From Gemmatimonadaceae bacterium (GTDB lineage Bacteria > Gemmatimonadota > Gemmatimonadetes > Gemmatimonadales > Gemmatimonadaceae): DNA of 64,000 nucleotides. Numbering within the stretch: position 1 is the stretch's first letter; each line of letters begins with the position of its first letter. The notes under the pieces were generated by a model. It was not told where the DNA came from, ran no database searches, and saw nothing but the letters and a program-made list of their open reading frames with translations. Shown here in pieces: positions 1-64,000 of the stretch. The stretch spans positions 1 to 64,000 of the forward strand of contig JADZDM010000017.1 in the NCBI GenBank assembly GCA_020851035.1. Direction: 5' to 3'. The position numbers and the translations under genes were made by a program.

Positions 1-1349
1 CGTCCTTGCGCGCCGGAGATCACCACGCGCACCGACGTGAGCGATGCGAACTGCGCCGAGAGGGGCTGGCGCGACTGCGTCACGGTCAGCGTGTACGTCG
101 CCGATGCCGACGCCTCGGACCAGCCGGTGAAGCGGAAGTCGCTGCGCGCGGTGGCGACGGCGGTCACGCTCCGTCCGCAATCCCCCGTGAGCGTGCCGGA
201 GGACAGCGTCACCGTGCCGCCGTCGGCAGGCAGCGCGGCCAGCACCAGCGTGCACTGCGCCGTGAACTCCGGGGTGAGCGTGAGCGTGGGCGCGGTGAGG
301 GTGAGCGTGTACGGCGTGGTGGTCGTGCCATCCGACCAGCTCCGGAACCGGAACCCGGAGTCGGGGCGTGCCTGCAGGCTCACCGCGCGGCCGCAGTCGC
401 CGGTGAGTGCGCCGCTCACGAGCGTCGCCGCACCGCCGGGAGCTGTGCCAAGTGTGAGTGCACACTGCGGCACGGCCGCGAAGGTGGCCACGACCGAGCG
501 ATTCGTGGCGAGCGTGAAGCTCCACGGGTTCACGGTGCTGGCGGTGCCGCCCCCCTCGGTGAACGCGCTGAAACGATACAAGGGACTCGGAGTCGCCTGT
601 ACCGAAACGCTGCGCCCGCAGTCACCGCCGAGCGTCCCGCTGGTGAGGGCGACGGTGCCGCCGGTGGCGGGTGACGCACCGAGCGTGAGCGAGCACTGGG
701 CGACGAACGCCGGCGTGAGCACCAGGGCCCTCGACGCGACGATGAAGGTGTAGGTGGCCGCGGTGGCACCATCAGACCAGCGATCGAAGCGATAGCCGGC
801 CGCCGGCGTCGCGACGACGGTGACGCTGCGGCCACAGGCGCCGCTGGGCGTTCCGTCGGCGAAGGTCGCGGAGCCGCCGCTGGCCGCGAGGATCGTGACC
901 GTGCAGTCAGGCTCGAAGGTCGCGACCGCCGACACGTTGCCGGTGAGGTTGCTCACCGTGCAGCGCGATGCCGAGCCGGCGCTGGCACAGACGCCGGCCC
1001 AGCCGGCGAAGACCGACCCCGCGAGCGGTGTGGCCGTGAGCGTGACGGCGGTGCTGCGCGCGTAGGTCCGCGCGCAGGTGCCGGCAGCGATACCGCTGGC
1101 GATGGCGCAGTTCATCCCCGCCTGGCCGCCGGTGGGCGGCACGGTCACCCCACCGAAGCCGGAGCCCCCTCCCCTAACGCGCAGGGTGTAGGTCTGCGCC
1201 TGCACGGCCGGGATCGCCAGCAGCATCGCCGCGGCAAGCGCGCACACCCGGGACAGCGGTGCGCGCCGCCGCAGCCGGTCCGGAAACGCCGCGACGGCGG
1301 CCAGGACGGCCGAGGGTCCTGCGGCGGTGCGGCTGGGTTGAGGTGGCAT
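1..1349 (-). CDS. Secreted Cys-paired repeat protein (InlB B-repeat-like), 3' end cut by window
   Basis: The frame opens at an ATG at 1349 and runs off the window edge, so about 449 N-terminal residues are visible. After a long Arg-rich N-terminus there is a hydrophobic segment ending in VQAQ, a signal peptide. Then comes one module with GxxFAGW and several Cys, followed by four modules of about 72 residues. Each module has a CxLxL strand, a CGR(S/T)V motif and a (Y/F)xFxxWSDG or FTEGG turn. The spacing resembles InlB B-repeat/bacterial-repeat folds, and the two Cys per module could form disulfides. The last visible part matches the region before the C-terminal module of the next protein upstream, so this is a paralogue. 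Function (adhesion or surface layer) is inferred. Confidence 0.85.
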   Translation of the reverse strand, partial: MPPQPSRTAAGPSAVLAAVAAFPDRLRRRAPLSRVCALAAAMLLAIPAVQAQTYTLRVRGGGSGFGGVTVPPTGGQAGMNCAIASGIAAGTCARTYARSTAVTLTATPLAGSVFAGWAGVCASAGSASRCTVSNLTGNVSAVATFEPDCTVTILAASGGSATFADGTPSGACGRSVTVVATPAAGYRFDRWSDGATAATYTFIVASRALVLTPAFVAQCSLTLGASPATGGTVALTSGTLGGDCGRSVSVQATPSPLYRFSAFTEGGGTASTVNPWSFTLATNRSVVATFAAVPQCALTLGTAPGGAATLVSGALTGDCGRAVSLQARPDSGFRFRSWSDGTTTTPYTLTLTAPTLTLTPEFTAQCTLVLAALPADGGTVTLSSGTLTGDCGRSVTAVATARSDFRFTGWSEASASATYTLTVTQSRQPLSAQFASLTSVRVVISGAQG

Positions 1350-1782
1350 GGGTCACGCGCGGTGAGGTACGCCGCCATTCCGCCTGCCGGCGACGGCGAG
1401 ACAGGACGCGGCGTAAACCAGATGTCCATGCATGAGCCGTGCGCGTCGCTTGCGGTCCATGCCCGTGTTTCCGCGGCGTCGCGGCCTTGCGTGTCCGCGC
1501 GGCGATGGGGCCCCGCCCTGGTGGGCGGATCCACGGCGGCAAAGAAACGGCAAACACTTGTCGTTGAACGTGTTACGTGCGAGCTATCGCGCTCCCGGCA
1601 CCCGTCGCTTCAGGCGGTCCGGTCGCCGCTGCCGGCGCCGCATGTGCCGGACTGATCCGCGGGACCGCCCGATGAAAGGCAGAGTCCGCATCGGAGGGGG
1701 CGACCTGTTGCCTGAGCTCTGCAACCGGACGCTACAGGAATGGCCGAGTTTCCGGGGTGGTGTGAGTCGGAGCGGGTGCCGG
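1350..1782. other. Intergenic region, probable leader of the downstream repeat-protein gene
   Basis: About 430 bases separate the lipoprotein stop from the start of the repeat protein at 1349. No convincing gene lies here; the open frames on both strands are arginine-rich shadows. The leader on the minus strand is rich in short G+C inverted repeats. I compared it with c-di-GMP-I riboswitches and found no solid match. A promoter is likely but I cannot place it. Confidence 0.4.
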
Positions 1783-2229
1783 CTACTGTCGGACCACCGA
1801 CAGCGTGACTGCCGAGCTCGCGATGGCCGCGTACCCCTGCTCGCGACCACCCGTCGCCTCGACCACCGTCACGGCGAGGGGCGCCTCCACGTTCGCGACC
1901 TTGAACTCGAGCACCGCATCGCCGTTGGCCACGCCGCGGGTGCTGATGACGAAGGTGCTGGTGTCCGCCAGCGTCCGCCGCGTCAGGATCGCTGCCGTTC
2001 CCTTGGCCGCCGGCAGCGAGACGCCGGCGCCGACCACCAGCACCCGCATGGCGCCGACCGTGCCGCCGGTGGAGGAGAGCGACACGACGGCCGTGCCCGC
2101 CTTCACGACCGGCGGCGGCGGGGGTCCGATGATCGGTCCGTCGCCGCCGCTCCCGCAGCCGGCGAGCAGGGCGCTCCCGGCCAGCAGGGAGAACCGTGCG
2201 CGCATGGACCGCTTCGAGGGCTTCAGCAT
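1783..2229 (-). CDS. Small lipoprotein, possibly cohesin-like
   Basis: 148 residues with a lipobox (LLAGC, Cys25) followed by a Gly/Pro linker, so it should be lipid-anchored. The mature part of about 105 residues is predicted all-beta: alternating hydrophobic strands, a GVANGDAVLEFKV strand pair and a terminal VTLSV strand. This pattern recalls cohesin-type jelly rolls, but that is a resemblance and not an established match. It starts only 4 bp after the stop of the giant repeat protein at 2234-7078, which ends in a dockerin-like motif. The two are probably co-transcribed, and the lipoprotein may be the membrane-side receptor. It could instead be an unrelated beta-sandwich lipoprotein. Confidence 0.75.
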   Translation of the reverse strand: MLKPSKRSMRARFSLLAGSALLAGCGSGGDGPIIGPPPPPVVKAGTAVVSLSSTGGTVGAMRVLVVGAGVSLPAAKGTAAILTRRTLADTSTFVISTRGVANGDAVLEFKVANVEAPLAVTVVEATGGREQGYAAIASSAVTLSVVRQ

Positions 2230-2233
2230 GTCG

Positions 2234-5200
2234 TCAGGGTCTCCGTGTGGGTGCGCCGGCGGTCGTCGGCTGACTGAGCGGCGTCGTCGCCTGCAAGATG
2301 CGCGAGGAGATGGCTGGTGTCAGCACCTGCTTCGTCCTGTCCAGGTGGGCGAGCAGGTCGCCGAGGTTGAAGACGCCGTCGCCGTTGCCGGTCTGGTCCA
2401 GCAGTTCGCGGTCCGCGAGTGACAGGCCGGTGCCAGTGAGCAGGTCCAGCGCCGCGACGTCGGCCGCGATCGACCGCACGGGGAGGAAGAGGGCTTTCAC
2501 CTCGCGTCCGTCGCCCTCGCCCGGCGTGCAGGTGCCGCGGCCGCTGCAGACGCCCCGCCAGCCGATGAAGCCCGTGGTGGGCTCGGGTTCGGCCACCAGC
2601 AGTTCCGTGGCGGCCAGCACCACCGTGCACGCCGTCTCCGTGGTGCCGGTCACCAGGGCGCACACCGGGGTGCCGCCCGTCACGCGCGCCACGCGCCCCG
2701 CCGCGCCGGACACCACCACCCGCACCGCCGCCGTCGGCGCGAACAGGGCCGAGAGCGGCTGGTTCGACTGCGTGACCGTCAGCGTGTATGACGCCGCGGC
2801 CGACGCCTCGCTCCAGCCCGTGAACGCATAGCCGGTGTTCGGGCGTGCGAGCGCCGTCACGCTCCGGCCACAGTCACCCGTGAGCGTGCCGCTGGTCAGC
2901 GTTGCCGAGCCCCCCTCGACCGGCGCGGCCGTGAGCACCAGCGTGCACTGGGCCGCGAACTCCGGCGTGAGCGTGAGCGTGGTGGCGGTGAGCGTCAGGG
3001 TGTACGGGTTGGTCGACGTGCTGTCGGACCAGGCCTTGAAGCGGAAGCCCGAGGCCGGCGTGGCCTGCAGTGTCACGGCGCGTCCGCACGCACCTGCGAG
3101 CGTGCCTGCCGTGAGCGCCACTGTGCCACCGGTGCCGGTGCCCAGCGTGAGCGCACACTGCGGGATGAGCGCGAACGTCGCGGTCAGGCTGCGCGCCTCG
3201 GTCGTGACGGTGGTGGTGCGTGTGGCCTCGGTGTTGCCATCGGACCAGCTGGTGAAGCGGTACCCGGATGCCGGCGTCGCGACCACCGTCACCGTGCGAC
3301 CGCAGTCGCCCGCTGCGCCACCCGTCGTGATCGCCGCCGTGCCGCCGGCGGTCGGCGTGGCGGCCACGCTGAACGCACACTGCTGCACGAACACCGGCAG
3401 CAGCGTGAGGGTGGTCTTCGTGAGCGTGAACGTGTAGGGCGTGGTGGTGGTGCTGTCGCTCCACCGGGCGAAGCGGTACCCGGTGCCGGCGGTGGCCTGC
3501 ACCGTGACCGACCGCCCGCAGGCACCCGCCAGCGTGCCGCTGGTGAGCGTGGCCGTGCCGCCGGTGGCCGTGCCGAGCACCAGCGCACACTGGGGCACCG
3601 CCACGAAGGTGGCGACGATCGTCCGGTTCGTGGTCAGCGAAAGCGTGAAGGGATTGAGTGTGCTGACGTTCGTCGTGCCATCGGTGAACGCACCGAAAGT
3701 GTAGGTGGCGTTCGGCGTCGCGAGCATGGTGATGTTGCGCCCGCAGATGCCGGTGGCGCTGCCACCCGTGATCCGCACGGTGCCGCCGGTACCGGCGCTC
3801 AGCGTCAGCGTGCACTGCGGCTGTGCGAAGGTCGCCGTGAGTGTCTGTGCGGCAACCGTCACCGCCACCGTGCGCGACGCGGTGGTCACACCGTCGGACC
3901 AGGTGCGGAACTCGTAACCGCTGGCCGGCGTCGCGAGTGCCGTCACCGTGCGGCCGCAGTCACCGGTCGCGCTCCCCGACGACAGCGACACCGTGCCGCC
4001 CGCGGCCGGCGTGGCCGCGAGCGTGAGCGTGCACTGCGCCGTGAAGCTGGCGGTGAGGGTGAGCGTGGGCGCGGTGAGCACCACGGTGTATGGCGAGACG
4101 GTGGTGCCGTCGGACCAGCTCGCGAAGCGGAAGCCCGTGTTCGGCGTGGCCTGCACCGTGACGCTGCGGCCGCACACGCCGTTGGCGGCACCGCTGGTGA
4201 TCGTCGCCGTGCCGCCCGCGCCAGCCGACAGCACGAGGGTGCACAACGGCTGCGCGAAGTTGGCGGTGAGCGTCTGCGACGGCGTGGAGATCGTCACGGC
4301 GCGCGTGGCCGTGGTGGCGCCATCCGACCAGTTGGTGAAGAGGTACGGCGCCGTCGGTGTGGCCGTCGCAGTGGCGGTGCGGCCGCAGTCACCCGTCAGG
4401 CTCCCCGGCGCCAGTGTGGCGGTGCCGCCGGCGCTGGGCGACGCGGCGAGCACCAGCGTGCACTGCTGCACGAATGCCGGCGTGATGGTGAAGCTCGAGC
4501 TCATGGTGAGCACGTACGGCGTGACGGTGGTGCCGTCACTCCAGCTCCCGAAGCGGTAGCCGGTGGACGGCGTGGCCTGCACGGTCACGCTGCGCCCGCA
4601 CGGCCCCAGGGCGCTGCCAGTCGTGATCGTCGCCGCGCCGCCCACCGCGGCGCCGATCGTGAGGTTGCACTGTGGCACCGCCGCGAAGGCCGCCGCGATG
4701 GTCCGGTCGGTGGTGAGCGTGAAGGTCCACGGATTCGATGTCGAGACGGGTGCGCTGCCCTCGGTGAACGCATTGAACGAGAAGGTCGGATCCGGCGTCG
4801 CCTGGATCGTCACACTCCGGCCGCAGACACCGGTCGCTGTGCCGCTCGTGATGGCGGCGCTCCCGCCGGCACCACTCGTCAGCGTCAGGGTGCACAGCGG
4901 CTGCTCGAAGGTGGCCGTGAGCGACTGCGACGGCACCGTCACCACCACGCTGCGCGAGGCGGTCGTCACACCGTCCGACCAGGTCCGGAACACGTACCCC
5001 GTCGCCGGTGCCGCCAGCGCGGTCACCGTCCGCCCGCAGTCGCCCACGGCGCTGCCATCCGTCAGCGTCACCGTGCCGCCAGCCACCGGCGCCGCGATCA
5101 GCGCGAGCGCGCACTGCGGCGTGAAGGTCGCGCCGAGGGTAAGGGTCGGCGCAGACAGGACCAGCGTGTACGGCGTCACCGTGCTGCCGTCCGACCAGCG

Positions 5201-7078
5201 CGTGAAGGCGTACCCCGACGCCGGCGTGGCCTGCACCGTGACGCTGCGACCACAGACACCGCTGGCCGAGCCGCTCGTGATCACCGTCGTGCCCCCGGTG
5301 GGCGGGTCGAGCACCAGCGTGCAGAGGGGCTGTGCGAAGTTCGCCGTCAGCGCCTGCGATGGCGTGGCGATGTTGACCACCCGCGTCGCACTGGTCGATC
5401 CGTCGGACCAGTTCACGAAGGTGTACGGCGCCGTCGGCGTCGCGGTGGCCGTGGCGGTGCGCCCGCAGTCGCCGGTCAGCGTGCCGTCGGTGAGCGTGGC
5501 CGTGCCGCCGTCCGCCGGTGACGCTGCCAGCGTGAGCGTGCACTGTTGCACGAACGTCGCGGTGAGCGACAGGCTCGACGACACGACGAACGTGTACGGC
5601 GTGACGGTGCTGCCGTCACTCCAGCCCGCGAAGCGGAACCCGCTCGCGGCCGCGGCCTCCACCGTCACGCTGCGCCCGCACGGCCCACTCGGCGTGCCCG
5701 CGGTGAGCGTGGCGCTCCCGCCGATGCCGGCGCTCACGCTGACGTTGCAGAGCGGCACCGAGGCGAAGGTGGCGACGATGGTGCGATCGGAAGTGAGCGT
5801 GAACGTCCACGGATTGGACGTGGAGACCGGGCTGCCCCCTTCGGTGAATGCGCTGAAGGAATAGGTCGGATCCGGCGTGGCCTGCACGGTGATGCTGCGC
5901 CCGCAGGCACCGTTGGCCGCGCCGTCGGTGATCACGGCGTTGCCACCCGTGCCGGCGCCCAGCGTCAGCGTGCAGCCGGGCAGCGTGAACTCCGCCGTCA
6001 GCAACTGCGCCGGCGACGTCACGAGCACGGCGCGCGTGGCGCTGGTGGAGCCGTCGGACCAGCGCGTGAACAGATACCCTCCCGTGGGCGACGCGCTGGC
6101 GGTGACGGTGCGACCGCAGTCGCCGGTCGCGTCACCCGCGACCAGCGAGGCCGAGCCCGCCCCGACCGGGCTCACGTCGAGGGTCAGCGTGCACTGCTCG
6201 GTGAACGACGGCGTCAGCGTGAGTGCCGGCGCCGTGAGCGCCAGCGTGTATGTGGCCGAACGGCTCCCGTCGCTCCACCCGGAAAACCGGTAACCGCCGT
6301 CCGGCGTGGCCACCACGGTCAGGCTGCGCCCGCAGTCACCCGTCAGCGTCCCGTCGGTGAGCGACGCACTGCCGCCGACGGCGGTGCCGATGGTGAGGGT
6401 GCACTGCGCCACCGCGAAGGTGGCGGTCCAGGTGTCCGAAGTGGTGAGCGTGAACGAGTACGGATTGTCGGTCGAGACCGGACCGCCACCCACTGTCCAG
6501 GCCGCGAAATCGTGGCCGACCGCCGGCGATGCCGCGATCGTCACGGTGCGCCCGCAGGCTCCGGTCTCGCCACCGCCGATCACCGCCGCCGAACCACCCG
6601 TGCCGGAGCTCACGGCCACCGTACAGACCGGTTCGAATGCCGCGGTCACCGCTTGCGGCCCGTCCAGCGCGCTCAGGCTGCAGGTGGGGGCGGTGCCGGC
6701 GGCGGCGCAGGCGCCCGACCAGCCGGTGAAGATGGAGCCTGGCGCCGCAGTGGCCGTCAGCGCCGCGACGGAATCGCGCTCCCACGTGTCCGAGCAGGTG
6801 CCGGTGGTCAACCCGGCAGCGATGTCACAACTGATCGCGGCCGTGCTGGCGCTCGCGGCGGGTGCGGCGACGTTGCCCGCCCCCGCGCCGCTGCCCTGGA
6901 CCGAAACCGTGTAGGTCTGCGCCGCGAGCACACCCGCGCCAAGCACGCTGGCAGCGGCCAGCGCAGCCAACCGGCTGCACCCCTGCCTGGCGCGCACCAG
7001 CATGCGGACCAGCCTGGGGCTGATCAGCGCCGGGCACCCGTGGGCGACGCGGCGGAACGTGCGGGAGGGGCGGAACAT
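2234..7078 (-). CDS. Giant secreted Cys-paired repeat protein with C-terminal dockerin-like motif
   Basis: 1614 residues. A second Met at 7003 sits directly before the hydrophobic signal segment ending LAAQ and is an alternative start. Residues about 55-160 form a bacterial-repeat module (IFTGWSGAC). Then follow eighteen copies of a roughly 72-residue module, each with a CxLxL strand, a CGR(S/T)(V/I) motif and an FxxWSDG or FTEG turn. This is InlB B-repeat-like, with paired Cys. A Cys-rich module (FIGWRGVC) follows. Near the C-terminus the segment LLDQTGNGDGVFNLGDLL fits one calcium-binding repeat of a dockerin: N, D, N and D fall at loop positions 3, 5, 9 and 12, while position 1 is Thr. Probably an exported adhesin or matrix protein held at the surface through that tail. 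The lipoprotein gene follows 4 bp downstream. Confidence 0.85.
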   Translation of the reverse strand: MFRPSRTFRRVAHGCPALISPRLVRMLVRARQGCSRLAALAAASVLGAGVLAAQTYTVSVQGSGAGAGNVAAPAASASTAAISCDIAAGLTTGTCSDTWERDSVAALTATAAPGSIFTGWSGACAAAGTAPTCSLSALDGPQAVTAAFEPVCTVAVSSGTGGSAAVIGGGETGACGRTVTIAASPAVGHDFAAWTVGGGPVSTDNPYSFTLTTSDTWTATFAVAQCTLTIGTAVGGSASLTDGTLTGDCGRSLTVVATPDGGYRFSGWSDGSRSATYTLALTAPALTLTPSFTEQCTLTLDVSPVGAGSASLVAGDATGDCGRTVTASASPTGGYLFTRWSDGSTSATRAVLVTSPAQLLTAEFTLPGCTLTLGAGTGGNAVITDGAANGACGRSITVQATPDPTYSFSAFTEGGSPVSTSNPWTFTLTSDRTIVATFASVPLCNVSVSAGIGGSATLTAGTPSGPCGRSVTVEAAAASGFRFAGWSDGSTVTPYTFVVSSSLSLTATFVQQCTLTLAASPADGGTATLTDGTLTGDCGRTATATATPTAPYTFVNWSDGSTSATRVVNIATPSQALTANFAQPLCTLVLDPPTGGTTVITSGSASGVCGRSVTVQATPASGYAFTRWSDGSTVTPYTLVLSAPTLTLGATFTPQCALALIAAPVAGGTVTLTDGSAVGDCGRTVTALAAPATGYVFRTWSDGVTTASRSVVVTVPSQSLTATFEQPLCTLTLTSGAGGSAAITSGTATGVCGRSVTIQATPDPTFSFNAFTEGSAPVSTSNPWTFTLTTDRTIAAAFAAVPQCNLTIGAAVGGAATITTGSALGPCGRSVTVQATPSTGYRFGSWSDGTTVTPYVLTMSSSFTITPAFVQQCTLVLAASPSAGGTATLAPGSLTGDCGRTATATATPTAPYLFTNWSDGATTATRAVTISTPSQTLTANFAQPLCTLVLSAGAGGTATITSGAANGVCGRSVTVQATPNTGFRFASWSDGTTVSPYTVVLTAPTLTLTASFTAQCTLTLAATPAAGGTVSLSSGSATGDCGRTVTALATPASGYEFRTWSDGVTTASRTVAVTVAAQTLTATFAQPQCTLTLSAGTGGTVRITGGSATGICGRNITMLATPNATYTFGAFTDGTTNVSTLNPFTLSLTTNRTIVATFVAVPQCALVLGTATGGTATLTSGTLAGACGRSVTVQATAGTGYRFARWSDSTTTTPYTFTLTKTTLTLLPVFVQQCAFSVAATPTAGGTAAITTGGAAGDCGRTVTVVATPASGYRFTSWSDGNTEATRTTTVTTEARSLTATFALIPQCALTLGTGTGGTVALTAGTLAGACGRAVTLQATPASGFRFKAWSDSTSTNPYTLTLTATTLTLTPEFAAQCTLVLTAAPVEGGSATLTSGTLTGDCGRSVTALARPNTGYAFTGWSEASAAASYTLTVTQSNQPLSALFAPTAAVRVVVSGAAGRVARVTGGTPVCALVTGTTETACTVVLAATELLVAEPEPTTGFIGWRGVCSGRGTCTPGEGDGREVKALFLPVRSIAADVAALDLLTGTGLSLADRELLDQTGNGDGVFNLGDLLAHLDRTKQVLTPAISSRILQATTPLSQPTTAGAPTRRP
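3240..6300 (-). repeat. Higher-order tandem repeat, 1,080-bp period (five 216-bp modules)
   Basis: Within the giant repeat gene, corresponding motifs recur at a spacing of exactly 1,080 bp. The PCGRSV codons lie near 4591 and 5671; the GTGGCGGTGC segment of the DCGRTA module at 4371 and 5451; the VCGRSV module at 4151 and 5231; and the DPTF/NATY module near 3721, 4801 and 5881. The unit is five modules of 72 codons. Nearly three units are visible, so the gene grew by duplicating blocks of five modules and not only single ones. Register slips by a few bases toward the 3' end. Confidence 0.8.
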
Positions 7079-7493
7079 CGCGCGGCGTACTCGGGAGGGT
7101 CGGGCACCATCGGGACACGGATGGCGACGTGCAGGTCGAGCGGGCGTCGCTGGTCTCGCGCGCGTCGTTCGTCATGGAGCAGGAAGAGCGGATTTCCCTG
7201 CAGGGAACGTGCACGGAACACCGCCCGATGCGAATCGATCCAGCGGTCTGGACCAGTCGCGATCCGCGAGGATCGACCTGTGCCCCCTGATGATACCACT
7301 CGTCACGTGCCGATGCAGCGCGGGCGCCGCGGCCGCGCCCGCCATGGCTCCGTAGCTCCTTCCACCACAAGCGTTTACGGCGCCGCGTGAGACCTGCCGC
7401 GTGCCGGCACCGCGCAGGCCCTCCCTTCTGTCGTCACCGCGACGCGAACGGCCTGTCCGTCGCGACGCGCCACCACGCTCACGGGAGCCATCC
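7079..7493. promoter_or_regulatory. Divergent intergenic region with hairpins
   Basis: About 415 bases between the repeat-protein gene (minus) and the barrel gene (plus). It holds a perfect 8-bp G+C stem with a 7-base loop at 7320-7342 and a perfect 14-base palindrome (TTCCCTGCAGGGAA) at 7194-7207. Both promoters must lie here, with a long leader on the repeat-protein side. I see no gene and no riboswitch I can name. Confidence 0.5.
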
Positions 7494-8342
7494 ATGCACC
7501 GTCCGGATCACCGCCGTTTCCGCGCCTCACTCGTGGCCCTCTGCTGCGGTACGCTCGCCACACCACGTCTCGGCGCACAGGCAGACCGGCCGCCGATGTG
7601 GATGGAGGCGAGCCTGTGGGCGGGGGTCACGTCGCTCGAGCAGACGCCCGGTGCGATCGGACGGACCAGCGCCGTGCAGTCCGGGATCCGCGGGGCCGAG
7701 TTGTCGGTGTGGCCGGTGCCGTCGCTGCGGCTGTTCGCGCGCTACGACAACACCTTCTCGCTCGACAACCTCGCGCTGATCCGCGCCGGCCGCAGTGTGC
7801 CCCTCTATCGTGCCGGCGTGCAGCGCGACTGGAACCACGCGTCCACGACCGTGGCAGATGTCGGCCGCCGCACGCTCCCCGGCAGCATCACGCAGGGCAT
7901 GCTGACGGTGGAGCAGGTCGTGTTCCTCCCCGGCACCGTCGCCCTCAAGGCCGGCGGCTGGGTCGGCCCGCGGAGCGACGCGCGCACGGAGTGGCTTGGC
8001 TTCGGCGCGCTGTCGGTGCCGATCGCCCCGCGCGTGCGGATCGAACCGACGTACTTCCACGCCCGCAGCGGCCTGGCCGACGAGCGGCAGTGGCGTGCGC
8101 TCCTCGCCGGCGAGGCGCGCCTGTCCTCGCGCCTCAGTCTCGGTGGCGGCGCGGCCATGGGGCACAACACCAGCATCACGCCACGCCTCACCGGCGACAC
8201 CCGCGCGGCGTTCGCACGGCTCGCGCTCTCGCTCACGCGCCGGCAGCGGGTGCAGCTCGTGCTGAACCGTGAGTCGGCGCCGGGCGCGAACACGCAGGTC
8301 ACGCTCGCGGCAGGCTTCTCCGTCGGGGTGCCGCGCCGATGA
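7494..8342 (+). CDS. Outer-membrane beta-barrel-like protein next to a glycosyltransferase
   Basis: 282 residues from the ATG at 7494, chosen because ACGGGAG lies 7 bases upstream and a signal peptide (ending RLGAQA) follows at once; the frame also stays open upstream to 7401. The mature part alternates polar and aromatic residues in many short strands and ends in FSVGVPRR, as expected of a small outer-membrane barrel. It overlaps the start of the membrane glycosyltransferase by 4 bp (ATGA), so the two are translationally coupled. I infer a YaiO-like outer-membrane partner for polysaccharide export. No specific family is certain. Confidence 0.75.
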   Translation: MHRPDHRRFRASLVALCCGTLATPRLGAQADRPPMWMEASLWAGVTSLEQTPGAIGRTSAVQSGIRGAELSVWPVPSLRLFARYDNTFSLDNLALIRAGRSVPLYRAGVQRDWNHASTTVADVGRRTLPGSITQGMLTVEQVVFLPGTVALKAGGWVGPRSDARTEWLGFGALSVPIAPRVRIEPTYFHARSGLADERQWRALLAGEARLSSRLSLGGGAAMGHNTSITPRLTGDTRAAFARLALSLTRRQRVQLVLNRESAPGANTQVTLAAGFSVGVPRR

Positions 8343-10120
8343 CACCCCCACGCCCGGCACCCGCGGCCCGGCCCACACTCTACCTCACGATTTTCGCCGC
8401 CTGGTTCGCCTCGCTCGCCTGGTTCCACCCGCGCCTGTTGGCACTGCTGCCGCTTGCCGAGTCACGGCTCGCCACCGGCGCGCTGCTCTTCTTCATCGTC
8501 TTCACCGAGATCGCCTGGCTCTACGGCTTCTACAACGTCTTCGTGGTGCTGTTCGCGATGTGGTACCGGCGCCGCCAGCGGGTGTCTCCACCGGCCCCCG
8601 ACGCGCCGATCGAGGGCGAGTTGCCGCGGGTGGCGATGCTCTACCTCACCTGCAACGACTTCGTCGAAGCCAGCGCCGCCTCCTGCCTCGCGCAGGACTA
8701 CGCGGCGTACCGTGTCTACATCCTCGACGACAGCAGTGATGCGGACTGCCGCGCGCAGGTGGATGCCTTCGCCGCGCGCGATCCGGAGCGCATCCAGGTC
8801 GTGCGCCGCAGCGACCGGCGCGGCTTCAAGGCCGGCAACCTCAATCACGGCCTCGCGTCGGCGGCCGTGATGGAGCCCCTGTTCGCGATCGTCGATGCCG
8901 ACGAGATCCTGCCGGCCGACTTCCTCACGCGCATGGTGCCGCGCCTGCTGGGCGACCCCAGCTGCGGCTACGTGCAGGCCAACCATCGCTGCAACCACCG
9001 CGACGCCGGCACGATCGCCGGTGCCGTCGGGGTCGGCATCGACATCCACTGGCGCTGGTACCACCCGCTCCGGAACCGCTGGGGCTTCGTGATGCTGCTC
9101 GGTCACGGGGCGCTCATACGGCGCCAGGTGTGGGAGGAGATCGGCGGGTTCCCGGAGATCGTGAGCGAGGACCTCGGCTTCTCCGTGCGTGCCCGCGAAC
9201 GCGGCTGGGGTGGCGTCTTTGCCGATGACATCGTGTGCCTCGAGGACTTCCCCGAGACCATGCGGGCCTTCCGGGTCCGGCACATCAAGTGGACGCGCGG
9301 CACCTGCGAGTTCTTCGCGCGTGAGATGTGGCCCGTGCTGCGGGCGAAACGGATGCCGTGGGTCGAGAAGCTGGACGTGCTCTTCCCCGCCCTCAGCCTG
9401 CCGCTGGCGCTCTTCTACTTCCTGTTCGTGATCGACGCCAACCTGCTCTTCACGATGTTGTTCTCGCATCCGCGGCCCCTGACGGCAGTGCTGGCCGGCC
9501 ACGAGCTCGTGCTGCCCATGCGCGCGCTCGACGCCCGCTTCGCGGTGGTGAGCAGCTGGGACTTCTTCCTCGTGACGGTGCTCACGTTCGTCGCCCCGGT
9601 GTTGTGCTTCATCGTCGAGCTGGCGCGCACGCCGCGCGAACTGTTCAGCTTCCTCTGCCGGAGCAGCGTGATCTACTCCGCGCTGGGCCCCCTGTCGTCC
9701 CTCGGGGTGGTGGGTTACCTGCTCTCCGGCACGGCGACCTTCCTCGTGACCGGCGATCGCGGCACCGCGAACACCGGCAGTCCCACGCGGCGGTCACCCG
9801 CACCCTGGCGCCGCGCGGTGGCGCTCGTCCGCTCGGCGGTGCAGACCAGCCACCCCGACCATCCGCTGGTGCAGGGATTCGAGATCCTCTGCGGCATCGT
9901 GTTCGCGCTCGCCTGCCTGCAGATGGGACAGCTGTCGTTCCTCGGCCTCGCCCTCGGCTTCGTGATGGCGCCGGTGCTGCACCACACGCCGTGGAACCAT
10001 CCCGTCATCCAGCGGCTGGTGTACGTGCCCTTCACGTTGATCATGGGCGGGCTGGCGGTGGGCGGCATGGGATTGCTGGGGGTGCAGACGGTGTTCTTCG
10101 GGTATGGCTTCCACTTCTGA
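8339..10120 (+). CDS. Membrane family-2 glycosyltransferase (cellulose-synthase-like)
   Basis: 593 residues. Two hydrophobic segments lie at about 12-32 and 48-74, then a cytosolic GT-A domain, then several membrane helices from about 345 to 590. Catalytic landmarks are DDSSD (130-134) and the DADE metal site (186-189), which bind the UDP-sugar; SEDLG (276-280), the general-base region; and RHIKWTRG (314-321) where the family has QxxRW. The His/Lys variation in the last motif is notable. The family polymerises sugars processively at the inner membrane. With the overlapping barrel gene it suggests a two-gene exopolysaccharide synthesis/export unit. There is no PilZ domain and no BcsB/BcsC neighbour, so cellulose itself is not implied. 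Confidence 0.88.
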   Translation: MTPPRPAPAARPTLYLTIFAAWFASLAWFHPRLLALLPLAESRLATGALLFFIVFTEIAWLYGFYNVFVVLFAMWYRRRQRVSPPAPDAPIEGELPRVAMLYLTCNDFVEASAASCLAQDYAAYRVYILDDSSDADCRAQVDAFAARDPERIQVVRRSDRRGFKAGNLNHGLASAAVMEPLFAIVDADEILPADFLTRMVPRLLGDPSCGYVQANHRCNHRDAGTIAGAVGVGIDIHWRWYHPLRNRWGFVMLLGHGALIRRQVWEEIGGFPEIVSEDLGFSVRARERGWGGVFADDIVCLEDFPETMRAFRVRHIKWTRGTCEFFAREMWPVLRAKRMPWVEKLDVLFPALSLPLALFYFLFVIDANLLFTMLFSHPRPLTAVLAGHELVLPMRALDARFAVVSSWDFFLVTVLTFVAPVLCFIVELARTPRELFSFLCRSSVIYSALGPLSSLGVVGYLLSGTATFLVTGDRGTANTGSPTRRSPAPWRRAVALVRSAVQTSHPDHPLVQGFEILCGIVFALACLQMGQLSFLGLALGFVMAPVLHHTPWNHPVIQRLVYVPFTLIMGGLAVGGMGLLGVQTVFFGYGFHF

Positions 10121-10139
10121 GCGCGGGACCAGGGCGCCG

Positions 10140-10244
10140 TTCAAGGGGACGGGGATCTCGAGTTCGAGTGCGTTCAAGGGGACGGAGATCTCGAGTTCAA
10201 GGGGACGGAGATCTTGAACCTTTCGAGGGGACGGGGATCTTGAA
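10140..10244 (+). repeat. REP-like repeat cluster 1 (four 23-bp units)
   Basis: Four direct copies at 10140-10162, 10173-10195, 10196-10218 and 10222-10244. Each unit has short inverted arms (TTCAAG and CTTGAA, or CTCGAG variants) around a G-rich core (GGGGACGGGGAT or GGGGACGGAGAT). Copies 2 and 3 abut directly. The last copy ends 3 bases before the ATG of the DUF952-cupin gene. The same unit recurs in cluster 2 at 17943. The arrangement resembles REP/Y1-transposase-dispersed palindromes; no transposase is in the window. Confidence 0.85.
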
Positions 10245-10247
10245 CGC

Positions 10248-11135
10248 ATGCACACCCACGCCGACACCACCGTCTTCCACATCTGCTCCCGCGCCGCGCT
10301 CGCCGAGGCACGCGCCCGCGGCGTCTACCGCGCCGGGAGCCTGCTCGGCGAGGGGTTCATCCACCTCTCGCGCGCGCACCAGGTCCCGGGTACCGCCCGC
10401 GCGTTCTTCGCCGGCGTGCCCGACCTGGTCCTGCTGGTGATCGACCCGACGTTGCTCACGTCGCCGCTCGTGTACGAGCCCCCGGCTCCACCACCGGGCG
10501 CAACCGAGACCGACGACCGCGCCGCCGAGCTGTTCCCGCACTGCTATGGTCCGCTCGACCTCGACGCGATCATCGACGTCGTCGACCTCGCCACGTTCGA
10601 TGGCACGCCGGTGCACGCCGACACCGCGGCGCTGCTCCGCCACTACCGGTTCGACCGCCTCCCCCTCGAGGGAACGCTCTACCGCAGCACCTGGCGCTCG
10701 ACGGTCGAGAACGACGCGGGCGAGCCGGCCGGCACGGCGATGATCGGGCTGTACGCCGACAGCCCGCGCAGCGTCTCCTGCTTCCATCGCCTGGCACACG
10801 CCGAGGTGTGGCATGTCCATGCGGGCGACCCCTTCACCCTCCACCTGCTGCATGAGGACGGGCGGACCGAGACGGTGCTGATGGGCACCGATCCCACCGC
10901 CGGCCAGCAGGTGCAGCACGTGATCCCGGCGGGGTCATGGCAGGCGGGCTGCCTGGTGCCGGGTGGCCGCCATGCCCTCTTCGGCTGCACCATGGCGCCG
11001 GGCTTCACCGGCACCTGCTTCGAGGCCGCCGTGCCTGCCGAGCTGGCGGCTCGCTATCCGGGCGCGGCCGACGTGATCGCGCGACTGTCGGTGACCGGCG
11101 GTGCCACCCGCATGCCGGCAGGGTTCGCGACGTAG
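10248..11135 (+). CDS. DUF952-cupin (DUF985-type) fusion protein
   Basis: 295 residues, no signal peptide. Residues 1-110 match DUF952: a VFHICSRAALAEARARGVYRAGSL start and the GFIHLS motif. Residues about 125-285 match the cupin_5/DUF985 domain: GTLYRSTWRS, then FHRLAHAEVWHVHAGDPF, with His residues typical of a cupin barrel, then GSWQAG and GCTMAPGF. The two domains are usually separate small proteins of unknown function, perhaps sugar or small-molecule enzymes. The start codon lies 3 bases after the last REP-like unit, so no normal Shine-Dalgarno is visible. It converges with the DUF1566 gene. Confidence 0.88.
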   Translation: MHTHADTTVFHICSRAALAEARARGVYRAGSLLGEGFIHLSRAHQVPGTARAFFAGVPDLVLLVIDPTLLTSPLVYEPPAPPPGATETDDRAAELFPHCYGPLDLDAIIDVVDLATFDGTPVHADTAALLRHYRFDRLPLEGTLYRSTWRSTVENDAGEPAGTAMIGLYADSPRSVSCFHRLAHAEVWHVHAGDPFTLHLLHEDGRTETVLMGTDPTAGQQVQHVIPAGSWQAGCLVPGGRHALFGCTMAPGFTGTCFEAAVPAELAARYPGAADVIARLSVTGGATRMPAGFAT

Positions 11136-11181
11136 GATCTCCGGATCCCGTTGTCGAACGTCGGCTCCACGCGTCGCGAGG

Positions 11182-11856
11182 CTACGGCCGCGGGATCGGC
11201 GCCCCCACGTCGCCGTCGTGCACCGGCAGCGCGAACGCCATGTTGTGCTTGTCGATGCGGTCCTGGCCGCCGGCCGCGAAGCCGAAGAACCAGCCATAGG
11301 CGCGGTCCTTCGCATAGTCCACGTTCGACCAGTAGCCGTACGAGCGCACCTTCTGGAAGTCGCCCGTCACCTTCAGCCCCCATCCCGGCTGCACCGGCGT
11401 GCCGGCGGTGTCGAAGTAGCCCTTGTTGGCGAGCGTGACGTACCAGAGGTGCGCCATCTCGCTGTAAGTGCGCGAGGAGTCCCGCGTGCGGGGATTGTAG
11501 CCGCAGTCGCTGCCGTCGTTGCTCCAGTCGCAGCCGCGGCGCCCGGTGTCCACGATGGTCGGCAGGCGCCAGCCACCCACCGATCCCACCACCAGCGACG
11601 ACGCCCAGGCGTTCGCGCTGCCCCAGTCCATCAGCCCCTTCACGTCCGCGTCACGCAGCCAGGTGATGCGCAGCACCGTGTCGTAGAACGCCTCGGGGCC
11701 GTTGGCCGTGTTGCCATCGAGGTCGCGCGGCTGCAGGGTGGACTGCCAGGTGCCCTGCGCGTGCGCCACGCACGGCGTACCACCCAGCACCGCCGCGCCC
11801 AGCAACGCCACCGCAACCACCCGGCGCGTCATCCGTGCGATCGTGATTCCGCTCAT
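11182..11856 (-). CDS. Secreted DUF1566-like protein
   Basis: 224 residues from the ATG at 11856, chosen because GGGAGG lies 5 bases upstream; in-frame starts at 11883-11886 are less likely. A signal peptide ends VAHAQG. The mature part has the DUF1566/Lcl pattern: LTWLRDAD-like motif, MDWGSANAWASSL, GGWRLPT, then a late YWSNVDY and FGFAAGGQDRIDK. The family is periplasmic or surface-exposed, with a C-type-lectin-like fold, and binding roles are inferred. It follows the DJ-1/PfpI gene by 26 bp and is probably the last gene of that operon. Confidence 0.85.
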   Translation of the reverse strand: MSGITIARMTRRVVAVALLGAAVLGGTPCVAHAQGTWQSTLQPRDLDGNTANGPEAFYDTVLRITWLRDADVKGLMDWGSANAWASSLVVGSVGGWRLPTIVDTGRRGCDWSNDGSDCGYNPRTRDSSRTYSEMAHLWYVTLANKGYFDTAGTPVQPGWGLKVTGDFQKVRSYGYWSNVDYAKDRAYGWFFGFAAGGQDRIDKHNMAFALPVHDGDVGAPIPRP

Positions 11857-11882
11857 CCGTCCTCCCATCGTGAGTGTGTGCA

Positions 11883-12656
11883 TCAACCGGCACGGGCGCG
11901 ACGCGAGCCACGGGCCGCCACCGCGGCCCCCCGTGAGAACTCCGCGTACGCCGCCACCATCGCCGCCGTGATCTCCGGCCCCGCCGCCTCCGGTGAGCCG
12001 GCGTGGAACGGCGGCTGCGGGTCGTACTCGATGTTGAGCTGCGTGCGCTTCGCCACGGTCTCGCCCGCGATCCGCGCGAGCAGCGTCAGCGCCAGGTCGA
12101 TCCCCGCCGACACGCCGGCGCCGGTGACGACGTTGCCGTCGGTCACGACCCGCTCCGCCACCGGCGTGGCGCCAAGCAGCGGCAGGATCGAGTCACGCAC
12201 GCCCCAGTGCGACGTGGCGCGCCGGCCCTTCAGCAGCCCCGCCGCGCCCAGCACCAGCGATCCGGTGCACACACTCGTGATGTACGACGCGCGCGGCGCC
12301 CGATCGGCCAGGAACGTCAGCACCTCCTCGTCCTGCATCGCGGCCAGCGTGCCCCGCGTGCCGCCCGGCACGAAGAGCATGTCCACGTCCGCCGGACACT
12401 CCGCGAACGTCGTCGTCGCCGTGAACGGGATCCCCGACGCCAGCAGCGTGTGCCGGTCCTTCCACACCAGGTGTGTCTCCAGCGCACCCGACAACACCGC
12501 ATGTGGTCCGACGAGGTCCAGCGGATACATCCCCGGGTACATCACCATCGCCAGTTTCATCGGTGCCGATCCTCGCACGGGGGGGCCGAGCCGGTGGAGC
12601 AGCGGGAGTGCCCCGATGCCCATCGCGGCCGCTTTCGTGAATGTCCTCCGGTCCAT
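11883..12656 (-). CDS. DJ-1/PfpI family protein with Tat-type signal
   Basis: 257 residues from the ATG at 12656 (MDRRTFTKAA); the frame is open further upstream but lacks coding character. RRTFTK resembles a twin-arginine signal, suggesting export of a folded protein. The domain has MYPGMYPLDLVGPHAVL, VPGG, and the nucleophile elbow SVCTGSLVLGAAGLL with the catalytic Cys, then TSHWGVRD. This pattern is closest to the isonitrile hydratase/AraC-N-terminal branch of the superfamily rather than PfpI proteases. Exact substrate is unknown. The gene lies 71 bp after the amidohydrolase gene. Confidence 0.87.
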   Translation of the reverse strand: MDRRTFTKAAAMGIGALPLLHRLGPPVRGSAPMKLAMVMYPGMYPLDLVGPHAVLSGALETHLVWKDRHTLLASGIPFTATTTFAECPADVDMLFVPGGTRGTLAAMQDEEVLTFLADRAPRASYITSVCTGSLVLGAAGLLKGRRATSHWGVRDSILPLLGATPVAERVVTDGNVVTGAGVSAGIDLALTLLARIAGETVAKRTQLNIEYDPQPPFHAGSPEAAGPEITAAMVAAYAEFSRGAAVAARGSRRARAG

Positions 12657-12727
12657 CGTCACACTCCTCTCGTTCCGGGGAACGACCTGCCGGCCCACAC
12701 GCCGGCCGCGTGCCATGACACCTGTGC

Positions 12728-14415
<1,688 letters not shown>

Positions 14416-14416
<1 letters not shown>

Positions 14417-17400
14417 CAGTTCGCCCTCGGCGTGGTGGTGGAGATTCCCGCCAGCCCCTTGTCACGCAGGAGCTGGTTGAACGGCGCGACGTGCTCGCGC
14501 ATCACCGCATCCAGCGCCGTGCGGGCGGCGCGGGTGCGCGCCGTGAGCAGGCTCCCCACAGTGCGCTGCGGTTCGGTGGGCGGGTCGTCCGAGCCATTGA
14601 GGTCGTTGATCAGGTAGAAGAACTTCTCGGCCAGCTTCGCCTGGTACCGGATCATGTCCTGCCCGCGCCCCGTGATCCGGAGCTGGATCAGCGCCTCCTC
14701 CACGTCCACCAGCCGCTGCTCCACCACACCGGCCCGTGCCAGCACCGCCGTGTCGGTGATGGTCGCCTTCACCGTCAGCAGCTGCGCCCGTGCGACCTCG
14801 ATCGCGTTGATCATCGCCACCGCGCTGTCCAGCTGCGTCGTCAGCTCGCGCTGCAGTGTCGTCTTCGCGACGATCCCCGCATCGGTGGCCTGGCTGTTCG
14901 GGTCACGCCGCACCTCGATCGGCTGCACCTGCACCGTGGTGCCGACAGTCAGCTTCACGGTGTACCTGCCTGGCGGGAGCATGATGCTCGTGGGGTACAC
15001 GCCCGGCGCGCTGCGCCCCGTCACGCCCACCGTCACCTCTGGCGCGTGCAACGGGCTCGTTCGCACCAGCACCGGCTTCGACCAGTCGGACTGCAGGTCC
15101 CAGTAGACGCGATTCACGCCGGGCAGCGCCGTGGCCTCCAGCGTGCGCACCACGGAATCGCGGGCGTCGAGGATCGTCAGCACCGGCGGGGTGGCGGGCA
15201 CCGACTTGAGCCAGTAGCTCAGCGAGGCGCCGTAGCGCGGGTTCGTGCCCGCCACCTGGTCCTCGAACGGCGCCCACGGCCCCTCGGCCATGCGGAACCG
15301 GTACACCGGACGCGGTGCGAACAGGTGCGCGTCCTTCGCCACCACCTCCGCCGAGAGCTGCTGGAGCGGCGTGACGTCATCGAGGATCCAGAAGCCACGC
15401 CCGTAGGTGGCGAGCACCAGGTCGTTGAAGTGTTCCTGCACCGTCACGTCCACCACCGGGGCGTGCGGCAGGTTGTTCTGCAGCGGCTGCCAGAGCGCGC
15501 CGCCGTTGAACGAGACATGGAGTGCGTTCTCGGTGCCCAGGTACAACAGGCCACGCCGCACCGGATCCTCCTTCACCCAGTGTGCATACGAGAGCGGCGA
15601 CTTCGCGATGCCGGCGACCAGCAGCGTCCACGTCTTCCCCAGGTCCGTCGTGCGAAACACCCAGGGGTCGTGGTTGTCCACCTGGTGTGCATCCACGGTG
15701 AGGTACGCCGTGTTCGCATCCCACCGCGAGGGCGCGATGTTGCTGATGGTCGCCCATTCCGGCAGGCCCGCCGCCTTCGGGGTCACGTTCGTCCAGCTCG
15801 CGCCGTTGTCCACCGAGAGCTGCACCAGCCCGTCATTCGTGCCGGCCCAGAGCTGCCCCTTCGCGACCGGCGACTCGGCGATCGCGAACACCACGCCGGC
15901 GTACTCCACGCCGATGTTGTCCGGGGTGAGGCCGCCGGAGATGCCCTGCCGCGTGCGGTCGTTGCGCGTCAGGTCCGGGCTGATCACCTGCCACGACCGT
16001 CCGCCGTCGCCGGTGGCATGCACATGCTGGCTGCCCACGTACACCCGGTTGTGGTCGTGCGGCGAGATCGTGAGCGGGAACGACCACTGGAAGCGGTACT
16101 TCACCGAGTCGGCACCGTGCCCCGTGGTGACCTCGGGCCAGATCTCCACCGGCGACGAGATGCGCGTGCGCAAGTCATAGCGCGTGACGATGCCGCCGAC
16201 GCTGCCGTTCCCCGATGCGCTCGACCAGACGAGGTTGGAGTCCACCGGATCGGGCGTGGCCCAGCCGCTCTCGCCGCCGCCCACCGAGTGCCACGCCGCG
16301 CGCGGGATCCCGGCGTCGCCGAAGTAACCGATCACACGGCTGTTGCTCGGCCCACGCGCCGACTGGCCGTCCTGCCGGTTGCCGTACACGAAGTACGGGA
16401 TGCGATTGTCCACCGTGACGTGGTACATCTGCGCGATAGGCAGCTGGATCCGGTTCCAGGTGCGCCCGCGGTTGCTGGTGATCGAGACGCCGACATCGTG
16501 CGCCACCACCATGCGGTCGGTGTTGCGCGGATCCATCCACAGGTCGTGGTGGTCGCCACCCGGGTACTGCGAATACGGCGGGTCGATGATGTGCCGGCCG
16601 GCGTCGAGGGTCTTCGACCAGTTGGCGGCCAGGAAGTACGCCTCGTTCTCGTTGTCGGGGGCCACCACCACGCGCGTGTAGTAGTGCGTGCGCCCGCCGA
16701 GCTGCCGGTCATGGCTCACCAGATTCCAGCTCGCACCGCCGTTGTCCGAGCGCCAGAGTTCCCCCGTCTCGGTTTCGACGCCGGGCAGCGGCACACCATC
16801 GCTGGTCTCGATCAGCGCATAGATCCGGTCGGGGTTCGTTGGCGCGACCGACAGGTCCGCCTTGCCGAACGGCTTCGTCGGCAACCCGTTGCCGCGCAGG
16901 CGCGTCCAGGTGGCGCCGCCGTCGGTGCTCTTCCAGATGCCGCTCCCCGGCCCGCCACTCGTGCGACCCCACGTGTGCACCTCGAACTGCCAGGTGGTGG
17001 CGTACACGATGCGCGGATTGTGCGGATCGAACTCCACGTCGTTGCCGCCCGTTTTCTCGTCCACGAAGAGCACACGGGTCCACGTCGTGCCACCATCGGC
17101 CGTGCGGTAGACGCCGCGGTCGGGATGCGGCCCGTAGCCCGTGCCCAGCGCTGCGACGAGGACGATGTCCGGGTTCGTCGGATGGATCGCGATGCGGGCG
17201 ATGCGGCCCGTGTTGTCGAGGCCCAGCTTCTTCCACGTGCGCCCGGCGTCGGTGGAGCGGAAGATGCCCCACCCCACCGAGATGTTGCTCCGGATGTTCG
17301 GCTCACCGGTGCCCGCCCACACCACGTTCTGGTCCGATGGGGCGATCGCGAGGGCGCCGATCGAGAGCACCGGCTGCCCGTCGAAGATCGGGTCCCAGTG

Positions 17401-17670
17401 CAGCCCCGCGTCGGTGGTCTTGAAGATCCCGCCGGAGGCGGCACCGGCGTAGATGATGTTCGGGTCGCCGGGAATGCCGGCCACCGCAACGACCCGGTTC
17501 CCCTCGGGCCCGATGTGCCGGAAGGTGAGCTGGCCCAGCATGTCGGACGCCACCAGCGGGGCATCGGCCGCGGGCTGGGCGGACGGGCGGCGGCGCTGGG
17601 CACCGGCAGCCGGCGGGAGAAGCAGCGGGAGCGCGACGGCTCCTGCGACGAGGACGGAGAACAGGCGCAT
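14416..17670 (-). CDS. Secreted VPS10/BNR-repeat beta-propeller protein
   Basis: 1084 residues with a signal peptide ending AAGAQ. Residues about 45-760 contain many BNR/sortilin-type blades of the form STDGGATW, FRTTDLGKTW and SNRGRTW, each with hydrophobic strands and often preceded by LAIAP or VVAPDN, so one or two large propellers. The C-terminal 300 residues are a beta-rich region then a helical tail. This architecture is common among exported proteins annotated as glycosyl hydrolase/photosystem-II-stability-like, but no sialidase catalytic residues were identified, so enzymatic activity is doubtful. It leads the amidohydrolase/DJ-1/DUF1566 operon. Confidence 0.88.
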
Positions 17671-17942
17671 GGCGACCCGGGGCGGGAGTCCGTTCCAGCG
17701 AGGCGGCGGCGCGCGGCGCCTGTGGAGTCCGGGGGGCCGTAGGCCGCGCCGGTCCCGCCAGGAGCAGGTGTCCGCCAGAAACTAGCCTTTGCTAGTATTT
17801 TTCTGAACATCATTCAGATTTTTGACGTGTCAAGGGTGCAGCAGAGCGGCGCCCGCGGGTCCTACCATCCCCGCATCCCCTGTTCTGCCCGCCAGCCCGT
17901 CCGGCGTGCCTGCGGCGACTCGCGCCGGCCGAGTCTTCCGCG

Positions 17943-18044
17943 TTCAAGGGGACGGGGATCTTGAGTTCAAGGGGACGGGGATCTTGAACGCGAGGGGCTT
18001 CAAGGGGACGGGGATCTCGAGTTCAAGGGGACGGGGATCTTGAA
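17943..18044 (+). repeat. REP-like repeat cluster 2 (four 23-bp units)
   Basis: Four direct copies at 17943-17965, 17966-17988, 17999-18021 and 18022-18044, in two abutting pairs. Units have TTCAAG/CTTGAA or CTCGAG arms and the same GGGGACGGGGAT core as cluster 1, in the same orientation, about 7.8 kb away. They sit in the leader region of the oxidoreductase gene. Confidence 0.85.
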
Positions 18045-18075
18045 AGACACCCATCCCAACCGGGCCCAAGCATCA

Positions 18076-18105
18076 CCCCCGGTAGCGCACCCGGCCTACC
18101 GGGGG
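18076..18105 (+). promoter_or_regulatory. Perfect 10-bp hairpin upstream of the oxidoreductase gene
   Basis: CCCCCGGTAG (18076-18085) pairs perfectly with CTACCGGGGG (18096-18105) around a 10-base loop. It lies 85 bases before the ATG and has no T-tract, so it is more likely a leader structure than an intrinsic terminator. Confidence 0.45.
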
Positions 18106-18190
18106 CATCCTTTCCTTAGCCGGTTACGTGCCGGTTCTCGCTTCAGCTCGCTGAGTCCCACCCGCGCACGCGCGCGACCGATCCTTCCGG

Positions 18191-22936
<4,746 letters not shown>

Positions 22937-22960
22937 GCCGGCAGGTTCACGCCTGAAACG

Positions 22961-23000
22961 ACGACGGCCCTGCTTCCGGCATCGGAGGCAGGGCCGTCGT
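22961..23000. terminator. Strong bidirectional hairpin terminator
   Basis: ACGACGGCCCTGCTTCCG pairs with the segment ending at 23000, giving an 18-bp stem with one G-T wobble and a GCAT loop. It lies between the convergent oxidoreductase and toxin genes and can serve both. No long T-tract follows. Confidence 0.8.
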
Positions 23001-23017
23001 GTCTCCCAACGGAGCGC

Positions 23018-23398
23018 TCAGACGCCGAAGCCAAGCGATTGCGCCACTTCCCGCTGGCGCTTGTCGTTGGTCAGGAATGTCAGCTTCGATGGATCAGGCG
23101 ACAGGTACAGCGCTGTCGCGAGGTGATAGCAGTCCGCACCGCGCACGTAGCCGGCACCGAGCACCCGGGCGATCTCCGGTGTCAGCGCCCGCGGCACGGT
23201 GACCCATCGCAGCGGGCGAAGCAGCCCGGCGGATGCACCACGCCCCTCGCGCCGACACACACTCGCCAGTTCGGCTTCGAGTAACGGTGACGCGTGGACG
23301 AGGGCAAAGCTCGCGAGCCTTCGCTTCACGTCGGGCGCCGCTGCCTCATCCAGCGCGACGGCCACGAGAACGGAGCTGTCGACGAATGCCGCGCTCAT
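23018..23398 (-). CDS. vapC: VapC-type PIN-domain toxin
   Basis: 126 residues. PIN-domain acids are in place: Asp7 (FVDSSVLV), Glu41/43 (LLEAELAS), Asp89 (RGADCYHLA) and Asp112 (LTNDKRQ), forming the Mg-dependent RNase site. VapC toxins cleave tRNA or rRNA when unbound by antitoxin. The gene overlaps the antitoxin gene by 4 bp and ends 18 bp from the shared terminator hairpin. Confidence 0.9.
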   Translation of the reverse strand: MSAAFVDSSVLVAVALDEAAAPDVKRRLASFALVHASPLLEAELASVCRREGRGASAGLLRPLRWVTVPRALTPEIARVLGAGYVRGADCYHLATALYLSPDPSKLTFLTNDKRQREVAQSLGFGV

Positions 23399-23685
23399 TC
23401 TCGATCCTCGAGGAACCGCTGCAGTGCCCCCGGAGCCGCGTCGCCGAATGGGAGGTCCAGGAACTCACTGGGATGCCCGACCGCCGGAGTGATCTCCCCC
23501 CGCGCCTCGAGCTCCGCAATCCGCTCCTCGAGCGTCTGCGGCTTCTTCTCCGGCGGCGTGATCGGACGCAACTCGGCAACCGGCTCGCCGTGGACGGTGA
23601 TGATGAACGAGCTGCCCTCGCGAACTCGCCTGACGAGGGCCGAGAGCTGGGCCTTGGCGTCGTAGATCGAGTATTCGTCCGGCAT
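23395..23685 (-). CDS. Phd/YefM-family antitoxin
   Basis: 96 residues. The first 50 fit the Phd/YefM DNA-binding fold (YSIYDAKAQLSALVRRVREGSSFIITVHGEPVAEL). The rest is a charged helical tail (ERIAELEARGE) that would wrap the PIN toxin. The genes overlap (ATGA), which couples their translation. The start codon lies 6 bases after a good -10 element, so the transcript may be leaderless. A palindrome in the promoter spacer fits autorepression. Confidence 0.88.
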   Translation of the reverse strand: MPDEYSIYDAKAQLSALVRRVREGSSFIITVHGEPVAELRPITPPEKKPQTLEERIAELEARGEITPAVGHPSEFLDLPFGDAAPGALQRFLEDRE

Positions 23686-23691
23686 GCCACA

Positions 23692-23719
23692 AGATAACAG
23701 CCTAGTCAGACTAGTTCAA
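23692..23719 (-). promoter_or_regulatory. Toxin-antitoxin promoter with operator palindrome
   Basis: On the minus strand, TTGAAC (23714-23719) and TTATCT (23692-23697) are separated by 16 bases. The spacer holds the palindrome CTAGT-CTG-ACTAG (23702-23714), a likely site for the antitoxin. Transcription would start at or next to the ATG at 23685. Confidence 0.6.
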
Positions 23720-23778
23720 TAGAACGAAGCCGCGATTTCGCATGCCAGGACTCGGCTCACCCTCTCCGAACCAAGGCC

Positions 23779-24726
23779 CTACCGTGGAGGCGACCGGAGC
23801 AGGCCGGCCGCCGCAATCCGCCCCACCTCCGCCAGCGTCTCCAACGCCACCGGATCCATCGGATCGACCAGTCGCGCAGGCTCGAAGTACGCCGTCACCA
23901 CGATCGGCGCACGACCTGCTGGCGCGCCGTACGCGATGTCGACATACGTGTGCCGCGCATTGCCGATGCCCGTGCCCGTCTTGTCACCGGACTGCCAGTC
24001 CGGTGGGAACCCTGCCCTGATCCGCTGCGAACCAGTGCGCACGTCGGTCATCCACGCACGCAGCGTCGCCCGACGTGGTACCGACAGCACGTTGCCCGTT
24101 ACGAGTGCGGTCGTGGTCCTTGCCATCGCGACAGGCGTCGTCGTGTCGAGGTCCGAGCCGGCAGGTCGGTCGTTCAGCGCCGGTTCGTATCGATCCATCC
24201 GACTGACCTGGTCGCCCAGCGTGCGCCAGAATGCGGTGAGTGCCGCCGGGCCGCCGAATCGCCGCATGAGCACATTCGCTGCCGTGTTGTCGCTCGTCAC
24301 CAGCGTTGCGCGCGCGAGCGCCTCGACGCTCAGGCCACTGCTGATGTTCGCCGCCGTCACGGGACTCACGCTCAGCATGTCGCTCGGCTCCCAGTGCAGC
24401 ACCTCGCTGAGGTCCACCATGCCCTCGTCTGCACCGCGCAGCAGCATGGCAGCCAGCGACAGCTTGAACGAGCTGCAATGCGCGAAGCGTTCGTTCGCTC
24501 GCCAGCCCACGCCGGTGCCGGTGGCCGTGTCGAGGATGTAGGCGCCGAGCCGGCCGCGGGCCGTCTGTTCCAGTGAGCGCAGCCTCGTGATGCGCCAGTC
24601 CGGCGCGGCCGCGGCGGCGCGCGCGGCACCACACGCTGTCGCGAGTACCGAGACGAGTGCCGACAATGCAACCCGGCGACTGAGGCGAGGCGCGGGCATC
24701 GCCCACGGATCGCGCGTGACGCTCAT
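23779..24726 (-). CDS. Class A beta-lactamase
   Basis: 315 residues from the ATG at 24726, which overlaps the upstream stop by 4 bp. The N-terminus is SRRVALSALVSVLATAC, an export signal with a twin Arg and a weak lipobox. All class A motifs are present: SSFK (Ser85, Lys88; Ambler 70/73), SDN (145-147; Ambler 130-132), EPALN (Glu181, Asn185; Ambler 166/170) and KTG (249-251; Ambler 234-236). Cys84 precedes the nucleophile, as in KPC-like enzymes, but the partner Cys238 position is Gly, so that disulfide is absent. It should hydrolyse beta-lactams in the periplasm; spectrum is not predictable. No mobile element adjoins it, so it looks like a resident gene. Confidence 0.93.
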   Translation of the reverse strand: MSVTRDPWAMPAPRLSRRVALSALVSVLATACGAARAAAAAPDWRITRLRSLEQTARGRLGAYILDTATGTGVGWRANERFAHCSSFKLSLAAMLLRGADEGMVDLSEVLHWEPSDMLSVSPVTAANISSGLSVEALARATLVTSDNTAANVLMRRFGGPAALTAFWRTLGDQVSRMDRYEPALNDRPAGSDLDTTTPVAMARTTTALVTGNVLSVPRRATLRAWMTDVRTGSQRIRAGFPPDWQSGDKTGTGIGNARHTYVDIAYGAPAGRAPIVVTAYFEPARLVDPMDPVALETLAEVGRIAAAGLLRSPPR

Positions 24727-25358
24727 GGTCCCCAGTGCTCCCGCGATTCGCGCAGCTGCGTGTACGCATCCCATGCCCACGGATGGACGACCTCGAGGTC
24801 CGTTCTGCGCTCGAACAAGTACTCCAGGTAGCAGTACGCCCCGGCCTCGAGTGACTGCTCCACCGCCACCACGATCTCCTTCAGGTACGGCGGATCGCCG
24901 AACTGGTCCCAGCTGATCTTGTCGGCGACGAAGACGACGCGGTCCAGCGCGCTGGCATCACGCTTGAGGGTGGTGTGGCAGCCGATCGCGGAGAGTGTGG
25001 CCGGGTCGTTCACGCCGAAGAGTTCCTGGGCCATCACCCCGGAGAGTCGCTGGTGCACGATCATCGGCAGTTCACGCTCGGCGTCGAGGATCGCGAGGCC
25101 GAGCGCTTCGGCCACCTGCAAGCGTTCGGCGTTCGGGATGACGGCACTGATGTCGTGGAGCAGGCCAGCGGCGTCGGCTGCGTCGGGGTCGAGGTCGAAT
25201 CGTCGTGCGAGGCGCCGGGCCTCGACGGCGACGCGGTCGCAGTGCGTGGCCGTCTCCGCATGGCCGTTGGCGCGCAGGAAGGCGCCGGATCGGTCGCGGA
25301 GGGTACCGGTGCCGAGGGGTTCGCGGATGTAGGGGTGGAGCGGAGGCGGATATGTCAT
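24723..25358 (-). CDS. YqeK-like HD-domain hydrolase (diadenosine tetraphosphate type)
   Basis: 211 residues from the ATG at 25358. The HD signature is GLLHDISAV at about 67-75, preceded by HCDRVAVEARRLA and followed by VHQRLSGVMAQELFGV, HTTLKRDASALDRVVFVADKIS and a Tyr/Glu-rich C-terminal helix, all as in YqeK. YqeK enzymes cleave Ap4A symmetrically to ADP. The gene is coupled by a 4-bp overlap to the beta-lactamase gene, an unusual partner, since yqeK normally follows nadD. Confidence 0.85.
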   Translation of the reverse strand: MTYPPPLHPYIREPLGTGTLRDRSGAFLRANGHAETATHCDRVAVEARRLARRFDLDPDAADAAGLLHDISAVIPNAERLQVAEALGLAILDAERELPMIVHQRLSGVMAQELFGVNDPATLSAIGCHTTLKRDASALDRVVFVADKISWDQFGDPPYLKEIVVAVEQSLEAGAYCYLEYLFERRTDLEVVHPWAWDAYTQLRESREHWGP

Positions 25359-26092
25359 GCGCAGCGGGTGGCTGTTGGAGCGCGCACGTGGCGCATGAAG
25401 GCTCAACATCTCGCCGGAGCGTCTGGAACTCAACCGCATGGCCTGCCACGTCAGCGATCCGCGCGGAACGGTCGCGGTGCTGCGCTCCCACACCCGGGAG
25501 TTCAGCGCCAGGAAGGGTGCAGCTACCTGCCTTCGCGCTTTTCGGCGCGGCCTCGCCGAAGTCAGGCCGATACTCCCGGCCGAGTGCGCAGGGGCACGCT
25601 TCGGCCAGCGAGCTGACCCGAGCGCAAACTTGCGCCGAGCATCGATCTACAAGAGCGGGAGACGGGACTCGAACCCGCGACCTCCAGCGTGGCAAGCATG
25701 TACCAGAATTCGGTGGCTACACCGAGCGCTCATGCTCCGCAGGGGAGCGCGAAGCGTGAAGCGAGCTGGACAGATCACCGGATGCCTGGTTGCTCAATCC
25801 AGATGGCGATCGTGGCGACCACCCGCTCACGGTGCGGCCAGCCGACCGACCGGCCAATAGTGCATTCACGCGCCCTCTGGATGGTACGCGCGAACCGCGC
25901 CTTCCTCGGCTGATCACGCCGACGGCGGGTGGACTGATGCGCTACTATCGTATAGCGCTCTCCTGCTGCCGTGCGGTGGACCTTCCGAACGTCTGTCGCG
26001 CCCATGCGCATTCCGGTGGTCCTACGACGGCAGGGACGCAAGCATCCTTCGTCCACCGCCCTCCCTCGCATGTTCGACACGATGCGCTCAAC
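25359..26092. other. Intergenic region containing the tRNA-Gly fragment
   Basis: 734 bases with no convincing gene. It holds a GCGCAA/TTGCGC inverted repeat at 25622-25635 and the 3' tRNA-Gly fragment at 25654-25697. Open frames here read as Arg/Pro-rich noise. From about 25700 onward the sequence belongs to the presumed island. Confidence 0.5.
25654..25697 (-). pseudogene. tRNA-Gly 3' fragment (possible attachment site)
   Basis: Reading the minus strand, this contains a Gly-type anticodon loop with GCC, an intact T arm (GGTTCGAGTCC) and a 3' acceptor strand (CTCCCGC plus T). The D arm and 5' acceptor strand are missing and the anticodon stem is broken. Bases 25652-25683 are identical to 38869-38900 at the 3' end of the intact tRNA-Gly gene. 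A same-orientation 3' tRNA fragment is what integration into a tRNA gene leaves behind. Confidence 0.75.
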
Positions 26093-27001
26093 ATGATCGG
26101 TCGCTGGGTGCAACAGACATCGATCTGTGTGGGACTTGGCGGAGTGCTGCTCACGCCCCGAACCGGCTCGGCTCAAGTTGTCGATGTCTACCCCGTTCCG
26201 CCCGCCGCTCGTGCACGGATAACGGCGGCGAACATCGTGATCGGAGCCGCCGTCGGCGGCATGCGTGCGTGGTCGAGCAACCGACCAGTGCGCCGCGCGG
26301 TTTTGCTCGGCGCAGGCGGTGGACTCACGACGGCTCTCGGTCGGCAAATCACCGCGACGGGAGGTTGGCCCGCCGGCTTCGTCGGGAGGGTGGTTCACGA
26401 TGTCGGCCTGGGACTCGGCTCCGCGGCTGTGGACTCGCACTTCACGGTGCCGGTGCACTTCGGTCCGCTTGTGGCACGCTGGACGCCAGCCGCGCGACGC
26501 TGGCCACTTGTGCGCGTGAACGCGACGAACCTGCTGTACGCGACCATGCTGGCTTCGCAGGCGAACACCAAAATCGACTGGGAAGCGACGCTGTGGTCTG
26601 GCGCGGTCACTCTTCAATCGCTGTACAGCTTTGACGGCGGAGTCGATCGAGCCAGTGCGGCGCCGGGCACCATTCGCATGCGGACAGGCAGCAGTCGCTG
26701 CGTGCCGACGTCGTCAGGTGCACGACGATGCCGGCTGGAGCTCGCCCATGAAACGGTGCATATCCAACAAATGGACATGCTCCACGATTGGATTGGCCAG
26801 CCAATCGAGGATGCCGTGATCATGCGCCGCCTGCGTCGCCATCGTGTCTTCCGACATGTCGAGCTGGGCGCCGTCGGTCCGCTGAGCATTGCTGGCATTG
26901 AACGCCTCCGGCGGTACGACACGCGATGGAGTGAGTACGAGGCGTCGTGGCTGACGGCAGGGCGCGGAGCGATCCCAGAGCCGCGACTTCAGGCCAAATA
27001 G
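26093..27001 (+). CDS. Exported protein with HExxH motif
   Basis: 302 residues from the ATG at 26093, chosen because a signal peptide (GLGGVLLTPRTGSAQ) follows. Gly/Ala-rich amphipathic segments (IVIGAAVGGMRAW, VLLGAGGGLTTALG, LYATMLASQ) suggest membrane association. HETVH at 219-223 (LELAHETVHIQQ) is a gluzincin-like zinc motif, with Glu/His-rich downstream sequence that could give a third ligand. I do not recognise the family; a membrane-associated metallopeptidase is one possibility. First plus-strand gene inside the presumed island. Confidence 0.7.
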   Translation: MIGRWVQQTSICVGLGGVLLTPRTGSAQVVDVYPVPPAARARITAANIVIGAAVGGMRAWSSNRPVRRAVLLGAGGGLTTALGRQITATGGWPAGFVGRVVHDVGLGLGSAAVDSHFTVPVHFGPLVARWTPAARRWPLVRVNATNLLYATMLASQANTKIDWEATLWSGAVTLQSLYSFDGGVDRASAAPGTIRMRTGSSRCVPTSSGARRCRLELAHETVHIQQMDMLHDWIGQPIEDAVIMRRLRRHRVFRHVELGAVGPLSIAGIERLRRYDTRWSEYEASWLTAGRGAIPEPRLQAK

Positions 27002-27078
27002 CCGACTGTGGCCCCGCGAGCTGTGTGCGTGGAACAGGGGCCACCATTGCCCGACAGTTGGTCCAGCCTGACTCTCGT

Positions 27079-27330
27079 TTAGGGCAGAGTGCATCGTGAT
27101 CGCAGGCCCGGCATGGCGGGACCCAGTGTGCCTTCTGCGATGATCGACACCGACTGGCTCGTCACGTTGTCGTACCGCTTCACTCCGGCCGCGCCGGTTG
27201 TGTAAAGGGCGAACAGGTAGCGCCCGGCTTCCGGTCCGTTCTCGTTGGCCGTCTGCATGTCCCAGTTGTCGCCGAGCTTCACGCCACCATTCAGTACCCC
27301 CCGGTCGTTCGCCGAGATCGTCCGCTGCAC
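27079..27330 (-). pseudogene. Truncated frame, C-terminal fragment of an exported protein
   Basis: The 83-residue reading has protein-like composition (GDNWDMQTANENGPEAGRYL, then YDNVTSQSVSIIAEG). The frame stays open upstream to about 27500 with a hydrophobic stretch (LAVAAFVLRAALA) like a signal peptide, but I find no credible start. Probably a gene remnant or a short gene with a non-standard start. Resemblance to secreted phosphatase-type propellers is too weak to name. Confidence 0.45.
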
Positions 27331-27690
27331 GAAGTGCGCTGAGGACAGCAGCAGCGGATTGGACTCGGAACGCGAACCGGTCGGTACCGATACGGCAAGC
27401 GGAGTGAAGTTGCGGAACCGCGAGGGTGCCAGCGCGGCACGCAGGACGAATGCGGCGACGGCAAGTCGACGCCGGCGACGCGTGCTCGAATGTCGACACC
27501 GCGGCCGGTCCCCGCACCGTGCTCGCCTCGCTCCTACCGTGGCGTTGAGGCATGAGCGCGCGGGGCCATTTCGGAGCGACAGGTCAGGACCTTTCGACGC
27601 GATGCGCGCTATGGACGATCCCGCCGGCTCGGGCTATGTTCAGGAAATTCGCGATTTGCTCCTCTTCCAGCGTTCCGCGCAGAGCCCCGA

Positions 27691-29271
27691 ATGCGTCGCA
27701 CGTCCAGTGTCCTGCCACTGCTCATCGCCACCGCGACCGCCCTGCTCTCCGCATGCCGCGGTGATTCCTCGACCGCACCAACACCCGTCCCTCCTCCGAC
27801 GGCCACGGTCAAGCCCGGCCTGAAGATCCTCGCTGGCGCAGGTGCCACCGACACGATCAACGCGCAGCCGCTGCAGTCCCTCGTGGTCGAGGTGCGCGGG
27901 CCGGACAGCCTGCCGGCACGAGGCACGGTGGTGCGCTTTGAGGTGCAGCGCACCACGGACACGACGCGGCGAGGGTACGCGACGATGCACGCCTGCTCCG
28001 TCTCGGAGCCGGTCTGCGGACAGTTTCCAGGTGCAGACTGGCAGTCGGTTGCATCGGATACCGTCGACGCGAAGGGCAAGGTCAGTGCGCTGCTGCGCTT
28101 CGGCACCATTGCCGGGCGCGCAGTGGTGCGCATCGTCGTTCCCGATTTCGCATACAGCGATTCCGCGATATACACCGTGACCCCAGGTGCGGCAGCAGCG
28201 GTGCGCCTGGCTGGCGCAACAACCATGCTCTCCATCGGCAGGACGAAGTCGATGCGTGGCGCGATCGTCGACAGGTGGGGGAACCTGCGCAGCGAGCTGC
28301 CGACCGTCAGCAGTACGTCCGGCAGCGCGCTCTCGCTGGACGCGACGACCGGCGCTGCCACCGGACTCGCGCTTGGGACCGAGACCGTGTACGCCAGCTT
28401 CGGCACGTTGAAGGATTCGACGATTGTCACCGTGGTCCCGCAGGGACGATTGCTGGTCTGGTCCGCCTCCAACGGCTCCGTGCGCATGATCGACATCGAT
28501 GGCACCGACGCGCGTACGGTGATCAGCAGTGTCGGCAGTGACCTCGGCACCTTCCCGCAATTCGACCAGGCGCGCCAGCAGGTCACGCTGCATCGTGGCA
28601 CCTTCAGTACCGGCGGTCCGGCAACGGTGATCGTCGTCATCGACACCAGCGGCGTTGCGAAGCGCGAGATCAGCTCGGGCGTGCTCGGCAACGTGTATGC
28701 ACAACGTCGGATGGCCGACGGCAGCATCAGGGTCGTGGCCGGCGTCACCGGCTTCCCTGACGGCACGCTGTCGAGCATCCTGCCCGATGGCACGGTCGTC
28801 CAGCTGCTCAACCTGCCGGGCATGCTCGACATCTATGGTGGTGCGGACATCTCCCCGGACGGCTCGAAGGTCGCCTACCTGACCGCCGGCGCAAGGGGTG
28901 CCGAGTTGCGCGCGCTGGACGTCGCAACGGCAGCGGGAGTGACGCTGGCGCCAGCGGCGCGTGCGCCGCGCTGGTCGGCGAGTGGTGATCGCGTCGCCTA
29001 TCTCGATCCAACCAGCATCAACGGCTTCGGCCTCGATGGGACCCTGAACGTCGTCAATGCCGACGGCAGCGGCTGGCGCCTGATCAATGCCGCGGGCTTC
29101 AGTCCTGGACTGTCGTGGTCGCCCGATGGCACGTACGTGATCGGCCGGAACAACATCGGCGCACTGCAGGTGACGCGAGTCAGCGATGGGGTGGCCGTCC
29201 GGCTGCAGCTGGGTGATCCTGCGTTCAACAACGGCACCTTCGACGACCTCTTCCAGCCGGATTGGCGCTGA
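27691..29271 (+). CDS. Lipoprotein with Ig-like and TolB-type propeller regions
   Basis: 526 residues with lipobox LLSAC (Cys22) and a Pro-rich linker. Residues about 45-250 are Ig-like/Big-type strands, including VVRFEVQRT and AYSDSAIYTVTPG. Residues about 255-526 have WD40-like PD40 blades: ADISPDGSKVAYL, RWSASGDRVAYLDP, VVNADGSGWRLI and LSWSPDGTYVIG. Likely anchored in the periplasm or at the surface; ligand unknown. Confidence 0.85.
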   Translation: MRRTSSVLPLLIATATALLSACRGDSSTAPTPVPPPTATVKPGLKILAGAGATDTINAQPLQSLVVEVRGPDSLPARGTVVRFEVQRTTDTTRRGYATMHACSVSEPVCGQFPGADWQSVASDTVDAKGKVSALLRFGTIAGRAVVRIVVPDFAYSDSAIYTVTPGAAAAVRLAGATTMLSIGRTKSMRGAIVDRWGNLRSELPTVSSTSGSALSLDATTGAATGLALGTETVYASFGTLKDSTIVTVVPQGRLLVWSASNGSVRMIDIDGTDARTVISSVGSDLGTFPQFDQARQQVTLHRGTFSTGGPATVIVVIDTSGVAKREISSGVLGNVYAQRRMADGSIRVVAGVTGFPDGTLSSILPDGTVVQLLNLPGMLDIYGGADISPDGSKVAYLTAGARGAELRALDVATAAGVTLAPAARAPRWSASGDRVAYLDPTSINGFGLDGTLNVVNADGSGWRLINAAGFSPGLSWSPDGTYVIGRNNIGALQVTRVSDGVAVRLQLGDPAFNNGTFDDLFQPDWR

Positions 29272-29393
29272 GTCAGCACGCCGCCTTGAACTATCCGTCA
29301 CCGAACGCCTTCGAGGCCGAGTACGCCCTCACCCTTTCAGCCGGTCAAAGCTCAGTCCGCTGCTCGCTCATCGCCCACTCCGCGCCCAAAGTC

Positions 29394-29615
29394 TCAGGTC
29401 AACTGGGATGCCGTCGGCGCTATCCGACTGCAAGACTTGTGCAGAAACTCCCCTAGTGTTGAGCCGACGCCGGGCGCGATGAGCAGCGGAACGCGCTCAG
29501 TGGAAAGCACGAGAGTGTGACGAGAGATCTGAAGTACGGTGCCAATTGCCCGCCCTGACTGCTTGGACTCCACCCACGTCACCCGCACGCGTGGTACTCC
29601 TGCCACGCAGACCAT
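29394..29615 (-). CDS. Small PilZ-like protein or fragment
   Basis: 73 residues from the ATG at 29615; AGGAGG lies 12 bases upstream. The segment RVRVTWVESKQSGRAIGTVLQISRHTLVLSTE has the shape of a PilZ beta-barrel core, with ISRHTLVL where PilZ has (N/D)xSxxG. The N-terminal RxxxR motif needed for c-di-GMP binding is not seen, and the length is short, so this may be a truncated copy. Same direction as the subtilase operon, 62 bp after it. Confidence 0.4.
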   Translation of the reverse strand: MVCVAGVPRVRVTWVESKQSGRAIGTVLQISRHTLVLSTERVPLLIAPGVGSTLGEFLHKSCSRIAPTASQLT

Positions 29616-29677
29616 GAACGACGGCTGGACCTCCTGCCGTCGCGCTCGCGAGCAGGCGGGGTGAGACGGGTGCGTCG

Positions 29678-29980
29678 CTAGTGCTGCGAACGTCTCGCCG
29701 GCGAGACGGCAGCGTAGTCGATTCCCGTCCGCTGAGCTAGCAACTTTGCTGCCGCTTCGGAGTTTCCTTGGATGTTGGCGACGAAGATTCGCGCGAGACC
29801 CGGATCGGCGTCATCTGGGAAGACGATGTCGATTTTCGAGTCTTGAATGTGACCCTGCTGCTTCAGTTCGTCCAGCATCTGCTGCAGCCGTTCCAGCAGA
29901 AGCATCTGCGACTTTCTGGATTCGATGCTCGATGCGAATCGCACCGTGATCGGAATCCAAGCGTTTCGACGCTTCGTCAC
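29678..29980 (-). CDS. Small protein, possibly a stand-alone subtilase inhibitor
   Basis: 100 residues from a GTG at 29980; the frame is open upstream into the subtilase gene. It has an Arg/Lys-rich N-terminus, an amphipathic helix (LLLERLQQMLDELKQQG), a strand-turn-strand (SKIDIVFPDD, ARIFVANIQ), a second helix (SEAAAKLLAQRTG) and a final IDYAAVSPARR. This helix-plus-terminal-strand layout parallels the peptidase's own N-terminal segment (TRELLEQLGEDPTVDFAFVAPPRF), an I9-type propeptide. I infer a cognate inhibitor or chaperone. The gene follows the subtilase by 62 bp. No family recognised. Confidence 0.6.
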   Translation of the reverse strand: MTKRRNAWIPITVRFASSIESRKSQMLLLERLQQMLDELKQQGHIQDSKIDIVFPDDADPGLARIFVANIQGNSEAAAKLLAQRTGIDYAAVSPARRSQH

Positions 29981-30042
29981 GACTTCTTCTGGTGATGTCC
30001 CATGTCTCTCTATCCTGCTTCCGATTTCGTGAGATCTCAGTG

Positions 30043-31257
30043 CTAGCGGAGTGTCGCTTCGGCGTCGATGATGCCTGCCCCGAACTCTTCGCAGAACTGT
30101 GTCTGCCCCAAACAGTACCGTGTCTTGAGACGATTTCGAACTTGCGATGGCACCAGCTCCGGCTCCTTGGCCAGAAGCAGCGCCACCACCCCTGTTACAA
30201 AAGGGGCCGCCATCGAGGTCCCGTCCCAAGTATCATAATTCACCTGTGCCGCCAGTTTCGCTCGGTACGATGGGACAGTCGACCAGATTTCCACCCCAGG
30301 CGCACAGAGCGCAATATGTGGTCCAGTGTTGCTGAATTGACCGCGGCGAAGATTCTGGTCCACCGCTCCGACGGCTATAACTCCCTCTATGGCAGCAGGA
30401 TACGAAGTCTCGTTGCCCTCCTCGTACTCGTTGCCCATCGCAGCAACCACGACCGTGGTGTCGAGAGAGCGAGCAATTATCTGCTCCTCGACGGGATCGT
30501 GCGGCCCGCCTAGGCTCAGGTTCACAATATCGCACGTCTCGAGCGCCTCTCGGAGCGTGCGGTAGTAGAGCGCTGGGGAATATGGGTCCAGCGCCTGATA
30601 CACCCTGAGCGTCGGCTTGCAGACGCCCTTCATCCCCAACGGCCCTGCGGGCACGGCCGCCACAATACCCGTCACATGCGTTCCGTGTCCAGACGTGTCC
30701 TTGGACCGTGCTGACCGGGGGACATAGGTGGCCTTGCTCCCAGCAAGGTCTGGATGGGAACTGTCTAAGCCAGAGTCAATGATGCCAACGACGACCTCAC
30801 AGACGTCACTGAATCCGGCCTGCTGCCGCGCTTTGTCGAGATTGATCGCCGAGACGCCCCATCTGCTTGGCTGAGCCCCAGTCCCCTTCGTGGACTGTGC
30901 ACCGCTTCCGCGGTGCGCGGTCAGGACGAACCGGGGCGGGGCGACGAAGGCAAAGTCGACAGTCGGATCCTCTCCGAGCTGCTCCAGTAACTCTCGCGTT
31001 TCCGCATCGGTCGTCACGTCGATGACATAAGCGTCCGGCAGTGGGAGGGTCGGCTCGGCAGTCTGTCGAGCGCGCGTCGATGGACGCGCCTGCTGTGCCT
31101 TCTCCACCGCCGCCCGACCGCGGCCTGCTGCCGGAAACACCGCGTCCGCCTTCCCGGATTCAATCAGGCGATTCAGCGTGCCGTCCTGGGTGTCAATAGC
31201 CTTTGCCACGGTCTTCCGGACTGCGTTCAATTTGACTGCCACGACGTGCCACGCCAT
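30043..31257 (-). CDS. S8 (subtilisin-type) serine peptidase without signal peptide
   Basis: 404 residues. The catalytic triad is complete: Asp161 (GIIDSGLD), His191 (GHGTHVTG) and Ser348 (DGTSMAAP), with the oxyanion Asn276 (AAMGNEY). Residues about 75-112 look like an I9-type propeptide. The first 75 residues are basic and Ala-rich with no hydrophobic signal, so the enzyme appears cytosolic, unusual for a subtilase. It sits in a row with an SGNH hydrolase (65 bp upstream) and the small inhibitor-like protein. Role unknown; a regulated intracellular protease is inferred. Confidence 0.9.
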   Translation of the reverse strand: MAWHVVAVKLNAVRKTVAKAIDTQDGTLNRLIESGKADAVFPAAGRGRAAVEKAQQARPSTRARQTAEPTLPLPDAYVIDVTTDAETRELLEQLGEDPTVDFAFVAPPRFVLTAHRGSGAQSTKGTGAQPSRWGVSAINLDKARQQAGFSDVCEVVVGIIDSGLDSSHPDLAGSKATYVPRSARSKDTSGHGTHVTGIVAAVPAGPLGMKGVCKPTLRVYQALDPYSPALYYRTLREALETCDIVNLSLGGPHDPVEEQIIARSLDTTVVVAAMGNEYEEGNETSYPAAIEGVIAVGAVDQNLRRGQFSNTGPHIALCAPGVEIWSTVPSYRAKLAAQVNYDTWDGTSMAAPFVTGVVALLLAKEPELVPSQVRNRLKTRYCLGQTQFCEEFGAGIIDAEATLR

Positions 31258-31322
31258 TGCGGATTCTCTCGAGAAGAGGAGTGTGAAACGGCACCGGTCT
31301 CAACTTACGAACGATACCCCGC

Positions 31323-32321
31323 CTACAGACTTGCAACGCGCGCTGCGAGCTTTGCCGTGACCAGTTTGAACCCGGCCTTCGTTGGATGAAGCTCGTTGGC
31401 CCAGTGCTCGCGGTATCCGCCATCATTGCGCAGCTCAGTCCGAAGGTCGACGAAGTGCACATGGTTGAAAGCGGGAAGCGAGACCAGTGTCTCCATCATG
31501 TTGTTGAAGCGATCGATGAGGGTCGCGGTGACTTTCGTGTTCAGCGACTGATCCACGTGACCCTTGCTCACAAATCCAGGGCGCAGCCACGGCCCGGGCA
31601 GCAGCGACCACCCTCCCATGAACCCGCGTCCATCGGGAACCGGGTGCGCGTAGCCGTGAACGACGATGGGCAGGGGGACGTCTAGATATCCCTTGGTGAT
31701 GGTCGTCAGACCGCTGATCATGTGCGCATACGCATCACGCATGCGGACATCGATCACACCGCGCACGATGTCGTCATTGGTAGCGGGCAGAGGTGATGCG
31801 GCATGGTTGAGCAGGAGAGAGAACTGGTCCCCCGCGATGTCGTTTCCGCCGCCAGACAGCAGAATGGCCCTGGGGACCTCGTTGGCTCGTAGCAGCTTCT
31901 CCAATCTGCGAGCGAAAGCTTCAGCCTGTCCGCCGGAGTACGCCATGTCTTCGATCCGGTCACCCCGGTGCGCAACCGACTCGACGTTGTACCCGTAGTC
32001 GTCCTCGAGCATGCTCAGGACGTCGTGCATGGGATAGTCGAACCATGAATCGCCCTCGGCCATCAGCGTGCCGGTTCGAGCGGACAGGCTCAACATTGAA
32101 CGTGTGCGCTCAGGAATCGCCAGTCTGCCGGCCTGTATCGCTGCCACGTTTCGAGTCCGTGTCAGCCTCGCAGCCTTCTGGCGACGACGCGCAACCCGGG
32201 CGCGCACCAGTAGTACCTCTGTACCGGCTTGCTCGCCGCCCTGAATGGTGGAGGCAAGCAAGGCATCTGCCTGGTTCTTGCGCTTGCGGCCACTCTTCGA
32301 GCGTTTCTTAGGACCTTTCAT
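31323..32321 (-). CDS. Cytosolic SGNH/GDSL-type hydrolase
   Basis: 332 residues. Very basic N-terminus (KGPKKRSKSGRKRK) and no signal peptide. Block I is AEGDSWFDYP with Ser92; block III is LLSGGGNDIAG (157-161); the C-terminal block V is ANELHPTKAGF with His312, where the usual Asp three residues earlier is Asn309 (Glu310 is adjacent). The Gly block II is less clear (AHRGDRIEDM). SGNH enzymes are esterases, lipases or deacylases; the substrate is unknown. First gene of the operon with the subtilase and small protein. The basic tail could bind nucleic acid. Confidence 0.85.
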   Translation of the reverse strand: MKGPKKRSKSGRKRKNQADALLASTIQGGEQAGTEVLLVRARVARRRQKAARLTRTRNVAAIQAGRLAIPERTRSMLSLSARTGTLMAEGDSWFDYPMHDVLSMLEDDYGYNVESVAHRGDRIEDMAYSGGQAEAFARRLEKLLRANEVPRAILLSGGGNDIAGDQFSLLLNHAASPLPATNDDIVRGVIDVRMRDAYAHMISGLTTITKGYLDVPLPIVVHGYAHPVPDGRGFMGGWSLLPGPWLRPGFVSKGHVDQSLNTKVTATLIDRFNNMMETLVSLPAFNHVHFVDLRTELRNDGGYREHWANELHPTKAGFKLVTAKLAARVASL

Positions 32322-32940
32322 CGTGCCCTCACGTGGGAACCTGACCGAACCGGTCGGGCCTGCCCGCTTGTGTCTCCGAGGTGTCGCCTGACCTTAAAGT
32401 CGCGATGCAGCGCCGCGGGCGGCGGCCGAGCCTTTCGACACCCGTCGCAAGAACAGGCCTTGGCTGCCGGTACCGTGAATCAGTCACTAATTGCTCCATC
32501 TACGATCTGCGCTGGGCCCGATCCGCACAAGGCGTCCCTAGTGCTCGCGGTCCGGCGCATGGCCCCGCCAGCGCTGTGCTTGCGGAACCAACGCGCGCAC
32601 CAGAACTGGCTAACGACCCGGATATCGGCCGGCTCGCAACGGGATTCTTCCTGGGAAGGCGTCTCCTCGCCGATCAGCAGGTCGCGTGCCTGCGAAGGCG
32701 AGACGCTCACATCGGCGGGGCAGGGATTCTCCGCCGTGACGCGAGGAATGATCCAACGAGACGACCTCCCGACCGTTGAGGCCGCCGACGAAGCGAGCAT
32801 TCGGCTATCGGCAAGCAACATGGCGAACGGCTGGCAACCATCAGGTGGATCACACCGAACTCGCCCGTTGATAAGCCCGGTGCAGACAGCACCCCAAACT
32901 CCTACACCCGTGAGCAGGCAATCTACCGCAGCAATTGACG

Positions 32941-32964
32941 GGGCCGCCTCACGCGGCCCTTTTC
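32941..32964 (+). terminator. Intrinsic terminator (plus strand)
   Basis: GGGCCGC (32941-32947) pairs with GCGGCCC (32953-32959) around a 5-base loop and is followed by TTTT. It is a textbook rho-independent terminator with no recognised plus-strand gene before it, which suggests an undetected small RNA or a displaced transcript end. Confidence 0.65.
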
Positions 32965-33140
32965 CGAGCCGGACTCCGGCAGCCCGTAGCCCCCGGCACG
33001 GAGCAGCGCATGGCGATTGCGTGGCTCCAGACGCGCGAGCCGATGTGGCCGGGAGGAACCATCCTAGAGACCCGACACTCCATCCAACCGGAGGCGCTTG
33101 TACCACATCCAGACTATGCCGCGGACAAGCAGGCCCCTAC

Positions 33141-33160
33141 GCCAATTCCGCCACTGGCAC
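33141..33160 (-). pseudogene. tRNA-Leu 5'-end remnant
   Basis: The minus strand reads AGTGGCGGAATTGGC, the characteristic acceptor/D-arm start of bacterial tRNA-Leu. The rest of the tRNA (anticodon arm, T arm) is not recognisable downstream. It differs from the intact tRNA-Leu(GAG) at 39093-39174. Possibly a relic of another tRNA-linked insertion. Confidence 0.35.
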
Positions 33161-33510
33161 CCAGCACGGACGAGATTGTACCACGGCGACTCGCACAGCC
33201 GGGGTCAATCAAGCATCCTCGTGGGTGATCACAGAGCCCATGGTTGCTTGCCGGTTGCATGTCTCGACGACCCGAGCTTTCAACCGCTACTCCCTCTGAG
33301 AGACCTCTCAATCAACTACAGCTAGCGGTGTGCGGCTTACCCGAAGCTCTGTGAGGAAGCGGTCGCCGCCACCACCATCCTACGTCGATACATCAGTCCA
33401 CGCGGCCGTTGGGCAACACGACGCGCATAGAACAGCACGGCCTCTCTAAGTGTCGCTCTGGTTCCAGAAATCTCCCGTCCCCTTCCACGCGAGCGCGATC
33501 AACACCTTGC

Positions 33511-35088
33511 TCAACGGCGTGAAAAGAACTGGTCGAGGCGCATTGAAACTCCGCCGATGAAACGCAGATCATCCGGGCCGCTACCGTTGTTGAGGTCCAA
33601 TCCGAGATAGACGTACTGCAGAAAGATCCTCGCCTCGATATAGTGGCGCCACTTCTCGCCACGCACGAACGCACTCTGGGGCGGGACACCCGTGGCGAGG
33701 CAGGTAGCCGGATCCCGGAGGCAGACAGTGGCGGCTGAAGATGCGCTGGTATCCCTTGCAGTGGCGGTCTCGAAGTTCTGGAATTGCCCATAGGAATAAT
33801 CAACGTACGCCGCGGGAGCCCAGCCATGCTGCGCAAGGTCGCCAGCCTTTCGATCCTTCTCGAAGAGCGTGAGACGCCCGCCAACCGCCCACGAACCGAA
33901 GAGATCATCCTCGAGATTCCACACTCGCGCAGACCGCTGCCCATCCGAGACACTCTGAAAGATGGCGCGACCGACCGGGCCGAAACCCCAGTGGAACCTC
34001 GTCTTGTTGACGTTGAATCCACCGAAGTTGAAGGTGCTCGTCGCTCCAAATATGACCTGCGCTGCCTTCTTGGACTGGATCTCATCGCCGGCCGTCGTAC
34101 TCGAGGAAGCCCCTGTCACGGCGATCGTGGTAAGGCGAAGTGATACGGCTGGATCCAGATAGAAGCGATCGTACCCGCGATCTTCCTGAGCGATCAAGGA
34201 TGCTCTGGCGTTAGTGTAATCGACCCTCTTCGATGCGTCCCCTTCCGCGCGCTGGCGCTTGATGAGCGTGTCGCATGCGAACCAACATGACCACCCGAAC
34301 ACGCGAGGCTGTGATTCAAACGCGAGGTAGACCGCTGCCTGAGCAAATTGTGAGCTCTGCACGGACGCCGTCTTGCCGTCCGCGCTCTTCACCACACTGG
34401 CCTGCCCGTTCGAGAAGATCGAACCGCCCACGATACGGACACGCAACGCCTCGAGCACCTCGTTGTCACTGCCCGCGAGCACTGCGAGCGCCGGCGTCGT
34501 TGCTTCGATCGCGGTGGATGCTACGAGACCAGCGAGTTCCGTTGTTGCAACCGCTAGCGCCTCTCCAGCACGTACCACGCTGTCTGCGAGGATCCGAACG
34601 TCGTCATCACTCGCCGCCGATTGGGCAGCAATGGCGCGTAGCACCAACGCACTTGCACTCACAATCGCTTGCTTCCGAGCGAGTGCACCGACAACGCTTG
34701 CGTTGGCCGTGACACGCGATGCGTCGGAAGCTGTCTCCGCCGCCGCGAGAGTGGCTTGGACGACGCCTGTTTCGGCGAGCACATCTAGGCCCACTATTGA
34801 AGTGGCGACTGCACCTGAATGGCCAACTATTATCGCGATGGCTACGCCGGGCGCCTGAAGCTGTTGCCGGAGCAGTTCCACCTTAGCCCTTACGGCCAGC
34901 GCTCGCGTCAAGAGCGCGTCAGCCGTTCGCGCTGCGTCGGCTGACCTAGCCTTCGCCGAGCTGAGTGCTACAGCACGCGCGGCCGCGACCTGCGCCTCCG
35001 CGGTTGGGGGGACACCTTGCCCCAAGAGGCCGTAAACTGGAATGAGTGCTGCAATCACCGACACAACGGTCCTCGAGTACGCTCGCAT
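33511..35088 (-). CDS. Exported protein with Ala-rich helical region and barrel-like C-terminus
   Basis: 525 residues from the ATG at 35088, chosen for its signal peptide (MRAYSRTVVSVIAALIPVYGLLG); the frame is open further upstream. Residues about 28-210 are Ala-rich heptad-like helices (EAQVAAARAVALSSAKARSA and similar), likely a coiled coil. Residues about 225-525 alternate strands and turns (FNFGGFNVNKTRFHWGFG, AAYVDYSYGQFQNFE, YIEARIFLQYVYLGLDL) and end in SMRLDQFFSRR, like an outer-membrane barrel. An outer-membrane anchored stalk or adhesin is possible. Family not recognised. Confidence 0.75.
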   Translation of the reverse strand: MRAYSRTVVSVIAALIPVYGLLGQGVPPTAEAQVAAARAVALSSAKARSADAARTADALLTRALAVRAKVELLRQQLQAPGVAIAIIVGHSGAVATSIVGLDVLAETGVVQATLAAAETASDASRVTANASVVGALARKQAIVSASALVLRAIAAQSAASDDDVRILADSVVRAGEALAVATTELAGLVASTAIEATTPALAVLAGSDNEVLEALRVRIVGGSIFSNGQASVVKSADGKTASVQSSQFAQAAVYLAFESQPRVFGWSCWFACDTLIKRQRAEGDASKRVDYTNARASLIAQEDRGYDRFYLDPAVSLRLTTIAVTGASSSTTAGDEIQSKKAAQVIFGATSTFNFGGFNVNKTRFHWGFGPVGRAIFQSVSDGQRSARVWNLEDDLFGSWAVGGRLTLFEKDRKAGDLAQHGWAPAAYVDYSYGQFQNFETATARDTSASSAATVCLRDPATCLATGVPPQSAFVRGEKWRHYIEARIFLQYVYLGLDLNNGSGPDDLRFIGGVSMRLDQFFSRR

Positions 35089-35239
35089 GGCAGCAACTCG
35101 CCTAGAATTGTGAGAGAAGCAACTGACAGACGGAGCACCTACAATGCGAATGTTCGGTGCTTGGGGATACGGGCCGACAGCATGGGTGGTGCACGCGAAG
35201 CACTCTAGATGGGCCCGCGCGCGTGACGACTCTCGGTCG

Positions 35240-35605
35240 TCACGTGGTTGACCGTTTCGTCTTACCGAAGTAGCGATGCAACGCTTGCTTCGGAGCACGC
35301 TTTCTGAGCGACTTCGCTGCGCTCGCAAATTTGTCCGGACGAACCACGTCGCCAAGAAGTCGTGAGCGCGCGCCGCGAAGTTGTTTGGGTGATGCCCAAG
35401 CATCTCCAAATGCGCTTTTCGAAATCCGGATGATGGCCGTAGCGTATACCGCCAACTCGACCGTGGACAGCTCACTCTCCTCAGAGGTCGCAGAGCCTAG
35501 AAGCGCGGTCCAGTTCGTCAACAACCATTCTACCTGTGCGAGATTCGTGGGCCCGTTGGTTGCAGCCGCCAGCACTTCGATGGCTCGTGTCTGAAGCGTG
35601 TCCAT
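35240..35605 (-). CDS. Hypothetical small helical protein
   Basis: 121 residues, start supported by GGAG 7 bases upstream. Mostly helical: MDTLQTRAIEVLAAATNG, VEWLLTNWTALLG, LSTVELAVYATAIIRISKSAFGD, then a basic C-terminus (KSLRKRAPKQALHRYFGKTKR). No signal peptide, so probably cytosolic. It starts 15 bp after the stop of the surface lipoprotein gene and is likely co-transcribed. No function can be assigned. Confidence 0.65.
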   Translation of the reverse strand: MDTLQTRAIEVLAAATNGPTNLAQVEWLLTNWTALLGSATSEESELSTVELAVYATAIIRISKSAFGDAWASPKQLRGARSRLLGDVVRPDKFASAAKSLRKRAPKQALHRYFGKTKRSTT

Positions 35606-35620
35606 GATGAGCTCCGTGCG

Positions 35621-36844
35621 TTAGGGAACGACTGCCACGCCAAGCCCCGCGAACCATGCGTCTATCTGGTTGCGGAACTGGCCGTACGGATTGGGGCCAC
35701 GAAATGCTCGTCCGTACAGCATCACCTGACGCGATCCGAGCCTAAGTCGGTTTGGCAACACATAGCCGATCACAACGTTGGTCTGAAGCCGTTTCTCAGC
35801 AGCATTCAATCCATTGTGATACGGGAACACCGTGCGATTGGCAATGGTAATGGCGCCGCGCCAATGCCCTCCAACGCGATCAGACCCTGGGTCAAGCGCG
35901 ATTCCAGTGGCCTGACGCACATCGAACGTGACAGCGGCTTCGGTCGTTGGAGGGATAAGTGGAACACGGCCGGGATCTGCCTCGCCAGGGAAGAGCTGAT
36001 AGTGGCCGCCCTTCCCGATTCGCTCGACCTCGACCGTCGCCTCGGCGAGCCAGTGAGGAATCCGATAATACCGAAGCGATGTCCAGCCTCGAACGGGCCA
36101 GTACGAAACGTTCACTCGATCGAATGGAAACGGACCCCGGTCCGACGAGGAACTCGAGATCACATATTCGTCGCCAAGATGTGTACTGATGTGAGACTTC
36201 GAGCCACCGAGCCGAAGCTCGAGATTCTTTGTGAGCGCACGCCGTAGAGCCAGGTCGATTCCAAATGTGTAGTCGGTATTGAGAATCGGCTCGTTGTGAG
36301 TGAATGGATCCCAGAAGAGATGGAATGCGATGGGGACTGAGAGTTGCATGGTGACGCGCCCGTCCGTTCGATCCGGCGGCGGCGTCCCCCTTTCGTCTTT
36401 GGGAACGTACGGCTGATCAGGTGACGCGAATCCGCTCCACGTACGATTGGACAGCGCAAGGATGGGGTTCACATAGCCAACATCAACGAGCAGGTACCGA
36501 CGATCGTCACCGATGGCTGAGGCCTGTCGGTCGCGCTTGGAGGAAGCCAGCTCATATCCCCGCCCCTGTACCAACGCGACCCGCGTGGCCGGCTCTTGCA
36601 CGTCGGAGATCCGAACAGGACGAGTGCCGGTATCCTGGAACCAAACGCTGTGCGCGCAGCCACTCACGCCAGTTGCAATGACGAGAAGGTAGGCTGCGGC
36701 CTGCAGGGTCCGATACGTAGCCCACCTTGACCTTTCCCTTACCGCACCGACCGCTCTCTGCCATTCTCCCGGCTCCCGCCTCGACGTGACTGCCCGAGCG
36801 CTTTCGACGCACCGACTGGTTCTCCGCAAGAACACTGCGACCAT
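35621..36844 (-). CDS. Predicted outer-membrane lipoprotein, DUF1207-like
   Basis: 407 residues. GAGG lies 9 bases before the ATG at 36844. The lipobox (GVSGC, Cys63) is unusually far in, so a later non-ATG start is possible. The mature part has DYTFGIDLALRRAL, LRLGGSKSHISTHLGDEYV, VSYWPVRGWTSLRYYRIPHWLAEATVEV and a long run of strands to the C-terminus. The SHLGDEY segment and barrel-like periodicity recall DUF1207 proteins. Function unknown. Confidence 0.7.
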   Translation of the reverse strand: MVAVFLRRTSRCVESARAVTSRREPGEWQRAVGAVRERSRWATYRTLQAAAYLLVIATGVSGCAHSVWFQDTGTRPVRISDVQEPATRVALVQGRGYELASSKRDRQASAIGDDRRYLLVDVGYVNPILALSNRTWSGFASPDQPYVPKDERGTPPPDRTDGRVTMQLSVPIAFHLFWDPFTHNEPILNTDYTFGIDLALRRALTKNLELRLGGSKSHISTHLGDEYVISSSSSDRGPFPFDRVNVSYWPVRGWTSLRYYRIPHWLAEATVEVERIGKGGHYQLFPGEADPGRVPLIPPTTEAAVTFDVRQATGIALDPGSDRVGGHWRGAITIANRTVFPYHNGLNAAEKRLQTNVVIGYVLPNRLRLGSRQVMLYGRAFRGPNPYGQFRNQIDAWFAGLGVAVVP

Positions 36845-37236
36845 AAGAATGCCTCACGCGTAGATGACAGATACCTTGACGGCCAAGCGCCGATACTTTC
36901 GCGAGATGGCCGGAACGCCATGCTTCTCTCGTCGGCGGGCGGCGATGACATGTAGTGCGCTCGTGGCGTCCATGCGTGACCATGACGGCGAGGACCGGCA
37001 GCCACGCGGAGCGCAGGGAGTTACGTGGCGTTCGTCGCGTGTTCCTCCGTCCTCACGTCCGGGTCGCTTTGACTCGAGACAGCCCCAAAGACGATCCGAA
37101 CGTGGCTCAGAGGCGCGGCCGTGTCAATGATCGCCTAGAAGTCTTTGCGGGGTGCGTAGTGGAGTGACCTCGATCAGCTAGACAGAAGCGTGGATTGGGT
37201 TTGACCTTCGAGGGCGCGGCCTGCGGAGGCCTCATG
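36845..37236. other. Region without a recognisable gene
   Basis: Almost 400 bases with only short arginine-rich frames on both strands. It separates the lipoprotein gene from a helicase stub and probably contains the lipoprotein promoter. I see no repeat or RNA gene. Confidence 0.4.
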
Positions 37237-37374
37237 TCAATGGCCCACCCAAAGTCTCGCTTTCAGCTGCGCCTTTGCGGCCGCGCTGATATCTGCCGCG
37301 CGGATGCGGGTGAAGGAGCGGGTGAATTGCTGGTAGTCTTTGAGGACGGACGTGCGCAGGTCGAAAACGTTCAC
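37237..37374 (-). pseudogene. N-terminal stub of a superfamily-2 helicase
   Basis: A 45-codon frame from GTG at 37374 reads VNVFDLRTSVLKDYQQFTRS followed by FTRIRAADI and LKARLWVGH, then a stop. This is the conserved start of a large family of DEAD/DEAH-box helicases (NVFDLRxxxxxDYxxYxRSFxxIRDxxI), here broken off before LWPEPLIQLNP. No downstream helicase sequence was found. Too short to be functional, so a gene remnant. Confidence 0.55.
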
Positions 37375-37479
37375 GGCAATTCGCAGGGAAGGTTCATCAC
37401 GTCGGCTCGGACACGTGTCACGGATGGGATCTAAGGAAAGCAGACATTAGCAGCATACGTACCTGGTAGCTCCACCGTC

Positions 37480-38580
37480 TCAGCCCTTGCGAGAGGGGCG
37501 CTTAGCGCCTGCAGCGACAGATCGATTCTTCGTCGCTGGACTCTTCTTGGTCGCAGCCTTCCCAGCGGTCTTTCTCAGGGCGGAACGCTTCACCGGAGAC
37601 ATCGGCGAAGCGACATCGCTGACATCCTTGCTGCTGGCCGGAGCAACGACGTTCGAGATGCCGTACGGTACGTGAACAGATCGAACGTATCGCGCGGCAG
37701 ATTGTATGTGGCCGACTTGATCATCGAAGTAGATGTGCGGCTTCAAAACTCCGAGGACAGGCCCTTTTTCGACGCCGCCGAGGAACACCGCGTCGTTGAC
37801 CATGACCCCCCAGCTCTTCAGCGTTTGCACCGCGCGTTCATGGGATGGCGCGTTCCGGGCCGTGACGATGGAGACGCGCAGGCGGATCTGGTACGAAGCG
37901 TCGTTGCGGCGTCGTTCTTCCTCGAGACGCTGAATTCTGGAGATTCTCACAAGGAACTCCTTCAGTGGGCCGGGCTGATGGTGCGTGCCAGCTTGCGCCT
38001 GCTCGTAGCCGTGAAAAGCTGTGATGTCTCCTGCCTGATATACGCGCTCCGACTCGTCGCTCGCCAGGACACCGTCGAAGTCGAATGCGATCCGGAGCCC
38101 GGTGTCTGCGGGGTCATCGACTGCCTCTGACGCCATCACATGTCCGGCAGGATGCCCCTTTTCGACCGCCTCGCGCACGCCCGCGGCGTCGCCACTGAGG
38201 AACAAGGCGATGTGCAGCGGAGCGATGAACTCGTACGGGGTTCGACCCTGTGTGAAGACGGCGCGCGTGACGTCGAGTTGGTAGTGCTGCATCGATTGCA
38301 TCACGCGAAGCCCCGTATCGGGATCGTTGCGCGAGAGCAGGATGACTTCGACGAGCGGCGACGCTGGCGTTCCCACGGCAAGGTCATTGAGCGACAGCAA
38401 GCGCCTGACGAAGGAGAAGGCTGGCCCCCTCGGGAGCGGGTCTCGCAAGTGGGCCTCCTGATACTTGCGATACTCCTCCTCGCCCTGCTCCTTGAACACC
38501 GCGTCGGACTCCGAGAGGTCGAACACCGCGCTGGACGCGACCCCAACGACCAAGCGGGTTGAGAGATCGTAGGGGGGCAA
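37480..38580 (-). CDS. Cytosolic 5'-nucleotidase (PF06189-type) with basic C-terminal tail
   Basis: 366 residues from a TTG at 38580. Residues 1-305 follow the bacterial/eukaryotic cN-I family: LVVGVASSAVFDL, LSRNDPDTGLRVMQSMQHY, RAVFTQGRTPYEFIAPLHIALFLS, the HAD-like AFDFDGVLASDESERVY, IVTARNAPSHERAVQTLKSWGV and FLGGVEKGPVL with IYFDDQ. It should dephosphorylate nucleoside monophosphates in the cytosol. The last 45 residues are a Lys/Ala-rich tail (RKTAGKAATKKSPATKNRSV) like histone H1, not part of the family core. It is the last gene before the tRNA-Gly boundary of the presumed island. Confidence 0.88.
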   Translation of the reverse strand: MPPYDLSTRLVVGVASSAVFDLSESDAVFKEQGEEEYRKYQEAHLRDPLPRGPAFSFVRRLLSLNDLAVGTPASPLVEVILLSRNDPDTGLRVMQSMQHYQLDVTRAVFTQGRTPYEFIAPLHIALFLSGDAAGVREAVEKGHPAGHVMASEAVDDPADTGLRIAFDFDGVLASDESERVYQAGDITAFHGYEQAQAGTHHQPGPLKEFLVRISRIQRLEEERRRNDASYQIRLRVSIVTARNAPSHERAVQTLKSWGVMVNDAVFLGGVEKGPVLGVLKPHIYFDDQVGHIQSAARYVRSVHVPYGISNVVAPASSKDVSDVASPMSPVKRSALRKTAGKAATKKSPATKNRSVAAGAKRPSRKG

Positions 38581-38868
38581 TTCGCACCGGATGATGGGGG
38601 AGGCTGCTCAGGCCGGCGACGACAGCCGACCCCTCACTCGGAAATTAGTCCCGATGCTACGATATGCTCAGCGGCATTCGCGCGGCACTTTCCACGGTCA
38701 GAATACCAGCTGCCGCTGACAGTCGGCTGATCAGTCGAGGCTCCGAGGCCGGAGGAATGGCCGGACCGTGGCTGACTGTATTGGCTGACTAGCAAAACCG
38801 AGGAGAAAAGAAAAAGCACTGTCAAACATACTGACAGCGCTAAGTTCTTATGCTGTAATGTGTTATCC
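38581..38868. other. AT-richer non-coding region at the island boundary
   Basis: About 290 bases, clearly less GC-rich than its surroundings, between the nucleotidase and tRNA-Gly. It holds CTGTCA/TGACAG inverted arms at 38819-38837 and a repeated GGCTGACT near 38770 and 38783. It could contain integration-related or tRNA 3'-processing/termination signals. A 63-codon frame at 38634-38825 looks spurious. Confidence 0.45.
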
Positions 38869-38870
38869 AG

Positions 38871-38943
38871 AGCGGGAGACGGGACTCGAACCCGCGACCT
38901 TCAGCTTGGGAAGCTGACACTCTACCAACTGAGTTACTCCCGC
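38871..38943 (-). tRNA. tRNA-Gly (anticodon CCC)
   Basis: The cloverleaf folds with acceptor GCGGGAG/CTCCCGC, anticodon stem TCAGC/GCTGA with loop TTCCCAA, and T arm GCGGG-TTCGAGT-CCCGT. Last gene of the eight-tRNA cluster. Its 3' end forms the right-hand direct repeat of the presumed island. No CCA is encoded. Confidence 0.93.
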
Positions 38944-38980
38944 CGCACTCACCGCACCCGCACGTGCCAAAACCAACCAG

Positions 38981-39052
38981 AGCCACAGAAGGGGATTGAA
39001 CCCTTGACCGCTCGATTACGAATCGAGTGCTCTACCACTGAGCTACTGTGGC
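38981..39052 (-). tRNA. tRNA-Thr (anticodon CGT)
   Basis: Acceptor GCCACAG/CTGTGGC, anticodon stem CTCGA/TCGAG with loop TTCGTAA, and T arm AAGGG-TTCAATC-CCCTT. CCA is not encoded. Confidence 0.93.
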
Positions 39053-39092
39053 ATTACCCCCCCACCTGCCCTCCAACCACACGTACCGAGGA

Positions 39093-39174
39093 TGCCCTGA
39101 CGCGGACTCGAACCGCGACGCCTTGCGGCACCACCCCCTCAAGATGGCGTGTCTACCAATTTCACCACCAGGGC
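39093..39174 (-). tRNA. tRNA-Leu (anticodon GAG)
   Basis: 82 bases with a long variable arm (GTGCCGCAAGGCG). The anticodon loop TTGAGGG sits on stem CCATC/GGTGG, and the acceptor is GCCCTGG/TCAGGGC with A73, the leucine discriminator. Confidence 0.93.
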
Positions 39175-39237
39175 AAACATCCAACCTTGCCGTCCTTCCC
39201 GCGCCGACCCACGACGCCCTGATCCCAGAAAATGCAA

Positions 39238-39311
39238 CGGGGCCGACGGGGCTCGAACCCGCGACCTCCGCAGTGACAGTGCGGCACTCTAACCGACTGA
39301 GCTACGGCCCC
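39238..39311 (-). tRNA. tRNA-Asp (anticodon GTC)
   Basis: Acceptor GGGGCCG/CGGCCCC, anticodon stem CCGCA/TGCGG with loop CTGTCAC, T arm GCGGG-TTCGAGC-CCCGT, and G73 as expected for Asp. Confidence 0.93.
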
Positions 39312-39362
39312 AGTTGTGATCCTCCACCTGCACCCACACCCACGACTCCACCCACCGAAGGT

Positions 39363-39432
39363 AGCGCGTACGGGAGTCGAACCCGTCTCTGAACCTTGAA
39401 AGGGTCCCGTCCTAACCGATAGACGAACGCGC
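39363..39432 (-). tRNA. tRNA-Glu (anticodon TTC)
   Basis: Anticodon stem GGACC/GGTTC with loop CTTTCAA; T arm GACGGG-TTCGACT-CCCGT; acceptor GCGCGT paired with ACGCGC. At about 70 bases it is slightly short because of a compact D arm. Confidence 0.88.
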
Positions 39433-39511
39433 CGCAGGGCCGAAACGCCTCGACTCCACCACACCGTCGACCAACCACACGCACTCCCCACACCCACACC
39501 AACACCCGCAT

Positions 39512-39582
39512 AGCGCTAACGGGATTCGAACCCGTGTTCCAGCCTTGAGAGGGCCGTGTCCTAGTCCCCTAGACGATAGCGC
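39512..39582 (-). tRNA. tRNA-Glu (anticodon CTC)
   Basis: Anticodon stem CGGCC/GGCTG with loop CTCTCAA; T arm ACGGG-TTCGAAT-CCCGT; acceptor GCGCTA paired with TAGCGC. Adjacent to the TTC isoacceptor and similar in structure, so the pair probably arose by duplication. Confidence 0.88.
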
Positions 39583-39620
39583 CGTTCGTCGTCCACCCGC
39601 ACCCGCAACTCCCTCCCGCA

Positions 39621-39693
39621 CAGGCCCGGCAGGAATCGAACCTGCAACCCCCGGTTTTGGAGACCGGTGCTCTACCAATTGAGCTACGGACCT
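39621..39693 (-). tRNA. tRNA-Trp (anticodon CCA)
   Basis: Acceptor AGGTCCG/CGGGCCT with G73, anticodon stem CCGGT/ACCGG with loop CTCCAAA, T arm GCAGG-TTCGATT-CCTGC. Confidence 0.93.
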
Positions 39694-39747
39694 TCACCGC
39701 GTTCCCGTGCAGAGTATCGACCCGCCAACCCCGGCCGACCACCCCAG

Positions 39748-39821
39748 GGTGCCTGACGGGGATTGAACCCGCAACCCCCGGAACCACAATCCGGTGCTCT
39801 AACCAATTGAGCTACAGGCAC
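39748..39821 (-). tRNA. tRNA-His (anticodon GTG)
   Basis: Acceptor GTGCCTG/CAGGCAC with C73, anticodon stem CCGGA/TCCGG with loop TTGTGGT, T arm GCGGG-TTCAATC-CCCGT. The base before the gene is G, the extra G-1 needed for histidylation. First gene of the tRNA operon. Confidence 0.93.
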
Positions 39822-39849
39822 CATGCGTACCGCCCCACAACAGACACCC

Positions 39850-39878
39850 AAAATAGACCAACGCCGCCGCACGTTCAA
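39850..39878 (-). promoter_or_regulatory. Promoter of the tRNA operon
   Basis: On the minus strand TTGAAC (39873-39878) and TATTTT (39850-39855) are 17 bases apart. Transcription would start near 39843, about 20 bases before tRNA-His. The hexamers are good sigma-70 matches in otherwise GC-rich DNA. Confidence 0.6.
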
Positions 39879-39923
39879 GGGCCGGACCCAACCCGACCGG
39901 ACCCAGCCCCGAACGAACCAGAC

Positions 39924-40490
39924 CTATTCCTTCGAGCGCTCCAGATAGTCCCCGGTGCGCGGATCCACCCGGATCCGCTCCCCCACACTCAGGTACTCCG
40001 GCACGTTCACCGTCACCCCGTTGTCCAGCTTCGCCGGCTTCTGGCTCGCACTCTTCGTCGCCGTCTTCATCACCGGCGCCGTGTCCACGATCTCCAGCGT
40101 CAGCGAGTTCGGCAGCTCGATCCCGATCGGACGGCCATTGTAGTACTCGGCCACCAGCTTCATCCCGGGCTGCATCCACTGCGCGTTGTCGCCCAGCATC
40201 TCGTCGTCCATCTCGAGCTGGTCGTAGTCGCTGCTCTTCATGAAGTAGTACGTCCCCGCCGTCTCGTACAGGAACTCGAGGTCGTGCGTCTCCATCATCG
40301 CCTTCTCGATCGCGTCCGCCGCGCGGAACCGGTGCTCGAAGTTCGAACCGGTCCGCAGGTTCTTCATCTTCGTCTGCACCATCGCGCGCAGGTTGCCAGG
40401 CGTGTGGTGACGGAACTCGATCACCCGGCAGGGGTCGCCCTCCATCACGATCACCATGCCGCGACGAAGCTGCGTGGCCGGAACTGCCAT
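39924..40490 (-). CDS. efp: Translation elongation factor P
   Basis: 188 residues, the normal length. Three beta domains: the KOW-like N-terminal domain (MAVPATQLRRGMVIVMEGDPCRVIEF), the OB domain (GTYYFMKSSDYDQLEMDDEMLG) and the C-terminal domain ending DNGVTVNVPEYLSVGERIRVDPRTGDYLER. EF-P rescues ribosomes stalled at polyproline. The functional loop reads HHTPGNLRA, so the tip that carries a modified Lys or Arg in E. coli and Pseudomonas is Asn33 here. GAGGA precedes the ATG. It lies just upstream of the tRNA operon, which has its own promoter. Confidence 0.95.
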   Translation of the reverse strand: MAVPATQLRRGMVIVMEGDPCRVIEFRHHTPGNLRAMVQTKMKNLRTGSNFEHRFRAADAIEKAMMETHDLEFLYETAGTYYFMKSSDYDQLEMDDEMLGDNAQWMQPGMKLVAEYYNGRPIGIELPNSLTLEIVDTAPVMKTATKSASQKPAKLDNGVTVNVPEYLSVGERIRVDPRTGDYLERSKE

Positions 40491-40607
40491 ATCAGTACAT
40501 CCTCAACTCTGGGGTCCGTGTAGTGAACAGCCACGAAACATAGCGGACCCGGCCCGCCCGCTGCAGCCCACGCCCGGCTCCCGACCCGACACCGCCCCCG
40601 CCCCCTG

Positions 40608-41456
40608 TCACAGCGCCGGACGCCGCCCCCGGACACGGTCCAGTACCACCCGCACCGTCGGCCACGCATTCCGCGCCGCCTTCGACGCCCCCTCCGCCGT
40701 GGGGTGGATCCCGTCCGGCTGGTTGAGGCCGCTCACCCCGGCCACCCCCTCCAGCAGGAACGGCATCAGCGTCGCCCCGGTCGCCTTCGCCACCGCGGGA
40801 TACACCGCCCGGAACGGCCCGGCATACCCGGCCCCGAGATTCGGCGGCGCCTCCATCTGCACCACCACCACCTCCGCCGCCGGCAGCCGCGACCGCACCT
40901 TCCCCACGATCGCCAGCAGGTTCTGCTGCAGCTGCGGCACCGACGTCCCCCGCAGCCCGTCGTTCGCCCCGGTCTCGATCACCACCACGTCCGCGGTGTC
41001 CTTCAGCAACCAGTCGGTGCGCCGCAGCGCTCCGGCCGAGGTCTCACCGCTCAGCCCGGCATTCTGCACCTGCACCCGGTAGCCGAGCGAGTCCGCGATG
41101 TGCCCCACCTGGCCGGGCCAGGCCTGTACGGCCGGGTCCGCCAGACCGAGACCGGCCGTCAGGCTGGTGCCGATGAACAGCACCCGCACCGGCCCCGTCT
41201 CGGCCACCCGCCCCATGTCCACCGAACTTCCCGGCGGCAACGGCGTTTCAGTGCCAGCACCGCCTGCACCAGCTACCGTTGACGTGTCGGGAGACGTGCC
41301 CCCCCGATCGGCAGATTGTGGCGCCGCGCCGCCGCCGCAACCATGCACCGACACCAGCAGCACGCCGAGCACCACGGCCCCGCGCAACCGGGCCGGACGG
41401 CCCCGCTTCGCACCACCCCGCGCGCCCCGATCCTCACCACCCCGCTGCTTCCGCAT
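40608..41456 (-). CDS. tesA: TesA-like SGNH esterase, predicted lipoprotein
   Basis: 282 residues from the ATG at 41456. A basic N-terminus, hydrophobic stretch and lipobox (VHGC, Cys40) are followed by a long Gly/Ser/Thr linker. The arylesterase/TesA domain has FIGTSLTAGLGL (GDSL block with GTSL), NAGLSGETSAG (block II), ETGANDGLRG (block III) and DGIHPTAEG (catalytic Asp/His). TesA hydrolyses acyl thioesters and lysophospholipids in the periplasm. Divergent from ybbA-ybbP, the same arrangement as in E. coli. Confidence 0.88.
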   Translation of the reverse strand: MRKQRGGEDRGARGGAKRGRPARLRGAVVLGVLLVSVHGCGGGAAPQSADRGGTSPDTSTVAGAGGAGTETPLPPGSSVDMGRVAETGPVRVLFIGTSLTAGLGLADPAVQAWPGQVGHIADSLGYRVQVQNAGLSGETSAGALRRTDWLLKDTADVVVIETGANDGLRGTSVPQLQQNLLAIVGKVRSRLPAAEVVVVQMEAPPNLGAGYAGPFRAVYPAVAKATGATLMPFLLEGVAGVSGLNQPDGIHPTAEGASKAARNAWPTVRVVLDRVRGRRPAL

Positions 41457-41514
41457 GTCTGACACCGGTTTGTCGTCATCCAGCCGCGCCGCGGCGCCCA
41501 GGGGCACGACGCCC

Positions 41515-42255
41515 ATGATCGCGGTCCGCTCCCTGACGAAGGAATATCGCAGCGGCGGCGACGCACTGGCGGTCCTCCGTAACGTCACCTTCGACATCGC
41601 CGCCGGCGAGACGGTCGCCATCGTCGGCCCCTCCGGCAGCGGCAAGACGACGCTCCTCGGCCTCCTCGCCGGTCTCGATACCCCGACCACCGGCTCCGTG
41701 CTCCTCGCCGGCGCCGACCTCGCCACGCTCGACGAGGACGCCCGCGCCCGCCTCCGCGGCGAACGGGTCGGCTTCGTCTTCCAGAGCTTCCAGCTCGTGC
41801 CCACCCTCACCGCCCTCGAGAACGTGCAGGTGCCGCTGGAACTGCGCGGGATCCGCGACAGCGAGCCGCGCGCCCGCGACCTGCTGGAACGGGTGGGCCT
41901 GGGGCATCGCATCCATCACTTCCCGACGCAGCTCTCGGGCGGCGAACAACAACGCGTCGCCATCGCCCGCGCCTTCGTCAATCGCCCGCGCGTGCTCTTC
42001 GCCGACGAACCCACCGGCAACCTGGACGGGAGCACCGGCGAGAAGATCGTCGCCCTCCTCGAGCAGCTCAATCGCGAGGATGGCACCACCATCATCCTCG
42101 TCACGCACGACCCGGTGCTGGCCTCGCGCCTGGGCCGCCGCATCCGCCTCGCCGACGGCATCGTGATCGAGGACACGGGTGCCCCGGCCACGACGCCCAC
42201 CCGCGCCGATCGCGCCGATTCCGACGAACCCGATGCGGTCGGGGCGATCGCGTGA
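41515..42255 (+). CDS. ybbA: ABC transporter ATP-binding protein (YbbA/LolD type)
   Basis: 246 residues from the ATG at 41515; an in-frame ATG at 41455 would add 20 residues and overlap the divergent gene. Walker A is GPSGSGKTT (38-46), followed by the Q-loop VFQSFQLVPTLTALENV, signature LSGGEQQRVAIARAF, Walker B VLFADEPTGNLD and H-loop VTHD. This is the LolD/MacB/YbbA group. It overlaps the permease gene by 4 bp. With TesA it may act in lipid or lipoprotein handling at the inner membrane. Confidence 0.92.
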   Translation: MIAVRSLTKEYRSGGDALAVLRNVTFDIAAGETVAIVGPSGSGKTTLLGLLAGLDTPTTGSVLLAGADLATLDEDARARLRGERVGFVFQSFQLVPTLTALENVQVPLELRGIRDSEPRARDLLERVGLGHRIHHFPTQLSGGEQQRVAIARAFVNRPRVLFADEPTGNLDGSTGEKIVALLEQLNREDGTTIILVTHDPVLASRLGRRIRLADGIVIEDTGAPATTPTRADRADSDEPDAVGAIA

Positions 42256-44828
42256 CACCGCCCCCCACGCTGCCCGCCGTCTCCTGGGCGCGACTCCCGG
42301 CCCTCGCCTGGAAGGAAAGCCGCACGGCACGACGACGCCTGCTGCTCTACATGTCGTCCATCGCCCTCGGCGTCGCGGCCCTCGTCGCCATCGACAGCTT
42401 CGCCGACAACCTCACCACCTCGGTCCGCGAACAGAGCCGCGCCCTGCTCGGCGGTGACGCCTCGCTGACGACACGCGCCGGCATGACACCGGCCGCCGAC
42501 TCCCTGGTGGACTCGCTCGCGCGCAGCGGGATGACCATCGCGCGGGTGGTGGAGTTCCCGTCCATGGCCGCCATCACCGCCAGCGGCAACACCCGCCTCG
42601 TGCAGGTGCGCGGCGTGAGCAACAGCTGGCCGCTGTACGGCGACGTGGTCACCACGCCCGCCGGCGCCTTCACCCGCATCCGCAGCGAACATGCGGTGAT
42701 GGTGGACCCGGGGCTGCTGGTCTCCCTCAACGCGAAGGTCGGTGACTCGCTCTCGCTGGGCTACGCGACGTTCGTGATCGCCGGCACCCTCACGCAGGTG
42801 CCCGGTGATGCGGGGTTCGTGTCGGTGGTGGGCCCGCGCGTCTTCGTGAGCGAGCAGTGGCTGGACGAGACCCGCCTGCTGAGCTTCGGCTCGCGCGCGT
42901 CGTACGAAACCCTGCTCAAGATGCCCCCGGGCATCAAGGCCACGACGTGGGCCGCGAAGAGCAAGCCGGCGCTGGAGAAGCTCAAGCTGCGCGTGCGCAC
43001 GGCGGCCGAGTCGGAGGCGAACGTCACGGAGGCGATCAACACGCTGGGTGACTTCCTCGGCCTGGTGGGCCTCGTCGCGCTGCTGCTCGGTGGCATCGGC
43101 GTGGCCTCGGGCGTGCACGCCTTCATCCGCCGCAAGCAGGAGACCATCGCCGTGCTGCGCTGCCTCGGCGCGACCAGCAGGCAGGTGCTGGTGGTGTACG
43201 GCGTGCAGGCGGCGATGATGGGCCTGGCCGGCGCCGCCGTCGGTGCGGCACTCGGCGTCGCGATCCAGCTCGCGCTGCCGGGACTGGTGCGTGACCTGCT
43301 CCCGGTGGATGTGAGCGTGTCGCTGTCACCGATCGCGATCCTCTCCGGGCTGGCGGTGGGGGTGTGGGTGGCGCTCGCCTTCGCGCTGCGCCCGCTGGTG
43401 GGGGTGCGCAACGTGTCGCCGCTGCAGGTGCTGCGCACGCAGGTGGACGAGAGCCAGCAGCAGCCGTGGTACCGCGACTGGCGCGGCCTGCTGGTGCTGG
43501 CGGGCATCGTGTCGAGCATCATCGCGCTGGCCATCTCGCGCGCCGGTGGCGTGAAGGAGGGGCTCGCCATCAGCGCCGCCATCGCGCTGGTGCTGCTGCT
43601 GTTGCTGGGCAGTGCCTCGCTGCTGATGTGGGGCGCCCGCCGGGCCATGCGCGCCGGCTGGCCGTACGTGATGCGGCAGGGTGTCGCGAACCTCTACCGC
43701 CCCAGCAACCAGACGCGGTCGGTGGTGCTGTCACTGGGATTCGGCGCGTTCCTGGTGAGCACGCTGTACCTGCTGCAGACGGCGCTGCTTGCGCGTTTCT
43801 CGATGGATGCGGCGGCCAGCGGCGGCAACGTGCTGTTCTACGACGTGCAGGACGACCAGGGCGCGTGGATGGACACCATCGTCACGCGCAGCGGCCACAC
43901 GCTGATCCAGCGCGTGCCGATCGTGACGATGCGCCTGAGCGAGGTGAAGGGCGTGCCGGTGAAGGTGGCGCAGAAGGCGGCAGAGGCGCTGAAGAAGGCG
44001 CCGTGGCCGTACACGCGCGAGTACCGCAGCACCTACCGCGACACGCTGGTGAAGAGCGAGACGCTGACCAGCGGCGCCTGGTTCGACACGGCACCCGCCG
44101 CCCCGGCCGGTTCGAGCCGCGTGAGCATCGACGAGTCCATCGCCGACGACCTGATGATCAAGGTCGGCGACGTGCTCACCTGGAACGTGCAGGGGGCCAC
44201 GGTGACGACGGTCGTGGCCAGCACCCGCAAGGTGAACTTCGCCCGCTTCGAGCCGAACTTCTTCGTGGTCTTCGAGCGCAAGGCGCTCGAGGACGCGCCG
44301 AAGCAGTTCGCGGTGATCGCGAACGTGACCGGCGACAGCGCCATCGCCGCGCTCCAGCGCGACGTGGTGCGCAAGTACCCGAACGTGAGCTCGCTGGACA
44401 TCTCGCTGATCACGCGCACCATCACGAACATCCTCGACAAGGTCAGCAGCGCGATCCGCTTCATGGCGATCTTCGCGCTCGTGATGGGCGTCCCGGTGCT
44501 GGTCAGCGCCGTCGCCGCCACCCGCCGCGAGCGGCTGCGCGAGGGGGTGCTGCTCAAGGTCCTCGGCGCCACCCGCGTGCAGATCGGCCGCATCATGCTC
44601 AGCGAGTACGCCGTGCTCGGCCTGCTCGGTGCGCTGAGCGGCATGCTGCTCGGCATCGGCGGGGCGTGGGCGCTGGCGACGTTCAGCTTCAAGGTGCCGT
44701 TCGCGATGGCCTGGGGGCCGGCGTTCGCGATCGCGGGGCTGCTGCTCGGGATCACGGTGCTGGTCGGGATCCTCACCGGGCGCGAAGTCTTCCGCGAGAC
44801 ACCCATGGCGGCGTTGCGCGAGTCGTGA
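42252..44828 (+). CDS. ybbP: FtsX-type ABC permease (YbbP-like)
   Basis: 858 residues from a GTG in a GTGA overlap. One N-terminal helix (LLLYMSSIALGVAALVAI) is followed by a periplasmic domain, then three helices of a first FtsX domain (about 258-390, with FIRRKQETIAVLRCLGATSRQVL), two more helices near 410-470, a second periplasmic domain, and a terminal FtsX domain (about 730-850, with RRERLREGVLLKVLGATRVQIG). The two-FtsX layout with ten helices matches YbbP. Part of the YbbAP exporter with the preceding ATPase; substrate not known. Confidence 0.9.
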   Translation: MTPPPTLPAVSWARLPALAWKESRTARRRLLLYMSSIALGVAALVAIDSFADNLTTSVREQSRALLGGDASLTTRAGMTPAADSLVDSLARSGMTIARVVEFPSMAAITASGNTRLVQVRGVSNSWPLYGDVVTTPAGAFTRIRSEHAVMVDPGLLVSLNAKVGDSLSLGYATFVIAGTLTQVPGDAGFVSVVGPRVFVSEQWLDETRLLSFGSRASYETLLKMPPGIKATTWAAKSKPALEKLKLRVRTAAESEANVTEAINTLGDFLGLVGLVALLLGGIGVASGVHAFIRRKQETIAVLRCLGATSRQVLVVYGVQAAMMGLAGAAVGAALGVAIQLALPGLVRDLLPVDVSVSLSPIAILSGLAVGVWVALAFALRPLVGVRNVSPLQVLRTQVDESQQQPWYRDWRGLLVLAGIVSSIIALAISRAGGVKEGLAISAAIALVLLLLLGSASLLMWGARRAMRAGWPYVMRQGVANLYRPSNQTRSVVLSLGFGAFLVSTLYLLQTALLARFSMDAAASGGNVLFYDVQDDQGAWMDTIVTRSGHTLIQRVPIVTMRLSEVKGVPVKVAQKAAEALKKAPWPYTREYRSTYRDTLVKSETLTSGAWFDTAPAAPAGSSRVSIDESIADDLMIKVGDVLTWNVQGATVTTVVASTRKVNFARFEPNFFVVFERKALEDAPKQFAVIANVTGDSAIAALQRDVVRKYPNVSSLDISLITRTITNILDKVSSAIRFMAIFALVMGVPVLVSAVAATRRERLREGVLLKVLGATRVQIGRIMLSEYAVLGLLGALSGMLLGIGGAWALATFSFKVPFAMAWGPAFAIAGLLLGITVLVGILTGREVFRETPMAALRES

Positions 44829-44856
44829 GTGCTTCGCTCTCGGTGGGATAGCGAGC

Positions 44857-45064
44857 AGGGTTCACGCGGAAAACGCGGAAGCGTCCTGCCGCGATGCCTG
44901 TCTACGTCACCGCTCGCCGCGTTCGAATGCCGGCGGAACTGCGTACCCGGATGCGCAGTTCCTGCAGCAGTTCCTGCAGCAGTCACTCCAGCGTGAGCCG
45001 TCACCGGCGCCGCAGTGGTGTCGTGGGCTCTTTCCGCGTTTTCCGCGTTTTCCGCGTGAACCTT
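44857..45064. repeat. MITE-like element, copy 1
   Basis: About 208 bp bounded by inverted termini: AGGGTTCACGCGGAAAACGC at the left and three TTTCCGCG-type units ending GCGTGAACCTT at the right. Inside is a GGAACTGCG/CGCAGTTCC stem (44935-44943 with 44954-44962) and a 12-bp direct repeat (GTTCCTGCAGCA). It fills the gap between the convergent ybbP and lipoprotein genes. A relative lies at 49875-50068. There is no coding capacity. Confidence 0.8.
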
Positions 45065-45146
45065 GTCAGCAGAGCCCGAACATCAAGGAGCCACGAGACA
45101 CAGCGTCGACGCCGTCCCCAAGACCCCCGTCAGCGGTGCCCGAACA

Positions 45147-46514
45147 TCATGGAACAACGAGCCGCGCCGTGGTCGTCTGCCCCGAGGTGATGGTCGAGCG
45201 CGTCTCGACGAGTGACCCGCCGAACGGGATCGCGATCACGCGCAGCGCCCCCGGCGGCATGCCGGTGAAGGTCGCGGTGCCGGTGCTGTCGGTGTTCTTG
45301 TTGCCCACCAGCGTGTTGAAGTTGTTGCCGGAGGCCTGCACCACCACGCCCACGTTGGGTGCCGGTGCGCCGCCGAGGGTGGTCTTGGTCACGACCACGC
45401 TGAGCGTGCCGAGGGCAGCGCGCTTGGCGGCGAGTCCGGAGGGAATCGGGGCGCGGAGCACCGACATCAGGCTGTAGATCGAGAGCCCGGTCGTGAGCGC
45501 CGGTGGCGCGGCCTTGGGCTCCAGGATCAGGTCCACCCGCGTGTAGTTCTCCGGCTGGCCGATCACGTCGCTCGACGGGTTGATGCCGCGCACCACCGCC
45601 AGCACGCTGTCGCTGCGCAGGTCGGCGTTGAACAGCGAGACGAAGGCCGCGTCGGTCACGTCGCTCCAGGCGTAGGCGACGCCGGTGAGGCTGTCGATCA
45701 CGAACGGCTGGTAGAAGTAGCCGCGCGGCGGCTTGCGGACGTTCGCGAGCTCCACCCGCATCGCCGGCTTGCCGGTCTTCGCCACGTCCCAGAACAGCAG
45801 CGATCCGGTGCCCCCCGAGGCATACGCCACCTGGCGCGTGGGCGAGAGGAAGTCGCCGAAGGTGGCCCGCAGCGTGTCGGGCACGATCACGTCGTCGTCG
45901 CGGGTGACGGTGCCCTTCTGGTCGCGGAAGCGCAGGAAGAGCGGACGCGGCGTGGTGTCGTTGAAGGCGGAGCGGGTGGTGTCGGACTGGATCGTGAGCA
46001 CCAGCCAGGCCCCGCGCTGCTGCGCCGAGTCGGCGGCAGAGAGCGTGACGGCGAAGCGGAGGCGCTGGCCGTAGAACGCGCCGCGCCAGAAGTCCTTCAC
46101 GCCCGAGAGCTTGCTCGTGTCCACCGGGTTCGAGAGGTTGCCGGCGGCATCCAGCAGCGTGTCGGTGCGGATCACCCACTGCCGGTGCGACACCGGCACG
46201 GCGGTCGAGTCGAGCCCGTTGACGAGGAAGAACTGGTACCGCGCCTTGCCGTCGAGCGGCTTGGTCAGCGACACCTCGCCCACCAGCGAATCGACCACCG
46301 AGGCGTTGTTCACCGTGCGCCCGAAGGCGAGCGCGAACATCCCCGGGTACCGCACCTGGGAGACCTGCGTGAACTGGCTCTCGAAGCCGGCACCACCCAT
46401 CGGCGTCACGGCGCCGTCCTCGGAGCAGGCGCCCAGCGTCGCGAGGGCCGCCAGACCCAGCACGGTCGCGCGGAGGTGGGAGAGTGTCGTGTGCTGCATG
46501 CCGCGCCGGGTCAT
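45147..46514 (-). CDS. Lipoprotein with C-terminal carboxypeptidase-regulatory-like domain
   Basis: 455 residues. GGGAGGT lies 5 bases before the ATG at 46514, which overlaps the upstream stop (ATGA). Lipobox LGAC (Cys30). The long middle region is beta-rich, with alternating hydrophobic strands and Tyr/Phe-rich turns (VRKPPRGYFYQPFVIDS). The last 90 residues (TLSVVVTKTTLGGAPAPNVGVVVQ, then TDSTGTATFTGMPPGALRV) form a typical CarboxypepD_reg/Cna-B-like fold. Likely at the surface or in the periplasm with the preceding barrel protein. Function unknown. Confidence 0.8.
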   Translation of the reverse strand: MTRRGMQHTTLSHLRATVLGLAALATLGACSEDGAVTPMGGAGFESQFTQVSQVRYPGMFALAFGRTVNNASVVDSLVGEVSLTKPLDGKARYQFFLVNGLDSTAVPVSHRQWVIRTDTLLDAAGNLSNPVDTSKLSGVKDFWRGAFYGQRLRFAVTLSAADSAQQRGAWLVLTIQSDTTRSAFNDTTPRPLFLRFRDQKGTVTRDDDVIVPDTLRATFGDFLSPTRQVAYASGGTGSLLFWDVAKTGKPAMRVELANVRKPPRGYFYQPFVIDSLTGVAYAWSDVTDAAFVSLFNADLRSDSVLAVVRGINPSSDVIGQPENYTRVDLILEPKAAPPALTTGLSIYSLMSVLRAPIPSGLAAKRAALGTLSVVVTKTTLGGAPAPNVGVVVQASGNNFNTLVGNKNTDSTGTATFTGMPPGALRVIAIPFGGSLVETRSTITSGQTTTARLVVP

Positions 46515-47305
46515 CGTGCACCTCCCGCCGGTGCGCGCTTCACGCCGAGGCGGTACGTCAGGCCAATCGTCATGCGCGGGCCACCGAAGTTCTTCACGGC
46601 GGCCGGTGGCCGCGTGAACGGGGTCACGAAGGCAGGATCCTCGAGTGCCGGATCGCTGGGACGGATCTTGTCGCGGTCGAAGTTCATGAACTGTGCAATG
46701 CCGAAGCTGGCCGTGGCACCGAGGCGCTTCGTGAGCTCGGCCATGCCGATCACCGCGATGCCGTACGTAGGTGCGACGAAGGTGCCGGCGTTCGCCCCGC
46801 CGGCCGGCGACGGCAGCATGGCGTACAGGCCGCCGTTCAGGCTCACGCCGGCGCGGTACTTCCGGTCGTCATCCATGTCCTTGATGGCGTCGAGGCTGAG
46901 CCGGCCGGCAATCATCGTCGCGGTGCCGCCCACGGCCACGAACTGGAGGCTGTCGCCCACCGGCCGGTTCTCGTACGGGAAGTAGGCGCCGTTCACCTTG
47001 GTCGTGCCGGCATCGACCGTCGCACCGACGTGCAGCCACTCCGGCGAGAACTGTCGCCTGAGCCCGAGGGTCAGCATCGGCAACGAGGAGCTGGTGGCGT
47101 TGGCGGCCTCGAAGCGCGAGGTGCCGATGCCGAAGGAGAGCTCGGTGCGCCGCACCGGCACGCTGCTGCGGGTGCGACGTGCGCCACCGGCTGGCGCGGT
47201 GTCGGGACGACGGACCTGGGCCAGCAGGGAGAGCGGCAGTGCGCCGGCAAGCAGCGCCACCAGGGCGCTCTGGCGCAACAGGCCACTCCGGTTCGGAGAG
47301 TGCAT
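46511..47305 (-). CDS. Outer-membrane beta-barrel-like protein
   Basis: 264 residues from the ATG at 47305, chosen for its signal peptide (QSALVALLAGALPLSLLAQ); the frame is open upstream to 47401. The mature part alternates amphipathic strands (TELSFGIGTSRFEA, LPMLTLGLRRQFSP, LHVGATVDAGTTKV) and ends MTIGLTYRLGVKRAP, so probably an 8- to 10-strand barrel. Coupled by a 4-bp overlap to the lipoprotein gene; the pair may form one surface complex. Confidence 0.78.
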   Translation of the reverse strand: MHSPNRSGLLRQSALVALLAGALPLSLLAQVRRPDTAPAGGARRTRSSVPVRRTELSFGIGTSRFEAANATSSSLPMLTLGLRRQFSPEWLHVGATVDAGTTKVNGAYFPYENRPVGDSLQFVAVGGTATMIAGRLSLDAIKDMDDDRKYRAGVSLNGGLYAMLPSPAGGANAGTFVAPTYGIAVIGMAELTKRLGATASFGIAQFMNFDRDKIRPSDPALEDPAFVTPFTRPPAAVKNFGGPRMTIGLTYRLGVKRAPAGGAR

Positions 47306-47448
47306 ACGGAGACTGAAAGGGGCGGGAACGGCCACGCTGCAGCCGCGCGGTCCCCGCGGGGGGAACCCACGGGTGTGACGATAGAGGATAATCCCCGTCA
47401 CCAGTCGCGGCGCGGCACAACGGCCGCGCCCGCCAGCCCCGCTGCAGG

Positions 47449-49749
47449 CTACTTGAAGCGGATGCCGTTCGGGGCCACGTAACCCTTGGCCGGCACGACG
47501 GGCGCCGCCGGCTTCGCGGGTGTGCGCGGCCCGTGCCCTGCCGGACGTCCGCCGGCAGCCGCCCCGCCGCCACCCGCGCCGCCACGGCTCCGGCCTGCAC
47601 CCTCCGCCGGCGGACGCTCGCCACTCTTCATCGTCAGCGCGATCCGGCCCCGCGCCAGGTCCACCGACTGCACGGTCACCGTGACCTTCTGGCCCACCTG
47701 CACCACGTCGTTCGGGTCCTTCACGAACCGGTCGGCGAGCTGGCTCACGTGCACCAGCCCATCCTGGTGCACACCGATGTCCACGAACGCCCCGAAGGCG
47801 ACGATGTTCGTGACCACACCCTCCAGCACCATGCCGGCACTGAGGTGCTTCATGTCCGTGACGTCGTCCCGGAACGCCGGCGGCACGAAGCTCTCGCGCG
47901 GGTCTCGTCCGGGCTTCCGCAGCTCGGCGACGATGTCCTGCAGCGTCGGCAGCCCCACGTCATCCGAGACGTACTTCGACAGCTCCAGCGACGACAGCAG
48001 TGCCTCGTTGCCCACCAGCTCCTGCAGCGACACGCCACGGTCCTTCGCGATCTTCGCCACCAGGGCGTAGCGCTCGGGGTGCACCGCGCTCGCATCCAGC
48101 GGATGGGCACCACCGCGCACGCGCAGGAATCCCCCCGCCTGCTCGAACGCCTTCGCGCCCAGCCGCGGCACCTCCTGCAGCTCCTTGCGCGCCGTGAAGC
48201 CGCCCTTCGCATCCCGTGTCGCCACGATCGCCTGCGCCAGCGCCGGCCCCACGCCGGACACGTACGCCAGCAGCTGCGCCGAGGCGGTGTTCACCTCCAC
48301 GCCCACGCGGTTCACGCAGCTCTCTACGATGTCATCCAGCCGCTGGCGCAGCTTGGGCTGGTTCACGTCGTGCTGGTACTGCCCCACGCCGATCGACTTG
48401 GGATCGATCTTCACCAGCTCCGCCAGCGGGTCCTGCAGCCGGCGCGCGATGCTCACCGCGCCGCGGATCGACACGTCGAGGTCGGGGAACTCCTCGCGGG
48501 CCACGTCGCTGGCCGAGTACACCGAGGCACCGGCCTCGCTCACCACCACCACCGTCGGGGCCGGCGGCTCGAGCTCGCGCAGCGTGGCCCGCACCAGCGT
48601 CTCCGTCTCGCGCGAGGCGGTGCCGTTGCCGATCGCGATCAGCTCGGGCTTGAAGCGGCCGACGATCGCGCGGATGGTGGCCGCGAAACGGTCCTCCTGG
48701 TGCAGGTAGAGCGTGTCGGTGTGCTGCAGCGCGCCGGTGCGGCTCACCAGCGCCACCTTCACCCCGGTGCGGAAGCCGGGATCGAGCCCCAGCACGCTCT
48801 TCTCCCCCGCCGGTGCCGAGAGCAGGAGCTGCTCGAGGTTCCGCCCGAAGATGAGGATTGCCTCCTCGTCGGCGCGCGTCTTGAGCTCCAGCCGCAGTTC
48901 CACCTCGATGCCGGGCGACAGGAGGCGGTTGTAGGCATCGTCGGCCACCTGCGCCAGCAGCGCGGCCGCCTTCCGCGTGCCGACCACGTCGCGCTGCAGC
49001 CGCGGCCCGATGTCGGCCACCGGCGCGTCCACGCTCCACACCAGCTCACCCTCGGTCTCGCCGCGGCGGATGGCCAGCACGCGATGTGACGGGATGGTGC
49101 CGAGCGGCTCGCGGAACTCGAAGTAGTCCGAAAACTTCGAGACCTCCTCCTTCCGCCCGAGCGCCCGCGCGCTCTTCACGGCGCCCTTCGCCCGGGTCAC
49201 CTCGCGGATCCATCCGCGCACCGCCGCGTCCTCGGCCACCTGCTCGGCGAGGATGTCGCGCGCACCGGCGAGCGCCGCGTCCACGTCGGCCACATCCTTC
49301 GCCGCGTCGACGTACCCGGCGGCGGCATCGCGCGCGCCGGCGTCATCCACCGTGCCCGCCCAGATCGCCTCGGCCAGTGGCCCCAGGCCGCGCTCTCGGG
49401 CGATGATCGCACGGGTGCGACGCTTGGGCTTGTACGGGAGGTAGAGGTCCTCCAGTGCCTGCTTGGTGGTCGCACCGAGGATCGACGCCTTCAGCCGGTC
49501 GTCCAGCTTGCCCTGCTCGTCGATGCTCTTGAGCACCGCCGCCCGCCGCTCCTCCAGCTCGCCGAGGTACTGCGCCCGGTCGCGCACGTCGCGCAGCTGC
49601 ACCTCGTCCAGCCCGCCCGTCATCTCCTTCCGGTACCGCGCGATGAACGGCAGCGTGTTGCCCTCCGCGAACAGCGCCAGGGTGCGTTCCACCGAGGTGA
49701 CGGGGAGCGCCAGTTCACGCGCAACGGTCGAGATGAGTGACGGAGCCAT
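47449..49749 (-). CDS. tex: Tex-family RNA-binding transcriptional accessory protein
   Basis: 766 residues from the ATG at 49749 (MAPSLISTVARELALP). Tex signatures occur in order: N-terminal helical domain with NTLPFIARYRKEMTGGLDE, a YqgF-like domain with VLGLDPGFRTGVKVALV, helix-hairpin-helix repeats (YVSGVGPALAQAIVATRDAKGGF), and an S1 domain (LEGVVTNIVAFGAFVDIGVHQDGLVHVSQLADRFV). A Gly/Arg/Ala-rich tail of about 70 residues ends the protein. Tex binds RNA and affects transcription fidelity and stress tolerance. A MITE-like element lies upstream of its start. Confidence 0.95.
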   Translation of the reverse strand: MAPSLISTVARELALPVTSVERTLALFAEGNTLPFIARYRKEMTGGLDEVQLRDVRDRAQYLGELEERRAAVLKSIDEQGKLDDRLKASILGATTKQALEDLYLPYKPKRRTRAIIARERGLGPLAEAIWAGTVDDAGARDAAAGYVDAAKDVADVDAALAGARDILAEQVAEDAAVRGWIREVTRAKGAVKSARALGRKEEVSKFSDYFEFREPLGTIPSHRVLAIRRGETEGELVWSVDAPVADIGPRLQRDVVGTRKAAALLAQVADDAYNRLLSPGIEVELRLELKTRADEEAILIFGRNLEQLLLSAPAGEKSVLGLDPGFRTGVKVALVSRTGALQHTDTLYLHQEDRFAATIRAIVGRFKPELIAIGNGTASRETETLVRATLRELEPPAPTVVVVSEAGASVYSASDVAREEFPDLDVSIRGAVSIARRLQDPLAELVKIDPKSIGVGQYQHDVNQPKLRQRLDDIVESCVNRVGVEVNTASAQLLAYVSGVGPALAQAIVATRDAKGGFTARKELQEVPRLGAKAFEQAGGFLRVRGGAHPLDASAVHPERYALVAKIAKDRGVSLQELVGNEALLSSLELSKYVSDDVGLPTLQDIVAELRKPGRDPRESFVPPAFRDDVTDMKHLSAGMVLEGVVTNIVAFGAFVDIGVHQDGLVHVSQLADRFVKDPNDVVQVGQKVTVTVQSVDLARGRIALTMKSGERPPAEGAGRSRGGAGGGGAAAGGRPAGHGPRTPAKPAAPVVPAKGYVAPNGIRFK

Positions 49750-49874
49750 CGGGAAGGTCTGGGTGGGAAATGCCGGTGCCGATCGAAGCGGCAAACTGCG
49801 CCCGTCACGTGCGGACGGCAACGCCTTGACTTCCGTCCTTCGCGGGGCTTCTACGCCTGACGGGCATCGTCAAC

Positions 49875-50068
49875 AGGGTTCACGCGGAAAACGCGGAAAC
49901 GCACTACATCACAGCCGGCTTGGTCGCAGTTCCTGTTTCTGAAATGCGGAAGGAACTGCGTGGGAGGGCGCGCAGTTCCTTCCGCATTTCTTCAGGTCGA
50001 GCCGTCGCCGGGGTGGCCGCGCTGTAGTGGGTCCTTTCCGCGTTTTCCGCGTTTTCCGCGTGAACCTT
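49875..50068. repeat. MITE-like element, copy 2
   Basis: About 194 bp with the same termini as copy 1 (AGGGTTCACGCGGAAAACGC left; TTTCCGCG units and GCGTGAACCTT right). The centre is a perfect 20-bp stem (49941-49960 with 49971-49990) carrying GGAACTGCG/CGCAGTTCC, around a 10-base loop. Shared inner blocks include GAGCCGTC and TAGTGGGTC-type sequence near the right end. It lies between the 3' end of emrB and the 5' end of tex. Confidence 0.82.
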
Positions 50069-50090
50069 CTTAACGATGCCGTATGAACAG

Positions 50091-51689
50091 CTAATGCATG
50101 TCCGCCGGCGACATCGCTGTCCGATTGCGTCCGGTGCGCCAGAGCAGCAGCAGCGGCAGGCCGAGTGTCATCACCGCACCGCTCAGCAGGTAGATCTTCG
50201 AGAACGAGATGACGCTGGCCTGCGCCAGCACCTGCCGCTCCAGCACCTGGTACGCCTGGGCCGCCGCGGTGGTGGCGTCGGATCCGCGGGCCACGAAGGC
50301 GCGCGAGAACCCCGCCAGCCGCTGCGTCACGTCCGGGTCGCCGGCCGACATGTGCGTCACCAGGCTGCTGCGGGCGCTGGCGGTGAAGCGGGAGAGCAGC
50401 GTGGCCATGATCGCGATGCCCAGCGAGCCACCCAGCTGGCGCGTGAGGTTGAACAGCGCCGTGCCCTGGGGCACGCTCATGGGTGAGAGCTCTGCCATGC
50501 TGGCGTTGGTGAGCGGCACGAAGATCAGCCCCATGCCCACACCGCGCAGGATCAGCGGCCAGAACACGTCGTCCGCACCGGCGTCCAGGCTGAGCTGCGA
50601 CAGCCACAGCATGCAGGTGCCGAACATCGCCACGCCGGCCACGATGGTGTAGCGTGCGTCGAGCCTGTTGGCGTTGCGGCCGATGATCGCCATCGTGAAC
50701 GCACTCGCGATCGCGCCCGGGAAGATCACCTTCCCCGTCTGCCACGCCGTGAAGCCGTGGAGCTGCTGGAGGAACACCGGCAGCACGAAGATCGAGCCGT
50801 ACATCGCCAGCCCCAGCATGGCGGCGAACACCACCCCGACGGCGAGCTGCCGGCTGCGCAGCACGCGCAGGTTCACGATCGGTTGCTCGAAGGTCAGCTC
50901 GCGCCAGATGAACGCGGCCATCGAGAGCGCGCTGATCGCGGCGAGGCCGGTCACCAGGCCGCTGTCGAACCAGTCGTTCCGCTCGCCGCGCTCGAGCATG
51001 AACTGCAGCGTGCCGATGCTGGTGGCGAGCAGCACGATGCCGGCAACGTCCACCTTGGTCGCCCGCACGGCGTTCTTCGAGTCGCGCACGAAGGCCCACA
51101 CCAGCGCCGCCGCAAGCAGGCCGAGCGGCACGTTGATGTAGAAGATCCAGGGCCAGTCGAGGTTGTCCACGATGTAGCCGCCCAGCGTGGGGCCGAGCGT
51201 CGGCCCGACCATCACGCCCATGCCGAAGATCGCCTGGCCCTTCCCCACCTCGTCGGGCGGGAACGCCTCGAACAGCGTGGCCTGCGCGGTGCTCAGCAAC
51301 GCGCCGCCGCCCAGCCCCTGGATCACGCGCCAGAACACCAGCGGCCAGAGCCCCGTCGCCGCACCGCAGAAGAAGCTCGCGGCCACGAAGAGCAGGATGC
51401 TGCCCACGAGGTAGTTGCGTCGCCCGAACCAGTTCGAGAGCCAGCTCGACATCGGGATCACGATCACGTTCGCGATGATGTATCCCGTGCTCACCCACGC
51501 GATCTCGTCCAGCGTCGCGCCGAGGTTCCCCATCATGTGCGGCACGGCCACGTTCACGATCGACGTGTCCACCAGCTCCAGCACCGCCGCCAGCGTCACG
51601 GCGGCGGCGATCCAGTAGCGGTTGGCGTACGGGTCTTCGGCCACGCCCGCGCGGGAACGCGCGGGCACCGGCTGCACGGTGGTCGCCAT
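50091..51689 (-). CDS. emrB: DHA2-family major facilitator drug efflux protein (EmrB-like)
   Basis: 532 residues with about 14 membrane helices. MFS landmarks include LELVDTSIVNVAVPHMMGNL in helix 1, the NWFGRRNYLV loop (motif A), RVIQGLGGGALLS (motif B) and VGPTLGPTLGGYI (motif C of antiporters). It exports hydrophobic compounds by proton antiport, working with the membrane-fusion and TolC proteins encoded just upstream. Last gene of the tetR-tolC-emrA-emrB operon. Confidence 0.93.
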   Translation of the reverse strand: MATTVQPVPARSRAGVAEDPYANRYWIAAAVTLAAVLELVDTSIVNVAVPHMMGNLGATLDEIAWVSTGYIIANVIVIPMSSWLSNWFGRRNYLVGSILLFVAASFFCGAATGLWPLVFWRVIQGLGGGALLSTAQATLFEAFPPDEVGKGQAIFGMGVMVGPTLGPTLGGYIVDNLDWPWIFYINVPLGLLAAALVWAFVRDSKNAVRATKVDVAGIVLLATSIGTLQFMLERGERNDWFDSGLVTGLAAISALSMAAFIWRELTFEQPIVNLRVLRSRQLAVGVVFAAMLGLAMYGSIFVLPVFLQQLHGFTAWQTGKVIFPGAIASAFTMAIIGRNANRLDARYTIVAGVAMFGTCMLWLSQLSLDAGADDVFWPLILRGVGMGLIFVPLTNASMAELSPMSVPQGTALFNLTRQLGGSLGIAIMATLLSRFTASARSSLVTHMSAGDPDVTQRLAGFSRAFVARGSDATTAAAQAYQVLERQVLAQASVISFSKIYLLSGAVMTLGLPLLLLWRTGRNRTAMSPADMH

Positions 51690-51732
51690 GCTCAGCGGGT
51701 CAGGCCGGGCAGCGTCGGCGGGTCGGCGGGCG

Positions 51733-52863
51733 TCACCTGGTGTTCACGTGTGCCACCACGCTGAGCCCGATGCGCAGCGGATGCGTGGTGTCCAGCCCCT
51801 TCGTGATGCGGATCCGCACCGGCACCCGCTGCACGACCTTGGTGAAGTTGCCGCTGGCGTTGTCGGGCGGGAGCAGCGTGAAGCGGGCCCCGGTGGCGGC
51901 GCTGATGCTCTCCACCACCCCCTCGATCACGGCCCCGTCGTAGGCGTCCACCTCGAGCTGCACGGTCTGGCCCACACGCAGCGTCTCGAGCTGCGTCTCC
52001 TTGAAGTTCGCGGTCACGTACAGCCCCGTGTCCGACGCGATGTTCATCAGCATCTGGCCGGGCTGCACGAGCTGGCCCACCTCCACCAGCTTCTTGCTGA
52101 TGGTGCCCGACGCCGGTGCGGTGATGGTGGCGAACGAGAGCTGCAGCGCCGCGTTGTCGCGCGCCGCCGTCGCCGCCGCCAGTCGGGCCTCGGCCAGCCG
52201 CACGCCCGCCTGCATCCCCGCCACGTTGGCGCCGGCGGCAGTCTCCTGCCGCTGCACCGCCACCAGCTGCGCCCGCATCGCGGCCGCCTGCGCCTTCGCG
52301 CCATCGAGCTGCTGCTGGCTGACGATGTTCTTCGCAGCCAGGTCGGTGAAGCGCGCCAGGTCGGCCTCGGCCTTCACCACCTGCGCCCGCGCCGCCTCGA
52401 TGTTCGCGGCCTGCACCGCCGTCTGCGCCGAGGCGGTGGCCACCATCGCCTGCGCCTGACCGGGCGTGCCACGCCCGCCACTGGTGGCCCGCGCCGCCGC
52501 CAGGTCAGCCTCGGCCTGCGCCAGGCGCACCTTGTACTCGCGGTCGTCGATCGTCACCAGCGGCGCATCATGCACCACGCGGTCGTTCTCGGCCACCCGC
52601 ACCGCCGTCACGAACCCACCGACCTTCGCCAGCACCGGCAGCACGTGACCGTCGATCATGGCGTTGTCGGTGCTCTCGTGCGCACGGGCGTACGACAGCG
52701 TGCGGAAGCCCCACACGCCGCCCGCCAGCACCAGGGCGCCGAGGATGAACGGCAACGGGCTGCGCTTCGCCTGCACCGGGGCACCACGCGGCGCCGGTGC
52801 CGGCGTGACGGGAACGTCGGCGGCACCACGGCCGGCAGGATCGGGACGCACCTGGGTAGTCAT
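51733..52863 (-). CDS. emrA: EmrA/HlyD-type membrane fusion protein
   Basis: 376 residues. One N-terminal membrane helix (PFILGALVLAGGVWGF), a lipoyl half (IDGHVLPVLAKVGGFVTAVRV), a long Ala-rich helical hairpin (about 105-215), the second lipoyl half (APASGTISKKLVEVGQLVQPGQMLM) and a beta-barrel (LYVTANFKETQLETLRVGQTVQLEVDAY). It bridges EmrB and TolC across the periplasm. GGAAGG precedes the start; 17 bp after tolC. Confidence 0.93.
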   Translation of the reverse strand: MTTQVRPDPAGRGAADVPVTPAPAPRGAPVQAKRSPLPFILGALVLAGGVWGFRTLSYARAHESTDNAMIDGHVLPVLAKVGGFVTAVRVAENDRVVHDAPLVTIDDREYKVRLAQAEADLAAARATSGGRGTPGQAQAMVATASAQTAVQAANIEAARAQVVKAEADLARFTDLAAKNIVSQQQLDGAKAQAAAMRAQLVAVQRQETAAGANVAGMQAGVRLAEARLAAATAARDNAALQLSFATITAPASGTISKKLVEVGQLVQPGQMLMNIASDTGLYVTANFKETQLETLRVGQTVQLEVDAYDGAVIEGVVESISAATGARFTLLPPDNASGNFTKVVQRVPVRIRITKGLDTTHPLRIGLSVVAHVNTR

Positions 52864-52880
52864 GACGACAATCCTTCCGC

Positions 52881-54254
52881 TCAGCGGAGTGACGAGATGG
52901 AGCCCTGCGAGCGGGCGATCGAGATGCGCGCGAGCTGGCGGGATGCCAGCGCGTCCACCAGTTGCGTGCGGGCACCGCTCAACCCGAGCAGCGCCGAGGT
53001 GACATCGAGGTTGCCGGAGACGCCGGCGGTGAAGCGGTCGCGCGCCTGCGAGAGTTCCTGCTCCGAGAGGCGCACCCGCTCGCGGGCGGCATCCACCGCC
53101 TCGCGCGCCGACTGTGCATCCAGCAGCGCACTCCGCACGTCCACGCTCACCTGCGCGAGCAGGTCGCTGCGCCGTGCCTCCAGCTCCTGCTGCACGTACG
53201 ACTGCTCACTCTCGCGCGCCTCGCGGCGTCCCCCCTCGAACACCGGCACCGAGACCCGCAGCGCCCAGGTCCAGGTATTGAGCATGTTGGTGCCGACGTT
53301 CTTGCCGATGAAGCCGTCGTCCGCCACCGCATTCACCGTCGGCAGGCGCTCGGCGCGAATCGCGCGGGACGCCAGGCGCGCCGTGGCGAGCTGCTGGTTC
53401 ACCACCTGCAGCTCGGGACGCTGGCGCTCGGCAGTGGCGAGAGCCACGCCTTCCTGCGGGATCTCGAGCTCACCCGCATCGAGCGCGTCGGCGATCCGGA
53501 TCGGCTGGTTCAGGTCCACGCTGATCGCGCGACGCAGCTCGAGTTGCGCCTTGTCGCGCTCCACCCGCGCCCCGATGAGCTGTGACCGGATCGACACCAG
53601 CTGCGACTCGGCGCGGGTCACGTCCAGCGCGACGCCGGTGCCGGCCCGCAGCGTTTCGCGGGCGATGCGCAGCAGGTCGGCGGCGAGCGTCGAATCCGCG
53701 GCACGCGCCTCGAGCACGGCATCGGCGCGCTGCACGCGCACATACGCGATGGCCGCCTGGGTGGCCGCGGTGGCGCCGGCCTGCGACGTCTCCGTGCGCG
53801 CGGTGCTGCCCTGCTGGCGCGCCAGCCGCAACCGTGCCAGCGCGGCACCATCGAAGATCGTCTGCTGCACCCGCGCGCGGACGTCGCTGGTGGGCACCGG
53901 GCCAAGCACCTCACCATCCGGGTCGAAGAACGGCGCCGATCCCGGTGCGGCCGGGAAGCTGATGCCGAGCGTGGCCGTGTTGAAGGTGCGGCTGTTCGCC
54001 TCGGTGATGCCGGAGAGTTGTGGCAGCAGGTCGGCGCGGCGCTGGTTCACCCGTGCCTCGACCTGCGACGCACGCGCCGTGGCGCCGATGACCGCGGCAC
54101 CCTGGAGGCGTGCGCGCGCTGCGGCGTCGGCGAGGGTCAGCGAGAGCACCGGCGTCGCCGGACCCTGCGCGTGGAGTGCGGCGGTGGACAGCGACAGGGC
54201 GAGTGCCAGCGCGAGCTGCGCGCGCGCGCGGAGGCGGACGTGTGGATGTGTCAT
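52881..54254 (-). CDS. tolC: TolC-family outer-membrane efflux protein
   Basis: 457 residues with a signal peptide (ALALALSLSTAALHAQ). Two homologous helical/strand halves are recognisable from repeated long Ala/Arg/Gln helices and from LSLTLADAAARARLQG at the start and LRRAISVDLNQPIRIAD in the middle, the usual OEP pattern. It forms the trimeric exit duct of the pump. Its start directly follows the tetR stop, so the two are co-translated. Confidence 0.92.
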   Translation of the reverse strand: MTHPHVRLRARAQLALALALSLSTAALHAQGPATPVLSLTLADAAARARLQGAAVIGATARASQVEARVNQRRADLLPQLSGITEANSRTFNTATLGISFPAAPGSAPFFDPDGEVLGPVPTSDVRARVQQTIFDGAALARLRLARQQGSTARTETSQAGATAATQAAIAYVRVQRADAVLEARAADSTLAADLLRIARETLRAGTGVALDVTRAESQLVSIRSQLIGARVERDKAQLELRRAISVDLNQPIRIADALDAGELEIPQEGVALATAERQRPELQVVNQQLATARLASRAIRAERLPTVNAVADDGFIGKNVGTNMLNTWTWALRVSVPVFEGGRREARESEQSYVQQELEARRSDLLAQVSVDVRSALLDAQSAREAVDAARERVRLSEQELSQARDRFTAGVSGNLDVTSALLGLSGARTQLVDALASRQLARISIARSQGSISSLR

Positions 54255-54929
54255 CTACGCGGAAGGGAGCGGCGACGGCCTGAGGGCGGCGCGGACGAAG
54301 CTGAGCAGCCGGTCGAACACGGCGTCGGCGTCGTGCAGGGCACCAGCGGTGCAGAGTGTCGGGTTGGCGCGCATGAGGGCGTGCTGCACCATGAGGGCGT
54401 GGAGCATGCGCGAGGCAGCGGGGGCCTGCGCGGCGTCGAACACTCCGTCGGCCACGCAGGCGTCGATGGTGGATTGCATCAGCCGCTGCCAGCGCAACGC
54501 GACGCGCTCGGCGAAGAACTGGCTGAGTTCGGGGAGTCGCGGGAGGACGCTGGACACGAGCCGGTAGAGCACCGGGAACTTCGGCTCGTTGACGTACGCC
54601 CAGAACGTGCGGGCGACGCGCTCGAAGTCGGCGAGGGGCACCGGGTCGTGCGGCTCGCGCTCGAGGGCATCGAGGCGCTCGACGATGGTCCGTTGGATCA
54701 TCTCGCGGAAGAGCGCTTCCTTGTTGGGGAAGTAGAGGTAGATGGTGCCCTTGGCGACGCCGGCGAGGCGGGCGACGTCCTCGAGGCGCGTGTCCTCGAG
54801 TCCGTGGGCGGCGAAGGCGGTGAAGGCGGCGTCGATGATCTGCGCCTCGCGTTCCTCGGCAGGTCGCCTGGTCCGCGCCTCGTGCCGTGGCGGTGCGTGC
54901 TCTTCAGTAGTGACTGACTCGTCAGTCAT
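54255..54929 (-). CDS. TetR-family repressor of the efflux operon
   Basis: 224 residues from the ATG at 54929 (GGAG 7 bases upstream). The N-terminal helix-turn-helix reads DAAFTAFAAHGLEDTRLEDVARLAGVAKGTIYLYFPNKEALF, typical of AcrR/TetR. The ligand-binding part is helical and variable. Position at the head of tolC-emrA-emrB and palindromes in the promoter and at the start codon indicate autoregulation relieved by a pump substrate. Confidence 0.92.
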   Translation of the reverse strand: MTDESVTTEEHAPPRHEARTRRPAEEREAQIIDAAFTAFAAHGLEDTRLEDVARLAGVAKGTIYLYFPNKEALFREMIQRTIVERLDALEREPHDPVPLADFERVARTFWAYVNEPKFPVLYRLVSSVLPRLPELSQFFAERVALRWQRLMQSTIDACVADGVFDAAQAPAASRMLHALMVQHALMRANPTLCTAGALHDADAVFDRLLSFVRAALRPSPLPSA

Positions 54930-54971
54930 CGCGAACTCCAAAGAAAGGCCCGCGGTGTCCGGGCGTCTCTC

Positions 54972-55000
54972 ACGATACTGACTGGTCAGTCATTAATCAA
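54972..55000 (-). promoter_or_regulatory. Efflux operon promoter with TetR operator in the spacer
   Basis: On the minus strand TTGATT (54995-55000) and TATCGT (54972-54977) are 17 bases apart. The spacer contains TGACTGACCAGTCA, overlapping inverted repeats with TGACTG/CAGTCA arms. A second palindrome, TGACTGA/TCAGTCA with a 4-base gap (54911-54928), covers the first codons of the repressor gene. Confidence 0.75.
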
Positions 55001-55027
55001 GCCACGATCGCCCGCCCTCTGCTCAAC

Positions 55028-55057
55028 GGCCCGTCACCCGAACCCTGGTGACGGGCC
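55028..55057 (-). terminator. Hairpin terminator of the NTF2-like gene
   Basis: Perfect 11-bp stem GGCCCGTCACC/GGTGACGGGCC with an 8-base loop, about 40 bases after the stop of the gene at 55098 and before the efflux promoter. No long T-tract, but well placed to insulate the efflux operon. Confidence 0.65.
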
Positions 55058-55097
55058 GCCGCCCACTGCCCCGGCCCGCGCCCGGCCCTCCTCCGAC

Positions 55098-55580
55098 TCA
55101 GGGCGTGCAGCCCGTGGTCCGCCGCGTGTCCGTCAGCGCGATGATCTTCCACGTCTCGCCCACCTTCGCCACGTGGAACACGTCCACCCCGCAGTGGATG
55201 AAGCGTGGGCCCACGTACAGCGAATAGTCCACCCACACCGACGCCAGCGTTCCGTCGATCAGGACGCGGGGATTGAAGATCCGCTCGTCGATGGGCTGCG
55301 GACGCGGCGTCCCGACCATCCGCACGAAGGCATCCACCGGCGTCGCCGACACCCGCCCCTTTCCATCAGGCCCGGTGTCCGACGTCAGCAGTGCCACCAT
55401 CTGCGGATGGAACACGGCCCGGACCCGCGCACTGTCGCCGGCCCGCATGGCATCGAACAGCTCACGCACCACGGCGCGCTGCGCCACGGTCTCCGACTCA
55501 CTCGCCTGTGCACCGGCCGCACCGGCGGCCATCATGCCGGCGAGCGCCAGCACCACGGTGCGCGTCCGCAACCGGCTCAT
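55098..55580 (-). CDS. Exported NTF2-like (SnoaL/lumazine-binding-type) protein
   Basis: 160 residues with a signal peptide (VLALAGMMAAGAAGAQA). The mature part has the NTF2-like order: helices with VVRELFDAMRAGDSARVRAVFHPQM, then strands VDAFVRMVG, ASVWVDYSLYVGP, GVDVFHVAKVGETWKIIAL. Such small cone-shaped domains often bind or dimerise. No catalytic residues stand out. Coupled to the preceding gene by a 4-bp overlap. Confidence 0.82.
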   Translation of the reverse strand: MSRLRTRTVVLALAGMMAAGAAGAQASESETVAQRAVVRELFDAMRAGDSARVRAVFHPQMVALLTSDTGPDGKGRVSATPVDAFVRMVGTPRPQPIDERIFNPRVLIDGTLASVWVDYSLYVGPRFIHCGVDVFHVAKVGETWKIIALTDTRRTTGCTP

Positions 55581-56308
55581 CGCGCGGCACCACCGTTCGC
55601 CGCATACGTGCCCTTCAGCTTCGACGACTCACCTCCGACGGTGATCGTGCCCTCCAGCACCGTGCCGTTCACGGTCAGCTCGATGCGGAACGGCCCGGCC
55701 GGCGTGTCACCGGTCATCGTGACCTGGTTGCCGGCCTGTGTCACGCTGCCCACTGCCACGTCGCCACTCTCGGGGTTCCCGCAGGTGCCGCCATACGTGC
55801 CCGAGGCGCTGCGGGTGATGAGACACTTCACGTCGAACTGTGCCGCGCCGAGCAACGGCCCCGTGGTGACGAAGTCGTAGGTGCCGGCCGCCGTCGCGAG
55901 CGCAGCACCTGCAGGTGCACCTTCCGCCGCGAACGTCCCCGCCAGCGGCATCTCCATGCCCTGATAGGCCAGCGTGCCAGCCACGCGATCGGCGCCGGTG
56001 AACTTCAGCTTCACGCTCACCCCGCCATCCGGCGTGTCGGCGAGGATCGTCATGCCGCTGTCGGACTGGGTGACCGTGGTGATCGGGATCACGGGAAAGC
56101 CGTCGGCCGCGACGGTGCCGCCCAGCGCCTCACCGGTGCGCTTGACCACGATGACCGTCTTCACAGCACCCTGCGGACTCTCGATGCTGGTGGTGTAGGT
56201 GCCGGTGACGGGACGGCCCTGCGACGCGAGGCTGCCGGCGACGAGCGCCACCAGCGCGACGGCGCGACCGGTGAGGGAGAGCGCGAGGCGAATGGCGGAT
56301 GAGCGCAT
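55577..56308 (-). CDS. Exported all-beta protein with internal duplication
   Basis: 243 residues with a signal peptide (LVALVAGSLASQ). Two related halves: one with VTGTYTTSIESPQGAVKTVIVVKRTGEALGGTVAAD, the second with GTYDFVTTGPLLGAAQFDVKC, MTGDTPAGPFRIELTVNGTVLEGTITVGG. Each looks like a small up-and-down beta barrel, lipocalin-like in feel. Function unknown. Operon with the NTF2-like gene. Confidence 0.72.
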   Translation of the reverse strand: MRSSAIRLALSLTGRAVALVALVAGSLASQGRPVTGTYTTSIESPQGAVKTVIVVKRTGEALGGTVAADGFPVIPITTVTQSDSGMTILADTPDGGVSVKLKFTGADRVAGTLAYQGMEMPLAGTFAAEGAPAGAALATAAGTYDFVTTGPLLGAAQFDVKCLITRSASGTYGGTCGNPESGDVAVGSVTQAGNQVTMTGDTPAGPFRIELTVNGTVLEGTITVGGESSKLKGTYAANGGAAR

Positions 56309-56540
56309 GGGGGTGGGTGCGGGGGGGAACGGGTCGTGCAGCGACAGGGCTCACTACGGCACGACGGATGATCCGGATTCGGCGCCCTAAATCATGGCCC
56401 GGCACCGGGCCGGCACAAGCGCGGAACGCGGACCGGCGATGCGGAATCCGGACCGCACCGTGACCGAGCCGGAACGCGCCAGTCACGCGCCGCTGACGCG
56501 TGCCCCGGAGCTTCGGGAGTCACCCTGCCCGAGGGCCACG

Positions 56541-57446
56541 ATGCCGTACCACGCCATGACCGCCGCACCATCCGCACCCGCCCGCCGCGTGGTGCTCCTC
56601 GTCCTCGACGGCCTGCGAGCCGATCTCGTCGGCGACCCCCGTTTCCCGCACCTGGCCTCGCTGGCCCGCGCCGGTGCCTGCACCACCGACGCCACCACCG
56701 TGCTGCCCAGCGTGACCGCCGTTGCCATGACGTCCCTGCTCTCCGGGCTCGCGACCGCCGACCACGGCGTGACCAGCGATCGCTTCCGGGTGCCCGTCAC
56801 CCGCGTCCCGCTGCAGACCCTGCCGATGCTGGTGCGCGCCTCGGGCCGTCCCGCCACGGGCATCGTGCGGCAGGTCCCGTGGCTCATCCGCCCCCTCGCA
56901 CGCCGCATCGTGGACGCACTCGGCCTCGATGACACGCGGTTCGCCAGCGCCAACGCGCACTCGCTGCTCTCGGCCGCGCTCCCGGCCCTGCGCGGCCAGC
57001 GCGACGGGCTGATCGTGATGCACTGGCCCGACTGCGACGCCATCGGCCACCGCACGGGGTGGATGTCACCCGCCTATCTCGCCGCCGTCGCGCGCATGGA
57101 CATCGCACTTGGCACGCTCCGCCACGAACTGGCGCCCGCCATGCACGACACGCTGCTGATCACACTCGCCGACCACGGCGGCGGCGGCCGCGTACCGACG
57201 CACCACGACAGTCCGCACCCGCTCGACTGTACCATCCCGATCCTCATGGCCGGCGCGGGCGTCCACTCACAGGCGCTGCCGGCCGGCCTGTCGCTGCTCG
57301 ACGTGCCGGCCACGGTGCTGTGGGCACTCGGCCTGCCGGTGCCGTCGACCTACGCGGGCACGCCGATCCATGCCGCGTTCGAGGCACCAGCGTTCACGAC
57401 GCCTGGCGCCGTCGCGGGCACGCACCTCGCGGCCTCCGCCGCATGA
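56541..57446 (+). CDS. Alkaline phosphatase superfamily (nucleotide pyrophosphatase-type) protein
   Basis: 301 residues from the ATG at 56541 (GAGGG 5 bases upstream; the open frame to 56394 is unlikely). Metal-site motifs: LLVLDGLRADLV, TTVLPSVTAVAMTSLLSGLATADHGV (Thr nucleophile region), HWPDCDAIGHRTGW and LADHGGGGR. This is the type I phosphodiesterase fold. No signal peptide, so probably cytosolic. Overlaps the next gene by 4 bp (ATGA), linking it to glycolipid or phospholipid metabolism by context. Confidence 0.85.
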   Translation: MPYHAMTAAPSAPARRVVLLVLDGLRADLVGDPRFPHLASLARAGACTTDATTVLPSVTAVAMTSLLSGLATADHGVTSDRFRVPVTRVPLQTLPMLVRASGRPATGIVRQVPWLIRPLARRIVDALGLDDTRFASANAHSLLSAALPALRGQRDGLIVMHWPDCDAIGHRTGWMSPAYLAAVARMDIALGTLRHELAPAMHDTLLITLADHGGGGRVPTHHDSPHPLDCTIPILMAGAGVHSQALPAGLSLLDVPATVLWALGLPVPSTYAGTPIHAAFEAPAFTTPGAVAGTHLAASAA

Positions 57447-58627
57447 CCAACGTCCTGATCGCGTACGCCGACACCGGCGGTGGCCATCGTGCCGCCGCCA
57501 GCGCGCTGCGGGCCGCGCTGCTGGAGCACGGCCACACGACGACGGTCACGCTCGTCGATCCGCTCGCCGTCGAATCCCGTTCCGCGCCGGGCCGCATCGC
57601 CAGCCTCTACCCGCACGTCGTGCAGCGGGCACCGTGGCTCTGGCACGCCGGGTTCGAGGCCACGAACTCGCCACGTCGCATGGCACTCGCGCACCGGCTC
57701 GCGCGGCCGTTCACGCGACACGCCTTCCAGGCGCTCGCCGCACGCCACGCCCCCGACGCGATCGTGAGCACGCACCCGCTGCTCACCACCCCGCTGCGGC
57801 GCGCCTTTCCGCAGGTGCCGATCGTGGTGGTGGTCACCGACCTCGTCTCGGGGCATGCCTCCTGGTACGACCAGGCTGCGGACCACCTCATCGTGCCGAC
57901 GGCACACGCCCACGCGGCCGCCGTGCGATGCGGCATCCCGTCCGCCGCGCTGAGCCACCTCGGCGTGCCGGTGTCACGGGCGTTCGCGGCGGTGCCGGGT
58001 GAGCGCGCGGCGCTGCAGCGCAGCCTTGGCTGGGCCACCGACCGCGCCACCGTGCTGCTCGCCGGCGGCGCCGAAGGCGTGGGCACCCTCGAGGCACTCG
58101 CCGTGGCCATCGACCGTGCACAGCTGCCCTGCGACATCGCCGTGGTCACGGGTCGCAACACTGCACTCGCCGACCGGCTCGCCCGCCGGTCGTGGCAGGG
58201 CGTGGTGCACATCTACGGCTTCGTGGCGAACTTCGCCGACATGATGCGCGCCGCCGCGATGCTGGTCACGAAGGCCGGTCCGGGCACGATCAGCGAGGCC
58301 TGCGCCAGCGGCTGCCCGCTGATCCTGTCCGGCGCGATCCCGGGCCAGGAGACCGGCAACGTGGACTACGTGGTGGCGGGCCACGCGGGCATCTGGGCGC
58401 CGTCACCGCTCGCCGTGACGGCTGCCATGCATGCCTGGCTGGTGGGGCGCGATGCCCCCACCGCGCTGCGCATCGCCTCGATGGCGGCACTCCGGCTGGC
58501 CCGTCCGAACGCCGCCAGCGATGCGGCCGCGGTGATACGGCAGGTCGCCGAGGCGGCGCGGCACGACAGGGCTCCTGACACGCAGGCGGTGCACGACGAT
58601 CCACGGCGTCGCACCGCCGCCGCCTGA
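57443..58627 (+). CDS. MGDG synthase/UgtP-type lipid glycosyltransferase (GT28)
   Basis: 394 residues from the ATG at 57443. The N-terminal domain begins VLIAYADTGGGHRAAASAL, the diacylglycerol-binding start of MGDG synthases, and continues with STHPLLTTPLRR and VVVVTDLVSGHASWYDQAADHLIVPT. The C-terminal UDP-sugar domain has LLAGGAEGVG, HIYGFVANFADMMRAAAMLVTKAGPGTISEACASGCPLIL and GAIPGQETGN. It should add a hexose to diacylglycerol at the membrane. Acceptor and sugar are not certain. Coupled to the phosphodiesterase gene. Confidence 0.9.
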   Translation: MTNVLIAYADTGGGHRAAASALRAALLEHGHTTTVTLVDPLAVESRSAPGRIASLYPHVVQRAPWLWHAGFEATNSPRRMALAHRLARPFTRHAFQALAARHAPDAIVSTHPLLTTPLRRAFPQVPIVVVVTDLVSGHASWYDQAADHLIVPTAHAHAAAVRCGIPSAALSHLGVPVSRAFAAVPGERAALQRSLGWATDRATVLLAGGAEGVGTLEALAVAIDRAQLPCDIAVVTGRNTALADRLARRSWQGVVHIYGFVANFADMMRAAAMLVTKAGPGTISEACASGCPLILSGAIPGQETGNVDYVVAGHAGIWAPSPLAVTAAMHAWLVGRDAPTALRIASMAALRLARPNAASDAAAVIRQVAEAARHDRAPDTQAVHDDPRRRTAAA

Positions 58628-58628
58628 C

Positions 58629-59252
58629 TCAGCGCGGCGCCATCGCCCCGCAGGAGGCATCCACCGGATCGGCGGCACCGTACGTCGTGCGCGTGGCGAC
58701 GACGCCGCCGCGCGCGTCGCCGCGCACCGTGAAGAGCTGGCTGTACTGGCTGTCGCAGAGCGCCGCCGATGGCGCACCGCCCAGCGCCTGCACGATGTCG
58801 GTGACCGTGTTGCTGTGGCCCACCACCAGCACCCCGGTGTGACCGGACAGCCGCGACAGCGCGCGCACGGTGTCGGCCACGGCCTTCACGTGCGCCGCCA
58901 CCCCCGCGCTCCCGATCGGCACCACGTGCACCGGCACACCGGTGCGTGCGAGGAACGCCGATGCCGTGAGCCGCGTGCGCTGCAGGTGGCTTACCACCAC
59001 ATCGGTGATCGGCAATGACCGCACCGCGCCATCCAGCGCCGCCGCACGTGCCATCCCCGCCTCGCTCAGCACGGGATCGTTCGCCGGCAGCGGCGCCTTC
59101 TCGGCGTGCCGCACCACCACCACCAGCATCGGCGATACGGCCGGCGCCGCACTCGCCGCCACGGCACCCGCCGCCGGTACGTGGGCACACGCCGGCACGA
59201 CCACCATCGTCAACAGGAGCATCGCCGCGAGCGGCAGCCGCCGGAACGTCAT
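58629..59252 (-). CDS. Histidine phosphatase-superfamily lipoprotein
   Basis: 207 residues from the ATG at 59252. Lipobox VVPAC (Cys22). The phosphatase core starts VVVVRHAEKAP with the nucleophile His, then LSEAGMARAAALDGAV, VVVSHLQRTRLTASAF and VLVVGHSNTVTDIV with the second His. Substrate unknown; periplasmic by prediction. The gene is last in a minus-strand run coupled by overlaps and converges with the glycosyltransferase gene one base away. Confidence 0.88.
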   Translation of the reverse strand: MTFRRLPLAAMLLLTMVVVPACAHVPAAGAVAASAAPAVSPMLVVVVRHAEKAPLPANDPVLSEAGMARAAALDGAVRSLPITDVVVSHLQRTRLTASAFLARTGVPVHVVPIGSAGVAAHVKAVADTVRALSRLSGHTGVLVVGHSNTVTDIVQALGGAPSAALCDSQYSQLFTVRGDARGGVVATRTTYGAADPVDASCGAMAPR

Positions 59253-59716
59253 GGGAGGATCCTCGCGCGCCAGGCCGGCGGCCAGAGCTGGCACGCCTCC
59301 ACGCGTCCAAAGAGTTGAAAGCGCCGCTTCGCGAACGCCTTGTATGCCGCATCGCGCAGCCAGCGCGGCACGACGTGGCCCAGCACACCGAGGACCCACC
59401 ACGGCCCGCCCAGCAGCCGCAGCACCGACAGCGCCGCATCCGAGTGGACCTGCACCGACGCGCCGCGCGAGCCGGACGCAGGCAGGTAGAGCACCGTCGA
59501 GTCCACGCCGGTGAGCATCGCGGCGAACGGCGACAGCAGCGAGCGCGCCGTCTCCCCCGCCAGCGCCGCCGCGCGGATGCGGCCGTCGCGGTCATGCTCC
59601 ATCGTGAAGCGCACTGCGCGATCGCAGAAGCCGCACTCGCCGTCGAAGAAGAGGATCGGCGACGTCGAGTCCGCCGCCGTCGTGAGGCCCGGGACCACGG
59701 CCGACACCGCGCTCAC
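59249..59716 (-). CDS. DCC-family (DUF393) thiol-disulfide protein
   Basis: 155 residues from a GTG at 59716 (GTGA overlap with the previous stop). The DCC signature ILFFDGECGFCDRAVRF carries the CxxC-like pair. It is followed by AAALAGETARSLL, DSTVLYLPASGSRGASVQVHSDAALSVLRLLGGPWW and RWLRDAAYKAFAKRRFQLFG, all typical. The family is of uncertain redox role. Overlaps both neighbours by 4 bp. Confidence 0.9.
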   Translation of the reverse strand: MSAVSAVVPGLTTAADSTSPILFFDGECGFCDRAVRFTMEHDRDGRIRAAALAGETARSLLSPFAAMLTGVDSTVLYLPASGSRGASVQVHSDAALSVLRLLGGPWWVLGVLGHVVPRWLRDAAYKAFAKRRFQLFGRVEACQLWPPAWRARILP

Positions 59717-60243
59717 CACCCCATCCGTGAACGGAGCGACGTGATGTGCGCCACATGATGGCGCCCGTGCCAGTGGTACCGCAGCAGCGACAGTTCCACC
59801 GTCTGGGCGCCGAGTTCGGGGTGCACGAAGGTGCGTGCGAGCATCGAGGCATCCAGGCCGCGCAGGCACGCCACCCAGCGCGCGTGCAGCGCGTCGATCA
59901 GCGAGAGGCTCGTCGCCACCGGCACCGTCGAAACATCCGGCAGCAGCGCCCACGCGCCCTCGTCGTAGGGGCGGATCGTCGGGCCCTCTTCCGTGAAGGC
60001 GAACTTCACGCGCACGTAGGCGTGCATGTGGCTGTCGGCCACGTGGTGCACCACCTGTCGCACGCTCCAGCCGCCATCGCGGTACGGCGTCGCGAGCTGG
60101 GCCTCCGACAGCCCGTCCACCGCCGCGCGCATCGCCGACGGCAGTGCCGCGATCCCCTCGATCGACTCGGCGATAATCGACGCGGTGATGGTCGCCGGGA
60201 TCTCGAACCGGCCGACGGGATACTGCAGTGACGTCTCGCGCAT
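59713..60243 (-). CDS. DinB-fold putative bacillithiol transferase (YfiT/BstA-like)
   Basis: 176 residues from the ATG at 60243. The DinB_2 metal site is visible: GGWSVRQVVHHVADSHMHAYVRVKFA (His ligands), ALHARWVACLRGLD and YHWHGRHHVAHI (last His). YfiT/BstA proteins conjugate bacillithiol to electrophiles; whether this organism makes bacillithiol cannot be seen here. 13 bp after another DinB-type gene. Confidence 0.88.
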   Translation of the reverse strand: MRETSLQYPVGRFEIPATITASIIAESIEGIAALPSAMRAAVDGLSEAQLATPYRDGGWSVRQVVHHVADSHMHAYVRVKFAFTEEGPTIRPYDEGAWALLPDVSTVPVATSLSLIDALHARWVACLRGLDASMLARTFVHPELGAQTVELSLLRYHWHGRHHVAHITSLRSRMGW

Positions 60244-60256
60244 GCAGGCGGGCGGG

Positions 60257-60802
60257 TCAGGCGTTGGCGAAGTGGGCGGCGATCTCACGAAGCTGCGCGG
60301 CGTGCCGCAGCTCGTGGCCGCCGATGGTGTACACCCACTCGTAGAGATCGAGGTCGCCGAAGACGGGATGCGGGTGTGACACCGTGGAGAGTGCGAGCCC
60401 GTCCGCCTGGCGCAGCTGCGAGAGGAGCGAGCGGCGGTGCTCCAGCAGGGCGGCGCGCGCCTCGACGGCGGAGACTTCTCCGGTGGGCTGCACCCGGTCC
60501 GGCGCCATGATGCGGCTGCTGCGATCGGGCAGCCGCCGGAACCGTTCCACGTTCACGGGCACCATCTCCGGCCCCTCCATGGGCACCGCGGCCATCCCCC
60601 GCAACTCGGCGGCCTTGAGTTCCGTCAGCCGGGTCACGCCCTTCTCCACCCGGCAGAGATGCTCCAGCACCTCGGCCGCCGACCACGCGTCCTCCGATGG
60701 CCGCGCCTCCTGCAGCCCGGGCGGGATGGTGTCCAACGCCGCCAGCAGGTCGAGCCGCGCCCGGTCGGCATGCTCGATCACGGCCTCGAGTCGGGGATGC
60801 AC
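60257..60802 (-). CDS. DinB-superfamily protein
   Basis: 181 residues from a GTG at 60802, chosen because GGGAGG lies 11 bases upstream. Four-helix DinB pattern: WSAAEVLEHLCRVEKGVTRL (first His) and a late YEWVYTIGGHELRHAAQLREI (HxxxH). A second, diverged DinB gene in tandem with the YfiT-like gene, so a likely pair of metal-dependent transferases or hydrolases. Divergent from hrpB. Confidence 0.82.
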   Translation of the reverse strand: MHPRLEAVIEHADRARLDLLAALDTIPPGLQEARPSEDAWSAAEVLEHLCRVEKGVTRLTELKAAELRGMAAVPMEGPEMVPVNVERFRRLPDRSSRIMAPDRVQPTGEVSAVEARAALLEHRRSLLSQLRQADGLALSTVSHPHPVFGDLDLYEWVYTIGGHELRHAAQLREIAAHFANA

Positions 60803-60891
60803 GCGAAACACTCCTCCCGGCCTTGCCGGAGCCCTGCGGGGTCGATCCCAGCCTGGAACGTGGGGTGCCACCACCCGATAAAGTTAGCGCC

Positions 60892-63441
60892 GTGACCACG
60901 CCCACCGACCCTCGCGCCCCGGCTGCCACCTCGCTGCCGGTGCTCGCGGTGCTGCCGGAGCTGCTGGCCGCACTCGATGCCGGCACGGCGGCCGTCCTGG
61001 TGGCCCCACCAGGCGCGGGCAAGACGACCTGCGTGCCACCGGCCCTGCTCACCGTGCCATGGCTCGGCCGACACCGCGTGCTGCTCCTGGAGCCTCGACG
61101 GCTGGCGGCCCGTGCCGCCGCGAGCCGGATGGCGGCCCTGCGTGGCGAGACCGTGGGGCAGGTCGTGGGCTGGCGCATGCGCGGTGACACGCGTACGAGC
61201 GCTGCCACCCGCATCGAGGTCGTCACCGAAGGGGTGCTGACGCGGATGCTGCTGGACGACCCCACGCTCGACGGGGTGGGCGCAGTCTGCTTCGACGAGT
61301 TCCACGAGCGCTCGATCCATGGCGACACGGGACTGGCTCTCGCGCTGCACACGCAGGCGCTGCTCCGCCCCGACCTCCGGCTGCTCGTGATGTCGGCCAC
61401 GATCGACGGCGCCCGCGTGGCCGCGATGCTGGGCGATGCCCCGGTGATCACGAGCAGTGGTCGCGCCTTTCCCGTCACCACGGCGTTCCATCCGCCGCGC
61501 CCGGGTCAACGCATGGAGGAGGCCGCCGCCAGCGCGGTGCGCGAGGCGCTGCAGGGGCACGACGGCGACGTGCTGGTGTTCCTGCCTGGGGCCCGCGAGA
61601 TCCGGCGCGTGGCCTCGCTGCTGGACGCCGGCGTGGCCGACGGGGTGGATGTGCGTCCGCTGTTCGGCGCGATGGAGACGCGTGAGCAGGACGCCGCGAT
61701 CGCCCCCTCGCCGCCCGGCCGGCGCAAGGTGGTGATCGCCAGTGCCATTGCCGAGACCTCTCTCACCATCGAGGGCGTGCGCGTGGTGGTCGATGCGGGA
61801 TGGTCACGCGTCCCCCGCTATTCGGCGCGCACGGGCATGACGCGGCTCGAGACGGTGCGGGTGTCGCGCGCGAGCGCCGACCAGCGCCGCGGGCGCGCAG
61901 GCCGCGTTGCGCCGGGGCACTGCATCCGCTGCTGGCACGAATACGATGACGCGGGGCTCCGCGCGCACGGTGCGGCCGAGGTCCTCGATGCGGACCTGGC
62001 ACCGCTGGCGCTGGACCTGGCCGGGGCAGGCGTGCGCGACCCGCACGAGTTGCGCTGGCTCGACACGCCGCCCGCGCCGGCGTTTGCCGAGGCGCGGGCG
62101 CTGCTGGCGGAACTGGGCGCGCTCGACGCGGAGGGCCGGCTCACCGCGCACGGCGCAGCGATGTCGGCCACGGGGGTGCATCCGCGCCTGGCGCACCTGT
62201 TGCTGATGGCACGCGAGCGAGGGTCGCTGGCGCTGGCCTGCGACCTGGCCGCCGTGCTCGAGGAGCGTGACCCGATTCGTGCGGCCGACATGCGGCTGGT
62301 GGACCCGGACCTGGGGTTGCGCATCGATGCGGTGCGCAACGGACGGCGCGCGCTGCCGGCGGGGCTGCACCTGGACGAGGCGGCGCTGGCGCGCTGCCGT
62401 GAGACGGCACGCACGTTGCGCGACCGGATGGATGTGCGCCGGAACGACGAGCGCGGCGTCGATGCGCCACTGGAGCTGGGGGCGCTCGTCGCGCTGGCGT
62501 ATCCGGACCGTGTCGCCCGTCGCCGCGACGGCGCTGGTGCGCGGTACCTGCTGCGCAACGGCTCGGGTGCATTCGTGCGTGACCAGGGCTCGGTGCTGGC
62601 GCGTGAGGAGTGGATCGCCTGCGCCGGCCTGGATGACGCGGGGCGGGATGCGACGGTGCAACTCGCGGCGCCGCTGGACCTCGCGACGCTGCGGGCGCTC
62701 CATGCCGGCCAGGTCGCGCGTGTGCGGCGAGTGGTGGCCGAACCCGCCACGGGTCGTGTGCGCGGCACGGTCACGGAATCGCTGGGCGCGATCGTGCTGG
62801 TGGAGCGTGTTGCCGAGGACATCAGCGATGCCGAGCGTGGCGATGCGCTGTGCGCGCTGGTGCGCGAGGGGTGGCCGGCGGCGCTGCCCTGGACCGACGC
62901 GGCGATCCGGGTCCGGGAGCGGCTGGCGTTCCTGCACGCGCATGATGCGCGCTGGCCGGACGTGAGTGACGCGGCGCTGCTGGCGGCGCTCGACGGCTGG
63001 CTGGTGCCGGTGCTGCGGACGGTGCGGTCACTGGACGACCTGCGGCGAGCCGACCTTGGCGCGTTGCTGCTGGACGGGGTGGACTGGTCGTTGCGTGCGA
63101 CGATGGACCGGCTCGCACCGACGCATGTCACGGTGCCGAGCGGGTCGCGGATTCCGGTGGACTACGGCGACGCGGCGGCGCCGGTGCTGGCCGTGCGGCT
63201 GCAGGAGTTGTTCGGCGCGCGTGAGACGCCGGCGGTGCTGGACGGTCGGGTGCCGCTGGTGGTGCACCTGCTGTCTCCGGCGCATCGCCCGGTGCAGGTC
63301 ACGCGCGATTTGCCGGGGTTCTGGCGGACGAGTTACGCCGACGTGCGCAAGGACCTGCGCGGCCGATATCCGCGGCACTCGTGGCCGGAGGATCCGGCGA
63401 CCGCGGTCCCGACGCACCGTGCAAAGCCGCGCGGGACATGA
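60892..63441 (+). CDS. hrpB: HrpB-type ATP-dependent DExH helicase
   Basis: 849 residues from a GTG at 60892; no clear Shine-Dalgarno, and the frame is open upstream across the divergent gene. Motif I is APPGAGKTT (about 39-47), motif II DEFHERSI (135-142), motif III MSATIDG, motif VI QRRGRAGR (331-338). The C-terminal half carries the HrpB-specific domain with TVPSGSRIPVDYG, LFGARETP and the ending PGFWRTSYADVRKDLRGRYPRHSWPEDP, diagnostic of the family. HrpB is a DEAH/RHA-type RNA helicase of poorly known role. Confidence 0.95.
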   Translation: MTTPTDPRAPAATSLPVLAVLPELLAALDAGTAAVLVAPPGAGKTTCVPPALLTVPWLGRHRVLLLEPRRLAARAAASRMAALRGETVGQVVGWRMRGDTRTSAATRIEVVTEGVLTRMLLDDPTLDGVGAVCFDEFHERSIHGDTGLALALHTQALLRPDLRLLVMSATIDGARVAAMLGDAPVITSSGRAFPVTTAFHPPRPGQRMEEAAASAVREALQGHDGDVLVFLPGAREIRRVASLLDAGVADGVDVRPLFGAMETREQDAAIAPSPPGRRKVVIASAIAETSLTIEGVRVVVDAGWSRVPRYSARTGMTRLETVRVSRASADQRRGRAGRVAPGHCIRCWHEYDDAGLRAHGAAEVLDADLAPLALDLAGAGVRDPHELRWLDTPPAPAFAEARALLAELGALDAEGRLTAHGAAMSATGVHPRLAHLLLMARERGSLALACDLAAVLEERDPIRAADMRLVDPDLGLRIDAVRNGRRALPAGLHLDEAALARCRETARTLRDRMDVRRNDERGVDAPLELGALVALAYPDRVARRRDGAGARYLLRNGSGAFVRDQGSVLAREEWIACAGLDDAGRDATVQLAAPLDLATLRALHAGQVARVRRVVAEPATGRVRGTVTESLGAIVLVERVAEDISDAERGDALCALVREGWPAALPWTDAAIRVRERLAFLHAHDARWPDVSDAALLAALDGWLVPVLRTVRSLDDLRRADLGALLLDGVDWSLRATMDRLAPTHVTVPSGSRIPVDYGDAAAPVLAVRLQELFGARETPAVLDGRVPLVVHLLSPAHRPVQVTRDLPGFWRTSYADVRKDLRGRYPRHSWPEDPATAVPTHRAKPRGT

Positions 63442-63487
63442 CGGGGCTGCGCCGACGGTGTGCGACCACGCGGTGCGCCGCGGGTGG

Positions 63488-64000
63488 CTATCGGGCTGGC
63501 AGTCCGAGCTGGGTGCGGACGTAGCGCTGGATGCGGCGCTCGATCTCGCCGCGGGTGCTGCAGGTGACGTCGCTGCCGCTGGTGCTAGTGGCGCGACCGA
63601 CGCCCGAGACGTTGGTGGTGAGTTCGGCGCCGCTGCCGGCGGCGGCGATGGTGCTTTCCACGGTGAGGCGGATTTCGTAGGTCTCCGCCTTCTCGCCCGT
63701 GAGGTCGCTGCCGCAGTCGAGCGCGGTGCGGAGCTGGAGCCCGTTGAGTGAGCGTCGCGCCTTGAGTGATTCGTTGCCGAGCCGGAACGAGGCCTCGTCC
63801 TTGTAGGTGAGGGGGATGCCGAGCGATGCGTAGGCGGCGGCGAGGTGGGGCCAGATCGCGTCGCGGGTGGCGGGCAGGGCGATGGTCTGGGCATTGCCGC
63901 CGACGACGAGCGTCATGCCGGGCATGCCCGTGTTGCCGCCGCCGCTCTGGACCGAAACCGGCACCGGCGCAGGCGTGGAGCCGGCGGGTGTGGCGCCGGT
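63488..64000 (-). CDS. Probable exported hypothetical protein, 5' end cut by window
   Basis: 171 C-terminal residues are visible; the frame is open to the window edge, starting in a Pro/Thr/Gly-rich linker (TGATPAGSTPAPVPVSVQSGGG) typical of secreted or lipoproteins. The folded part includes TLVVGGNAQTIALPATRDAIWPHLAAAYASLGIPLTYKD and ends in CSTRGEIERRIQRYVRTQLGLPAR. Two Cys residues may pair. Family not recognised. Confidence 0.65.
   Translation of the reverse strand, partial: TGATPAGSTPAPVPVSVQSGGGNTGMPGMTLVVGGNAQTIALPATRDAIWPHLAAAYASLGIPLTYKDEASFRLGNESLKARRSLNGLQLRTALDCGSDLTGEKAETYEIRLTVESTIAAAGSGAELTTNVSGVGRATSTSGSDVTCSTRGEIERRIQRYVRTQLGLPAR

Follow-up and report, generated by a model that had tools for sequence, protein, structure and literature searches.

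A subtilase, a putative prodomain-like partner and an SGNH hydrolase encoded side by side in a presumed genomic island of a gemmatimonad

The window analysed here, a 64,000-nucleotide stretch of DNA from a Gemmatimonadaceae bacterium, is part of a contig in a draft genome of 4.97 Mb and 34 contigs. On its minus strand, genes for an SGNH hydrolase, a subtilase, and a small protein follow one another in this order, all co-directional and separated by 65 and 62 bp, in agreement with an earlier note on this DNA that had described three minus-strand genes about 60 bp apart. The features are as follows:

31323..32321, minus strand: SGNH hydrolase of 332 aa, GDSW-type clade (Pfam Lipase_GDSL_2, E 7.5e-9, and residues invariant across 12 relatives)
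32082..32321, minus strand: basic N-terminal extension of the SGNH protein, about residues 1-80 (charge composition; helix predicted at low confidence)
30043..31257, minus strand: subtilase of peptidase family S8, 404 aa (Pfam Peptidase_S8, E 1.5e-41; D161/H191/S348)
30922..31257, minus strand: N-terminal S8 prodomain, about residues 1-112, I9/fervidolysin-prodomain-like (sub-cut-off Pfam match and alignment to 3whi)
29678..29980, minus strand: I9-like (subtilase-prodomain-like) partner of 100 aa with a GTG start, a proposed trans inhibitor (structure model, S8-adjacent homologues, profile match)
29272..39821, no strand: GC-poor stretch, the presumed island holding the trio (composition, ARAGORN tRNA genes, patchy occurrence; borders approximate)

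The GTG start of the small protein lies at 29980; a longer mechanical reading frame reaching to 30229 was set aside, as it overlaps the S8 gene. Since a consensus scan for promoters and terminators gave none above chance level, it is from spacing and direction alone that we infer transcription of the three genes as one operon. A hydropathy scan (not SignalP) showed neither a signal peptide nor a membrane segment in any of the three proteins, the best N-terminal 15-residue mean hydropathy being at most 0.7.

Between 29 and 39 kb the GC content is 0.59-0.64 as compared with 0.65-0.72 in the flanks, and a group of eight tRNA genes identified by ARAGORN (38870-39821) is located at the right edge of this GC-poor stretch. 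Of the phylum's 395 sampled genomes, only 7 have the SGNH gene, and it is missing from two genomes of the same genus. Composition, tRNA genes, and patchy occurrence thus lend support to the island presumed in the earlier note. A phage origin of the trio was considered and rejected: the SGNH protein found no match in phage records and the window sequences found none in viral contigs, although the latter do contain four distant SGNH relatives. The same GC-poor stretch encodes a 5′-nucleotidase family protein (37480-38580, minus strand; PF06189) that strongly matches PDC-S08, a PADLOC phage-defence candidate model. Its remainder is occupied by two secreted or lipoprotein-like proteins of 654 and 407 aa (33511-36844, minus strand) that have no Pfam matches, the true start of the 654-aa protein probably being internal. 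Just beyond the tRNA cluster and less than 9 kb from the trio lies a gene for another GDSL hydrolase (40608-41912, minus strand), which is unrelated and of arylesterase/TesA type.

The subtilase matches Peptidase_S8 with 143 bits and carries the catalytic residues D161 (in DSG), H191 (in HGTH), and S348 (in GTSMAAP); triad and profile together place it in family S8, and its best solved relatives are subtilisins. The Pfam model Fervidolysin_NPro-like matches the prodomain weakly and below the cut-off (E 0.0086), and the alignment of the window S8 to pro-subtilisin E (3whi) reaches residue 91. With the triad located and no hydrophobic N-terminus in the hydropathy scan, the description of this protein as an S8 peptidase with an intact active site and without a signal peptide holds, and its sequence supports assignment as a cytosolic subtilase. 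The enzyme also resembles the IetS component of IetAS, the PADLOC model of which it matches at E 1.6e-8. However, the match covers part of the model only, no ATPase gene adjoins and no ATPase family match was found among the scanned neighbours; membership of IetAS was therefore rejected.

The small protein matches no Pfam family, and neither I9 nor prodomain models of Pfam match it even at an E-value of 10, so that the term I9-like is not a family assignment. An AlphaFold2 model built from the single sequence (mean pLDDT 67) predicts a beta-alpha-beta-beta-alpha-beta arrangement comprising strand 9-13, helix 22-41, strands 45-53 and 65-72, helix 74-85, and strand 92-94. This order of elements is common to subtilase prodomains and many ferredoxin-like proteins. 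Structure searches with the model, which is of low confidence, gave only generic ferredoxin-like matches; a subtilase prodomain was not among the matches listed by VIA-align, though it is not thereby excluded, and Foldseek placed site-one protease at rank 5 with a poor E-value.

According to the earlier note, the small protein parallels the propeptide of the neighbouring subtilase. For the two single sequences the likeness is weak (shuffle p 0.07), and the window protein by itself does not reach significance against prodomains, but the likeness is significant between the family profiles. Alignment of the small-protein profile to that of the prodomains of partner S8 enzymes by hhalign scored 18.6, whereas column shuffles averaged 9.5 with a maximum of 16.4 (0 of 200 reached the score), a reversed profile scored 12.6, and unrelated SGNH profiles scored 11-12. 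The aligned region maps to the last strand-helix-strand of the prodomain, the stretch that the earlier note had picked. Because the probability assigned to this match by hhalign itself is only 3-6%, the relation is probable rather than certain. Despite the missing Pfam I9 match, predicted topology, profile match, and the position next to S8 genes in other lineages argue that the small protein is probably I9-like, as had been proposed.

Direct homology searches with the small protein returned nothing convincing besides itself in the 395 gemmatimonad genomes, where matches at E 0.005-0.009 lay inside much longer frames, and no convincing relatives in plasmids; relatives were found solely via the neighbours of S8 relatives, and it is this approach from the protease that yielded the best evidence on the small protein. 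Deinococcus sp. QL22 and Sinorhizobium meliloti, whose S8 proteins share 36% and 33% identity with that of the window, both bear a gene for a small protein (84-87 aa) directly downstream of the S8 gene. The Sinorhizobium gene—also present in Sinorhizobium meliloti 1021—occurs in 69 plasmid records; in those inspected, it either adjoins the S8 gene without a gap or overlaps with it. In Methylobacterium nodulans, about 0.6-0.8 kb separate a homologue from an S8 gene that is truncated, inverted, and next to IS66 elements. Direct alignment relates the window protein to that of Methylobacterium (score 56, shuffles 24.5 +/- 4.5, 0 of 1000 reaching it) and to that of S. meliloti (score 44, p 0.005), while no similarity to the Deinococcus protein was detectable in this way (p 0.13); the Methylobacterium, S. 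meliloti, and Deinococcus proteins are clearly interrelated.

In Sinorhizobium and Deinococcus the pair stands without an adjoining SGNH gene, as would be expected if the subtilase and a trans inhibitor served ordinary regulated cytosolic proteolysis and the SGNH protein were an island passenger or a functionally independent neighbour. A precedent exists in Bacillus, where the intracellular subtilisin Isp1 has an inhibitor, IPI, of Ig-like fold (PMC3901451). We consider this explanation rather unlikely for the window: the three genes are close together and co-directional, and the SGNH clade is itself repeatedly fused to or found beside peptidases, S8 among them. On the Deinococcus plasmid (L060:1273-5416), genes for a phosphotransferase, a LanC-like protein, the S8 enzyme, and the I9-like small protein point in one direction, the S8 gene starting 10 bp after the LanC-like gene, and YcaO and TfuA genes are found near an SGNH-S8 gene of Rhizobium TH2. 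Such neighbours could indicate peptide maturation, with S8 processing a modified peptide and the small protein acting as substrate or chaperone rather than inhibitor. This seems improbable, given that the small proteins are prodomain-like in profile and predicted fold, that those of Deinococcus and Methylobacterium contain no cysteine, and that the window region showed no recognisable enzyme of peptide modification.

The SGNH protein matches Lipase_GDSL_2 above the cut-off (36.8 bits), which places it among SGNH/GDSL hydrolases. Block I reads GDSWFDYP (Ser92) and is followed by GGGND (Asn160) and NELHP (His312); among the 12 relatives, S92, N160, and H312 never vary and G120 hardly does, while the Asp usual at His-3 is replaced by Asn, with an invariant Glu beside it. 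The basic tail attributed to the protein was found as described: the first 80 residues contain 21 K+R vs 4 D+E (pI 9.9). The extension is predicted, at low confidence, to be mostly helical (helix 10-63); it might conceivably form a protease-sensitive gate. A low-confidence model of the protein (pLDDT 64, three sequences) comes nearest to a putative lipase and to the peptidoglycan O-acetyltransferase PatB from Neisseria gonorrhoeae, then to acetyl-xylan esterases. On these structural neighbours, the protein is possibly a hydrolase resembling carbohydrate O-acetyl esterases and perhaps acts on cell-wall acetyl groups.

Loci of the GDSW SGNH clade support a link of this clade to peptidases and conflict-type systems. 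Among the 25 loci inspected, the window included, a peptidase is fused to the SGNH domain or encoded within about two genes in 18, which is not an unbiased rate because some of the plasmid loci were picked for their annotation. The partner is an S8 peptidase in the window, L024, and L010, a trypsin in L006, L044, L046, L048, L049, L050-L052, and L054, a caspase in L011, L045, and L056, and a papain and/or an enzyme of the astacin/matrixin/reprolysin type in L003, L004, and L012, a papain also occurring beside L056. In L010, one polypeptide about 1650-1700 aa long unites SGNH, Amidase_3, M74, and S8 domains. At L045, a protein with Amidase_2, caspase, and SGNH domains is encoded next to genes of CHAT, MoxR-like, and STAND-like type (the last two named by reading). 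The SGNH gene of L046 adjoins an EAD1-trypsin gene and that of L054 a NucA-trypsin gene, and Amidase_3, M15, M74, EAD1, NucA, or CHAT are present at several loci of the clade. Only wall or glycan hydrolases accompany the SGNH gene in L008 and L055, and neither these nor a peptidase in L005, L007, L009, L025, and L053. In the plasmid match list, the match falls on an annotated gene in 26 records, and in 11 of these the annotation names a caspase, amidase, DUF882, S8, or trypsin. A small control comprised 26 genes called in the vicinity of other GDSL genes in the same genome; the 25 families listed, out of 33, included no endopeptidase. The count leaves out a set of gemmatimonad relatives that are more distant (L026-L029) and adjoin outer-membrane-like proteins. 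Two of the loci have features of their own: a deltaproteobacterial MAG has a broken SGNH relative, split in two and lacking its middle part (L005:7992-8706), and Pseudomonas aeruginosa plasmids bear a solitary member beside a LemA-family gene and without a protease (L007:5881-6855).

Some of these relatives suggest a role outside the producing cell. Among related SGNH genes there are fusions to peptidoglycan amidases and endopeptidases that lack evident signal peptides, and the SGNH-trypsin gene of L044 is located upstream of tail-tube, VgrG-like, and PAAR-like genes (named by reading; the tail tube was confirmed). The SGNH hydrolase and protease might accordingly form a lytic cocktail, stored in the cytoplasm and released onto other cells by lysis or an injection machine, from which the I9-like protein would shield the producer. 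The genome under study does contain a contractile tail-like cluster with sheath, tail tube, and other baseplate-like genes, but on another contig (L068, G000:C5:516000-535900), and no injection-machine gene lies beside the trio in the window. Furthermore, of 99 genomes from the phylum to which L044 belongs (that of G600), 25 contain tail-tube genes, and their co-occurrence with an SGNH gene in a genome therefore means little. Overall, the lytic cocktail strikes us as quite unlikely.

Conservation of the three genes across genomes, on which the earlier note had made its proposal depend, is only partial. One other gemmatimonad (G336, same family) carries S8, 171-aa, and SGNH genes (the last 48% identical) co-directionally within 3.4 kb (L024), yet its middle protein is a different one: examined as an I9-like candidate and rejected, it gave p 0.36 against the N-terminus of its own S8 and no Pfam match. 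The exact trio including the I9-like member was seen once, in the window, and is thus rare and not widely conserved. The S8/I9-like pair and the link between SGNH proteins and peptidases, the latter in several phyla, are found apart in other genomes. Since both recur separately, the window resembles a combination of two recurrent modules, and the trio looks like their meeting point, as does L024 with its different middle protein.

Protease-effector couples are known from bacterial conflict systems. For the peptidase-NucA systems, a proteolytic cascade deploying a nuclease has been proposed (Kaur et al. 2020, PMC7159879). As in 'System 3' of that study, cytosolic peptidases—S8, trypsin, or papain-like—are coupled to a hydrolytic effector within one operon or protein, and the SGNH relatives L054 and L046 directly adjoin NucA-trypsin and EAD1-trypsin, respectively. 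In contrast to 'System 3', the trio and its scanned neighbours include neither NucA nor a trypsin, the window contains no EAD1 or STAND gene, and the trio was not assigned to this system; PMC7159879 makes no mention of SGNH, GDSL, esterase, or lipase. Protease-activated pro-nucleases have been described at Hachiman/AVAST and canu loci (Tuck et al. 2025, PMC12799240). These pairs share with the window a protease gene beside an effector gene, and a gating segment on the SGNH protein is conceivable. However, the protease is a subtilase instead of a trypsin or caspase, the effector candidate is an SGNH protein and not an MBL nuclease, no sensor gene is present, and activation is only proposed here; esterase and lipase terms are absent from PMC12799240.

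Most likely, if still tentatively, the analysis points to a horizontally acquired, co-directional unit that works as an effector module gated by a protease, the inhibitor of which acts in trans. The subtilase would be made and retained in the cytoplasm as a zymogen restrained by its own N-terminal prodomain, with the separate I9-like protein docking in trans on the active site as a safety catch. A trigger such as infection or damage to membrane or wall would free the protease, which would then degrade the inhibitor and switch on the SGNH protein by trimming its basic tail or in another way. Acting on the envelope as the effector, the SGNH protein would thereupon damage it or halt growth. We infer for this module that the small protein inhibits the protease, that cleavage activates the effector, what the effector acts on, and that the unit serves in defence. 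At the loci inspected, SGNH genes do lie beside peptidases and parts of conflict systems. No sensor or known defence gene adjoins the trio in the window. Unlikely in our judgement is a more specific reading, namely protease-gated abortive infection, in which a subtilase held by a prodomain-like trans 'antitoxin' would activate the SGNH protein against the cell's own envelope, combined with GDSW SGNH proteins being an unrecognised recurrent effector of peptidase-based conflict systems of bacteria.

All three folds are already known; the combination is new. Fungal POIA1 and yeast IB2 are free-standing propeptide-like inhibitors of subtilases. Malaria SUB1-ProM is another (PMC6993865). As in these cases, the window encodes a separate protein resembling the protease's own propeptide; whereas they are eukaryotic, the gene is here bacterial and, in several lineages, directly beside that of the protease. 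With Isp1 and IPI, the window shares a cytosolic subtilase and, as proposed, a separate intracellular inhibitor. It differs from them in that the small protein is prodomain-like as opposed to Ig-like and the S8 enzyme has a large N-terminal prodomain. A free-standing prodomain-like partner of a cytosolic bacterial subtilase would differ from the known intracellular inhibitor IPI in its fold. The SGNH clade was not found described as a repeated companion of conflict-type peptidases in the literature searched, which comprised no preprints and few subscription papers. Joining trypsins, caspases, papains, metallopeptidases, and subtilases, often together with peptidoglycan hydrolases, it is a candidate class of non-nuclease effectors for protease-triggered immunity or self-lysis. 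Elsewhere in the window, a 1614-aa secreted-type protein (2234-7078, minus strand) consists of a repeat of about 70 residues (GxCGRxVTxxATPxxGYxFxxWSDG) in many copies.
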